A DNA stretch of 35,744 nucleotides from a virus. Below are positions 1 through 35,744 of this stretch, one piece after another. A program made the translations under genes and the position numbers. Below the pieces are notes generated by a model. That model ran no database searches, was not told the origin of the DNA, and saw only the letters and a program-made list of their open reading frames with translations. Location of the stretch: positions 1 to 35,744 of the IMG/VR virus record IMGVR_UViG_3300023199_000167; one strand, 5' to 3'. Within the stretch, counting starts at the first letter, position 1; every line of letters begins with the position of its first letter.

Positions 1-48
1 GTTACGAATGACAAGATCAGAAATCCAAAAAATCCAACAATTGCGTGC

Positions 49-303
49 TTAAAGCAACTCATCGGAAAACTTCTTTCGTAAATCTTCTAAAGAGATTTTA
101 GATGCTGTTTGGAAAAGGTTGCCGATGCATTTGTTTTTGATTCTAATTGCTTCCGCAGAAGATCTTTGGAGTCCTTGGCGTTTAATCAAATCAATAACTT
201 CGCTTTCCTTGATTCCGTAAAGTCTGCCAAGAGATGAGCAACCCATTCCCTTTTTCCAGAAAAGCACGATTTCTTTCTCTATTCTTTTATTCATTCCTAT
301 CAC
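49..303 (-). CDS. small HTH-like protein
   Basis: Last gene of the leftward operon, about 84 aa. I do not recognise the family. The N-terminal half (residues about 15-40) reads like a helix-turn-helix: a basic helix, then C-S-S-L-G-R-L-Y-G-I and K-E-S-E-V-I-D-L-I-K, typical of small phage DNA-binding proteins. The C-terminal half is charged and probably helical. The start is uncertain: a GTG at 303 has a GGAAA element about 8 nt upstream, while an ATG at 294 (81 aa) lies 8 bp inside the upstream gene's end and has no well-spaced SD. Either way it overlaps the previous gene, which suggests coupled translation. A regulatory role is inference from the HTH-like pattern only. Confidence 0.6.
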   Translation of the reverse strand: MIGMNKRIEKEIVLFWKKGMGCSSLGRLYGIKESEVIDLIKRQGLQRSSAEAIRIKNKCIGNLFQTASKISLEDLRKKFSDELL

Positions 304-484
304 TTTTTTCGATTTCCATTAAGATCAATTCTGAAAGTCTTACTGAATGTTTTGCGATCAGATTGAGATCCTCGAATCCTTTTTCAATCAACGCCATTGC
401 AAAAGACTCGGACATCGAAACCCTTGGATCCTCAATGATAAAATTATTAGGGGCCCTAAACGTCGGCTTGCATTCGTATTCCAT
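287..484 (-). CDS. small protein of unknown function
   Basis: 65-aa acidic, mostly helical protein with no recognised domain. Its ATG shares bases with the TAA stop of the preceding gene (TAATG), so it is probably translated by termination-reinitiation. Its own end overlaps the start of the HTH-like gene. The middle (S-E-S-F-A-M-A-L-I-E-K) is amphipathic. It sits among small genes downstream of a recombination-type ATPase, typical for phage early accessory proteins. Nothing in the sequence allows a function to be given. Confidence 0.6.
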   Translation of the reverse strand: MEYECKPTFRAPNNFIIEDPRVSMSESFAMALIEKGFEDLNLIAKHSVRLSELILMEIEKSDRNE

Positions 485-687
485 TAGTCCAACTCTTTAA
501 AATTGTTTCTATTCGGTTCGTACCATTCTAGATCTTCGCCTAAAAATTCAATTACTTTCCGAGAGATGTGTTCAGGCATCTTTACCGAGGCCCATTCGAG
601 ATACTTTTCATCCTTTGCAAAAATTTGAATGAGCTTCCATTTTTTATATTTTCCTATTGGCATTTCCCAGTCAGAGTTTTTTCTCAT
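484..687 (-). CDS. DUF3820-like small protein
   Basis: 67 aa. The segment M-P-I-G-K-Y-K-K-W-K-L-I-Q-I followed about 10 residues later by Y-L-E-W-A resembles the DUF3820 pattern (M-P-F-G-K-Y-K-G ... P-x-x-Y-L-x-W), a short module found alone in phages and appended to exonuclease-type proteins. The ATG at 687 has a clear SD (AAGGA, about 7 nt upstream). The stop overlaps the next start as TAATG. The family assignment is from motif memory; the biochemical role of the standalone form is not established. Confidence 0.65.
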   Translation of the reverse strand: MRKNSDWEMPIGKYKKWKLIQIFAKDEKYLEWASVKMPEHISRKVIEFLGEDLEWYEPNRNNFKELD

Positions 688-704
688 ACACGAATCCTTT
701 CGAG

Positions 705-722
705 GCCCCCTTTTCAGGGGGC
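705..722. other. GC-rich hairpin between operon genes
   Basis: GCCCCC (705-710), loop TTTTCA, GGGGGC (717-722): a perfect 6-bp G/C stem 17 nt upstream of the 687 start codon on the minus strand. No T-run follows on either strand, so it is a poor intrinsic terminator. An mRNA processing, stability or attenuation element inside the operon is more likely. Confidence 0.5.
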
Positions 723-728
723 GCTTAC

Positions 729-914
729 TTATTTCTTTCGTGAACGAAGCCTTTTCCTTCGCTCTCCATTCTTAATCAGGGTAGACACGACCGAAGAATT
801 TGTCGCACATAGATCGGAAACGATCCCAAGAACCTCGTTGATGTCTCCAATGTTCAGTCTTTTCTTTCCCCTTTCCTTTTTGATTACCTTCATTGCGATT
901 TCTCTCATTTTCAT
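729..914 (-). CDS. small basic protein overlapping the HNH gene
   Basis: 61 aa: basic N-terminus, a central helix (L-N-I-G-D-I-N-E-V-L-G-I-V-S-D-L), then a strongly basic tail ending R-K-R-L-R-S-R-K-K. It looks like a bona fide small phage protein rather than a chance frame. The ATG at 914 has a strong SD on the minus strand (AGAGGAG, 7 nt upstream). It overlaps the 3' end of the HNH gene by 143 bp in the +1 phase. The C-terminal third of the HNH frame is low-complexity and shadow-like here, so either this is true overprinting or the HNH frame is artificially extended. Function unknown; the charge suggests nucleic-acid binding. Confidence 0.65.
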   Translation of the reverse strand: MKMREIAMKVIKKERGKKRLNIGDINEVLGIVSDLCATNSSVVSTLIKNGERRKRLRSRKK

Positions 915-1206
915 TTCTTATCTCCTCTATCATTTTTTCATTTACTAGTTTGTTGTTTCTAATGCACCACCCAAGATCCCACAGATAGCTCCTTAAAAGA
1001 CTCGAACCTGTGATTCTATACATGCGAACATTTCCTTCACTATGCCACAAGCTATGACAAGACCCGCACAATGGAACTAGGTTTCTCCAGTGATGGTCTC
1101 CGCCTGCACCCCTTGTTTTTATGTGATGAACTGTTACATTCTGAGAGTCATCACAATTCATGCAATACGTTCCGCGCAGCCACTTTAAAAGCTTTTTATC
1201 ATTCAC
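772..1206 (-). CDS. HNH endonuclease
   Basis: 144 aa. It contains an HNH nuclease fold with a zinc knuckle: C15-x2-C18, then V-H-H-I-K-T-R-G (H27/H28, general base and metal ligand), H-H-W-R-N-L (N42) and L-C-G-S-C-H-S-L-W-H (C47, C50, H51, H55). This is the compact HNH domain of many phages, where it nicks or cleaves DNA in packaging or recombination. Residues beyond about 90 are charged low-complexity and overlap the next gene. The start is GTG, overlapping the TGA of the upstream gene (GTGA). It is far from the terminase genes, so a replication/recombination role fits better than the usual HNH beside the cos site. Confidence 0.85.
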   Translation of the reverse strand: MNDKKLLKWLRGTYCMNCDDSQNVTVHHIKTRGAGGDHHWRNLVPLCGSCHSLWHSEGNVRMYRITGSSLLRSYLWDLGWCIRNNKLVNEKMIEEIRNENERNRNEGNQKGKGKEKTEHWRHQRGSWDRFRSMCDKFFGRVYPD

Positions 1207-1421
1207 CGTGTTTCACTCTTTCCGTGTGACCAGAAATTTATCAGACGGTTGAATTCTTCTTGCGCAACTTCCGGCCTCTCAAACTCCAAACGAATGTCCA
1301 TGCTGTTATCCATAACCACATAAATTTTAGATGGTGGCTTTTCATCCTTCAGTTGAACGAAGCTAATTTTGCTCGCATCAACTCCAATCTTTCTTTTGCC
1401 GAGAAACATAAAATCGTCCAT
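1203..1421 (-). CDS. small protein of unknown function
   Basis: 72 aa from the ATG at 1421, which overlaps the TAA of the upstream gene as TAATG and has TAAGGA about 8 nt upstream. An in-frame ATG at 1463 would add 14 residues and a 43-bp overlap, but I prefer the coupled start. The protein reads as alternating strands (K-I-Y-V-V-M-D, M-D-I-R-L-E-F) followed by a helix ending F-N-R-L-I-N-F-W, like a small alpha/beta phage protein. No family recognised. Confidence 0.65.
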   Translation of the reverse strand: MDDFMFLGKRKIGVDASKISFVQLKDEKPPSKIYVVMDNSMDIRLEFERPEVAQEEFNRLINFWSHGKSETR

Positions 1422-1930
1422 TACTTTATCCTTACCTTGGGGTGAACTTTGCCCGTTCGCCACATATCAAAAGCCTCATCAAATTCTCTTAGACTCATTT
1501 GTCTGCTATTCATTAATTTTAATTTTCTTGTTTCGTCATTTGGATTTTCGAGAAGGCATTGAAATGCTGCCTCGGCTACCGCTGAGATTCCGGGCGCCTG
1601 TTTTGAAACCCAGTTTGCGTGAACCTCTGGAGTCTCTACTTTCTTGTTTTCTTTTTGAATCTCATCTCTGATCGCTTTTATTTCAAAATACGAAGGAAAG
1701 CGATCATAGTCAGAAGAAACCCTGTCCAGAACTCTCCAAGAATCACGAAGTGAAAGCCCAACGAGAAGATCAAAAATGTAACTGAGAAATTCACGGCTTG
1801 GACTGCTCGGGAATGCGCTGGCAGTTTTGATAATCAAGCGAATCAGCTCTTCTCGCTTGTCGAATTGCCGATCTTGCTCCGATCTCAAACTCCCCCTCAA
1901 TTTCTTCCATTTCGAGTCTTTGTTTAACAT
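1421..1930 (-). CDS. replication-module protein of unknown function
   Basis: 169 aa, starting at ATG 1930, preceded on the minus strand by AAGAAGGGTGG about 9 nt upstream. It is largely helical, with a segment R-F-P-S-Y-F-E-I-K-A-I-R-D-E-I near residue 75. Position after an ATPase and before an HNH nuclease, and the F-P-[ST]-x-x-E-I-like element, are reminiscent of helicase loader/inhibitor proteins of the G39P type, but this resemblance is weak. Its first 140 bp overlap the preceding gene in the +1 phase. The frame stays open upstream to 2026, but those residues are a shadow of the preceding gene. Treat as unknown. Confidence 0.65.
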   Translation of the reverse strand: MLNKDSKWKKLRGSLRSEQDRQFDKREELIRLIIKTASAFPSSPSREFLSYIFDLLVGLSLRDSWRVLDRVSSDYDRFPSYFEIKAIRDEIQKENKKVETPEVHANWVSKQAPGISAVAEAAFQCLLENPNDETRKLKLMNSRQMSLREFDEAFDMWRTGKVHPKVRIK

Positions 1931-2336
1931 TTGATGCTGCCACCCTTCTTTTGTGTCCCTCTCGATCTGCAATCCAAGCGGAAAGCTGAACAGTCCTTGC
2001 TGGAAGCAATAGAAATTCGTGAGCACATTTGATTACAAATGGATTGTCCCACATAAAGTAGGCCCGGATTAGGTCCAAGGCCCGTTGAATCCCTACGCTT
2101 GCCACCCATCGAGAAGCGTTTGAGTTTTCTTTTGCTCCCCATGAAGGATACTCTCTCCCATATACGTTTAAATATTGACATAAAAATTCATCCCTAACTC
2201 GCGCTGTTAGACTTGGCTGTTTTTGTTTCTTCGTCTTTGAACGGGTCGGGGCTTTCTGTGTCTCTAGACTGATTATTCTTTTCTCTAAATTTTTTATTTT
2301 GTTTTTCAACTCCTGAATTTCGATCATTGGATTCAT
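1791..2336 (-). CDS. coiled-coil replication-module protein
   Basis: 181 aa from ATG 2336; a GTG at 2345 is also possible but sits only 2-3 nt from the SD-like GAGAGG. The N-terminal ~25 residues form a heptad coiled coil (I-Q-E-L-K-N-K-I-K-N-L-E-K-R-I), followed by a basic linker and a globular part with W-G-A-K, R-W-V-A-S-V and F-M-W-D-N-P-F. It overlaps the ATPase gene by 143 bp at its start and the next gene by 140 bp at its end, both in the +1 phase. No family recognised. Context next to a Sak4/RecA-like ATPase suggests DNA replication or annealing, but that is inference. Confidence 0.6.
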   Translation of the reverse strand: MNPMIEIQELKNKIKNLEKRIISLETQKAPTRSKTKKQKQPSLTARVRDEFLCQYLNVYGREYPSWGAKENSNASRWVASVGIQRALDLIRAYFMWDNPFVIKCAHEFLLLPARTVQLSAWIADREGHKRRVAASNVKQRLEMEEIEGEFEIGARSAIRQARRADSLDYQNCQRIPEQSKP

Positions 2337-3354
2337 TCTTTTCACTTTCCTCTCTTTTAAGATTTAGCCTAGCTATCCAATGCTGATTCATGGACTCGAT
2401 CATCTCTATGTGTTCCTCGCTCAAGTCCGATCCATCTTGAATCTTTTTTGATCTTCGTAGTGCAAAATCATTTAGCTGTGCAAAAAACAAATCGTCTGGA
2501 ACATCTCCATAGCAATAATCGTTCTTATATGGGCCGTATTTAACTGGAACATCTCCCCAAGCAAGCGATCTCATTTTATTTGCTTGTTTATGGATCTCTA
2601 GCTTTTCATCTTTTTTAGGAATTTTTTGCTCGGACCTTACAGACTCTGATTTTTTCTTCTGTATCTTTCCGGAGGCCCTCCAATCTGCAATCATTTTGCC
2701 AATTTCCGGGGAGAGCTTAAAGGTTTCCATTTCGGCAAACATTCCTGTTCGATCCTTTGAAACTGAGGCGTTGTGATTGATGTCTACGTCAAAGACGATA
2801 TCGAATTCATATTCAAATCCATCTCTCTGAACTGGAGCCAAGCCAACTTTCGTGGGTGCCTGCTTTCCGTTTCTCTCGCTCATTATGTATTCAGTTTTGG
2901 ATCTCATTGTGCAGATCAAGTCTGTTTTTGAAAACAGAACTGCATTAACAAGTGCGTTTTGTTCAGGAGTCATCTTTCCCCAATTAGTGAAATGATTCGA
3001 TCCGGGTTTTTGATCGAGAGCTTCTTTTCGCTGAAGAACACCACCCTCCCCGTTCCAAGCGTGAGAAAGGGAATCAACTATTCCAATGTCATACCCGGAC
3101 TCTGAAATTTCATTGATTGCTTTTAAATATTTTTTGATGAGGAATGGAGCAGACATCGAGGCTACATCGAAATCAAAACGATCTCCGTAGAGAGACATTG
3201 TTGAATTCTCGGTATCGATTCCTGCAATCTTTCCGTTTGGATGAATTCCTTTGGCGAGGAGAAGAGCTCCTAATGTTTTGCCTGATCCGGATGGACCTGT
3301 GATCGCTATTCGCAGTTTTACCTGTGATTTTTCTGCCTTTTTGAACAAGGACAT
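2194..3354 (-). CDS. Sak4/RecA-like phage AAA ATPase
   Basis: 386 aa. P-loop NTPase: Walker A G-P-S-G-S-G-K-T at residues 20-27, Walker B ending G-I-V-D-S (D94), and the conserved D-T-E-N strand after Walker A. This is the AAA_24/Sak4-type ATPase used by phages in single-strand annealing and recombination alongside replication. The C-terminal ~55 residues are a polar disordered tail overlapping the next gene. I chose ATG 3354 because AGAAGG lies 7 nt upstream; a GTG at 3375 has no comparable site. First gene of the leftward operon; GTCACAC repeats overlap its leader. A start-proximal position and a structured upstream region suggest this is where early transcription begins. Confidence 0.85.
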   Translation of the reverse strand: MSLFKKAEKSQVKLRIAITGPSGSGKTLGALLLAKGIHPNGKIAGIDTENSTMSLYGDRFDFDVASMSAPFLIKKYLKAINEISESGYDIGIVDSLSHAWNGEGGVLQRKEALDQKPGSNHFTNWGKMTPEQNALVNAVLFSKTDLICTMRSKTEYIMSERNGKQAPTKVGLAPVQRDGFEYEFDIVFDVDINHNASVSKDRTGMFAEMETFKLSPEIGKMIADWRASGKIQKKKSESVRSEQKIPKKDEKLEIHKQANKMRSLAWGDVPVKYGPYKNDYCYGDVPDDLFFAQLNDFALRRSKKIQDGSDLSEEHIEMIESMNQHWIARLNLKREESEKNESNDRNSGVEKQNKKFREKNNQSRDTESPDPFKDEETKTAKSNSAS

Positions 3355-3419
3355 GTCACACCTTCTTTCTGTCACACTTTAAAGATGTGGGCAGGGGAGC
3401 CTGATAGAGGAAGTGTGAC
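3355..3419. promoter_or_regulatory. GTCACAC repeats upstream of ATPase operon
   Basis: GTCACAC occurs at 3355-3361 and 3371-3377 (16 bp apart) and inverted as GTGTGAC at 3413-3419. GTCACACTT (3371-3379) and AAGTGTGAC (3411-3419) form a perfect 9-bp inverted repeat. The first copy lies in the SD region of the ATPase start at 3354. Such spacing fits an operator array or an RNA leader controlling the early operon. I see no confident -35/-10 pair. Confidence 0.45.
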
Positions 3420-3475
3420 CAAACTCTCTCAGACTGCGCCCCCTGCCCGCGAATCATAACTCCTGGGAGGAAATT

Positions 3476-3487
3476 ATGAAAAGCTAG
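3476..3487 (+). other. three-codon minigene with strong SD
   Basis: GGGAGG (3465-3470) is followed after 5 nt by ATG AAA AGC TAG, encoding Met-Lys-Ser. The ATG sits at the base of a small hairpin (AGCTA-GGTG-TAGCT, 3482-3495) that contains the stop codon. Tiny ORFs with excellent SD sites exist in phages (lambda bar minigenes), where they stall ribosomes or deplete tRNA. Chance is possible. Confidence 0.2.
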
Positions 3488-3520
3488 GTGTAGCTCTTCA
3501 CCACCAAAAAGAAAAGACGT

Positions 3521-3532
3521 TAACAATTGTTA
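3521..3532. promoter_or_regulatory. 12-bp perfect palindrome, copy 1
   Basis: TAACAATTGTTA, fully self-complementary, between two hairpins in the gene-free region. An identical copy lies at 4601-4612, and I see no third full copy. Looks like an operator for a dimeric phage regulator or an origin-binding site. Confidence 0.5.
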
Positions 3533-3950
3533 CATGAAGCGGAGTCCCGAAGAATTATTGGTTTCAGCTGGTTTGAGTTGAGAACATTGGTCAATTGCTC
3601 GCAGCGCAAATAAATAAAGGGCTGGGAGGTTGATGTGCCTGCTCCAGCCCTTTAAAAAACTCCTTGCTGCAAAACGCAGGAGCCGGGGAAGGGTCGAGCC
3701 TACCCAATCGGGGCTTCTAAAACAAATGCCGATTACAAACTTAGGACGAAAGATTTCTAAGCCACAAGCGCTCACTTGGGCCGACGGGCGACCGACGGGA
3801 ATCAAGGACAGCTAGACCGTGACAGCAGGGTACCACGCCACAGAGGGCCTCTGGAACCTGCCCATCCTCGCATTCGGGGTATCGGCTAGAGGGTTAAAGC
3901 CCCTCATCATAGGGAATGCCTGCTTGAATATTTTTTAAAAAAACCTCTAC

Positions 3951-3964
3951 AAGGGGAAACCCTT
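3951..3964 (+). other. GNRA-capped hairpin
   Basis: AAGGG-GAAA-CCCTT: a perfect 5-bp stem with a GAAA tetraloop, just after the T6 run of the structured region. GNRA loops are typical of functional RNA rather than of random sequence. It is not followed by a T-run, so it is not a terminator. Confidence 0.4.
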
Positions 3965-4059
3965 CTTGTACCTCGAAGCTCCCTCAAGGAATCAAAATTT
4001 TTTGGATCAAAGATGGGAGGAACTCAATTCTAGACCGAGTCCCTCCCTAGGTCTGAAGC

Positions 4060-4257
4060 CTAATTGTCAGAGGAGACTTCAGAGGATTGAATGTGTTCAA
4101 AAATACTTTTCTCTAGAATTTCAGACCCGGAATCAACGATTCTACTTTTGCAATATTTTAAAATTTCTTTATCAGTCATTTCAGGATGAATTTTTTTGAC
4201 TTTATCGAATATGTGTCCAGGAATGAGAATATCAGCTCGAACTGCGAAATATCTCAT
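4060..4257 (-). CDS. small protein of unknown function
   Basis: 65 aa, start ATG 4257 overlapping the upstream TGA (ATGA). It begins M-R-Y-F-A-V-R-A-D-I-L-I, continues with H-P-E-M-T-D-K-E-I-L-K-Y and ends with an acidic helix. The pattern of an N-terminal strand then helices suggests a small globular phage protein. No family recognised. It pairs with the following coiled-coil protein as a two-gene leftward unit facing the structured region. Confidence 0.6.
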   Translation of the reverse strand: MRYFAVRADILIPGHIFDKVKKIHPEMTDKEILKYCKSRIVDSGSEILEKSIFEHIQSSEVSSDN

Positions 4258-4487
4258 TTTAGCTCCATTCGACGCAATTGGGCTTCAAGTTGAAAAATGT
4301 CGCTTTCAAGATTGACTCGAAGGTTTTCCAGCCTGACAAGTCCATTCCGCACTGTATCAGCTACTCCGGGTTCGTTTATGCGTCGAAGATATTCGATGGT
4401 AGTAATAAAGCATCCAATCGAATGCTTGAGTCCGTTCAGATCTTTTCGGCGCTCGGCCAAGGTATTTTGCAATTCTTCTATTTTCAT
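4254..4487 (-). CDS. small coiled-coil protein
   Basis: 77 aa from ATG 4487, chosen because AGAGGAG sits 6 nt upstream on the minus strand. The protein is almost entirely helical with heptad-like leucines (L-Q-N-T-L-A-E-R-R-K-D-L near the start, L-E-S-D-I-F-Q-L-E-A-Q-L-R-R-M near the end), consistent with a coiled-coil oligomer. First gene of the unit, 114 bp downstream of the second TAACAATTGTTA copy. Function unknown. Confidence 0.65.
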   Translation of the reverse strand: MKIEELQNTLAERRKDLNGLKHSIGCFITTIEYLRRINEPGVADTVRNGLVRLENLRVNLESDIFQLEAQLRRMELK

Positions 4488-4563
4488 TTTTTCTCCTCTG
4501 ACAGCCACATAATGCCATTTTTGTTCACTTTTCTGTGTAAAACTTGCGTTAAATCGCTGTTTT

Positions 4564-4598
4564 GTTCAAGAAAATGCACTTTCCCTGCATTTTTGAAC
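4564..4598. repeat. 13-bp inverted repeat next to palindrome
   Basis: GTTCAA-GA-AAATGCA (4564-4578) and TGCATTTTTGAAC (4586-4598) are complementary over 13 bp apart from a 2-nt bulge, with a CTTTCCC loop. It lies 2 bp from the TAACAATTGTTA copy at 4601. TTTTGTTCA also occurs directly repeated at 4519-4527 and 4560-4568. The 4488-4780 gap holds this cluster and otherwise only AT-rich sequence. A control region for the 4487 gene is likely. Confidence 0.5.
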
Positions 4599-4600
4599 GG

Positions 4601-4612
4601 TAACAATTGTTA
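4601..4612. promoter_or_regulatory. 12-bp perfect palindrome, copy 2
   Basis: TAACAATTGTTA, identical to 3521-3532 and 1080 bp away, upstream of the leftward coiled-coil gene and adjacent to a 13-bp inverted repeat. Two identical palindromes flanking one transcription unit fit a shared regulator. Confidence 0.5.
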
Positions 4613-4746
4613 AGATTTTGCTGCTATGATCGATTTTTCCTAGGAAAATTCATTCAGATCAGCAATTTGGGACTTGCTCAGCTAGTATTTTTTGCTAATA
4701 ATTTTCTTGGCAAGTATCTCAGAATCTTTTCGAACTTTTCCCAACG

Positions 4747-4776
4747 AGGGACAGACGTCCGAATTAGTCTGTCCCT
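4747..4776. terminator. hairpin at end of RecU-like gene
   Basis: AGGGACAGAC (4747-4756) and GTCTGTCCCT (4767-4776) form a perfect 10-bp stem with a 10-nt loop, starting 5 bp beyond the stop of the leftward nuclease gene. Position and stability suggest a transcript end for that gene, although the T-run expected on the minus strand is weak. Confidence 0.55.
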
Positions 4777-4780
4777 AAAT

Positions 4781-5281
4781 TTATCGAAAACGAATTTTCA
4801 GAGGCCCCCCAAGAAATCCCCAGCTAATCGAATCTACGTCAGCAGTCGACCACCGATCAGCCATCACCCAGCGTATTTCGCCCGTGTCCGCAAGCAAAAC
4901 CAAAAAGCCACCGATGTGTCCTCGAGCACATATTTCTTGGAGCACGAGCCTTTGTTGCATCGTAGAGTCTGGTCTGTAATACTTGCCGATCTTTTTATGG
5001 TTTCCCTTCAGCCATGACGGTCGAACTACTGCCGCACCGCTCCTTGCTTTGGCGTCAAAATAAATTGGATCGTATTCCGGGCCCGGACCAATTGCTACGA
5101 AGTCAAAAGGCTGTGAAACTTTGATCAGCTTCTTTTGGCCGTTTTTTATTATCATTTTGCAACCGTCCTCGATGGACAAAGCTAAAAAACCAGCTCTTTT
5201 TAGTTCCATTTCAACGTGATTTTCGAAGCCTTCTCCTAACTTTTTGGCTCGTTTTTTGACTAAATATCGAGGAATTCCCAT
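4781..5281 (-). CDS. RecU-like PD-(D/E)XK nuclease
   Basis: 166 aa, similar in layout to RecU-type Holliday-junction resolvases and phage penicillin-binding-related-factor nucleases. An N-terminal basic helix leads to G-E-G-F-E-N (E20 as first acid), then P-F-D-F-V-A (D60) and Y-F-D-A-K-A (D76 and K78, the D-x-K of the core). A later M-Q-Q-R-L helix fits the RecU conserved Q region. It would resolve branched intermediates before packaging, working with the Sak4-like ATPase. ATG 5281 has AAGGAT about 8 nt upstream. Divergent from the methyltransferase gene, with only 36 bp between starts, so the promoters of both probably overlap there. Confidence 0.75.
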   Translation of the reverse strand: MGIPRYLVKKRAKKLGEGFENHVEMELKRAGFLALSIEDGCKMIIKNGQKKLIKVSQPFDFVAIGPGPEYDPIYFDAKARSGAAVVRPSWLKGNHKKIGKYYRPDSTMQQRLVLQEICARGHIGGFLVLLADTGEIRWVMADRWSTADVDSISWGFLGGPLKIRFR

Positions 5282-5317
5282 AGTTTTTTATCCTTTTCAG
5301 GGTTATTTTATTCTTAA

Positions 5318-6532
5318 ATGCAAAATAAAGACATCAAAGTGGAATGGAAAGATCCAAAAAGTCTGAAACCACACCCTAAAAATCGAAATAAACACCCCAA
5401 AAGTCAAATCGAAAGACTAGCTCAGCTTCTTGAATATCAAGGATGGCGTCTCCCAATCATTGTTTCGAAGCGCTCTGGATGTGTTGTAGCAGGGCATGGT
5501 CGATTGGAAGCTGCTCTTCTTTCTCAAATGAAGAAAGTCCCGGTTGCTGTTCAAGACTTTGAAGACGCCGATCAGGAATATGCATTCATGGTGTCCGACA
5601 ATTCGATCAGTGAGTGGGCAGATCTTGATTTGTCAGCAATCAACGACGATCTAGCTGACTTCGATCCAGATTTTAATTTAGATATGCTTGGATTTGAGGA
5701 TTTTGCTTTAGAGCCTGCAGATAAGTATGGAGAAAAAGACGCTGACGACACCCCAGACAAACCGAAAAACGAAAAAACGAAGAATGGAGAGCTCTGGCAT
5801 CTTTCTCATCACAAGTTGTTTATAGGAGACGGAACCCTTAAAGAATCATACATAAATCTTCTCGGAAATGAAAAGATAGATCTCGTTGTGACAGATCCTC
5901 CATACAACGTGGCTTACAATGGAAAAACGAAACAAAAAATGCTCATCAAAAACGACAATATGGATGAAGATGATTTTTTTCAGTTCCTATATGAGGCCTT
6001 CGAACAGATGGCCAACGCAATGAAGCCTGGGGCTGCATATTATATTTTCCATGCAGATTCGAAGGGGTATCACTTTAGGAAAGTCGTAAACGATTGCGGA
6101 CTAATGATGAAGCAATGTCTAATCTGGGTAAAAAATAATATTACTTTTGGCAGGAATGATTACCATTGGAAGCACGAGCCGATTCTTTATGGGTGGAAGC
6201 CTGGAGCTTCTCACCAATGGTCATCCGACCGGAAGCAAACCACGGTCTGGGAATTTGGCAGACAATCCAAGAATCTTGAACATCCAATGATGAAGCCAGT
6301 CGATATGATATGTTACGCAATTAAAAACTCGAGCAAGGCAAACGATATTATTTTGGATCCATTCTCAGGCTCCGGCTCAACCCTCATAGCTGCCGAAAAA
6401 ACATCAAGAAGCGCTCGATGTATGGAGTTAGATCCAAAATACGCCGATGTTATTTTACAGCGCTGGGCTGAATTCACTGAACTGGATCCAGTGCGAGATG
6501 ATGGGAAAAGATGGAGCGATCTAAATGCCTAG
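5318..6532 (+). CDS. ParB-domain DNA methyltransferase (N6-A or N4-C)
   Basis: 404 aa fusion. Residues ~8-90 are a ParB/Srx-type nuclease-like domain with the box V-V-A-G-H-G-R-L-E-A-A (56-66). Residues ~155-385 are a class-beta amino-methyltransferase: catalytic T-D-P-P-Y (DPPY 193-196) precedes the SAM-binding D-P-F-S-G-S-G-S-T (347-355). An acidic linker separates the domains. DPPY favours adenine-N6 methylation. Such fusions are common in phages, immediately before terminase, and may protect DNA from host restriction or mark it for packaging. No partner restriction gene is visible. SD weak. It overlaps TerS by 8 bp. Confidence 0.9.
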   Translation: MQNKDIKVEWKDPKSLKPHPKNRNKHPKSQIERLAQLLEYQGWRLPIIVSKRSGCVVAGHGRLEAALLSQMKKVPVAVQDFEDADQEYAFMVSDNSISEWADLDLSAINDDLADFDPDFNLDMLGFEDFALEPADKYGEKDADDTPDKPKNEKTKNGELWHLSHHKLFIGDGTLKESYINLLGNEKIDLVVTDPPYNVAYNGKTKQKMLIKNDNMDEDDFFQFLYEAFEQMANAMKPGAAYYIFHADSKGYHFRKVVNDCGLMMKQCLIWVKNNITFGRNDYHWKHEPILYGWKPGASHQWSSDRKQTTVWEFGRQSKNLEHPMMKPVDMICYAIKNSSKANDIILDPFSGSGSTLIAAEKTSRSARCMELDPKYADVILQRWAEFTELDPVRDDGKRWSDLNA

Positions 6533-6965
6533 AACCGGAAGACCAAAAATCGAAATTGATTGGGACATCGTCGAGGGAATGGCGGCGATTCAATGTACTT
6601 CTAAAGAGATCTGCTCCTGCATCGGAATCGATGAAAAAACAATGCTCCGACATTGCAAAAAAAAGTTCAAAATGACTTTTGCCGATTATCTGGACCAAAA
6701 AAGAGATTTAGGCCGAAAGTCACTTAGAAGACGTCAATATGAGCTCGCTAAATCAGGAAACGCCACCATGCTTGTTTGGCTTGGGAAGCAATGGCTCGGA
6801 CAGAAGGACAAACAGGAAATCAGCGGACCGGACAATGGGCCGATACAGGTAGAGAATTTGCCGACGCACAAACTCAGAGAAGAACTTCAAACAACCCTAA
6901 AAGCTCTATTCCCAGAAAATGATCGACCTAACCAATCTAAACCGGCTGAGTCGTCAGAAGGTTGA
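6525..6965 (+). CDS. terS: terminase small subunit
   Basis: 146 aa. The N-terminal part has an HTH (T-S-K-E-I-C-S-C-I-G-I-D-E-K-T-M, about residues 26-42) followed by the S-L-R-R-R-Q-Y-E-L-A-K-S-G-N-A-T-M helix and W-L-G-K-Q-W-L-G, the signature of small terminases of the Terminase_2/TerS type that recognise the packaging site. It overlaps the large subunit by 47 bp. The C-terminal region (P-T-H-K-L-R-E-E-L) is probably the TerL-contacting tail. The assignment rests on sequence pattern plus position. Confidence 0.85.
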   Translation: MPRTGRPKIEIDWDIVEGMAAIQCTSKEICSCIGIDEKTMLRHCKKKFKMTFADYLDQKRDLGRKSLRRRQYELAKSGNATMLVWLGKQWLGQKDKQEISGPDNGPIQVENLPTHKLREELQTTLKALFPENDRPNQSKPAESSEG

Positions 6966-8373
6966 AAAAGGGGTTCTTCAGGCAAGAGAGCTTCTTCTCG
7001 AGGAATCAAAGAAAAGCTTGGCTGTCTTCGCTCGGGCCATGTGGAAGGTCGTGGAGCCTAAACAGGAGTATGTTCATAATTGGCACATCGAAGATATTTG
7101 TTATCATCTCGAGGCTGTTTCTAAATTTGAGATTCAAAATCTTCTTATTAACATGCCGCCTCGACACATGAAGTCAATGCTTACATGCGTGATGTGGCCT
7201 GCTTGGGTTTGGTTAAATGATCCATCGATGAAATGGGTTTTTAGCTCTTATGCTTCCTCGCTCTCGAGAAGAGACTCTGTGATGTGTCGTCGACTATTGG
7301 AGTCCAATTTGTATCAGGCATTCTTTGAGCCTGAATGGCGTCTGACAGACGATCAGAACACAAAGCAGAGATTCGATAATACATCGCAGGGGTATCGAAT
7401 TGCGACATCTGTCGACGGATCGGGAACTGGTGAGGGTGGCGATATTATCGTGGTCGACGATCCAATGAAAGCCACAGACGCTGACTCAGAAATTAAAAGA
7501 AAGCGCGTATTGGACTGGTGGGACCACGAAATGCAAAACCGAGTAAACAGCCCAACAGAATGCGGGCGCGTAATTGTGATGCAGCGCCTTCATGAGGAGG
7601 ATTTGTCAGGTCACGTTTTAGAGCAGGACGACTGGGTTCATCTTTGTCTTCCGGCAGAATATAAAGGAAAAACCTACTCAACGCCTATTTGGGAAGATCC
7701 TAGAAAAATTGAGGGCACTCCACTTTGGCCCAAAAGATACCCGATAGAATGGATTCGAAAAGAAAGAATCAAGCAGGGATCTCGAGCGGCTTCCGCGCAA
7801 CTTGACCAAGATCCAATGCCGACAGACTCAGCTCTATTCAACCGGTCTTGGTGGAAATTTTACAAAGAAAAACCTAAGAAATTTAAGAGGATCGTTCAGA
7901 TATGGGACACAGCTCAAAAACCGGGAGTGACAAATGATTACTCTGTCTGCGCGACATGGGGAGAGACTGAGAACGGATACTATCTCCTAGATATTTTTAG
8001 AGATAAACTGACTGCACCAGTGCTCGAGAATACAGTGAAAATTCAAGCATCAAAATGGAATCCAATGGCGATTGTGATTGAAGACAAGAGTTCTGGATCG
8101 TCATTGATTCAAAATCTTCAGGCCAAGACAACGCTTCCAATCAAAGCCTTTAATCCAGGACAAAAGGACAAGGTGATCAGAGCAGCCTTCGCTTCGCCAA
8201 CAGTAGAAGCTGGGAATTGTTATTTACCTGTCGACGCCCCGTGGGTAGAAGATTACATCGCAGAGCATGAGAGATTTCCAAACGGCAAAAATGATGACCA
8301 AGTCGATACAACTTCGATGATGGTACTATATCTTGTGAAACCTCAAAGAAAGTTAAGGGTCCGATCAACATGA
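6919..8373 (+). CDS. terL: terminase large subunit
   Basis: 484 aa packaging motor. ATPase domain: deviant Walker A M-P-P-R-H-M-K-S (79-86), the W-V-F-S-S-Y strand, Walker B D-I-I-V-V-D-D-P (D180/D181). RNase H-like nuclease: Q-I-W-D-T-A (D330), V-I-E-D-K (E388/D389) and N-D-D-Q-V-D (D460, D463). All core residues are present, so both translocation and cleavage should be active. Related terminases carry the phage-terminase 'MPPRHGKS' P-loop variant. The gene stops in an ATGA overlap with the portal gene. Packaging mode (cos or headful) cannot be read from the window. Confidence 0.95.
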   Translation: MIDLTNLNRLSRQKVEKGVLQARELLLEESKKSLAVFARAMWKVVEPKQEYVHNWHIEDICYHLEAVSKFEIQNLLINMPPRHMKSMLTCVMWPAWVWLNDPSMKWVFSSYASSLSRRDSVMCRRLLESNLYQAFFEPEWRLTDDQNTKQRFDNTSQGYRIATSVDGSGTGEGGDIIVVDDPMKATDADSEIKRKRVLDWWDHEMQNRVNSPTECGRVIVMQRLHEEDLSGHVLEQDDWVHLCLPAEYKGKTYSTPIWEDPRKIEGTPLWPKRYPIEWIRKERIKQGSRAASAQLDQDPMPTDSALFNRSWWKFYKEKPKKFKRIVQIWDTAQKPGVTNDYSVCATWGETENGYYLLDIFRDKLTAPVLENTVKIQASKWNPMAIVIEDKSSGSSLIQNLQAKTTLPIKAFNPGQKDKVIRAAFASPTVEAGNCYLPVDAPWVEDYIAEHERFPNGKNDDQVDTTSMMVLYLVKPQRKLRVRST

Positions 8374-10499
8374 GCAATTTTTTCTCGAGACTATGGAACA
8401 GAAAACAATCTAGAGCTCTTACGGTAGTCACCACTCAGGAAGCAGATCAAAGTAGATCAACACCAAAGAATTACGATGCTATGAGTCACCAAGGCTATCT
8501 GCTGAACGTGATTTGCTATGACGCCACCCAAAAAATTGCAAAAGGCCTTGGTTCTTTGAAGTGGAACCTTTTTCAGAAAAACATTCGTGGAAAGCGCGGA
8601 GACGAACTGGAGGGGCATCCAATTCTAGACTTGCTCAGCAGACCGAATCCTATGATGAGCAAATTTCAATTTATGCAGGCCGTTGCTTCTTTCTATCAAA
8701 TCGCAGGAAATGTTTTCATCGAGGGAATTTCGGGAACCGGCAGAAAGTACAGGGAGCTCTATCCTCTGCCTCCCACATATTTTAAAATTATTCCGGGAAC
8801 GAGGGGCTTTCCGAAGAAATACGTTTTCAAATACAGATCTGAAGAGATTAATTATGAAGTCGATGAAATGACTGGCCTTGCGGATATTTTGCACTTGAAA
8901 ACATTTCATCCAACAAACATGTATTGGGGAATGAGTCCCCTGGAGCCAGCTTTTCTATCAATTGACCAACACAACGCAGCTGCAAAGCACAACCTTGGTC
9001 TTCTTCAAAACGGAGCAAGACCAAGCGGCGCTGTTAAAATCGATAAAGACTTTAATGGGACTGGTGTTTTAGATGACGATGAATTCGATAATCTTAAAGA
9101 GCAGCTCAGAGATACGATGCAAGGCCCACAGAACGCAGGCAAGACAGTAATCCTCGAAGGCGGCATGGAGTGGACACAGATGGCAATGAATCTAGCCGAT
9201 CTCGATTGGCTTGAGGGAACAAATCAGAACGCAAGAAACATTTCCCTTGCTCTTGGCGTCCCTCCTATTCTCTTGAACATTCCGGGAGATTCAACTTACA
9301 ACAATTACGCAGAAGCTCGCCAAGCAATGTACGAGGAAACAGTTATCCCACTGGCCTACATGCTTCGAGATGAATTGAACAGATGGCTGGTTCCCGGATA
9401 TGGAGACAGATTAGAGTTAGACATCGACATCGATTCGATCGAATCGCTCAACCCTAAACGACAGAACAAATTCGAAATGTATCAGCAAGTCGATTACCTA
9501 ACGGACAACGAAAAAAGATCTGCTGTTGGGTATGATCCGATTGAGGGTGGAGATACACTGGCTAGATCTGCCTCTGTGAGCGACTTGTCTGAAACCGAAG
9601 AGGAAAGATCAGATTCTGAAAACGAAGATCAGAGTGAAGACGAGAAGTCAGTTAAGGTCATTGAGAAAGAAACCATCGTTCATGAGGATTTACTTGCCGG
9701 AGATTTAAAAGTTTTCAATCTAATCACTAGAGACGAAAAAAAGAAAACCAGACGAAAGATGGAGGCTCTTGAAACATTTTACATCAAGCGCCTCGAGGAA
9801 GACCTAGCAGATGACTATTTCAAGCCCATTGCTAAATCGCTTAGAAAAATTAACACGACGGAAAAGAGACTGGCTGAAGCTCAGGCCCTTAAAGCCATTG
9901 ACAAAATGGATGAGGAGCTTTCAACGCTACTTCAAAAATACCTTAAAAGGGTCGCGAGACAGTTTGGTGATCCCATTATTGACGGAGGCAAAAGTTGGTG
10001 GGGTGCTAATTGGGAGCAAAAAAAGGAGTCAGACTACACATCGTGGATTGAGTTTTTTGTTGCACAAAGGGCCCAGGAGTCTCTACAAGTTATCAAATCA
10101 ACGACGCTGTCCGAAACCAGATCAATTCTTGAAAAAGAAATCTTCACAGGAGTAAGTGAAGGACAGTCAATCGATACTATTTCTTCTAATATCAGTAAAA
10201 GATTTTCTGACATTTCCACTTCACGCGCGCGCACGATAGCGAGAACTGAAGTTGGAATTTCTAGCAAGCAGGCAACTCTTCAAGCAGCGGAAGCATTGGA
10301 TATTCCAGATCTCAGAAAGGAATGGATCGCAACAGACGATCACAGGACTAGAGACGACCATAACGATATGGATGGAACGAAGGTCGGACTTAAAGAAAGT
10401 TTCAGCGTGAACGGAAGCATAATGAACGGACCTGGTGATCCGAGCGGACCTGCCGATCAAGTGATCAATTGCCGATGCAGACTAGTTTTTGAGGTTTAA
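8370..10499 (+). CDS. portal protein fused to MuF-type minor head protein
   Basis: 709 aa, far longer than an HK97-type portal (about 400-450 aa). Residues ~1-395 are the portal: helical stem and clip with [15 protein letters not shown] near 310. An acidic low-complexity linker (about 397-425) follows. Residues ~440-709 are a MuF-like domain with [20 protein letters not shown] and a terminal Q-V-I-N-C-R-C-R. Portal forms the dodecameric DNA gate; MuF proteins are minor capsid or ejected components, so the fusion delivers them at the portal vertex. ATGA-coupled to TerL. Confidence 0.9.
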
Positions 10500-10504
10500 T
10501 ATCA

Positions 10505-11002
10505 GTGGCTGTCGCTGGACCTAGAAAAAAGCTTGGTCCTGTTGGCCCTGCAGGACCAAAGGGTGAGAGGGGGCCGCAGGGTGATCGAGGACCGAAAGGC
10601 GATCGTGGGGAACGCGGCCCTCAAGGGGCCACTGGATTCACAGGCCCACAGGGTCCAAGAGGTCCGGCTGGGCGAGACGGACTCGATGCCGATGGTGCTT
10701 GGATTGAAATTCCATCTCAGATCGTGCCAGCAGGTCAAACTGTGCAATTGTTAAATGTAGCCGCAGCGAATTGCAACGGAGGTAAAATTTACGTTCAGGG
10801 CTTCAGTGAAGCCGAAGAAAGTTCGAAAATATACGAGATGCTTCTTGCCAAAGTCGGTAATTCAATTTTTGATACAATCAACAAAACCGGAAACCTTCGG
10901 ATGTCTTTGAATGCGACTTTGAGCGCTGGAAACATCGTCCTTACACTACAAAACAACGAAACTTTTTCAGCGACATTCAAAGGTTATCGGTTACTCTTTT
11001 AA
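10505..11002 (+). CDS. collagen-like virion protein
   Basis: 165 aa. Starts at GTG 10505 (GAGG about 10 nt upstream, inside the portal gene's end). Residues 11-61 are 17 uninterrupted Gly-X-Y triplets rich in Pro/Lys/Asp/Arg ([12 protein letters not shown]), able to form a triple helix. Residues ~65-165 are a beta-rich globular trimer head (I-P-A-G-Q-T-V style strands). Phage collagen-like proteins are usually tail fibres; between portal and protease a head fibre or decoration spike is likelier. The triplet region is GC-richer than its neighbours. Confidence 0.85.
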
Positions 11003-11017
11003 GGGGAGAACAAACTC

Positions 11018-12169
11018 ATGAGTAGAAAATTATTTGAAGCAGAACTCGGTTATTCGATCACGGATGAAAATAGCCAATCACCGTTAGGGCAGATTCTATC
11101 TGGAACCGCAGCGCCGGGTGGCGACGGTGGCGTGCAAGATGACGCCCCCTTATCCTCGCTATATCTTCGCAGCGGAACCGATGAGATCTATAAAAAGATC
11201 GGCAGCGCAAACAGCACTGCAGACTGGGAAGAGATTGGTTCGGCTAATCTCGATCAACTTTCCTGGAGAAACGAACTCGTAAGAGCTGCGACTGTTGATA
11301 GCTTGTCTGCTGGATCAGTCGACCCAACAGGATTTTCTGACAACGAGTCAGGCCTTGATGGAAACGATTTCTCTGTAGGCGATTACCTTTTAGCAGACGT
11401 TGATGGAACCCCTGCTCTTTTCGAAGTCACTGCGGTAACAAGCGCGACCGACATTACAATTGCAGCCGCTGGACAAGCCATCGCAGACAATGACACATTT
11501 GTCGTTCAGAAATACCTACCCGATCCCGGCGCAGGAAACGAAGAACAGGCCATAATTCACTTTCCTTTGGCTTCTGGTGCAGCGGTTAAGATTTCAGACG
11601 TAAACTGGCAAGTAGCCTCTTACATCGATCTCGATAGCGGATACAGCAGCCAGAACGGATCGATCTCCAGCTCTGATTCTGTAAACTCTGCAATCGAAAA
11701 ACTCGACGGAAATCAGCAGGACATTCAATCTGCCAGCGGACTAACTCAAGGCGACATCAACTACGGGTCTTTCACCGACAATTTGTTGGCCGACAACCAA
11801 ACTGCGAAGGACTTGTTCCAACGCATTGAGGTTTTGCTTGCTCAGCTCAAAGGCGTTCAGGTAACTGGAATTACCACAAACACCGCAGTCGATGCAGTTC
11901 CTCATGCCTCTGTTAAAGCTTGCAAATGGCTCGTTGAGGCTTTCGAGGAGGCTACTCCAGCGAACCGACAAGCATTTGAGATTTTTGCTCTCACCGATGG
12001 AACAGATGTGGACGACACTCTTTATGCAAAGCTTAAGCAGGGATCGAACTTTGATTTGGACATCACGGTTGCAATCAACGGAGCAAACATGGAGCTTCAA
12101 GCTGCATCTGGAACCGCTGGCGTAACTGTTACCGCACGTCGAATTGAAGTCGTAAACTCTGAACTGTAA
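11018..12169 (+). CDS. virion fibre-like structural protein
   Basis: 383 aa, good SD (AGGGGAG about 10 nt before ATG 11018). The N-terminus has a short module (L-S-S-L-Y-L-R-S-G-T-D-E-I-Y-K-K-I-G-S, residues ~45-65, then D-W-E-E-I-G) seen in many phage fibres. The middle is beta-rich (G-D-Y-L-L-A-D-V-D-G-T) and the C-terminal third helical then beta. It shares the 'Y-K-K-x-G-S ... D-W-x-E' module with the next protein (residues ~40-65), suggesting a common ancestry or shared docking. Probably head- or neck-attached given location. Exact role unknown. Confidence 0.7.
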   Translation: MSRKLFEAELGYSITDENSQSPLGQILSGTAAPGGDGGVQDDAPLSSLYLRSGTDEIYKKIGSANSTADWEEIGSANLDQLSWRNELVRAATVDSLSAGSVDPTGFSDNESGLDGNDFSVGDYLLADVDGTPALFEVTAVTSATDITIAAAGQAIADNDTFVVQKYLPDPGAGNEEQAIIHFPLASGAAVKISDVNWQVASYIDLDSGYSSQNGSISSSDSVNSAIEKLDGNQQDIQSASGLTQGDINYGSFTDNLLADNQTAKDLFQRIEVLLAQLKGVQVTGITTNTAVDAVPHASVKACKWLVEAFEEATPANRQAFEIFALTDGTDVDDTLYAKLKQGSNFDLDITVAINGANMELQAASGTAGVTVTARRIEVVNSEL

Positions 12170-12179
12170 GGTGATTTGA

Positions 12180-12800
12180 ATGGCAATTAATTTCGATGAC
12201 TCTCATGAGATTGGCGAAAATGGATTGTCTATTACCGATACAGACGGCAACAGCAAAGTTTATTTCACAGCCGGGTCAGGTTCCCCACAGGGGAGCCCGG
12301 CCCCAATTAATTCTTGGTATTTTCAGCAAGACGAGCCTAAGCTTTGGAGAAAAGACGGCTCTGGAAACAATGACTGGGTTGAATTCGTTGCAAAGGTAGC
12401 TGAATCAATTGAGCTCGAAGCCTATTCAGACGATTCCGTTAGCTCAACCACATCAAACGATTGGGTTACTAAATTCAGCCCACAAACCGCCGTCAAGGAG
12501 GCAGGAAATTATCTTCTCCTTCATTCCGGACAAGTCACAAATTCTAATAACAATAAAAAAACAGGATACCGTGTCCAGTGGAAGCCTGAAAACGATTCGA
12601 CTTGGATTACTCTAGTTGAAGATATTTTTTTGTTTGCTCGTGGCGACACTTACTTGCCCGTGACTGCTGTTAGCATTATTGAACTTTTGAGTAGAGATCA
12701 AATTGACGTTCGTTTTCAATGGGGTGAAACTGACGGAGGAGGAACGGGAAGGCTGAAAAATGTAAGTCTCACCGTTATTAAAGTCGAGGATCTTTCATGA
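12180..12800 (+). CDS. virion structural protein, beta-sandwich-like
   Basis: 206 aa. Residues ~35-70 carry the S-W-Y-F-Q-Q-D-E-P-K-L-W-R-K-D-G-S-G ... D-W-V-E-F module related to the preceding protein. The remainder is strand-rich (Y-R-V-Q-W-K-P, V-R-F-Q-W-G-E-T) like a jelly roll used in fibre heads. Weak SD (AAGGTGATTTGA). It ends with an ATGA overlap into the next gene. No signal peptide or membrane segment. Function inferred only from position within the head block. Confidence 0.65.
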   Translation: MAINFDDSHEIGENGLSITDTDGNSKVYFTAGSGSPQGSPAPINSWYFQQDEPKLWRKDGSGNNDWVEFVAKVAESIELEAYSDDSVSSTTSNDWVTKFSPQTAVKEAGNYLLLHSGQVTNSNNNKKTGYRVQWKPENDSTWITLVEDIFLFARGDTYLPVTAVSIIELLSRDQIDVRFQWGETDGGGTGRLKNVSLTVIKVEDLS

Positions 12801-13615
12801 GCACATATACATATTCAGCAGCAAACGATACGGCAGGTGGAGAGATTAATCCGAGAGGCCTTCATAGTGAGATTTCAAACTCAAGCATTACAATTGCTTT
12901 AGATTCCGTGACTGTAAACGGTGATGTGATCGATTGTGTGTTTAAAGCCTCTCTATCGCCACAAGAGCAGTCAGACTTAACCGCTATTGTTTCAGCCCAT
13001 GATGGAGAGCCAAGCCCACAAGATCCTCCGGAAGTAAAAATTTCAGAAAAAGATCCAACAACCATAAAGGGGATTCCTGTCACAAATATGGTAGGCCCAG
13101 AGAACTCTTACCAGCAGACATTTGAAACCGAATGGCGAACTGCGACTCTAAATTCTATTCACGAAAAAAACATCGACAATCAAGACATTGGATGGAGCTC
13201 TCTGGAGTTTTACAAAGACGTTGGAGGGGTCGAAACAAAATGGACCCCTGCCGATCAAGCCGACCTTGATTCCAATTGCATAAGAACTGATATGATTTGG
13301 AACCCGGACATCGACTACTGGATTCTTTCTGGGGAGATTGGCCATCATTCCACAATTTCTGAAAATCTATACGTTTGGGCGAGTGGATCTTATTCCGTTG
13401 GAAACAAGGTTTTCGTCGAAGGCGGGATTAACCTTAAGTATCTAGCTGCATACGGAAAGATTGGCGTGCGCGGCGCGGCGGTAACGCACATGCAGGAAAA
13501 TCTAGAGCACCCTCAGCTCGGAACTCTTGACGCAAATAAGATAAGGGTTGTGTGTCGACATTCAGCTGGGAAACAACACGATCTCCAGCTTGTTCTAGGA
13601 ATTTTTAGGCTGTAA
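12797..13615 (+). CDS. virion structural protein of unknown fold
   Basis: 272 aa, ATGA-coupled to the preceding gene. Strand-rich, with a C-terminal domain containing W-I-L-S-G-E-I, Y-V-W-A-S-G-S-Y and a final L-Q-L-V-L-G-I-F-R-L. The N-terminal ~90 residues (Y-T-Y-S-A-A-N-D, S-A-H-D-G-E) contain the S-x-x-V-x-x-H-D-G pattern seen in fibre-type proteins. No enzyme motif. Together with its neighbours it forms a block of probable head-decoration or fibre components. Confidence 0.6.
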   Translation: MSTYTYSAANDTAGGEINPRGLHSEISNSSITIALDSVTVNGDVIDCVFKASLSPQEQSDLTAIVSAHDGEPSPQDPPEVKISEKDPTTIKGIPVTNMVGPENSYQQTFETEWRTATLNSIHEKNIDNQDIGWSSLEFYKDVGGVETKWTPADQADLDSNCIRTDMIWNPDIDYWILSGEIGHHSTISENLYVWASGSYSVGNKVFVEGGINLKYLAAYGKIGVRGAAVTHMQENLEHPQLGTLDANKIRVVCRHSAGKQHDLQLVLGIFRL

Positions 13616-13630
13616 GACTAGACTTGTTTT

Positions 13631-13999
13631 ATGGGTGTAGTCGTCGGCAGTCCAATTCCACTTTGGCTTCAGCTATTCGATGGCAGGGACGACCTACAGC
13701 CGAAAGCCCTCATTTATTCAGACAAGGGAGAGCGTCTCTCAGAAAGAGTTTTGACACATTTCGGGGGGGGGCTGTACCTCGATAAGTCTTTTCCAATGCC
13801 AAGTGGGGTCGACCATGTTTACGCCCAGTATTTGGTCCAGAAAGATAAGAGATCTGTCGATGACTACGAGCTAACAACAGATTTCTTCTACGCAGTGCAG
13901 CCTGAAAAAGAAGAAGAAAAATTTTCCATTGGTGTGATCACAGAAGAAAAGCTTGAATCAGGAGTGGGGAAAGTAATCCATGAATCTTCAGATTATTGA
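13631..13999 (+). CDS. small virion-associated protein
   Basis: 122 aa. Starts M-G-V-V-V-G-S-P-I-P-L-W-L-Q-L-F-D-G; the L-W-L-Q-L-F-D-G ... P-x-A-x-I-Y pattern looks like an immunoglobulin-like beta fold of fibre connectors. A run of nine G (13763-13771) encodes three consecutive glycines and is a likely slippage site for polymerases or for sequencing. It overlaps the next gene by 20 bp. Function unknown. Confidence 0.6.
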   Translation: MGVVVGSPIPLWLQLFDGRDDLQPKALIYSDKGERLSERVLTHFGGGLYLDKSFPMPSGVDHVYAQYLVQKDKRSVDDYELTTDFFYAVQPEKEEEKFSIGVITEEKLESGVGKVIHESSDY

Positions 14000-14294
14000 T
14001 CGCTTTGGAAACCCCTTTAGATTTTCGGATCCATCGGAAATTAAACTGCTTTTCCCTTACAACGGGGATCGCTTTCTATCCAAAAAGCTATCAAAGGGAC
14101 AGATTGAAATAATTGATGGACAGTCAGGAAAGATCAAAGTCCAGTTTTCGGACTTCGACATCGGCGGATTAAACGAAGGACGCAGCCAAAATTTCGGCGG
14201 CGAAATAGTACAGGGCTCATCAAAATTTACCGTTCATTTTGAAAGGGCACTGCACGTTGTTAATATTGAAGGCAAGAGGGCAATCGAACAATGA
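13980..14294 (+). CDS. small virion-associated protein
   Basis: 104 aa. Strand-rich, beginning M-N-L-Q-I-I-D-R-F-G-N-P and continuing with repeated short strands (I-K-L-L-F-P-Y, K-I-K-V-Q-F-S-D-F). It overlaps the preceding gene by 20 bp and the protease gene by the ATGA bases. Possibly a partner domain of its neighbour, as the two together resemble one split beta-sandwich protein. No motif recognised. Confidence 0.6.
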   Translation: MNLQIIDRFGNPFRFSDPSEIKLLFPYNGDRFLSKKLSKGQIEIIDGQSGKIKVQFSDFDIGGLNEGRSQNFGGEIVQGSSKFTVHFERALHVVNIEGKRAIEQ

Positions 14295-14983
14295 AGCAAT
14301 TTCAAACCAAGCTTTGCGAATTTAAGGTCGAAGAGGCTGGCGTTGAGTCAGACGAAAAAATCGGAACAATTAGGGGCTATGCGTCAACATTCGGAAACAT
14401 CGACCAAGGAGATGACGTTGTTGATAAAGGCGCCTTCAAACAAACGATCAAACAAAATAAAGGGAAATTCCCGATCTTAGACAGTCACATGACTCATAAG
14501 CAGATCGGATGGAACGTCCGAGCTGAAGAGGATGACAGGGGTCTGAAGGTCGAGGGTGAGGTATACCTAAACAATCCAGATGCAATCCGTCTCTATACCC
14601 TTGCTCAAAAAGCGGTTCAGCACCAAACCAAAATGGGACTCTCCATTGGATTTTCGACTGTTAAAGCAGTCCCCGACAACGAGCGTCCTCGCGTTCGAAG
14701 ACTAAAAGAAGTTAGGCTATGGGAATATTCAATCGTTTCATTTCCCATGAACACCGAAGCAAGCGTTGAAGGCTTTAAGGGCCTCCGCGGACAGCTTTCT
14801 AAGATGGAATTTTTAAATGAGCTCCAAGCCCAAGCCTCTCGGCTAGGGATTAAGATGTCAGACATCGCTGATTGGGCACTCCGAAACGGAGCCGCCGCAG
14901 TAGAAGATGAGTCGGGCGACCACTCAAGCTTCGCGTCAAAAATCGATGCTGCCATTGCGGAGATAAAACAAAATAGGAGTTAA
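14291..14983 (+). CDS. prohead serine protease (HK97 family, S78-like)
   Basis: 230 aa. Family features: R-G-Y-A-S-T-F-G-N-I-D near residue 28, L-D-S-H (H66, catalytic His), and M-G-L-S-I-G-F (S118, nucleophile), then W-E-Y-S-I-V-S-F-P-M-N, the conserved strand that follows. It would cleave the capsid delta domain and itself during prohead maturation. The C-terminal ~60 residues, helical and charged, are a likely scaffold-type tail. Directly upstream of the major capsid gene as usual, but separated from the portal by six fibre-type genes, which is not usual. Confidence 0.92.
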   Translation: MKQFQTKLCEFKVEEAGVESDEKIGTIRGYASTFGNIDQGDDVVDKGAFKQTIKQNKGKFPILDSHMTHKQIGWNVRAEEDDRGLKVEGEVYLNNPDAIRLYTLAQKAVQHQTKMGLSIGFSTVKAVPDNERPRVRRLKEVRLWEYSIVSFPMNTEASVEGFKGLRGQLSKMEFLNELQAQASRLGIKMSDIADWALRNGAAAVEDESGDHSSFASKIDAAIAEIKQNRS

Positions 14984-14988
14984 AAAAA

Positions 14989-16221
14989 ATGGAAATCGAA
15001 CAGAAGTTTGAAACTTACGCCAAGGAAGTCAAAGACTACATGGCGGAAAATGACAAACGACTCAAGGCGATTGAAGAGAAGGGTTTCGAATCCGCTGAAA
15101 CAAAAGAAATGTTTGAGAAATTCGACAATGCTCTCGACGAGATGAAAGAGTCGATTGACAAGGAAGTCGCAGCTTTGAAGCGTAACAATGGTTATGCAGA
15201 CAAAGAAGGCAAAACATTAACCCCAGAGCAGGTCGAGCACAAAGAGGCCTTCTCTAGTTATCTTCGAAAGGGACATGGAGAGGCTGAAGTTCAAAAGGCA
15301 CAAGAGAAAGCTTTTGAAAAGAAACTTCTTTCTGTAGTCGTTGCTGAAGACGGCGGACTTCTTGTTCCTGACGAGATGTCTAACGAAATCGTGAAGCGAG
15401 TTTTTGATACATCAATCATTCGTGATTTGGCCTCTACTCAGACAATAAGTTCTTCCTCGTTTGACATTTTCGAAGATCTCGATGAAGTGGAATCTGGATG
15501 GGTAGCGGAGCGAGAAGAGAGAACCGAAACTGATACTCCAAAAGTTAAGCTTTTGAAGATCACGGCAGAGGAGATTTTCGCTCAGCCAAAGGCAACGCAA
15601 AAATTTCTCGAGGATGCTTCAGTCAACGTCGAATCTTGGCTCGCTGAAAAGGCCGGAGAGAAAATTTCTCGTGATGAAAACTATGCTTTCATTCGAGGAA
15701 ATGGTTTAGGAAAGCCGAGAGGGATTCTTGACTACGCAGATGGAAATGGTGTCTTTGGCACTATTGAGACAAAAAACTCTGGAGTGAATGGAGACTTTGC
15801 TGCGAATCCAAATGCAGGAGACATCTTTCTAGACATGGTCGGTGAGCTAAAACAGGTTTACCGTCAAAATGCTTACTGGGGAATGCATCGAAAGACTGTT
15901 TCTCGAGTAAGAAAATTCAAAGACAACGACGGTGCCTACATTTGGCAGCCTAGCTTTCAAGCTGGACAGCCTGACCTTCTTGCTGGTTATCCTATTCGAG
16001 AATTCGATGACATGGATGCGCCCGCAGATTACGGAACAGGATCTTATGCCGTTGTTTTTGGTGACTTCCGCGCCGGGTATCAGATCGTTGATCGACGTGG
16101 GATTACACTAATCCGCGACGCCATCACTCAAAAAGGTAAGGTTCTCTTTTACTTTACAAAAAGAGTCGGCGGAGCTGTCAAAAACTATGATGCAATCAAG
16201 CGTCTTAAGTTGAGCGCATAG
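14989..16221 (+). CDS. major capsid protein (HK97 fold)
   Basis: 410 aa. Residues 1-~110 are a charged coiled coil (the scaffolding delta domain), and the mature part begins near K-K-L-L-S-V-V-V-A-E-D-G-G-L-L-V-P (about 111-127). The E-S-G-W-V-A-E, A-Q-P-K-A-T-Q-K-F-L-E-D, R-G-N-G-L-G-K-P-R-G-I-L and Y-P-I-R-E-F segments match HK97 gp5-type capsid proteins, which build the icosahedral shell. The protease upstream would remove the delta domain. SD GGAG 13 nt upstream, with an A-run between. Confidence 0.95.
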   Translation: MEIEQKFETYAKEVKDYMAENDKRLKAIEEKGFESAETKEMFEKFDNALDEMKESIDKEVAALKRNNGYADKEGKTLTPEQVEHKEAFSSYLRKGHGEAEVQKAQEKAFEKKLLSVVVAEDGGLLVPDEMSNEIVKRVFDTSIIRDLASTQTISSSSFDIFEDLDEVESGWVAEREERTETDTPKVKLLKITAEEIFAQPKATQKFLEDASVNVESWLAEKAGEKISRDENYAFIRGNGLGKPRGILDYADGNGVFGTIETKNSGVNGDFAANPNAGDIFLDMVGELKQVYRQNAYWGMHRKTVSRVRKFKDNDGAYIWQPSFQAGQPDLLAGYPIREFDDMDAPADYGTGSYAVVFGDFRAGYQIVDRRGITLIRDAITQKGKVLFYFTKRVGGAVKNYDAIKRLKLSA

Positions 16222-16236
16222 GAAAGTGGGTGAATT

Positions 16237-16632
16237 ATGAGTGGACCTATTGCAAATTTAGTTCGACCTGAAATCCTAGCTGCATCTTCACAAATCACAG
16301 CAAGCGGTGAGACTTCTTCTGTGGATTTGAAAGAAGCGGCACACCAGGGAATTCAAGTTAAGGCAGGGGCGGTTGACGCTATCGCCGCAGGAGTCAATGA
16401 TTTGGAGTTCAAGCTTCAACATTCGGACGATGATTCTGTTTGGAGCGATGTGGACTATGCTCCTTCTTCGCTTGCGAGCGCAGAATTGGCGAATGTCGGA
16501 GACATTCTTCGGATTCCATACGAAGGTGACAAGCGATACCTTCGTTTGGCGTATGTAGCGACAGGATCTCCAGATTTGACCGTTGATGCCGTTGCTATTC
16601 TTCAAGACCAACACCTTGTAGAAAAAGGTTAA
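16237..16632 (+). CDS. probable capsid-associated (decoration) protein
   Basis: 131 aa directly after the major capsid gene. Strand-rich: V-D-L-K-E-A-A-H-Q-G-I-Q-V-K-A-G, L-E-F-K-L-Q-H-S-D-D-D-S-V-W-S-D-V, R-Y-L-R-L-A-Y-V. This position and beta-rich content fit a head-stabilising or decoration protein, but I do not recognise a named family. The H-S-D-D-x-x-x-W-x-D-V pattern recurs in such proteins of HK97-type phages. Followed by a terminator. Confidence 0.65.
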   Translation: MSGPIANLVRPEILAASSQITASGETSSVDLKEAAHQGIQVKAGAVDAIAAGVNDLEFKLQHSDDDSVWSDVDYAPSSLASAELANVGDILRIPYEGDKRYLRLAYVATGSPDLTVDAVAILQDQHLVEKG

Positions 16633-16640
16633 GGAGTATC

Positions 16641-16675
16641 GGGCTCTGGGGTGAAAGCTCCAGGGCCCTTTCATT
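16641..16675 (+). terminator. intrinsic terminator after capsid genes
   Basis: GGGCTCTGGGG (16641-16651), loop TGAAAG, CTCCAGGGCCC (16658-16668): an 11-bp stem with two G.U pairs, then TTTCATT. Position after capsid and decoration genes fits partial termination, giving more capsid mRNA than tail mRNA. Confidence 0.8.
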
Positions 16676-16679
16676 GAAC

Positions 16680-16997
16680 ATGCAGATAGTTCAAATCAAC
16701 ACGGGGTATCTTTTTAAAAATGTTTTTGGACAAATTATTCCCGTCTTCAACAATCAAAGAATTGAGCTCGAGGATGAGGATGCTGCTTGGATAGTGAGAC
16801 ATGGGATAGGAGAGATAGTCGATGTCAAGAAGAAACGATCTGGGCGCAAGAAGAAAAAGCCTCAAGCAAATAAGAGGTCCAGCAAGTCAAGTCGTAGAGG
16901 TAAGCGAGCTAAAAAATCGACTTCGAATAGAAAGCTCAGTAACGGACGACGACGCCCTACTTCTAAGCCTGATAAAGGCAGCCGAAAGAACTCTTGA
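16680..16997 (+). CDS. small protein with Lys/Arg tail
   Basis: 105 aa from ATG 16680 (a TTG at 16674 is the alternative); neither start has an SD, and the terminator ends only 4 nt upstream. Residues 1-~50 are a small beta-type domain (Q-I-N-T-G-Y-L-F-K-N-V, I-E-L-E-D-E-D-A-A-W-I-V). Residues ~51-105 are almost only Lys, Arg, Ser and Asn (R-S-G-R-K-K-K-K). The last 176 bp overlap the connector gene in the +1 phase, so the basic tail may be a by-product of overprinting or a real DNA-binding tail. Confidence 0.5.
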   Translation: MQIVQINTGYLFKNVFGQIIPVFNNQRIELEDEDAAWIVRHGIGEIVDVKKKRSGRKKKKPQANKRSSKSSRRGKRAKKSTSNRKLSNGRRRPTSKPDKGSRKNS

Positions 16998-17508
16998 ATC
17001 TTTATATGGATTGAGATTCATCACCCAAACTCTTTCTCTTTACAGAGACGACATTCCATTTCGAACTGTTAATGATCCAGTGATCTCGCAGCCTTATGCC
17101 TTGCCGTATCAAGAAACAAGTCCACTAAGCGAAGCCAGGATTTCATTGAATCAATTTTCTCTTTTAGTTTACCCAGTTCAATCGATAGAAAGCTTTGAGG
17201 TTATCGACGAGCAGAACAGCACATCAACTTATTTATCTGACAATTACTACCTTGATGAGGGAAGCAATCCATCAAGGCTTTTAAAAAAACCTACCTCTGT
17301 CTGGCCTACTGAATTGTTTAGACCGGGGTCAGCTTTAAAAATTAATTTCACTGCTGGATTTGGCGCTTCTGCTTCGGACGTTCCAGAAGAAATAAAGATG
17401 GCAGTTTTGAAATATGCAGAGCTTATGTACTTAGGATGTAGTCCGGACGAAGGACTTCCGAATTTAGTCAAGGCTCTCATGTCTAGGTGGAAAAGGATCA
17501 GGCTCTAA
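16822..17508 (+). CDS. head-tail connector protein (gp6-like)
   Basis: 228 aa. After a basic N-terminus, S-E-L-K-N-R-L-R-I and S-S-V-T-D-D-D-A-L-L-L-S-L-I-K-A-A-E-R-T-L-E is the helical signature of HK97 gp6/phiE125 gp8-type adaptors that bind under the portal; L-Y-G-L-R-F follows. The start at 16822 has GGAG 9 nt upstream, inside the previous gene, so the 176-bp overlap looks real. It ends in TAATG, shared with the next gene. Confidence 0.85.
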   Translation: MSRRNDLGARRKSLKQIRGPASQVVEVSELKNRLRIESSVTDDDALLLSLIKAAERTLESLYGLRFITQTLSLYRDDIPFRTVNDPVISQPYALPYQETSPLSEARISLNQFSLLVYPVQSIESFEVIDEQNSTSTYLSDNYYLDEGSNPSRLLKKPTSVWPTELFRPGSALKINFTAGFGASASDVPEEIKMAVLKYAELMYLGCSPDEGLPNLVKALMSRWKRIRL

Positions 17509-17855
17509 TGGGATGTAGAAATTGCAAGTTCTCTCCTCAAGATTTCAGGACGAAAATCGTCATTGAGCAAATCAGTCAAGTCCAAGATGATACCGGAGGC
17601 TTCACCGATAGCTGGTCACAGTTCGCAAATCCTTGGGCAAAAGTTGTTGAGAAGCACGGAAACGAGCGGCTCATATCTCAGAGAATAGATGCCGTCGACA
17701 CTTATCAGTTTACGATTAGAGCTATTCCAGGAGTGACTGAATCAATGAGAGTCATTCACCGTGGGCTAACTTTGCAGATCAAAAGCGTTATTTATGTCGA
17801 TGGACGCAAGGAATTCATGCAGATCAAGACCATCGATGAGGGTCCAAAGACATGA
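17508..17855 (+). CDS. head closure protein (SPP1 gp16-like)
   Basis: 115 aa from ATG 17508, sharing bases with the upstream TAA (TAATG); an in-frame GTG at 17487 would only add the upstream gene's shadow. Core pattern I-V-I-E-Q-I-S-Q-V-Q-D-D-T-G-G-F-T-D-S-W and F-A-N-P-W-A-K-V, then Y-Q-F-T-I-R, typical of the phage head-tail joining or stopper family, which plugs the portal after packaging. The four-base coupling keeps adaptor and stopper levels matched. Confidence 0.85.
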   Translation: MGCRNCKFSPQDFRTKIVIEQISQVQDDTGGFTDSWSQFANPWAKVVEKHGNERLISQRIDAVDTYQFTIRAIPGVTESMRVIHRGLTLQIKSVIYVDGRKEFMQIKTIDEGPKT

Positions 17856-18304
17856 TCGAAGTAAAGCTCTTAGGTGTGAAAAAATTGCTTGGCGTACTAA
17901 GCAGGAGAGAATCTGGAATCGCCGAGGTTCTTAAGGAGGAGCTTAAAGAGCTTGCCATTCAGGTCCAAAATGTAGCTGTTAAAAGCATAGCCAAGAAAAG
18001 TAAAGGAAGGATTTATCGTCGCGGAAATAAGTTTCATGTGGCATCTAAGCCGGGAGATCCTCCAAACACAGATGAGGGTAGACTGATAGACTCAATTCAA
18101 ATCGATGTCGACGCCATAAACAGATTCGAGGTTAGGGTCGGAACAAATGTCGAGTATGCTAGGCGGCTAGAGTTTGGAACAAGAAAGGTGAAGCCCAGAC
18201 CGTTTTTGAGGCCAGCTCTAAAAAAAGTAGAGGCAAAAAACAGAAATTTTGACAAAGTTATCGCGCGGGCGCTCGTGCGTAAGCTAGGCAAAAAGGCAAA
18301 ATAA
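17852..18304 (+). CDS. HK97 gp10-like tail completion protein
   Basis: 150 aa. A Lys-rich N-terminal helix then D-S-I-Q-I-D-V, V-R-V-G-T-N-V-E-Y-A-R-R-L-E-F-G-T and R-P-F-L-R-P-A-L is the HK97-gp10/phi13 family pattern, a neck protein between head and tail. It overlaps the preceding gene as ATGA and the following one as TAATG. Confidence 0.88.
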   Translation: MIEVKLLGVKKLLGVLSRRESGIAEVLKEELKELAIQVQNVAVKSIAKKSKGRIYRRGNKFHVASKPGDPPNTDEGRLIDSIQIDVDAINRFEVRVGTNVEYARRLEFGTRKVKPRPFLRPALKKVEAKNRNFDKVIARALVRKLGKKAK

Positions 18305-18723
18305 TGACGCTAGACATCGGGTATGAGATCCAGAAAAGAGTTTTCGCCACCCTGAATGGAGACGCTACCCTAGGAGCGCTCATCACAGGCGTCTTCGATT
18401 CACTTCCACAAGAACAGGAATATCCGTTCGTAAAGATTGGTGATGGAGAGATCACTGACCTCGAGACTCAGACTACGACTGGTTTCAACGGCGAAATTAC
18501 TATCGATGTCTGGGACGATGAAACGACCAGAAAGACCGTCAACGCTATTCTCACGAGAATTCGTGACTTACTGCATAACCAAGATTCGCTTTGGAATATT
18601 GCGGATTATTGTATGATCAACTTTAGAGAGAATTTTCGAACCGTGCTTGAGGAGCCTGACACCAAGACTTATCATGGAATCATTAGGTTTGAATTCACCC
18701 TTGGAGGAAACGCAACACCATGA
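18304..18723 (+). CDS. tail terminator-like protein (DUF3168)
   Basis: 139 aa. Pattern: I-Q-K-R-V-F-A-T-L-N-G-D near the start, Y-P-F-V-K-I-G-D, then I-T-I-D-V-W-D-D and Y-H-G-I-I-R-F-E-F-T, matching the DUF3168/gp17-like tail completion family, which caps the tail tube next to the neck. TAATG start shared with the previous stop. The next gene begins in an ATGA overlap. Confidence 0.85.
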   Translation: MTLDIGYEIQKRVFATLNGDATLGALITGVFDSLPQEQEYPFVKIGDGEITDLETQTTTGFNGEITIDVWDDETTRKTVNAILTRIRDLLHNQDSLWNIADYCMINFRENFRTVLEEPDTKTYHGIIRFEFTLGGNATP

Positions 18724-19385
18724 CGACTTGTAACAACACATTATCTACACTCAAAGGAAAAGACGTTCTGATCAAAGCTGGAAATGGTTTTGCTGGAGCG
18801 GTGACTTTCACAGACACAACCGACCTCGTAGAGGCAACAGCCCACGGTCTTGAAGACGGAGATCAGGTTGAGTTTTCAGCAATCAATACAACCACTGGAA
18901 TCGTGATTGATACGAAATATTATGTGGTCAATTCAACAGCAAATAGTTTTCAGGTTGCATTAACTGAAGGCGGTGCGCCAATCGATTTGATCGATGATGG
19001 GGATGGAACAGCCGTTGAGGTTTTCCGAGCTCTTGGAGGGCTTCAAAATGCATCGCTTGCATTCGCGGCAGAATTGCAGGAAATCACAAATAGTCTTTCA
19101 CAAGAATTCAGAGAGATCTTGGACGGCGCAGGAATCCGTTCTCTCAGCATTTCTGGATCTGGCTTTGCTGTGGACGAGTGGGGCCAAGCGAAGCTTCGAA
19201 AGCTTTTCCTTGCGAATGACCTTAACCGCTATCAAGTATGTCTTTTTGACGACGGTGCTGTTCTTAAGTATTGGGAAGGCTGTTTTAAGGTTGTTGCTTT
19301 GGAACAGGGTGGCGATTACAACGCTCCACAAAGTTTCAGTGTCACGCTGGAATCTTCAGGAGAGTTCTCTTATAACGAGGTCTAA
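18720..19385 (+). CDS. major tail tube protein with inserted domain
   Basis: 221 aa. N-terminal L-K-G-K-D-V-L-I-K and the C-terminal half (S-I-S-G-S-G-F, F-S-V-T-L-E-S-S-G-E) read as a TP901-1/phi13-like tail tube subunit. Residues ~25-105 look inserted: A-T-A-H-G-L-E-D-G-D-Q-V-E-F ... Y-Y-V-V-N-S-T-A-N-S-F-Q-V-A is a small beta module found in many phage fibre and hub proteins, likely displayed outside the tube. This increases tube surface decoration. ATGA-coupled to the previous gene. Confidence 0.85.
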   Translation: MTTCNNTLSTLKGKDVLIKAGNGFAGAVTFTDTTDLVEATAHGLEDGDQVEFSAINTTTGIVIDTKYYVVNSTANSFQVALTEGGAPIDLIDDGDGTAVEVFRALGGLQNASLAFAAELQEITNSLSQEFREILDGAGIRSLSISGSGFAVDEWGQAKLRKLFLANDLNRYQVCLFDDGAVLKYWEGCFKVVALEQGGDYNAPQSFSVTLESSGEFSYNEV

Positions 19386-19759
19386 TGAGCGATCAGCTTT
19401 ACAAAGACAGAACTATTAGCTTGGGGGGCAAAGAACACACTTTGCGCCCCAGTTTTCTTTGCATTCAGCTTACTGAAAAGCGAACAGGAAAATCTGTTTT
19501 TCAAATTCTTACTGACTTTCAATTTGGCAAAGGAACTTTTCAGGACGTGGTTGGAGTGATTCACTCTGGCATGGTCGCTTATTTGAGGGACGCGCAGACT
19601 CCACACCTAGCTATGGAATATAGCGAGCTTGGGGAAATGATTCGGCAAGAAGGCGTTTCTAAATTCATGACTGAAGCAGTTTCCTTGGTCGGGGATATGC
19701 TTGTGCCTGATCCAGAAAAAAAAACGACCGATCCCCAGCAGCCAACAAGCAACGCATAG
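19385..19759 (+). CDS. tail assembly chaperone, upstream frame (G-like)
   Basis: 124 aa. TAATG start shared with the tail tube stop. Short helical protein (F-G-K-G-T-F-Q-D-V-V-G-V-I-H, R-Q-E-G-V-S-K-F-M-T-E) in the gene position just after the tube and before the tape measure, as gpG of lambda. Near its 3' end the run GAA AAA AAA ACG is a slippery site. A -1 slip would join it to the frame of 19774-19989, giving a 201-aa product. This is the conserved G/GT arrangement. Confidence 0.75.
   Translation: MSDQLYKDRTISLGGKEHTLRPSFLCIQLTEKRTGKSVFQILTDFQFGKGTFQDVVGVIHSGMVAYLRDAQTPHLAMEYSELGEMIRQEGVSKFMTEAVSLVGDMLVPDPEKKTTDPQQPTSNA
19716..19724 (+). other. -1 frameshift slippery site (A-AAA-AAA)
   Basis: Nine A residues, in frame GA-A.AAA.AAA.ACG. 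Slipping -1 gives AAC GAC CGA..., which is open without a stop through 19774 into the downstream frame. The downstream frame is offset by exactly -1, and its ATG has no SD. Confidence 0.8.
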
Positions 19760-19773
19760 ACAAGCAATTTCCG

Positions 19774-19989
19774 ATGCGCGATTTCTTTGGCGCATGGGTC
19801 GGAGTACTAAAGCAGCCTCCTAAAGACTTTTGGAACGCCACGATGGAGGAGTTCTGGGCAGCTTTTTATGCTGTCGTGCCTCCTGCCCCAAAGGAAGATC
19901 GTGATAAACTGATGGCGATGGTCAAAAAGTTTGATCGTCTACCAAGGTTAGAGGGCAAGGGCAAAGATAATCATGGCCGAAATCGATGA
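19774..19989 (+). CDS. tail assembly chaperone, -1 extension (T-like)
   Basis: 71 codons counted from an internal ATG, but the frame is open from 19723. Contains F-F-G-A-W-V-G-V-L-K-Q-P-P-K-D-F-W-N-A-T-M-like residues followed by E-E-F-W-A-A-F, reminiscent of the chaperone/DUF2376-type helices in gene transfer agents and siphoviruses. No SD precedes the ATG, so expression as a frameshifted fusion with the preceding protein is likely. The product would coat the tape measure protein and recruit tube subunits. It overlaps the tape-measure start by 17 bp. Confidence 0.75.
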   Translation: MRDFFGAWVGVLKQPPKDFWNATMEEFWAAFYAVVPPAPKEDRDKLMAMVKKFDRLPRLEGKGKDNHGRNR

Positions 19990-22375
19990 ACTAGTTGTCA
20001 AGATAAGTGGCGATATTAAGGAGCTCCAAGCCTCCTTAGACAAGGCTCAGGCGCTCGCTAAAAAGGCTGGGGCCAACATTGGCGACGACATTGATAAAGG
20101 CGGAAAGAAGGCAACGTCGGCGCTGTCAGCCCTTGGTGGCGCGGCACAGGTCGCTGGTGGCGTTCTTGTTGCTGCAGGGATCGGGAAAGCCCTATCTGCA
20201 ATTGCCGCCGCTGGGCGTCAAGCTGCACAGGACTACTTGGAGTTTTCCAAGGCAGTCGGTGAAGTCAATTCGATCCTTCCGAAAAACGCCAAGCTAACGG
20301 ATAGCGCCACTAATTCATTTATTAGATTCGCAGCCGAGTTTGGGAGCACATCCCAGGGCCAGGCAAAGGCCTATTACAATATTGTTTCCGCTGGAATTTC
20401 CGACCAGACGCAAGCCCTCAATCTTTTGAATCAAGCCAACAAAGCTGCTGTAGCAGGCGTTACCGATGTCGAGACTGCGGTTGGTGCACTGACTCAGGTT
20501 TTGAATGTTTACGGAAGCGAGGGCCTGACGGCATCTGAGGCATCGGACATTCTGTTCAGAACCGTTCAACAAGGTGTAACTACTTTTTCTCAATTGCAAG
20601 CCAGCCTTGGAAATGTAATTGGGTTTGCAAAAACAGCAGGGCTCGGGTTCGATGAGGTCGCTGGCGCTGTAGGATTTCTTACGACTAAAGGTATCGAGGG
20701 AGCTAGGGCAACTACTGCGCTTCGTGGTGCAATCGTTGCTTTGTCTGCACCAACGGATGCTGCAAAAAAAGCAGCAGAGGAGCTCGGGGTTGAACTTGGA
20801 TCTGCTGCGCTTAAAAACAATGGATTCGAGGCGACTATCAAGTCAGTCGTGGAAGCCACTGGCGGACAGCTTGATCAGGTCAGAAGGCTCATTCCAGAAA
20901 TTGAGGGTGCGAACGCAATCGCCGCAATTGCCTCTGGTGATTTTCAAAACTTCTCAGACGCGCTAAGGGGAACCGCTCAAGCAGCAGGGGCGACATCGGA
21001 CGCGTTTAGAGAAGTCGAGGAAACAGCAGGGTTTCAATTTGACAAGCTCGTTTCTACACTCAGGGCGATTCCTCAGCTTTTCACAAACATCAACAACGAG
21101 GGAATTACAGATCTTCTAATCACGTTGAACGAGACTCTTCCTAGTGCAATTGAGGGAACGCTTAGAGGTTTTGCATTTCTAGCGACTGGAGTCGAGGTCG
21201 TTGTCGACTCATTCGATGCGCTCGGAAAAACGATAGGAACGGTCACTGGTGCCTATTTCAATTTCACTGAGGCTTTGGCGTCTGCGGCGAAACTTGATTT
21301 TAGCGGAGCGGTTAATAAAGCGTCGGCCACGATTGACGCATTTACCGATCAGGTCAAAGAAAATAACGAGGAAATCGAAAAGGATGGTGCGTTTGGAAGC
21401 TTGGCAATCGGCCTAGAGCAAGCGGCAAACGAGGTCTCAAAGCTTGGAATGGGACTTTCTGACCTTGGAGAAAACAGGGTTCCGGCGGCTTTGGGTGGTC
21501 TTGAGAGCCTAAATTCAGGGCTTCAAACAACAAAGTCGGAGCTGACAGACGCTCAGAAAAAAGCCCAAGAGTTCGCGCTCGCGCTCGCTGGTGAAGGTGA
21601 AGACGGACAACAGACTGGGGAAGAGCGATTAGAACTTCTTAGGGCAGAACTTGAGGCGGAGCTTCTGACTCGAGAAGAGTTCAATCAATTGCAGCTCGAT
21701 GCATTAAGACAAAAGTTTGATGAGGAGCGATCAATTCTTGAGCAAGCAAGAGCAGATCAATTGGTCACAGAGGAGCAACACACCGAGGCGGTAATTGCAC
21801 TTGAAAAGCTTCAGGCGGCTGAGGCCATGAAGATCCAAAAAGAACAAGAGAAGTTCAAGGATCAGCAAAGACAGCTTGAACTTCGACAGACTCAAAACCT
21901 TCTCGGCAATATAAGTCTTCTCACGAGATCAAGTGCGAAGGAACTAGTGGCGATTGGAAAGGCCGCTGGCATTGCGAACGCAACCATTAGCACGTATGAA
22001 GCGGCAAACCAAGCGCTCGCACAAGGTGGGCCTTTTCTAGGTCCAGCACTTGCAACATCAATCATTATCAAGGGTCTGGCAAACGTGGCTCAAATTGCAT
22101 CACAGGGAGCAGGACTTCAAAGAGGTATCGATTCAGTTCCTGGGATTGGATCTAGGGACAATTTCCCGGCGGTTTTAGCGCCTGGAGAGCGAGTTGTTCC
22201 GACAGAAACAAACAAAGACCTTACTGAATTTCTAAGACAACAAAGCAGCGAGCCAAGACAAGTCGTGGTCAATTTGAACGTCGAGGGAAATTTCTTTGAA
22301 TCGGACGATGCGAACATTAAGCTAATCGAAAGAATTCAAGACACACTGAAAAACACGGGGCTAGAGCTTACATGA
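19973..22375 (+). CDS. tail tape measure protein
   Basis: 800 aa. Begins with I-D-E-L-V-V-K-I-S-G-D-I-K-E-L as in TP901-type tape measures, followed by Ala/Gly-rich hydrophobic helices (A-A-Q-V-A-G-G-V-L-V-A-A-G) and long coiled coil (~530-660, rich in E-E-H-T-E-A-type residues). The C-terminus has more hydrophobic helices (A-L-A-T-S-I-I-I-K). It sets tail length and is ejected with DNA; at roughly 1.5 A per residue the tail would be about 120 nm. ATGA overlap with the next gene. Confidence 0.92.
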   Translation: MAEIDELVVKISGDIKELQASLDKAQALAKKAGANIGDDIDKGGKKATSALSALGGAAQVAGGVLVAAGIGKALSAIAAAGRQAAQDYLEFSKAVGEVNSILPKNAKLTDSATNSFIRFAAEFGSTSQGQAKAYYNIVSAGISDQTQALNLLNQANKAAVAGVTDVETAVGALTQVLNVYGSEGLTASEASDILFRTVQQGVTTFSQLQASLGNVIGFAKTAGLGFDEVAGAVGFLTTKGIEGARATTALRGAIVALSAPTDAAKKAAEELGVELGSAALKNNGFEATIKSVVEATGGQLDQVRRLIPEIEGANAIAAIASGDFQNFSDALRGTAQAAGATSDAFREVEETAGFQFDKLVSTLRAIPQLFTNINNEGITDLLITLNETLPSAIEGTLRGFAFLATGVEVVVDSFDALGKTIGTVTGAYFNFTEALASAAKLDFSGAVNKASATIDAFTDQVKENNEEIEKDGAFGSLAIGLEQAANEVSKLGMGLSDLGENRVPAALGGLESLNSGLQTTKSELTDAQKKAQEFALALAGEGEDGQQTGEERLELLRAELEAELLTREEFNQLQLDALRQKFDEERSILEQARADQLVTEEQHTEAVIALEKLQAAEAMKIQKEQEKFKDQQRQLELRQTQNLLGNISLLTRSSAKELVAIGKAAGIANATISTYEAANQALAQGGPFLGPALATSIIIKGLANVAQIASQGAGLQRGIDSVPGIGSRDNFPAVLAPGERVVPTETNKDLTEFLRQQSSEPRQVVVNLNVEGNFFESDDANIKLIERIQDTLKNTGLELT

Positions 22376-23169
22376 GCGACATCACAACATTTTCCCAATT
22401 TTTCTATGGCCACACAATATCTAATGGCGCTGGCGGAGGTCTTGGAAACAATATCATCAATTTCGATGAGGGGTCCGGCGAGCTTACAGCAGAGCTAAAT
22501 CAGGGCGATTACACTTTAGAGGAATTTGTGCTCGAAATTAAAAGGGCAATGGATGCAGTCGGAACGCTTGCCTACAATGTCAGCGTAGACAGGACAACGA
22601 GGCAGATAACAATTTCAAGTGACTCTGCATTTGACCTTCTTGTTATTTCTGGGAGTCAAGTCGGAACAAGCCCTTGGGCACTTATGGGTTTCACTGGTGC
22701 AGATAGAACCGGGCTTTCAAGTTACGAGGGTGACTCTTCAAGCGGCTCTGTTTATAGACCTCAGGCAATCGTTTTCGATTATGTTTCAATCGATGATTTC
22801 AGAACAAAACAAGATGCTGTTGTAAACACCAGTGCAAGCGGAAAAATTCAAACTGTTCAATTCGGTGATGTGGGATTTATTGAAATGAACATAAGCCCGA
22901 TTTCATCAAGAACAAATTTGAATAATAAAACTGGAAACTTTGAGGAAAGCGCGACAGGCGTGGAAGACGCAAGAGACTTTCTAAATTATTTAATAACAAA
23001 AGCCAAAGTCGAATTCATGGAGGACAGAGACACTCCATCAAATTTCACCAAGTGCCTGCTTGAATCAACTCAGACCAGCAGACAAGGCACGGCTTTTAGA
23101 CTCGAATCAATCATCAAAGGATTTTATCAGACGGGTCGCTTGAGATTCAGAGAGGCAATTGACCTATGA
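22372..23169 (+). CDS. distal tail-like protein
   Basis: 265 aa. N-terminal ~120 residues form a beta module (I-I-N-F-D-E-G-S-G-E-L-T-A-E-L ... Y-T-L-E-E-F-V-L-E-I-K-R-A-M) common in phage tail and baseplate proteins. The C-terminal half is strand-rich, ending in F-R-L-E-S-I-I-K-G-F-Y. Directly after the tape measure and before a long fibre, it most likely forms part of the tail tip. Exact family not certain. ATGA coupled on both sides. Confidence 0.65.
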   Translation: MSDITTFSQFFYGHTISNGAGGGLGNNIINFDEGSGELTAELNQGDYTLEEFVLEIKRAMDAVGTLAYNVSVDRTTRQITISSDSAFDLLVISGSQVGTSPWALMGFTGADRTGLSSYEGDSSSGSVYRPQAIVFDYVSIDDFRTKQDAVVNTSASGKIQTVQFGDVGFIEMNISPISSRTNLNNKTGNFEESATGVEDARDFLNYLITKAKVEFMEDRDTPSNFTKCLLESTQTSRQGTAFRLESIIKGFYQTGRLRFREAIDL

Positions 23170-25775
23170 CAGTTCAGAACAGTGATTTAGCCAATCAAAC
23201 ACAATTTAATGATTCATTCATGAGCAGGGAGCAAGACACTTCGACCATTGGGAAAGTCGATCTGAACCAGCCGGACACGACAACAATCGCTGACGTTCAG
23301 AATTTCATCAACGCTCTTAGAACGCAGATTGGAAATCTCTTAGCAACAGCGAACGAGGGCGATACTCCTGACTGGACTTCTATAGACGCGAATGGCGATA
23401 TAGTCGGGGGGGCGTCTGATTCCCTTACGGACAAAATCGTCTCAATTGTTCTTTTGTTTCTTGGAGCTGGTGGCCACACGCATGATGGAACCGATGGAAA
23501 CGGCCCTTTGATTGATTTGGTTTCTGCCGTGAATGGAATCCTTGGGGTTGAAAACGGAGGAACAGGACTAAATGCATCCTCTGCCGCGAATGGAGAAATC
23601 CTTATCGGTAACGGTAGTGGATTTGATCTTCTAACAATTAGTGGAACCTCTAATCAGGTCACTGTCACAAATGGACCAGGAAGCATCACGCTTTCCCTTC
23701 CTCAAGATATTCACTCTGGAGCAACCCCAAGTTTCGCGCAAATATCTCTCTCGACGGGGGCAACAAACCCTAATCACGTTTACACGAAGCAGCAGATTGA
23801 CAATCTTTTAGATGGTCTAAAATGGAAGAAGAACGCAATCACAGCGGATCTTTCTGGAGGAGGAACATTTGCCTCTGATTTCGATGATGGGGATACTGTC
23901 GGTGGACATGTGGTTTCTACGGGAGACAGGATTCTGCTCGCTGGCAGGGCAACGCTTACTGAAAACGGAATTTTCGAGGTACAGGCTTCTGGAGCTCCTG
24001 TTCGGGCATCGGACGCAGACACCGAATCAGAGGTCACTGCGGCAGCGATTTCCATTTTGTTTGGAAACGATGCAGGAAAAATTTATCAGCAGACTGAAGA
24101 AATCACAGATTTCGCTACCGACGCCCAGGACTGGATCCAGGGCGCAGGATTCGGACTATACACGGTAGATGGAAATGCAATTCAAGAGCTGATCACAAGG
24201 CAGTTTAGCCTCGTCTTAGATGGAAGCACACTCACTCAGAGCGCATCGGGACTAAAGACAAATCCGGCCGTAGTCCCAGAGCTAGCAATTGAAAACACGT
24301 TCACCGACAAAAATACTTTTCAGGAAAACTTTGTCTATGCAACGACAAATAGATCAGACGCCGGATCGAATGTAAACCTTGCGGCTGTTGCTACATCCGT
24401 TATTCAGCTAATCAGCGGCGCTCTTGTTTCTGTTGAGGGACTAGCTGGCGGAGAGGATGGACTGGTCAAGCTTTTAGTAAATCAGACAGGCGTAGAAATC
24501 GAGTTGCTTCATGATCAGGCGACTAGTGCAGCAGACGGATTCCTATTACCAGACGGAAGTCCACTTCCATTAAAGCCAGACGCAGGGGCTTTTCTTATTT
24601 ATTCCTCTAGGACATCAAGATGGCATGCATACGGAGGGGCAGCTGCGGATTTAACTAACGTCGCATTTCTGAATCAGTCTCAAACATTCACAGGCGTTCA
24701 GACATTTTCAAACAACATTCTTGCAAGCGCACGACTTGCTTTCGACGACCAGAACATTAACGATTCTGGAACCGCTGTTAATCTCTCTAATTTCTCAGAC
24801 ATTGTTTACAATCTAAACAGTTTAGGGCTCGTTTCGATTGCTGGCATGCCGAGAACATATAATGGCGAGTGTCGAATCCTTCACAATTCTAATTCAAATC
24901 CTGTCACGATTTTGCACGATAGCGCATCGGCATCTAGTACCAATGATCGATTTTATCTTCCAAACAACGAAGACTTCGATATTCCAGAAGAAGGCATGGC
25001 CATGTTTGTCTACTCCGAGCGTGATTTCAAGTGGCACCTTGTCGGATCTACTGGAGGAGGTACAGATCTTTCTGCTGGATTTGATTATGGAATAACAATC
25101 GATTCGACTTCTACCGGAAACACAACCATATCAGATCCTGGGACTCCGATAATAGAATTCACTAACTCAGGTCTAACAAGGATAAATGCATTCTACGATG
25201 CTGGCTCTCTAGCAAAGTATCATATTTTCTCTAATCGAACAGGCAATCCAATTGAAATATTGCACGAAACAGTAATCTCGCCTCAAACCGGATTTCATTT
25301 TTCAGATGGGGTTAATTACGTTTTAAGAAATAACGAATCAGTCGCATTTTACTATTCAGATGACTTGAATAGGTGGGTGCAGGTAGGCGCTGTTTCTCAA
25401 AGTGGAAGACTGAAAGAACCAGATACGACAGGAACAGATTTAACTGCGAACACTACAGGCTACACTGTTGTTGCGGGGCTTTCTTCCGGGAACTTTGATG
25501 AAAGACTCGATAGACAGATTTCAGAAATCAATATAACTACGGGAGCAGGAAATCCTCTTAACAATGTTGAAGAGATGGATCCAGGAACAATCTTCGGACA
25601 GGAGCTAGTTCTTAGAGGAGACTCAGCACTTGGAACTAAAACAATTCAATTTTTTGAAAGCTCTGGAGCTGGATATGAATGCAATGGTGATTTTTTTATG
25701 ACTTCAGGATCAATGATTTCCTTTTACTGGGATGAAAATAATTTGATTTGGCGTGAAATGTGGAGAAGAGGATAA
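23166..25775 (+). CDS. tail fibre with four tandem beta modules
   Basis: 869 aa. N-terminal ~130 residues (Q-T-Q-F-N-D-S-F, H-T-H-D-G-T-D-G-N-G) are anchoring and fibre-like, with G-H-T-H-D-G characteristic of phage fibres. A short Y-T-K-Q-Q-I-D-N-L and L-D-G-L-K-W-K segment follows (~208-225). From ~392 to 869 four related ~110-residue modules occur (starting near 392, 522, 641 and 748), each ending in a Trp-rich strand (R-W-H-A-Y, K-W-H-L-V, R-W-V-Q-V, I-W-R-E-M). The first three also contain E-L-L-H or I-L-H-[DE]. Likely a trimeric host-contacting fibre. Confidence 0.75.
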   Translation: MTVQNSDLANQTQFNDSFMSREQDTSTIGKVDLNQPDTTTIADVQNFINALRTQIGNLLATANEGDTPDWTSIDANGDIVGGASDSLTDKIVSIVLLFLGAGGHTHDGTDGNGPLIDLVSAVNGILGVENGGTGLNASSAANGEILIGNGSGFDLLTISGTSNQVTVTNGPGSITLSLPQDIHSGATPSFAQISLSTGATNPNHVYTKQQIDNLLDGLKWKKNAITADLSGGGTFASDFDDGDTVGGHVVSTGDRILLAGRATLTENGIFEVQASGAPVRASDADTESEVTAAAISILFGNDAGKIYQQTEEITDFATDAQDWIQGAGFGLYTVDGNAIQELITRQFSLVLDGSTLTQSASGLKTNPAVVPELAIENTFTDKNTFQENFVYATTNRSDAGSNVNLAAVATSVIQLISGALVSVEGLAGGEDGLVKLLVNQTGVEIELLHDQATSAADGFLLPDGSPLPLKPDAGAFLIYSSRTSRWHAYGGAAADLTNVAFLNQSQTFTGVQTFSNNILASARLAFDDQNINDSGTAVNLSNFSDIVYNLNSLGLVSIAGMPRTYNGECRILHNSNSNPVTILHDSASASSTNDRFYLPNNEDFDIPEEGMAMFVYSERDFKWHLVGSTGGGTDLSAGFDYGITIDSTSTGNTTISDPGTPIIEFTNSGLTRINAFYDAGSLAKYHIFSNRTGNPIEILHETVISPQTGFHFSDGVNYVLRNNESVAFYYSDDLNRWVQVGAVSQSGRLKEPDTTGTDLTANTTGYTVVAGLSSGNFDERLDRQISEINITTGAGNPLNNVEEMDPGTIFGQELVLRGDSALGTKTIQFFESSGAGYECNGDFFMTSGSMISFYWDENNLIWREMWRRG

Positions 25776-27820
25776 TGAGATTTTACAGTTTAATTCTATT
25801 TTTTATTTCTTTGTTTGCTTTCGGACAGTCTCAACATGTTGATTCTTTGGGTGGTTGGGGAAATCAGAAAAACTTCATCAAATATGGTGACTTCGAAAAA
25901 GGTATTGCCGTGTGGAAAGGCTTATCTGGTTTTTCTGGCTCTACTTGTTCGCCTGTCGATGGCGACACTATGACGATTGCAAATGATTACTCTAGTCTAG
26001 ACTATCTTTTTAGTACCGTGGATGGAACTTCGATATCAGGGGCATCAAGTGGATATTTAAGAGGAAGCTCTTTAAATTCATTTCAACAAGGCATATCTTA
26101 TGACTTCAAATTATCCACTGCTTTTAGCAAGTATTTCTCGAAAAATTTGTTAATTAAGTTTGATTATCGAGAAACAGGAAATCCTCTTCTTGAAGATCGA
26201 AACAACACAGGAGGAAGCGGAGGAACACTCAGCTCTTTTCGTGTTGTAGTTGCAAGCGACGACAATGATGATTTTACAAGTCCAAAATATCATTACCCCG
26301 CAACTTCTGATTTGAAAGTCGGACAGAGTCCTTACGTTTCTAGCTTTATTACCGACGCTACCGACAGGTTCTATCGTCTTATTTTATTTCGATGCGACAC
26401 AACAGCTTGGTCAACTGCCGATTCGTTAAGGGTTGATGATTTTTTCATAGGCGAACAACAACAGGCTGGCGACGCTGCGGCTATCTCTGAATGGAAGTCA
26501 TACAACCCTAGCGTTAGCTCGATAATGAACCTTTCTCTAGCAATTATTTCTGGCCAATATCGAAGAAATGGCGATTCGATAGATATTAGAATATCTGGAA
26601 CATTCAACTCCGGAAGTCCTGGTGGAAACTTTCAAATTTCCGAGGCTGATTGGCTTCCACCGGGACTTTCTATTGAAACATCAAAACTTCTAGATTCTGG
26701 TCAGCAACCGGGTTTTGGCACAACTGGAACAGCAACAGCAGACGATGCAAGTGCTTCATCTAGTGGAGATATGACTGGAGGAATACCTTTTATTGCGACA
26801 AGTGGAGATCTTTTTGTTCAAAGCACTGGAAATGACATTTGGGACGCTGCTGAACCTTTTGCTTGGGGCTCTACAGTCAACGATACTTTCACAATACATC
26901 TAACAGGAGTTCCAATTCAAGGATGGCAGTCTACGGCTAAAATCGTGAGCGCTGATTACTCAAACACAAGCATAGAAGTCGATGCTAGGAGAGATTCCGG
27001 GCAAGGATTCGCAACGGGCGACAGGGATGTAATTTTTAACGAGGAACTGAGAGACAATCACGGAATCTATAATCCTTCGACTGGAGAAGTCACGATGCCT
27101 AGAAATGATTTTTGCATCGGCGTTGGCGCTGTTGACATCGATCAGGATGGTGGATCTCAGAGCAGTGATGACTCCGTTAATATTGAGCTTTACATCAATG
27201 GGTCTAATGCAGGGAAAGATCTAACCAAACACCTTCATTATACAGGAACAAATCAGAACACTACCCAATCCTTCGCTTTTGGCGGATTCTTCAAGACTGG
27301 CGATGTGATAAAAATTAGAGCTAGGGAAATTGTAATGACAAGGCCTTGGGAGCCAGAAGTTAATTCTCATTGGTCCTTTTACTGCGGCGGCGATGGTAAA
27401 ACTATATTAGGAGGATCACCAAGAAAGTATCAGACTAAAATTTTACCTTCTGACGTAACTTCTAACACCAGCGACATTGCTTCAATGCGTTTTGAAAACT
27501 TAGAAATAGGTAAGAGTTATAAAGTGGTCGGACAAGCCCTTTTTCAATCAAGGGGCGGAGACGATACGATTGTTTCTATTGAACACGATGGACAAATCAT
27601 TGCTAGAACGATTCATGAAAACAACACAGACGGGAGTGGCGGTGATGGCCACCAAAACGGATTTTCTTCACCCATTTTTAAAGCAACCGCTACAACAATT
27701 GAGTTCAATGTTAGCGGAGTAGTCGATGCAAATAGCCAAGTGAACGGAAATGGAACGCTTTCTGAAACATGGCATCAAATTATAGAAATGGGCAACGTCA
27801 TAGAAACGGATCAATTTTAG
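25775..27820 (+). CDS. secreted/membrane-targeted tail-fibre-like protein
   Basis: 681 aa from ATG 25775 (TAATG, SD AGAGG). Residues 1-~18 are a clear signal peptide: M-R-F-Y then S-L-I-L-F-F-I-S-L-F-A-F-G, with a plausible cleavage before Q-S-Q. Residues ~25-215 form a carbohydrate-binding-like beta-sandwich (N-F-I-K-Y-G-D-F-E-K-G-I-A-V-W-K-G, D-Y-R-E-T-G) widespread in phage tail proteins. The central and C-terminal parts are jelly-roll type (V-N-I-E-L-Y-I-N-G, W-H-Q-I-I-E-M). A signal peptide is unusual for a virion protein. A host-surface-altering exported protein is the alternative. Confidence 0.7.
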   Translation: MRFYSLILFFISLFAFGQSQHVDSLGGWGNQKNFIKYGDFEKGIAVWKGLSGFSGSTCSPVDGDTMTIANDYSSLDYLFSTVDGTSISGASSGYLRGSSLNSFQQGISYDFKLSTAFSKYFSKNLLIKFDYRETGNPLLEDRNNTGGSGGTLSSFRVVVASDDNDDFTSPKYHYPATSDLKVGQSPYVSSFITDATDRFYRLILFRCDTTAWSTADSLRVDDFFIGEQQQAGDAAAISEWKSYNPSVSSIMNLSLAIISGQYRRNGDSIDIRISGTFNSGSPGGNFQISEADWLPPGLSIETSKLLDSGQQPGFGTTGTATADDASASSSGDMTGGIPFIATSGDLFVQSTGNDIWDAAEPFAWGSTVNDTFTIHLTGVPIQGWQSTAKIVSADYSNTSIEVDARRDSGQGFATGDRDVIFNEELRDNHGIYNPSTGEVTMPRNDFCIGVGAVDIDQDGGSQSSDDSVNIELYINGSNAGKDLTKHLHYTGTNQNTTQSFAFGGFFKTGDVIKIRAREIVMTRPWEPEVNSHWSFYCGGDGKTILGGSPRKYQTKILPSDVTSNTSDIASMRFENLEIGKSYKVVGQALFQSRGGDDTIVSIEHDGQIIARTIHENNTDGSGGDGHQNGFSSPIFKATATTIEFNVSGVVDANSQVNGNGTLSETWHQIIEMGNVIETDQF

Positions 27821-27828
27821 GGGGAACT

Positions 27829-28233
27829 ATGTTTAAGTACACTATTTTCAGAACCACGGATGGAAAAGAGCTAGGGCATCTAGAAGTTGTTGAAGATGTA
27901 GAAAACCCATTTCCTGATCGATTTATGCAGAGAAATAAATTGCATGAAGAATACATCAAAGAAGATGAAGAAACCGGAGAAGACGTTGTTGTTCCTAAAA
28001 ACTACAATATTGTAAGAGAGGACATCACTTCTAAGATCGCACAGGAAGAGGCAAGGGAGCTCGCAAGGAGACAAGCAAAGAATAGGCTTGGTCAAGTTCG
28101 CGCTTTGTTAAATGAGGCCAAGTCAGCTTCTAGCGCAGCCGAGATTAAAGCAGTTATTGTGAAACAATCGAAGGCAATCATACAAATCGCTAAACAATTG
28201 GGGGCAGTAGACCCTGGAGAGCCTGAGGAATAA
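27829..28233 (+). CDS. small tail-associated or lysis-linked protein
   Basis: 134 aa from ATG 27829 (AGGGGG 5 nt upstream); an upstream in-frame ATG at 27769 lies inside the fibre gene and lacks support. N-terminal strand (M-F-K-Y-T-I-F-R-T-T-D-G-K-E-L-G) then an acidic loop and two helices rich in Lys/Arg/Ala (R-A-L-L-N-E-A-K-S-A). Resembles short fibre-tip or fibre-assembly chaperone proteins that follow fibre genes, but I cannot assign a family. The stop TAA is immediately followed by the ATT-start gene. Confidence 0.55.
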   Translation: MFKYTIFRTTDGKELGHLEVVEDVENPFPDRFMQRNKLHEEYIKEDEETGEDVVVPKNYNIVREDITSKIAQEEARELARRQAKNRLGQVRALLNEAKSASSAAEIKAVIVKQSKAIIQIAKQLGAVDPGEPEE

Positions 28234-28578
28234 ATTATCGAACAGCTCGCAACATTAATTTCAAAGGAGCCTTCACTTGTTGCTGTGCTTCTCCTTGCGT
28301 TAGGGTTTGTATGTCGGGAGTTGTGGAAGTCGCACAAGGAGAAGCAAGCAAAAAACGAGTCGAAACTTTCTGCACTCGAAAAGACTCTTAACGTCACAAA
28401 TGGCGAGTTAATGAAGCTCAATCTGAACTTTGAGAACTTTGAAAAGAGAATAGAGAAAAAAATTGCACAGGTTGATCAAAACAAAAAGTCGCTAGACATG
28501 GCGCACGACTCTCTGAGAAAGCAAAATCGAATAATTACACTCTTAGGGAAAAAGGTCTTAGACCCGAAAAAGAGTTAG
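28234..28578 (+). CDS. holin/spanin-like membrane protein (ATT start)
   Basis: 114 aa if initiated at ATT 28234, directly after the upstream TAA and with GAGG 5 nt upstream. A GTG at 28285 (97 aa) lacks a spaced SD and would cut into the membrane segment. The longer form reads M/I-I-E-Q-L-A-T-L-I-S-K-E-P, then a hydrophobic helix L-V-A-V-L-L-L-A-L-G-F-V, then a coiled-coil charged region of about 80 residues. One membrane segment followed by coiled coil before an amidase fits a holin or i-spanin. Non-AUG ATT starts are known but rare (infC). Confidence 0.55.
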   Translation: MIEQLATLISKEPSLVAVLLLALGFVCRELWKSHKEKQAKNESKLSALEKTLNVTNGELMKLNLNFENFEKRIEKKIAQVDQNKKSLDMAHDSLRKQNRIITLLGKKVLDPKKS

Positions 28579-28579
28579 G

Positions 28580-29020
28580 ATGAAACTCTTCAAAGAAAAG
28601 CCGAATACGATTATAGTGCATTGTAGTGCCTCCAATATCATTGCCGATGCCAACTCAATCAGAGATCTTCATATCAATAGTTTTGGGTGGAGCGATATTG
28701 GCTACCATTTTGTTATTGATCGAAAAGCCACTATTCAGATGGGTCGATCTATCAGACATCAAGGAGCTCATTGTCGTGGTCATAATGATTACAGTATTGG
28801 CATCTGTCTTGGCGGCAATACTCACATGGACTTTTCGAGGCGACAGTTTGAATCCCTGCAATCCGTCTGTTCGCAGCTTAGAAGGCACAATCCGGAAATA
28901 AAATATTTGATGGCTCACTATGAGTTGGACACTAAAGGAAAGACTTGTCCTAATGTTCCTGCCGAACTTTTACGGCTTTGGTTAGGATTTGAGAAGCGTC
29001 CTGATAGCCAATCTCAATAG
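28580..29020 (+). CDS. N-acetylmuramoyl-L-alanine amidase (T7-lysozyme-like endolysin)
   Basis: 146 aa. Amidase_2 family, cleaving the bond between N-acetylmuramic acid and L-Ala in peptidoglycan. Zn ligands by homology to T7 lysozyme: H14 (I-I-V-H-C-S), H113 (M-A-H-Y-E-L-D) and C123 (G-K-T-C-P-N); catalytic partners Y42 (I-G-Y-H-F) and K121. No signal peptide, so release needs a holin. Starts 1 nt after the holin-like gene. Its 3' end overlaps the convergent patatin gene by 71 bp. A second frame with two hydrophobic helices lies inside it. Confidence 0.92.
   Translation: MKLFKEKPNTIIVHCSASNIIADANSIRDLHINSFGWSDIGYHFVIDRKATIQMGRSIRHQGAHCRGHNDYSIGICLGGNTHMDFSRRQFESLQSVCSQLRRHNPEIKYLMAHYELDTKGKTCPNVPAELLRLWLGFEKRPDSQSQ
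28626..28901 (+). CDS. candidate two-helix membrane protein nested in amidase gene
   Basis: 91 aa in the +1 frame wholly inside the amidase gene, from GTG 28626 or ATG 28647. Two strongly hydrophobic segments, I-F-I-S-I-V-L-G-G-A-I-L-A-T-I-L-L-L-I and L-I-V-V-V-I-M-I-T-V-L-A-S-V-L-A-A-I-L, are separated by a charged turn with a polar, basic C-terminus: the topology of a class II holin. No SD is seen before any start, and codons such as G-Y-H-F or I-G-Y naturally give hydrophobic residues in this frame, so chance is a serious alternative. Listed because it is uninterrupted and holin-shaped. Confidence 0.25.
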   Translation: MPPISLPMPTQSEIFISIVLGGAILATILLLIEKPLFRWVDLSDIKELIVVVIMITVLASVLAAILTWTFRGDSLNPCNPSVRSLEGTIRK

Positions 29021-29789
29021 CGCTTTTGATTTTTGAGTTATCAAAGTCCATAACATCAATGACATGATCCTGTGGCGCGACCAAATGGATCTCAACTTTT
29101 CTGTCGTAGACCTTGTGGTGCTGAAAATCCTCGTGGTAGCCCTCTGCCATAATCAGCTCAACGCTTCTCTTTGCGATTTCAACTAGGCCAGAAACGTCTT
29201 TCATTTTTCCAATTCTCTTCGATCTTTCGTGTGGAAAATTTAAAAACATGAATATTCTTTCAGCACCCTGCTCAATAACGCTTTTGAGAGGAATGTTTTC
29301 AAGGACGCCACCGTCAACATATCGATCCTTGACGGGCTCAACCAAAATAGGAATCGATGCAGAGGCAACAACCCAGTCGATGAATTTTGACTGGTCCTCC
29401 ATCGCCGAGCTTGCTTGCACCAATCTGCCAGACTGAAGGTCAGTGACGTTGACGAAAGTAAGGTACTGAGGCTTTCGCCCAAGAATGATTTTCTCCACCT
29501 TCTTTCGAAGGGGAGTTGAGTGGTAAATTCCATCCACGCCAAAGGGCAACCCCAACAGCCTGAACAGATTGGTGCCAAAAATATCGCCTCGGCTTTTAAC
29601 TGATTTCCAAATAGATATCAGCTGCTGAATTCCAGCGTAAGAATAACCGGCTGCGTTAAGAGCTCCGGCGCTTGTTCCCCAGAGGAAGTCTGGCTTGATT
29701 CCTAGCTCCTCAGCGGCCTTGAGAGCCCCTGCCTGATACGATCCTGCGGCCCCGCCGCCAGCCAATACGAATGCAGTTTTCTTTCCCAT
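28950..29789 (-). CDS. patatin-like phospholipase
   Basis: 279 aa, complete active site: oxyanion G-G-G-A-A-G (11-16), G-T-S-A-G (S40 nucleophile) and V-D-G-G (D159 of the Ser-Asp dyad). The fold continues with W-V-V-A-S-A-S-I-P, as in bacterial patatins that hydrolyse acyl chains of membrane lipids. No signal peptide, so cytosolic. It is on the opposite strand to the tail and lysis genes, convergent with the amidase (71-bp overlap) and divergent from the hub-like gene, with 43 bp between. No SD precedes ATG 29789. Looks like an independently acquired 'moron' gene. Possible roles are host-membrane lysis or superinfection effects. Confidence 0.9.
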   Translation of the reverse strand: MGKKTAFVLAGGGAAGSYQAGALKAAEELGIKPDFLWGTSAGALNAAGYSYAGIQQLISIWKSVKSRGDIFGTNLFRLLGLPFGVDGIYHSTPLRKKVEKIILGRKPQYLTFVNVTDLQSGRLVQASSAMEDQSKFIDWVVASASIPILVEPVKDRYVDGGVLENIPLKSVIEQGAERIFMFLNFPHERSKRIGKMKDVSGLVEIAKRSVELIMAEGYHEDFQHHKVYDRKVEIHLVAPQDHVIDVMDFDNSKIKSAIEIGYQDASQILTKAVKVRQEH

Positions 29790-29820
29790 AAGGACATTTT
29801 GGCCCGAATTCGATAAGATT

Positions 29821-29835
29821 CATAGTCAGACTATG
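29821..29835. promoter_or_regulatory. 15-bp palindrome over divergent start
   Basis: CATAGTC-A-GACTATG: perfect 7-bp arms around one base. Its last three bases are the ATG of the rightward hub-like gene, and it lies 31 bp from the leftward patatin start. Suggests an operator controlling both, or a start-codon hairpin limiting translation of the hub gene. Confidence 0.5.
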
Positions 29836-32085
29836 GCATTTCCAATCACTCAGAACGCACAGAATGCGGCAAATCAGATCAACGTAAAGCCTGTCATAGT
29901 CATGGAAATCGATGGATTGCCATATCGCTTTGGAAGCGCAACGCTTGTGACGCTGATCAGAATTGGGGACGCTGGGCTTTTCATAAACAATTACCTCGGA
30001 GATCCTTGGGTGATTGGTGGCTACAGAAAGCTTGAAAATCAGTTTGATTACATATCTTTTGACCGTGGTGGAGCTGCTAAAATTACTCAGTCCCTCAAGG
30101 CAGATAGAGGAAAAGGCACGTCTGTTCAAAGGCTTCAAATAGCCTTGATTGACAAAAATGATGAGGTCTCAGAAATCATAAGTCCTGGAATTGTGCTGAA
30201 TGAAATACTGGGACGCAATGTCAAAATATATCAGGGCTTTGAGAATACGAGTTTCCCGGAAGACTACATCACAATCTTTCGAGGCCTAATTGAAGGTGTC
30301 GACTCAAAGCCGGGGTTAATTTCATTTAATCTATCGAATGTAGAAGAAAAGAAAAGACAAGGTGTTTTCAGATCAAGAAAAACTCAGCTCGCTAGCGCGA
30401 TAACTCAGGCATCGAGTCCAACGACTGTGACTGTTGACGATGCATCTGAATTCTTAAATGCCATCACAGGACCAGATGGAACCGAAGACTCTGCTTTGAC
30501 TTTTTATTTTAAAATCAATGATGAGGTTTTTTCCTACACCGGAACCACTGGAACAACTTTCACTGGAGTTCAGAGAGCTCAGCTAGGGACTGTCGCTCAA
30601 GATCACGACGTGGAAGACAATGTGGAGTCGATTGTTAGAATAGAGGAAAACGGAATCAATTTAGCCTTAAAATTAATGCTGAGCGGGACAAATGGATTCT
30701 ATGTCGAAAACATCTCAGTGACCAATTTTGAATATATCAATCCCTTGGCATCAGTGGATAATGCAGTCTTGGTCAAAAACATAGACTTGAAAGAAGTCTA
30801 TGGGGTTGCTGAAGGAGATTTCGTGACCATTACAGGGTCCGCCATAGGCGGAAACAATGTTTCTGCATCTGAGATTTTAGAGATTCAGATTGTGGAGGAA
30901 GGAACGTATTTGATTCTTGATGATACTCTTACTCAAGAAATCGACAGCGCAGCAGAGATGTCGATAAGAAGCGCCTTTGACACCTTTCCGGAGGGACTTG
31001 GAATGCTGCCAAGTGAAGTTGACGTTGAAGAGCATGTCAGAATTTTCAATCTATTTCTTTCTGGATTCAATTTTGATTTCAGAATCACAGACATGAGCGA
31101 CGCAAAGAAATTTCTTGATGAGCAGGTCTATCTGCCTATGAGTGCTTTTTCAGTTCCCAGGAAAGGAAGGGCCTCGTTGGGCTACACAATCGGCCCGATC
31201 CCCGGATCAAACATAGTAACGCTAGACAGATCGAATATCACAAATGCAGATAGACTTCAGCTATCAAGATCCCTTGGGACAAATTTCACAAATACGGTCC
31301 GATATGAATATGATCAGAATGTTGTCAATGATAATTTTGACACAGTCAAGGAATATGAAGACTCCCAATCAAAAATCGATATTCCGGTCGGAGACAAGTC
31401 CCTAGAAATTTCAGCCGAAGGAATGAGAACAAGCACCAGCGCAGACACTCTCTCAAATGCTGCCGCAAACAGAAGGCTAAAAAGATACGGACGGGGCGCT
31501 GAATATCTTAAAGGAGTCGAAGTTCAGTATGGAACCGGATTCAACTTGGAAATCGGTGATGTGATTCTCTTCGATACAGCAGCTCTTCAGGTCACAGACA
31601 CAGAGACGGGAAGCAGATCTGGCTCTTTGAAATTCATGGAAATTCAAAACAAGATTCTCGATAATAAAAGTGGGAAGGTAATTCTCGATCTCACAAGAAC
31701 CGCTTTTGAGGTAGGCGAAAGATATGGCCTCATCTCTCCATCAAGCAAAGTAAAGCAAGTCACAAACGGACAACAGTTTGTCATCGAAAAAAGCTTTTTC
31801 ACCAATCTTTTAAACGAAGGAAGAAAATGGCAGGATCTCGTTGGAGCTTCCGTTATAGTAAGAAATGAAGACTCCACCGCCATTTCTACAGTCGGAACGA
31901 TTAGTGCTGTTGTTGGGGATGAGATATTTCTTGAAAGCGCAATAAGTCCAGTTCCTGTTGCTGGAAGAATTTTAGAGTTAGCTACTTACGACAATCAACC
32001 TGATCTCGTAAAATTGTTGTATGCCTTCTTTTCTGACGGGTCTAACAATTTTGCTGATGGTCAGCCACCATACGTCTTTTTGTAA
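29833..32085 (+). CDS. tail hub/tip-like protein
   Basis: 750 aa, beginning M-A-F-P-I-T-Q-N-A-Q-N-A-A. Strand-rich with segments typical of siphovirus tip or hub proteins (V-K-I-Y-Q-G-F, I-T-I-F-R-G-L-I-E-G-V, then L-G-Y-T-I-G-P-I-P-G). Residues ~190-275 are an insertion-type beta module (T-T-V-T-V-D-D-A-S-E-F-L, F-K-I-N-D-E-V-F-S-Y-T-G). The N-terminal I-V-M-E-I-D-G-L ... Y-R-F-G pattern fits the tail-tip family that carries a DUF2163-like start. It is separated from the other tail genes by the lysis/patatin insertion. No SD seen before ATG 29833. Confidence 0.65.
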   Translation: MAFPITQNAQNAANQINVKPVIVMEIDGLPYRFGSATLVTLIRIGDAGLFINNYLGDPWVIGGYRKLENQFDYISFDRGGAAKITQSLKADRGKGTSVQRLQIALIDKNDEVSEIISPGIVLNEILGRNVKIYQGFENTSFPEDYITIFRGLIEGVDSKPGLISFNLSNVEEKKRQGVFRSRKTQLASAITQASSPTTVTVDDASEFLNAITGPDGTEDSALTFYFKINDEVFSYTGTTGTTFTGVQRAQLGTVAQDHDVEDNVESIVRIEENGINLALKLMLSGTNGFYVENISVTNFEYINPLASVDNAVLVKNIDLKEVYGVAEGDFVTITGSAIGGNNVSASEILEIQIVEEGTYLILDDTLTQEIDSAAEMSIRSAFDTFPEGLGMLPSEVDVEEHVRIFNLFLSGFNFDFRITDMSDAKKFLDEQVYLPMSAFSVPRKGRASLGYTIGPIPGSNIVTLDRSNITNADRLQLSRSLGTNFTNTVRYEYDQNVVNDNFDTVKEYEDSQSKIDIPVGDKSLEISAEGMRTSTSADTLSNAAANRRLKRYGRGAEYLKGVEVQYGTGFNLEIGDVILFDTAALQVTDTETGSRSGSLKFMEIQNKILDNKSGKVILDLTRTAFEVGERYGLISPSSKVKQVTNGQQFVIEKSFFTNLLNEGRKWQDLVGASVIVRNEDSTAISTVGTISAVVGDEIFLESAISPVPVAGRILELATYDNQPDLVKLLYAFFSDGSNNFADGQPPYVFL

Positions 32086-32094
32086 GGAATAAAA

Positions 32095-32952
32095 ATGGCA
32101 GATTTACCAGATACCAGTTTTACCTCAGTCAATGACATCGAAACCGAGCAGGGAAAACCCGTCACAGAGGCGCTCGCTCAAAAATATGGATCGAATGAAA
32201 ACAATCTCGATTCTAGAGTTTCAGATAACGCTGCCGACATTATTTCAAACTTTAATTCCTTAAGTGCTCTGATTGGCCAAAGAAAATTTCGTGTTCAGGA
32301 GTTCACTAGCGGAGGAACCTGGACCCGGCCTTCAGGAGTGGATTGGGTTATCGCTGTCGGATGCGGAGGAGGCGGAGGCGGAGGCGGCGGATCTTTCCGA
32401 ACTGCTGGCTCTCAGGTCGGAGGTCAGGGAGGCGGTGGATCTAGTTTAACTTGGGGAATTGTTTCTGTTAGCTCAAACCAAACAGTGGTCATTGGATCCG
32501 GTGGAAGCGCTGGCGCAGGGGCTAGCCTTTTTGGAACCAACGGAGGAAATGGCGGAGATGGCTTTAGCTCTGGATTTGGCTCATTTGAGTTTAAAGGAGG
32601 GCGAGGCGGCGCAGGCGGCGGAGATGGCGCTCTACGATCAGACAAGTCTTGGGCTGGATATGGAACAAATGGTGGCGGCAATGGCGGCCATTCGACAAAT
32701 GATGGAAATGGAAATGGAAACCGGTCTGGCTATGCAGATGGCGGATCCGGTGGCGGATCCTTGTCTGACGGAGGCGGAGGCGGCGCAGGGTATGGAGATG
32801 GAGGAGACGCCGGAAACGTAGCTGTGGTAAACACTGGCGGAGGAGGCGGCGGTGGGAGCGGCGTAACTTTTGGTGTGGGAAATCCAGGCCGACTAGGCGG
32901 GAGTGGAAGGGTTTGGGTAATTTGGTTCGAGCCCGAGGCCGATAAAGTTTAA
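32095..32952 (+). CDS. glycine-rich tail adhesin
   Basis: 285 aa. Residues ~1-65 are a helical trimerisation region (S-V-N-D-I-E-T-E-Q-G-K-P). From F-T-S-G-G-T-W-T-R-P (~70) the protein becomes poly-Gly-rich, with runs up to nine Gly (near residues 90-98), ending in V-W-V-I-W-F-E-P-E. This matches glycine-rich phage adhesins whose polyglycine-II brush and exposed loops bind host receptors. It is the last tail gene. Good SD (AAGGAAT about 6 nt upstream). The G-rich codons leave a GC-rich stretch compared with flanks. Confidence 0.85.
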   Translation: MADLPDTSFTSVNDIETEQGKPVTEALAQKYGSNENNLDSRVSDNAADIISNFNSLSALIGQRKFRVQEFTSGGTWTRPSGVDWVIAVGCGGGGGGGGGSFRTAGSQVGGQGGGGSSLTWGIVSVSSNQTVVIGSGGSAGAGASLFGTNGGNGGDGFSSGFGSFEFKGGRGGAGGGDGALRSDKSWAGYGTNGGGNGGHSTNDGNGNGNRSGYADGGSGGGSLSDGGGGGAGYGDGGDAGNVAVVNTGGGGGGGSGVTFGVGNPGRLGGSGRVWVIWFEPEADKV

Positions 32953-32958
32953 ATCAAT

Positions 32959-32980
32959 TTTCCCTAAATCCATTGGGAAA
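32959..32980 (+). other. small hairpin after adhesin gene
   Basis: TTTCCC (32959-32964) and GGGAAA (32975-32980) form a 6-bp stem just past the stop codon. Not followed by a T-run; probably 3'-end stabilising together with the larger structure that follows. Confidence 0.4.
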
Positions 32981-32983
32981 TAG

Positions 32984-33055
32984 ACGGGCCTGTGGGCCTG
33001 CTTGCCGTGAAGCCCCCCAAAGCAAGCGAGTCAGAGCAGGTTGCCACGGGCCCGT
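32984..33055. terminator. large bidirectional-type terminator structure
   Basis: ACGGGCCTGTGG (32984-32995) pairs with CCACGGGCCCGT (33044-33055) over 12 bp (one G.U), enclosing further short stems (GCTTGC/GCAAGC and CCTGC/GCAGG possibilities). Plus strand continues TAATTATTTT. It lies between the end of the rightward tail genes and the end of the leftward operon, so it can stop both. Confidence 0.75.
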
Positions 33056-33058
33056 TAA

Positions 33059-33274
33059 TTATTTTACTTCAGCTTTTTGCCTTCGTAAAAGCAACTGGCC
33101 TAGCCATTGATTAAAACAAGATCCTGTTTTGAACTTGTGGTGCGCGACTGGGGTAAAGAATTCAAGTCTGGATATTTTGGCCTCTGAACCGTATCGCGCA
33201 TTAAACATAACCTCGAAGTCGGTCACAAATTGTTTTACCTCTTCGTCTAATTCTCTATCTTTTTCTTCACTCAT
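33059..33274 (-). CDS. small protein of unknown function
   Basis: 71 aa from ATG 33274, overlapping the previous gene by 8 bp (ATGAGTGA). Acidic N-terminus (M-S-E-E-K-D-R-E-L-D-E-E-V-K-Q-F), then F-F-T-P-V-A-H-H-K-F and a basic tail. Last gene of the right-hand leftward operon. No family recognised. Confidence 0.6.
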   Translation of the reverse strand: MSEEKDRELDEEVKQFVTDFEVMFNARYGSEAKISRLEFFTPVAHHKFKTGSCFNQWLGQLLLRRQKAEVK

Positions 33275-33563
33275 CCCCAACCCCCATCTCCCTAAACGCT
33301 AATGTATATCCAAAAGCAAATATCGACTTTTCCAGCTCAGACATATCTTCATCATCGCCCCAAAACGATTTAGCCATTTCATCGACGTATTCATCCATAT
33401 CTTCCTTGCTAGGCCTAGGGAGGGGTCTAGCTCGCTCCCCATCGAGTGCCTTAGCGATTTCAGCAATAAGCCCTGGAGTGTTGTTGACCGAGTAGCCATG
33501 AATGAATTTCGAAACGATACTTTCAGCAATCTCTTCAGACGTTTTCAGATTAAAACTTTTCAT
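33267..33563 (-). CDS. small protein of unknown function
   Basis: 98 aa from ATG 33563, overlapping the upstream TGA (TGATG), with GGAA 5 nt before it. Helical, with E-I-A-E-S-I-V-S-K-F-I-H-G-Y near the start, an acidic middle (D-D-E-D-M-S-E-L-E-K) and F-A-F-G-Y-T-L-A-F at the end. No domain recognised. Part of the operon of tandem-repeat proteins. Confidence 0.6.
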   Translation of the reverse strand: MKSFNLKTSEEIAESIVSKFIHGYSVNNTPGLIAEIAKALDGERARPLPRPSKEDMDEYVDEMAKSFWGDDEDMSELEKSIFAFGYTLAFREMGVGDE

Positions 33564-34186
33564 CACTCACTTTCCAACTCTTGCAGCCGATATTTTTTGC
33601 CGTCGATCTCAAGGATTTTTGCAGAACAGTTTGGTTTGTCAACGTCAATACCTGTAATCTCTTTGAAAACGTCAGCGTCAAACTCAGGCCAAGATTTGAT
33701 ATAATCAATCGCTTCTTGCGGCATTCCTTCCCAGTGGAGAGGCTCGGCTTGACTACGTATTAGAGACGCATCAACTTTTTTCCAATCGCGCCCGTATTGA
33801 TCATAGAGCTTGAATGCATTGTTTGGTTTTGGGTTCCAGCCGTTTAGCTTATTTTTTAAAATCTCAAGCCTTTCATTGAAATCATCTTCAGGGACTTTAA
33901 CGCCAAAAATCGTCGGATCAGTTTTTTTGTTGAGAGCGAAAAGTGCTTTGTGAACACCAGCGCAGTTTTTAACTCCAAAAGACCTATTCACGCCATCACA
34001 CCAGTTCACGCCAAAAGACCCGTTCACGCCATTGGACCCGTTCACGCCCTCAGACCCATTCACGCTATTAGAGGCGTTCACACCAAAAGACCCGTTCACG
34101 CCAAAAGACCCGGTCACGCCAAAAGACCCGTTCACGCCATTGGACCTGTTCACGCCATCGCTGGCTTTTATCGATTTGTTACTCAT
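33563..34186 (-). CDS. hexapeptide-repeat protein (G-V-N-G-S-x)
   Basis: 207 aa with strong SD (AGGAGG, 7 nt upstream of ATG 34186). Residues 11-82 are 12 tandem hexapeptides, consensus G-V-N-G-S-F/N (G-V-N-R-S-N, G-V-T-G-S-F, S-V-N-G-S-E), likely a beta-solenoid. Residues ~85-207 are a unique domain (L-N-G-W-N-P-K-P-N-N-A-F-K-L-Y, D-W-K-K-V, A-I-D-Y-I-K-S-W-P-E-F-D-A). Similar repeat-plus-domain proteins occur in phages with unknown function. The array is also an 18-bp DNA repeat, so length variation is likely. Confidence 0.8.
   Translation of the reverse strand: MSNKSIKASDGVNRSNGVNGSFGVTGSFGVNGSFGVNASNSVNGSEGVNGSNGVNGSFGVNWCDGVNRSFGVKNCAGVHKALFALNKKTDPTIFGVKVPEDDFNERLEILKNKLNGWNPKPNNAFKLYDQYGRDWKKVDASLIRSQAEPLHWEGMPQEAIDYIKSWPEFDADVFKEITGIDVDKPNCSAKILEIDGKKYRLQELESE
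33959..34156 (-). repeat. 18-bp tandem repeat (hexapeptide array)
   Basis: Eleven clear in-frame 18-bp units (CCAAAAGACCCGTTCACG-type on the plus strand) encoding G-V-N-G-S-F repeats. A twelfth, degenerate unit extends towards 33941. Confidence 0.85.
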
Positions 34187-34189
34187 TTT

Positions 34190-35209
34190 TTATCCTCCTC
34201 TGCATTCAAAAAATTTTCGAAACACATCGCTTTGATAGGCACCTTTTGTTAACTCAATTGCCTGTTTCACCGTGCACTTTTCAGGCGGATTTTTTGTGTC
34301 CACAAACTCTTTCATTCCCAATGAACAAGCACCAGTGATTGCGTGATAGGCTTCCAGAAATTCGTCCAATGTCTTTTCGTCGCCTAGCTGCCAATTTTCA
34401 AATTTACTTGTATCTCTATCAGAGAACTTATAACGAAGATCCTCAACAGCTTCCTTGACTGTTTTTCCATGAGCAAACTTGGCGCCCTTTTTTGCAATGT
34501 AACTTTCGCTTTGGTCTAAAAACTCTTCGACGGTGTATAAAGTTACTTCGCCTAATTTCTTCTGACTCTTTAGTTTTTTAATGATCCCATCGGCTTCGAC
34601 GTATCCACGAGAAAGCATGTATTCAAAATCACGCTTTATTTGTCTTGGGGAGTTAATCACAGTAGTTGTTTCTGTTTTTTCTATCATAGGACTACAATCA
34701 ACAATATGGGCGCAAGAGTAATCTTCCAGCCGCACCTTTGATGCGCTTGAAAAACAATGGCAAAAAGATCTACCCCAAAGCACTGCACTTGAGCTACCCC
34801 AAAGCTCTGCCCTTGAGTTTTCCCAAAGCTCTGCACTTGAGTTGTCGTAAAGCTCTGCTCTTGAGTTACCCCAAAGCTCTGCACTTGAGTTTTCCCGAAG
34901 CACTGCACTTGAGTTGTCGCAAAGCTCTGCACTTGAGTTGTCGTAAAGCACTGCTCTTGAGTTGTCGCAAAGCTCTGCACTTGAGTTTTCCCGAAGCACT
35001 GCACTTGAGTTGTCGCAAAGCTCTGCACTTGAGCTACCCCGAAGCTCTGTTCTTGAGTCTTTGGGATTAGAACGAATGATTATACGTTCTCCCGAAAGAA
35101 TATGAATACAAGTGAATTCTTCAAATTCACTTGGCAATCCATCCCATTCTTTTTGGCTTGTTACTTTGATAACTTTTTGTTTAGTGTTGTTTTGTTCTTC
35201 GTTTTTCAT
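34190..35209 (-). CDS. octapeptide-repeat protein (N-S-S-A-E-L-x-x)
   Basis: 339 aa. After ~50 residues (I-K-V-T-S-Q-K-E-W-D-G-L-P), about 12 octapeptide repeats (N-S-S-A-E-L-C-D, N-S-S-A-V-L-R-E, N-S-R-A-E-L-W-G) give a probable beta-solenoid. The C-terminal ~140 residues form another domain with F-A-H-G-K-T-V-K-E-A-V-E-D-L-R-Y-K-F and Y-H-A-I-T-G-A-C-S-L-G, a module seen in other phage repeat proteins. No enzyme motif. It overlaps the 54-aa gene by 29 bp and is followed 3 bp later by the hexapeptide gene. Confidence 0.8.
   Translation of the reverse strand: MKNEEQNNTKQKVIKVTSQKEWDGLPSEFEEFTCIHILSGERIIIRSNPKDSRTELRGSSSAELCDNSSAVLRENSSAELCDNSRAVLYDNSSAELCDNSSAVLRENSSAELWGNSRAELYDNSSAELWENSRAELWGSSSAVLWGRSFCHCFSSASKVRLEDYSCAHIVDCSPMIEKTETTTVINSPRQIKRDFEYMLSRGYVEADGIIKKLKSQKKLGEVTLYTVEEFLDQSESYIAKKGAKFAHGKTVKEAVEDLRYKFSDRDTSKFENWQLGDEKTLDEFLEAYHAITGACSLGMKEFVDTKNPPEKCTVKQAIELTKGAYQSDVFRKFFECRGG
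34777..35064 (-). repeat. 24-bp tandem repeat (octapeptide array)
   Basis: Twelve in-frame 24-bp units (AAAGCTCTGCACTTGAG-type on the plus strand). A 66-bp segment at 34872-34937 recurs exactly at 34968-35033, a 96-bp offset, showing recent duplication of a four-unit block. Confidence 0.9.
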
Positions 35210-35345
35210 TTTTATTATCCTTGTCCTGGGCTCGTCGCTCTTGAAGTTCTTTTAAAAGCGCAATGGTTGTTTCAAGAGCATCGTCTTCTGCCTTTTCATA
35301 AAGCTTAATCGTTACGGCTAGTTCTTTGTCGGATATTGGTTTCAT
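35181..35345 (-). CDS. 54-aa small helical protein
   Basis: Starts at ATG 35345, overlapping the TGA of the partial repeat gene (ATGA), with GGGAG 8-9 nt upstream. The product begins M-K-P-I-S-D-K-E-L-A-V-T-I-K-L-Y and ends E-K-R-R-T-K-Q-H: one charged helix. It overlaps the octapeptide gene by 29 bp in the +1 phase. The strong SD and coupling make it real despite its size. Function unknown. Confidence 0.6.
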   Translation of the reverse strand: MKPISDKELAVTIKLYEKAEDDALETTIALLKELQERRAQDKDNKNEKRRTKQH

Positions 35346-35743
35346 TGCTCAATCTCCCAAATCCGCTTAGCGTATTCAAAACTTGCTTGGATCTTTTTGA
35401 ATTCTATTGAATCGCGAGGCGTTTCAAAGACTTCATCTCCAGCAAACCATTCATCCCAATCCTTGATTGATTTTGCTACGCAGCCGATTCGGACCCATCC
35501 TTTTTCGTTCAAATAAATATTCCACTTACATTGAGCCAGCCTGCGAAAGCCGATTATCTTTTCTGCTTCGATGAACTCACCTGCTTTGATGAACCTACCC
35601 GCTTCGATGAACCCACCCGCTTTGATGAACCTACCTGCTTTGATGAACCTACCTGCTTTGATGAACCTACCTGCTTTGATGAACTCACCTGCTTCGATGG
35701 ACCTACCCGCTTCGATGAACCAACCTGCTTCGATGAACCAACC
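35342..35743 (-). CDS. hexapeptide-repeat protein (A-G-x-F-I-K/E), 5' truncated
   Basis: Partial: the frame is open to the window's right edge, so the start is missing. 133 residues visible: about ten hexapeptides A-G-[RWEG]-F-I-[KE] (one with S for F), then a C-terminal domain R-R-L-A-Q-C-K-W-N-I-Y-L, W-V-R-I-G-C-V-A-K-S-I-K-D-W-D-E-W-F, ending Y-A-K-R-I-W-E-I-E-Q. Third repeat protein in a row, with a different repeat type. The repeats suggest a left-handed beta-helix-like solenoid. The ATGA overlap with the 54-aa gene places it in the same operon. No function known to me. Confidence 0.8.
   Translation of the reverse strand, partial: GWFIEAGWFIEAGRSIEAGEFIKAGRFIKAGRFIKAGRFIKAGGFIEAGRFIKAGEFIEAEKIIGFRRLAQCKWNIYLNEKGWVRIGCVAKSIKDWDEWFAGDEVFETPRDSIEFKKIQASFEYAKRIWEIEQ
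35564..35743 (-). repeat. 18-bp tandem repeat (A-G-x-F-I-K array)
   Basis: Ten in-frame 18-bp units (TGCTTTGATGAACCTACC-type on the plus strand), continuing past the window edge. Two adjacent units at 35636-35671 are exact copies. Confidence 0.9.
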
Positions 35744-35744
35744 T

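Follow-up and report, generated by a model that had tools for sequence, protein, structure and literature searches.

Three adjacent phage genes with different tandem repeats appear to be independently traded modular accessory genes

Introduction

Phage genomes often encode "hypothetical" proteins made of repeats, which usually receive little attention. Among the closest described examples are the phage proteins of family DUF7666 (PF24703), such as gp76 of Gordonia phage Spooky and its counterpart in phage ctHz2215, in which an array of 8-residue NSSVEAW-type repeats is joined to a small conserved domain; other DUF7666 proteins carry GNNxSN repeats. Leucine-rich-repeat-like proteins are encoded in the orf51 region of Tetrasphaera phage TJE1 and, under the name "ribonuclease inhibitor," in Riemerella phages CRP5 and CRP6. 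Outside phages, variable lymphocyte receptors and similar proteins join a repeat solenoid with few variable positions to a constant C-terminal part. In the literature searched, we found no description of phage proteins made of an array plus a module as a class. The locus presented here carries three such genes side by side, and their relatives can be sorted into a few conserved C-terminal modules.

Layout of the operon

The window, by which we mean the whole stretch of DNA analysed, is IMG/VR virus record IMGVR_UViG_3300023199_000167 (35,744 bases, positions 1 to 35,744); a megablast comparison with phages returned no match. At its right end lies a leftward operon consisting of P0003 (35342-35743, 133 aa, open at the contig end), a 54-aa ORF (35181-35345), P0002 (34190-35209, 339 aa), P0001 (33563-34186, 207 aa), a 99-aa ORF (33267-33566) and, as the final gene, a 73-aa ORF (33059-33280), all on the minus strand. 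Starts and stops overlap or nearly touch throughout: P0003 and the 54-aa ORF share an ATGA overlap, the 54-aa ORF overlaps P0002 by 29 nt, a gap of 3 nt separates P0002 from P0001, and P0001 overlaps the 99-aa ORF, which in turn overlaps the 73-aa ORF. A preliminary description of this DNA had proposed coupling with small proteins, and these overlaps confirm it; no relatives of the 54-aa and 99-aa ORFs were found.

The same description recognized three adjacent leftward genes (33563-35744) built on repeats of 6, 8 and 6 residues, as is borne out by the ORFs and by Tandem Repeats Finder. P0003 has ten units of G-[R/W/E/G]-F-I-[K/E]-A (35563-35744, 18-nt unit) running off the contig end; P0002 has eleven core units of [D/E/G]-[N/S]-S-[S/R]-A-[E/V]-L-[C/R/Y/W] (34771-35058, 24-nt unit within a 96-nt higher-order unit); and P0001 has ten core units of G-V-N-x-S-x (33975-34158, 18-nt unit). 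With scores of 252, 360-436 and 200-233, respectively, these are the strongest three arrays in the window and lie far beyond chance. Behind each array stands a C-terminal domain of its own, as had also been claimed: P3c in P0003 (35342-35562, IGC...W...G...E), C1 in P0002 (34193-34630) and P1c in P0001 (33566-33970, MPxEAxDYIxSxPEFDAxxFxxITGI). Because these non-repeat regions have relatives in other phages, the reading frame and strand of all three genes are fixed; the long opposite-strand ORFs at the arrays exist only because the repeat unit contains no stops. One correction concerns P0003, which is cut by the contig end, so that its full N-terminus and total unit number lie outside the record.

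The repeat genes were correctly placed on the strand opposite to the tail genes, which occupy 29833-32952. The left end of the record (49-5281), which holds an AAA ATPase and an HNH endonuclease, is also mostly leftward, and from this the repeat genes probably sit at the end of an early leftward operon in a circular genome. The anatomy first described is real, the finding reaches wider than was noticed at first, and the single system then proposed is not borne out.

Predicted structure and the character of the arrays

All three proteins had been described as probable solenoids. An AlphaFold2 model of P0002 built with 37 sequences (mean pLDDT 82) agrees with this: an N-cap is followed by a predicted beta-solenoid in which short strands recur along the array at 8-residue intervals (pLDDT ~86), a poor linker near residues 163-189 and a well-modelled C1 (pLDDT ~92). 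For P0001, the solenoid is of low confidence only (mean pLDDT 63.5), with a partly helical C-terminus. Foldseek found nothing significant in the PDB for either model; against viral models it matched five phage proteins, all uncharacterised or named automatically. Sequence profiles found no solved relative. The best VIA-align matches, to SufB-type and pectate-lyase-type solenoids (Z 7.8), fall within the common range of that tool, a resemblance of the C1 sheet to kinase N-lobes (Z ~5) was not accepted as homology, and weak antibody light-chain profile matches were ascribed to chance.

A predicted solenoid rod invites comparison with nucleic acid mimics of the pentapeptide-repeat (Qnr/MfpA) kind, which occupy DNA-binding enzymes, and DNA mimicry was among the roles first suggested. 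Some P3c relatives are indeed pentapeptide-repeat proteins, and the P0002 array is acidic, with 15 D/E to 6 K/R. The strongly acidic surface typical of Qnr/MfpA is otherwise missing from the arrays, of which only that of P0002 could qualify: P0001 is neutral (2 acidic to 2 basic residues) and P0003 slightly basic (7 to 10), and C1 is also found on neutral, Gly-rich and LRR-type arrays. Nor was any pentapeptide A(D/N)LxX match to Pfam obtained for P0001-P0003, whose periods are 6 and 8 residues. Mimicry is therefore disfavoured by the array charges, and we consider it very unlikely.

The proteins might instead belong to the virion, as surface decoys (another early suggestion), fibres or decoration. 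Weak collagen-like and tail-fibre profile matches to the P0001 repeat point in this direction, but they cover the Gly-rich repeat only, the Pfam Collagen model (PF01391) scores 24.7 bits against a cut-off of 27.2, and relatives keep Gly only every sixth residue, not every third as in collagen. The repeat genes of the window run against the direction of the tail operon, and their relatives lie not among tail genes but among early genes of replication and recombination (ERF, exonuclease, RecT, replisome organiser, helicase, SSB-like and clamp genes). This early setting speaks against decoys in particular, and a structural role of any sort is highly improbable.

C-terminal modules and their relatives

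C1 has no family in Pfam, NCBIfam or PHROG. With tblastn, relatives were found in fragments of gut phages, Dulem virus 31, Tetrasphaera phage TJE1 and two Riemerella phages, and profile scanning recovered it at 41 IMG/VR loci. The yield from 84,980 genomes of bacteria and archaea was a mere 8 contigs, so C1 is essentially a phage domain. P0002 matches the C1 profile behind its array (residues 207-298, with the invariants D, HG, K, TG.C and G) at E 6e-52, a value to which its own inclusion in the profile contributes. Wherever enough sequence is present, C1 nearly always stands behind a repeat array, and the types of repeat number at least seven: NSSVEAW-type 8-mers (window, L012, L013), STINAGG 8-mers (L017), SGDYAQLAS 9-mers (L005), 20-mers LTVGGSLDLRGT, 21-mers NNQLTSLKGCPQKVGG (L037), BspA-type LRR_5 repeats (L080) and Gly-X dipeptide arrays.

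The apparent conservation of H, G, T and E in C1 initially called for caution, since the scan motif had required these residues; a sample of 40 members obtained through the neighbouring DUF6948 gene, and hence unselected by the C1 motif, removed this bias. In that sample D207, H247, G248, K261, T292, C295 and G298 are kept in 39-40 of the 40 and G293 in 37; E253, demanded by the motif, proved variable and was dropped as an invariant. Because polar residues (Asp, His, Lys, Thr and Cys) are so uniformly retained, catalysis or ligand binding is suggested, and C1 is probably an active or ligand-binding module. A PADLOC "Specificity_I" hit to P0002 (E 5e-4, within the repeat) was put down to repeat composition. 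For the first half of C1 a HicB-like fold was considered: one C1 member has a UPF0150-like match at E 0.11, and HicB is absent from the fold matches.

For the other two domains, single-protein scans of IMG/VR gave nothing, and relatives surfaced when two-sequence and four-sequence alignments served as queries. Ten IMG/VR loci and one faecal phage proved to carry P1c, behind arrays of three kinds: GVxxSx, Cys-every-third triplets (NAC/YAC/DSC; L060, L062) and GNNxSN behind DUF7666 (L007). P0001 matches the P1c profile behind its array (relatives L053-L062) at E 5.6e-65, again with the protein itself included in the profile. P3c follows hexapeptide arrays (L009, L063, L073), pentapeptide arrays (L065, L066) and an FxGG-type array (L064); P0003 matches the P3c profile (IGC...W...G) behind its array and is 48% identical to L065 and 43% to L066.

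Independent occurrence of the three domains

Their position side by side in the window was the ground for proposing that the three genes form one system; translational coupling also speaks for one, for instance a three-subunit complex that inhibits a host target. Co-occurrence of the C-terminal domains was the check proposed at the time, with independent occurrence beside unrelated neighbours as the outcome that would speak against a system, and this is what was found. P1c occurs in 0 of 41 C1 records (two matches covered repeats only), C1 in 0 of 16 other records with P1c or P3c, and P1c in none of the P3c records tested; P3c accompanies C1 in a single record of 50 (G019), where the two genes lie ~11 kb apart. 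All but one of the ~60 records that carry any C-terminal domain lack the other two, though many records are incomplete and these co-occurrence counts are lower bounds. Immediate neighbours also vary by phage and include Tad2-like, YopX, VRR-NUC and DUF669-like genes, among others. A P1c gene common to L053 and L055 is 93% identical, and the remainder of the two loci yielded no alignment.

Since the domains occur independently and their neighbours differ between phages, a single system is unsupported, and we regard a joint complex as most unlikely. What does recur is the gathering itself: early repeat genes of more than one class are present in 4 of 27 further records read almost whole (G001, which holds locus L012, G019, G026 and G048), which could be taken in favour of a system. 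Early repeat genes do gather, then, though not as a fixed trio. To judge from these comparisons, the three genes do not make up a fixed three-part system; each is a modular accessory gene that phages trade widely and independently of the other two.

Exchange and remodelling of the arrays

Trading extends to the parts of each gene. In the window, L012 and L013 the 8-mer array is joined to C1, and in phages ctHz2215 and Spooky to DUF7666; as one module can follow different array types and the 8-mer array can bear different modules, both are exchangeable. Exchange of repeat type is one of several observations that fit a quite different account, in which replication slippage produced the arrays almost neutrally, they are tolerated as spacers, and the C-terminal modules carry the function.

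A neighbour test bears on this account. DUF6948 is the conserved upstream partner of nine Gly-X C1 genes, and since the earlier loci had been found through C1, DUF6948 alone was used as query. Among the best 80 of 374 relatives, a Gly-X array lies directly downstream of DUF6948 in 71; 42 of these arrays carry C1, ~22 do not and 7 are cut by the contig end. In two more of the 80 loci the downstream gene joins C1 to a Gly-rich array with interruptions, and in one the array has Cys at every third residue. With the Gly-X array present in 71 of 80 and C1 in only part of them, the array is the constant partner of DUF6948 and C1 is optional. L012, the closest P0002 relative found, has DUF6948 with a Gly-X array that lacks C1 and, ~2 kb away, a separate gene in which C1 is joined to 8-mers. 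On this comparative evidence the array is not a dispensable linker, and its persistence beside DUF6948 without C1 argues against neutrality.

The repeats themselves are homogeneous at the DNA level, as slippage would predict. In P0002, GCA, CTT and TCA codons are constant across the eleven core units, and other codons vary almost solely by amino-acid-changing bases. Within any one phage, the Gly codons of the Gly-X arrays are essentially all the same (GGC, GGT or GGG), and a mixture of S, Y and D is kept; because the single codon differs between phages, homogenisation with a retained residue palette is indicated. Units are gained and lost: L053 and L056 are 99.8-99.9% identical on both flanks and differ in the array by 126 bp (seven units), a difference for which assembly collapse is a possible cause. 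Pairwise pN exceeds pS in many arrays (NG86). When polymorphic sites are counted once each, the window arrays have no significant amino-acid-changing excess (p 0.1 or more), which also fits neutrality, and the excess in other arrays is weak (Gly-X p=0.034; 8/9-mers p=0.12; none in the rest). Against neutral spacers, variation falls on the same positions of the unit and draws on the same small set of residues in phages whose codons differ, and the arrays are conserved across large divergence. At most, the site counts hint at selection for diversity in the arrays; neutral spacers appear unlikely, if still a reading of some weight.

The arrays have a practical consequence as well. Eighteen of the 41 C1 loci start at a contig end inside the array, and in four records (G006, G007, G019 and G033) both ends of the contig hold pieces of an array. 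Arrays thus break assemblies, which explains why so many phage contigs break at repeat genes; the end of the window within P0003 is another case.

Proposed role

These considerations lead us to a tentative but plausible reading, in which the proteins are modular early cytoplasmic binders, each with an exchangeable solenoid and a conserved module, possibly used in counter-defence. Cytoplasmic binding and counter-defence are suggested by gene setting, by analogy with repeat-protein binders and by a single neighbour, a Tad2-like (Thoeris anti-defence) gene that starts 11 bp after one P1c gene and is seen in one phage lineage only; PADLOC gave no relevant match for the window repeat proteins. Under such a scheme, the repeat proteins would be made early and remain in the cytoplasm, where a few variable residues (S, Y, D, N, R, W, E, G), arranged like a ladder on the solenoid, would determine the target, and gain or loss of units would remodel the solenoid. 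The C-terminal module, with the invariant Asp, His, Lys, Thr and Cys in the case of C1, would act on the bound target or tether it. Countering host defence or taking over host proteins would be the likeliest use. Three cassettes may simply have accumulated where the early leftward operon ends, with no need for joint action.

A bolder proposal is that these proteins constitute an undescribed phage recognition class, in which an array under rapid remodelling would decide what is bound and an unchanging catalytic module (C1) would act on it; this is a speculative idea that we think improbable. If it were true, counter-defence specificity would evolve by swapping and re-copying units, providing a viral analogue of repeat-based immune receptors.

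The active-site-like invariants of C1 offer defined residues to mutate, turning a set of unknowns into a testable class.

Comparison with known systems

Set beside the described families, the window proteins share features with several and differ from each. P0001-P0003 do not match DUF7666 at E 0.1, and C1, P1c and P3c are other domains; the 8-residue arrays of Spooky and ctHz2215 are nevertheless of the same type as that of P0002, relatives L007 and L008 match DUF7666 (L004 falls below the cut-off), and the L007 protein holds both DUF7666 and P1c. In the DUF6948 (PF22253) pairs, C1 as in P0002 is fused to Gly-X in at least 42 of 80 loci (best 80 of 374), whereas DUF6948 and Gly-X arrays are both missing from the window, where C1 is borne on an 8-residue solenoid. 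The leucine-rich-repeat-like proteins of TJE1, CRP5 and CRP6 have the same C1 with the same invariants, carried by leucine-rich-type repeats of ~20 residues, or by BspA-type repeats, instead of the 8-residue solenoid.

Pentapeptide and hexapeptide (LbH) proteins of L065, L066, L009 and L063 share the C-terminal domain of P0003. The GxFI[KE]A repeat of P0003 itself matches no pentapeptide or hexapeptide (PF00132) Pfam model, while its relative L009 matches PF00132 at 6.5e-16. Escherichia coli YdhT (NCBIfam NF007410) has an array resembling that of the Dulem virus 31 C1 protein, a likeness confined to the repeat. With variable lymphocyte receptors there is analogy only and no homology: in both, a solenoid of repeats stands before a C-terminal part that stays the same.

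A recurrent gene pair with DUF6948

When DUF6948 (PF22253) served as the sole query, a gene of Gly-[S/Y/D] dipeptide repeats was found directly downstream of it in 71 of the 80 IMG/VR loci sampled (L156-L235, the best 80 of 374 relatives); the same order, DUF6948 and then a Gly-[S/Y/D] repeat gene, recurs at L012:4983-5515. About 22 of the repeat proteins among the DUF6948 loci consist of the array and almost nothing else. A literature search found no paper describing this pairing.

Neighbors and variants of the repeat genes

Relatives carrying P1c, the C-terminal domain of the window's repeat-array gene P0001, have varied company. At L053:8431-8685, a Tad2-like gene (PF11195, Thoeris anti-defence 2-like) starts 11 bp past the P1c repeat gene, an arrangement found only in one lineage (L053 and L056). 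At L059:6964-7728, an Ala-rich AAYAAAYADVRAAADAAR repeat gene, which has no Pfam family, overlaps the start of the P1c repeat gene. Cysteine occupies every third residue of an array (NAC/YAC/DSC) on the P1c protein at L060:612-1226 and of another (DRC/DGC), encoded by a separate gene in record G026, near L067:1339-1770 (minus strand); both arrays look metal- or disulphide-prone.

Contig ends and record labels

Four records have both contig ends inside an array: G006 (L089/L091), G007 (L092/L094), G019 (L101/L104), and G033 (L124/L125). Judged by its sequence, the array at either end of each is the same one, as if these were circular phage genomes that the assembler had cut at the repeat. The taxonomy line of Dulem virus 31 (L005:3455-4453) says Microviridae, a label at odds with the size (35.8 kb) and replication genes of the record.

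Other features of the window

Just past the last gene of the leftward repeat-gene operon lies a GC-rich inverted repeat, ACGGGCCCGT ... CAGGCCCG (~32980-33050), possibly a terminator; a consensus scan did not call it as one. The rightward operon starts with a ParB-N and N6/N4 DNA methylase fusion gene (5318-6532), and a patatin-like phospholipase gene (28950-29789, minus strand; PF01734, E 2.6e-28) lies antisense inside the rightward tail-gene region. The structural region encodes a collagen-like GPxGPx array protein (10493-10999) whose units carry synonymous differences too, in contrast with most arrays of the early repeat genes.
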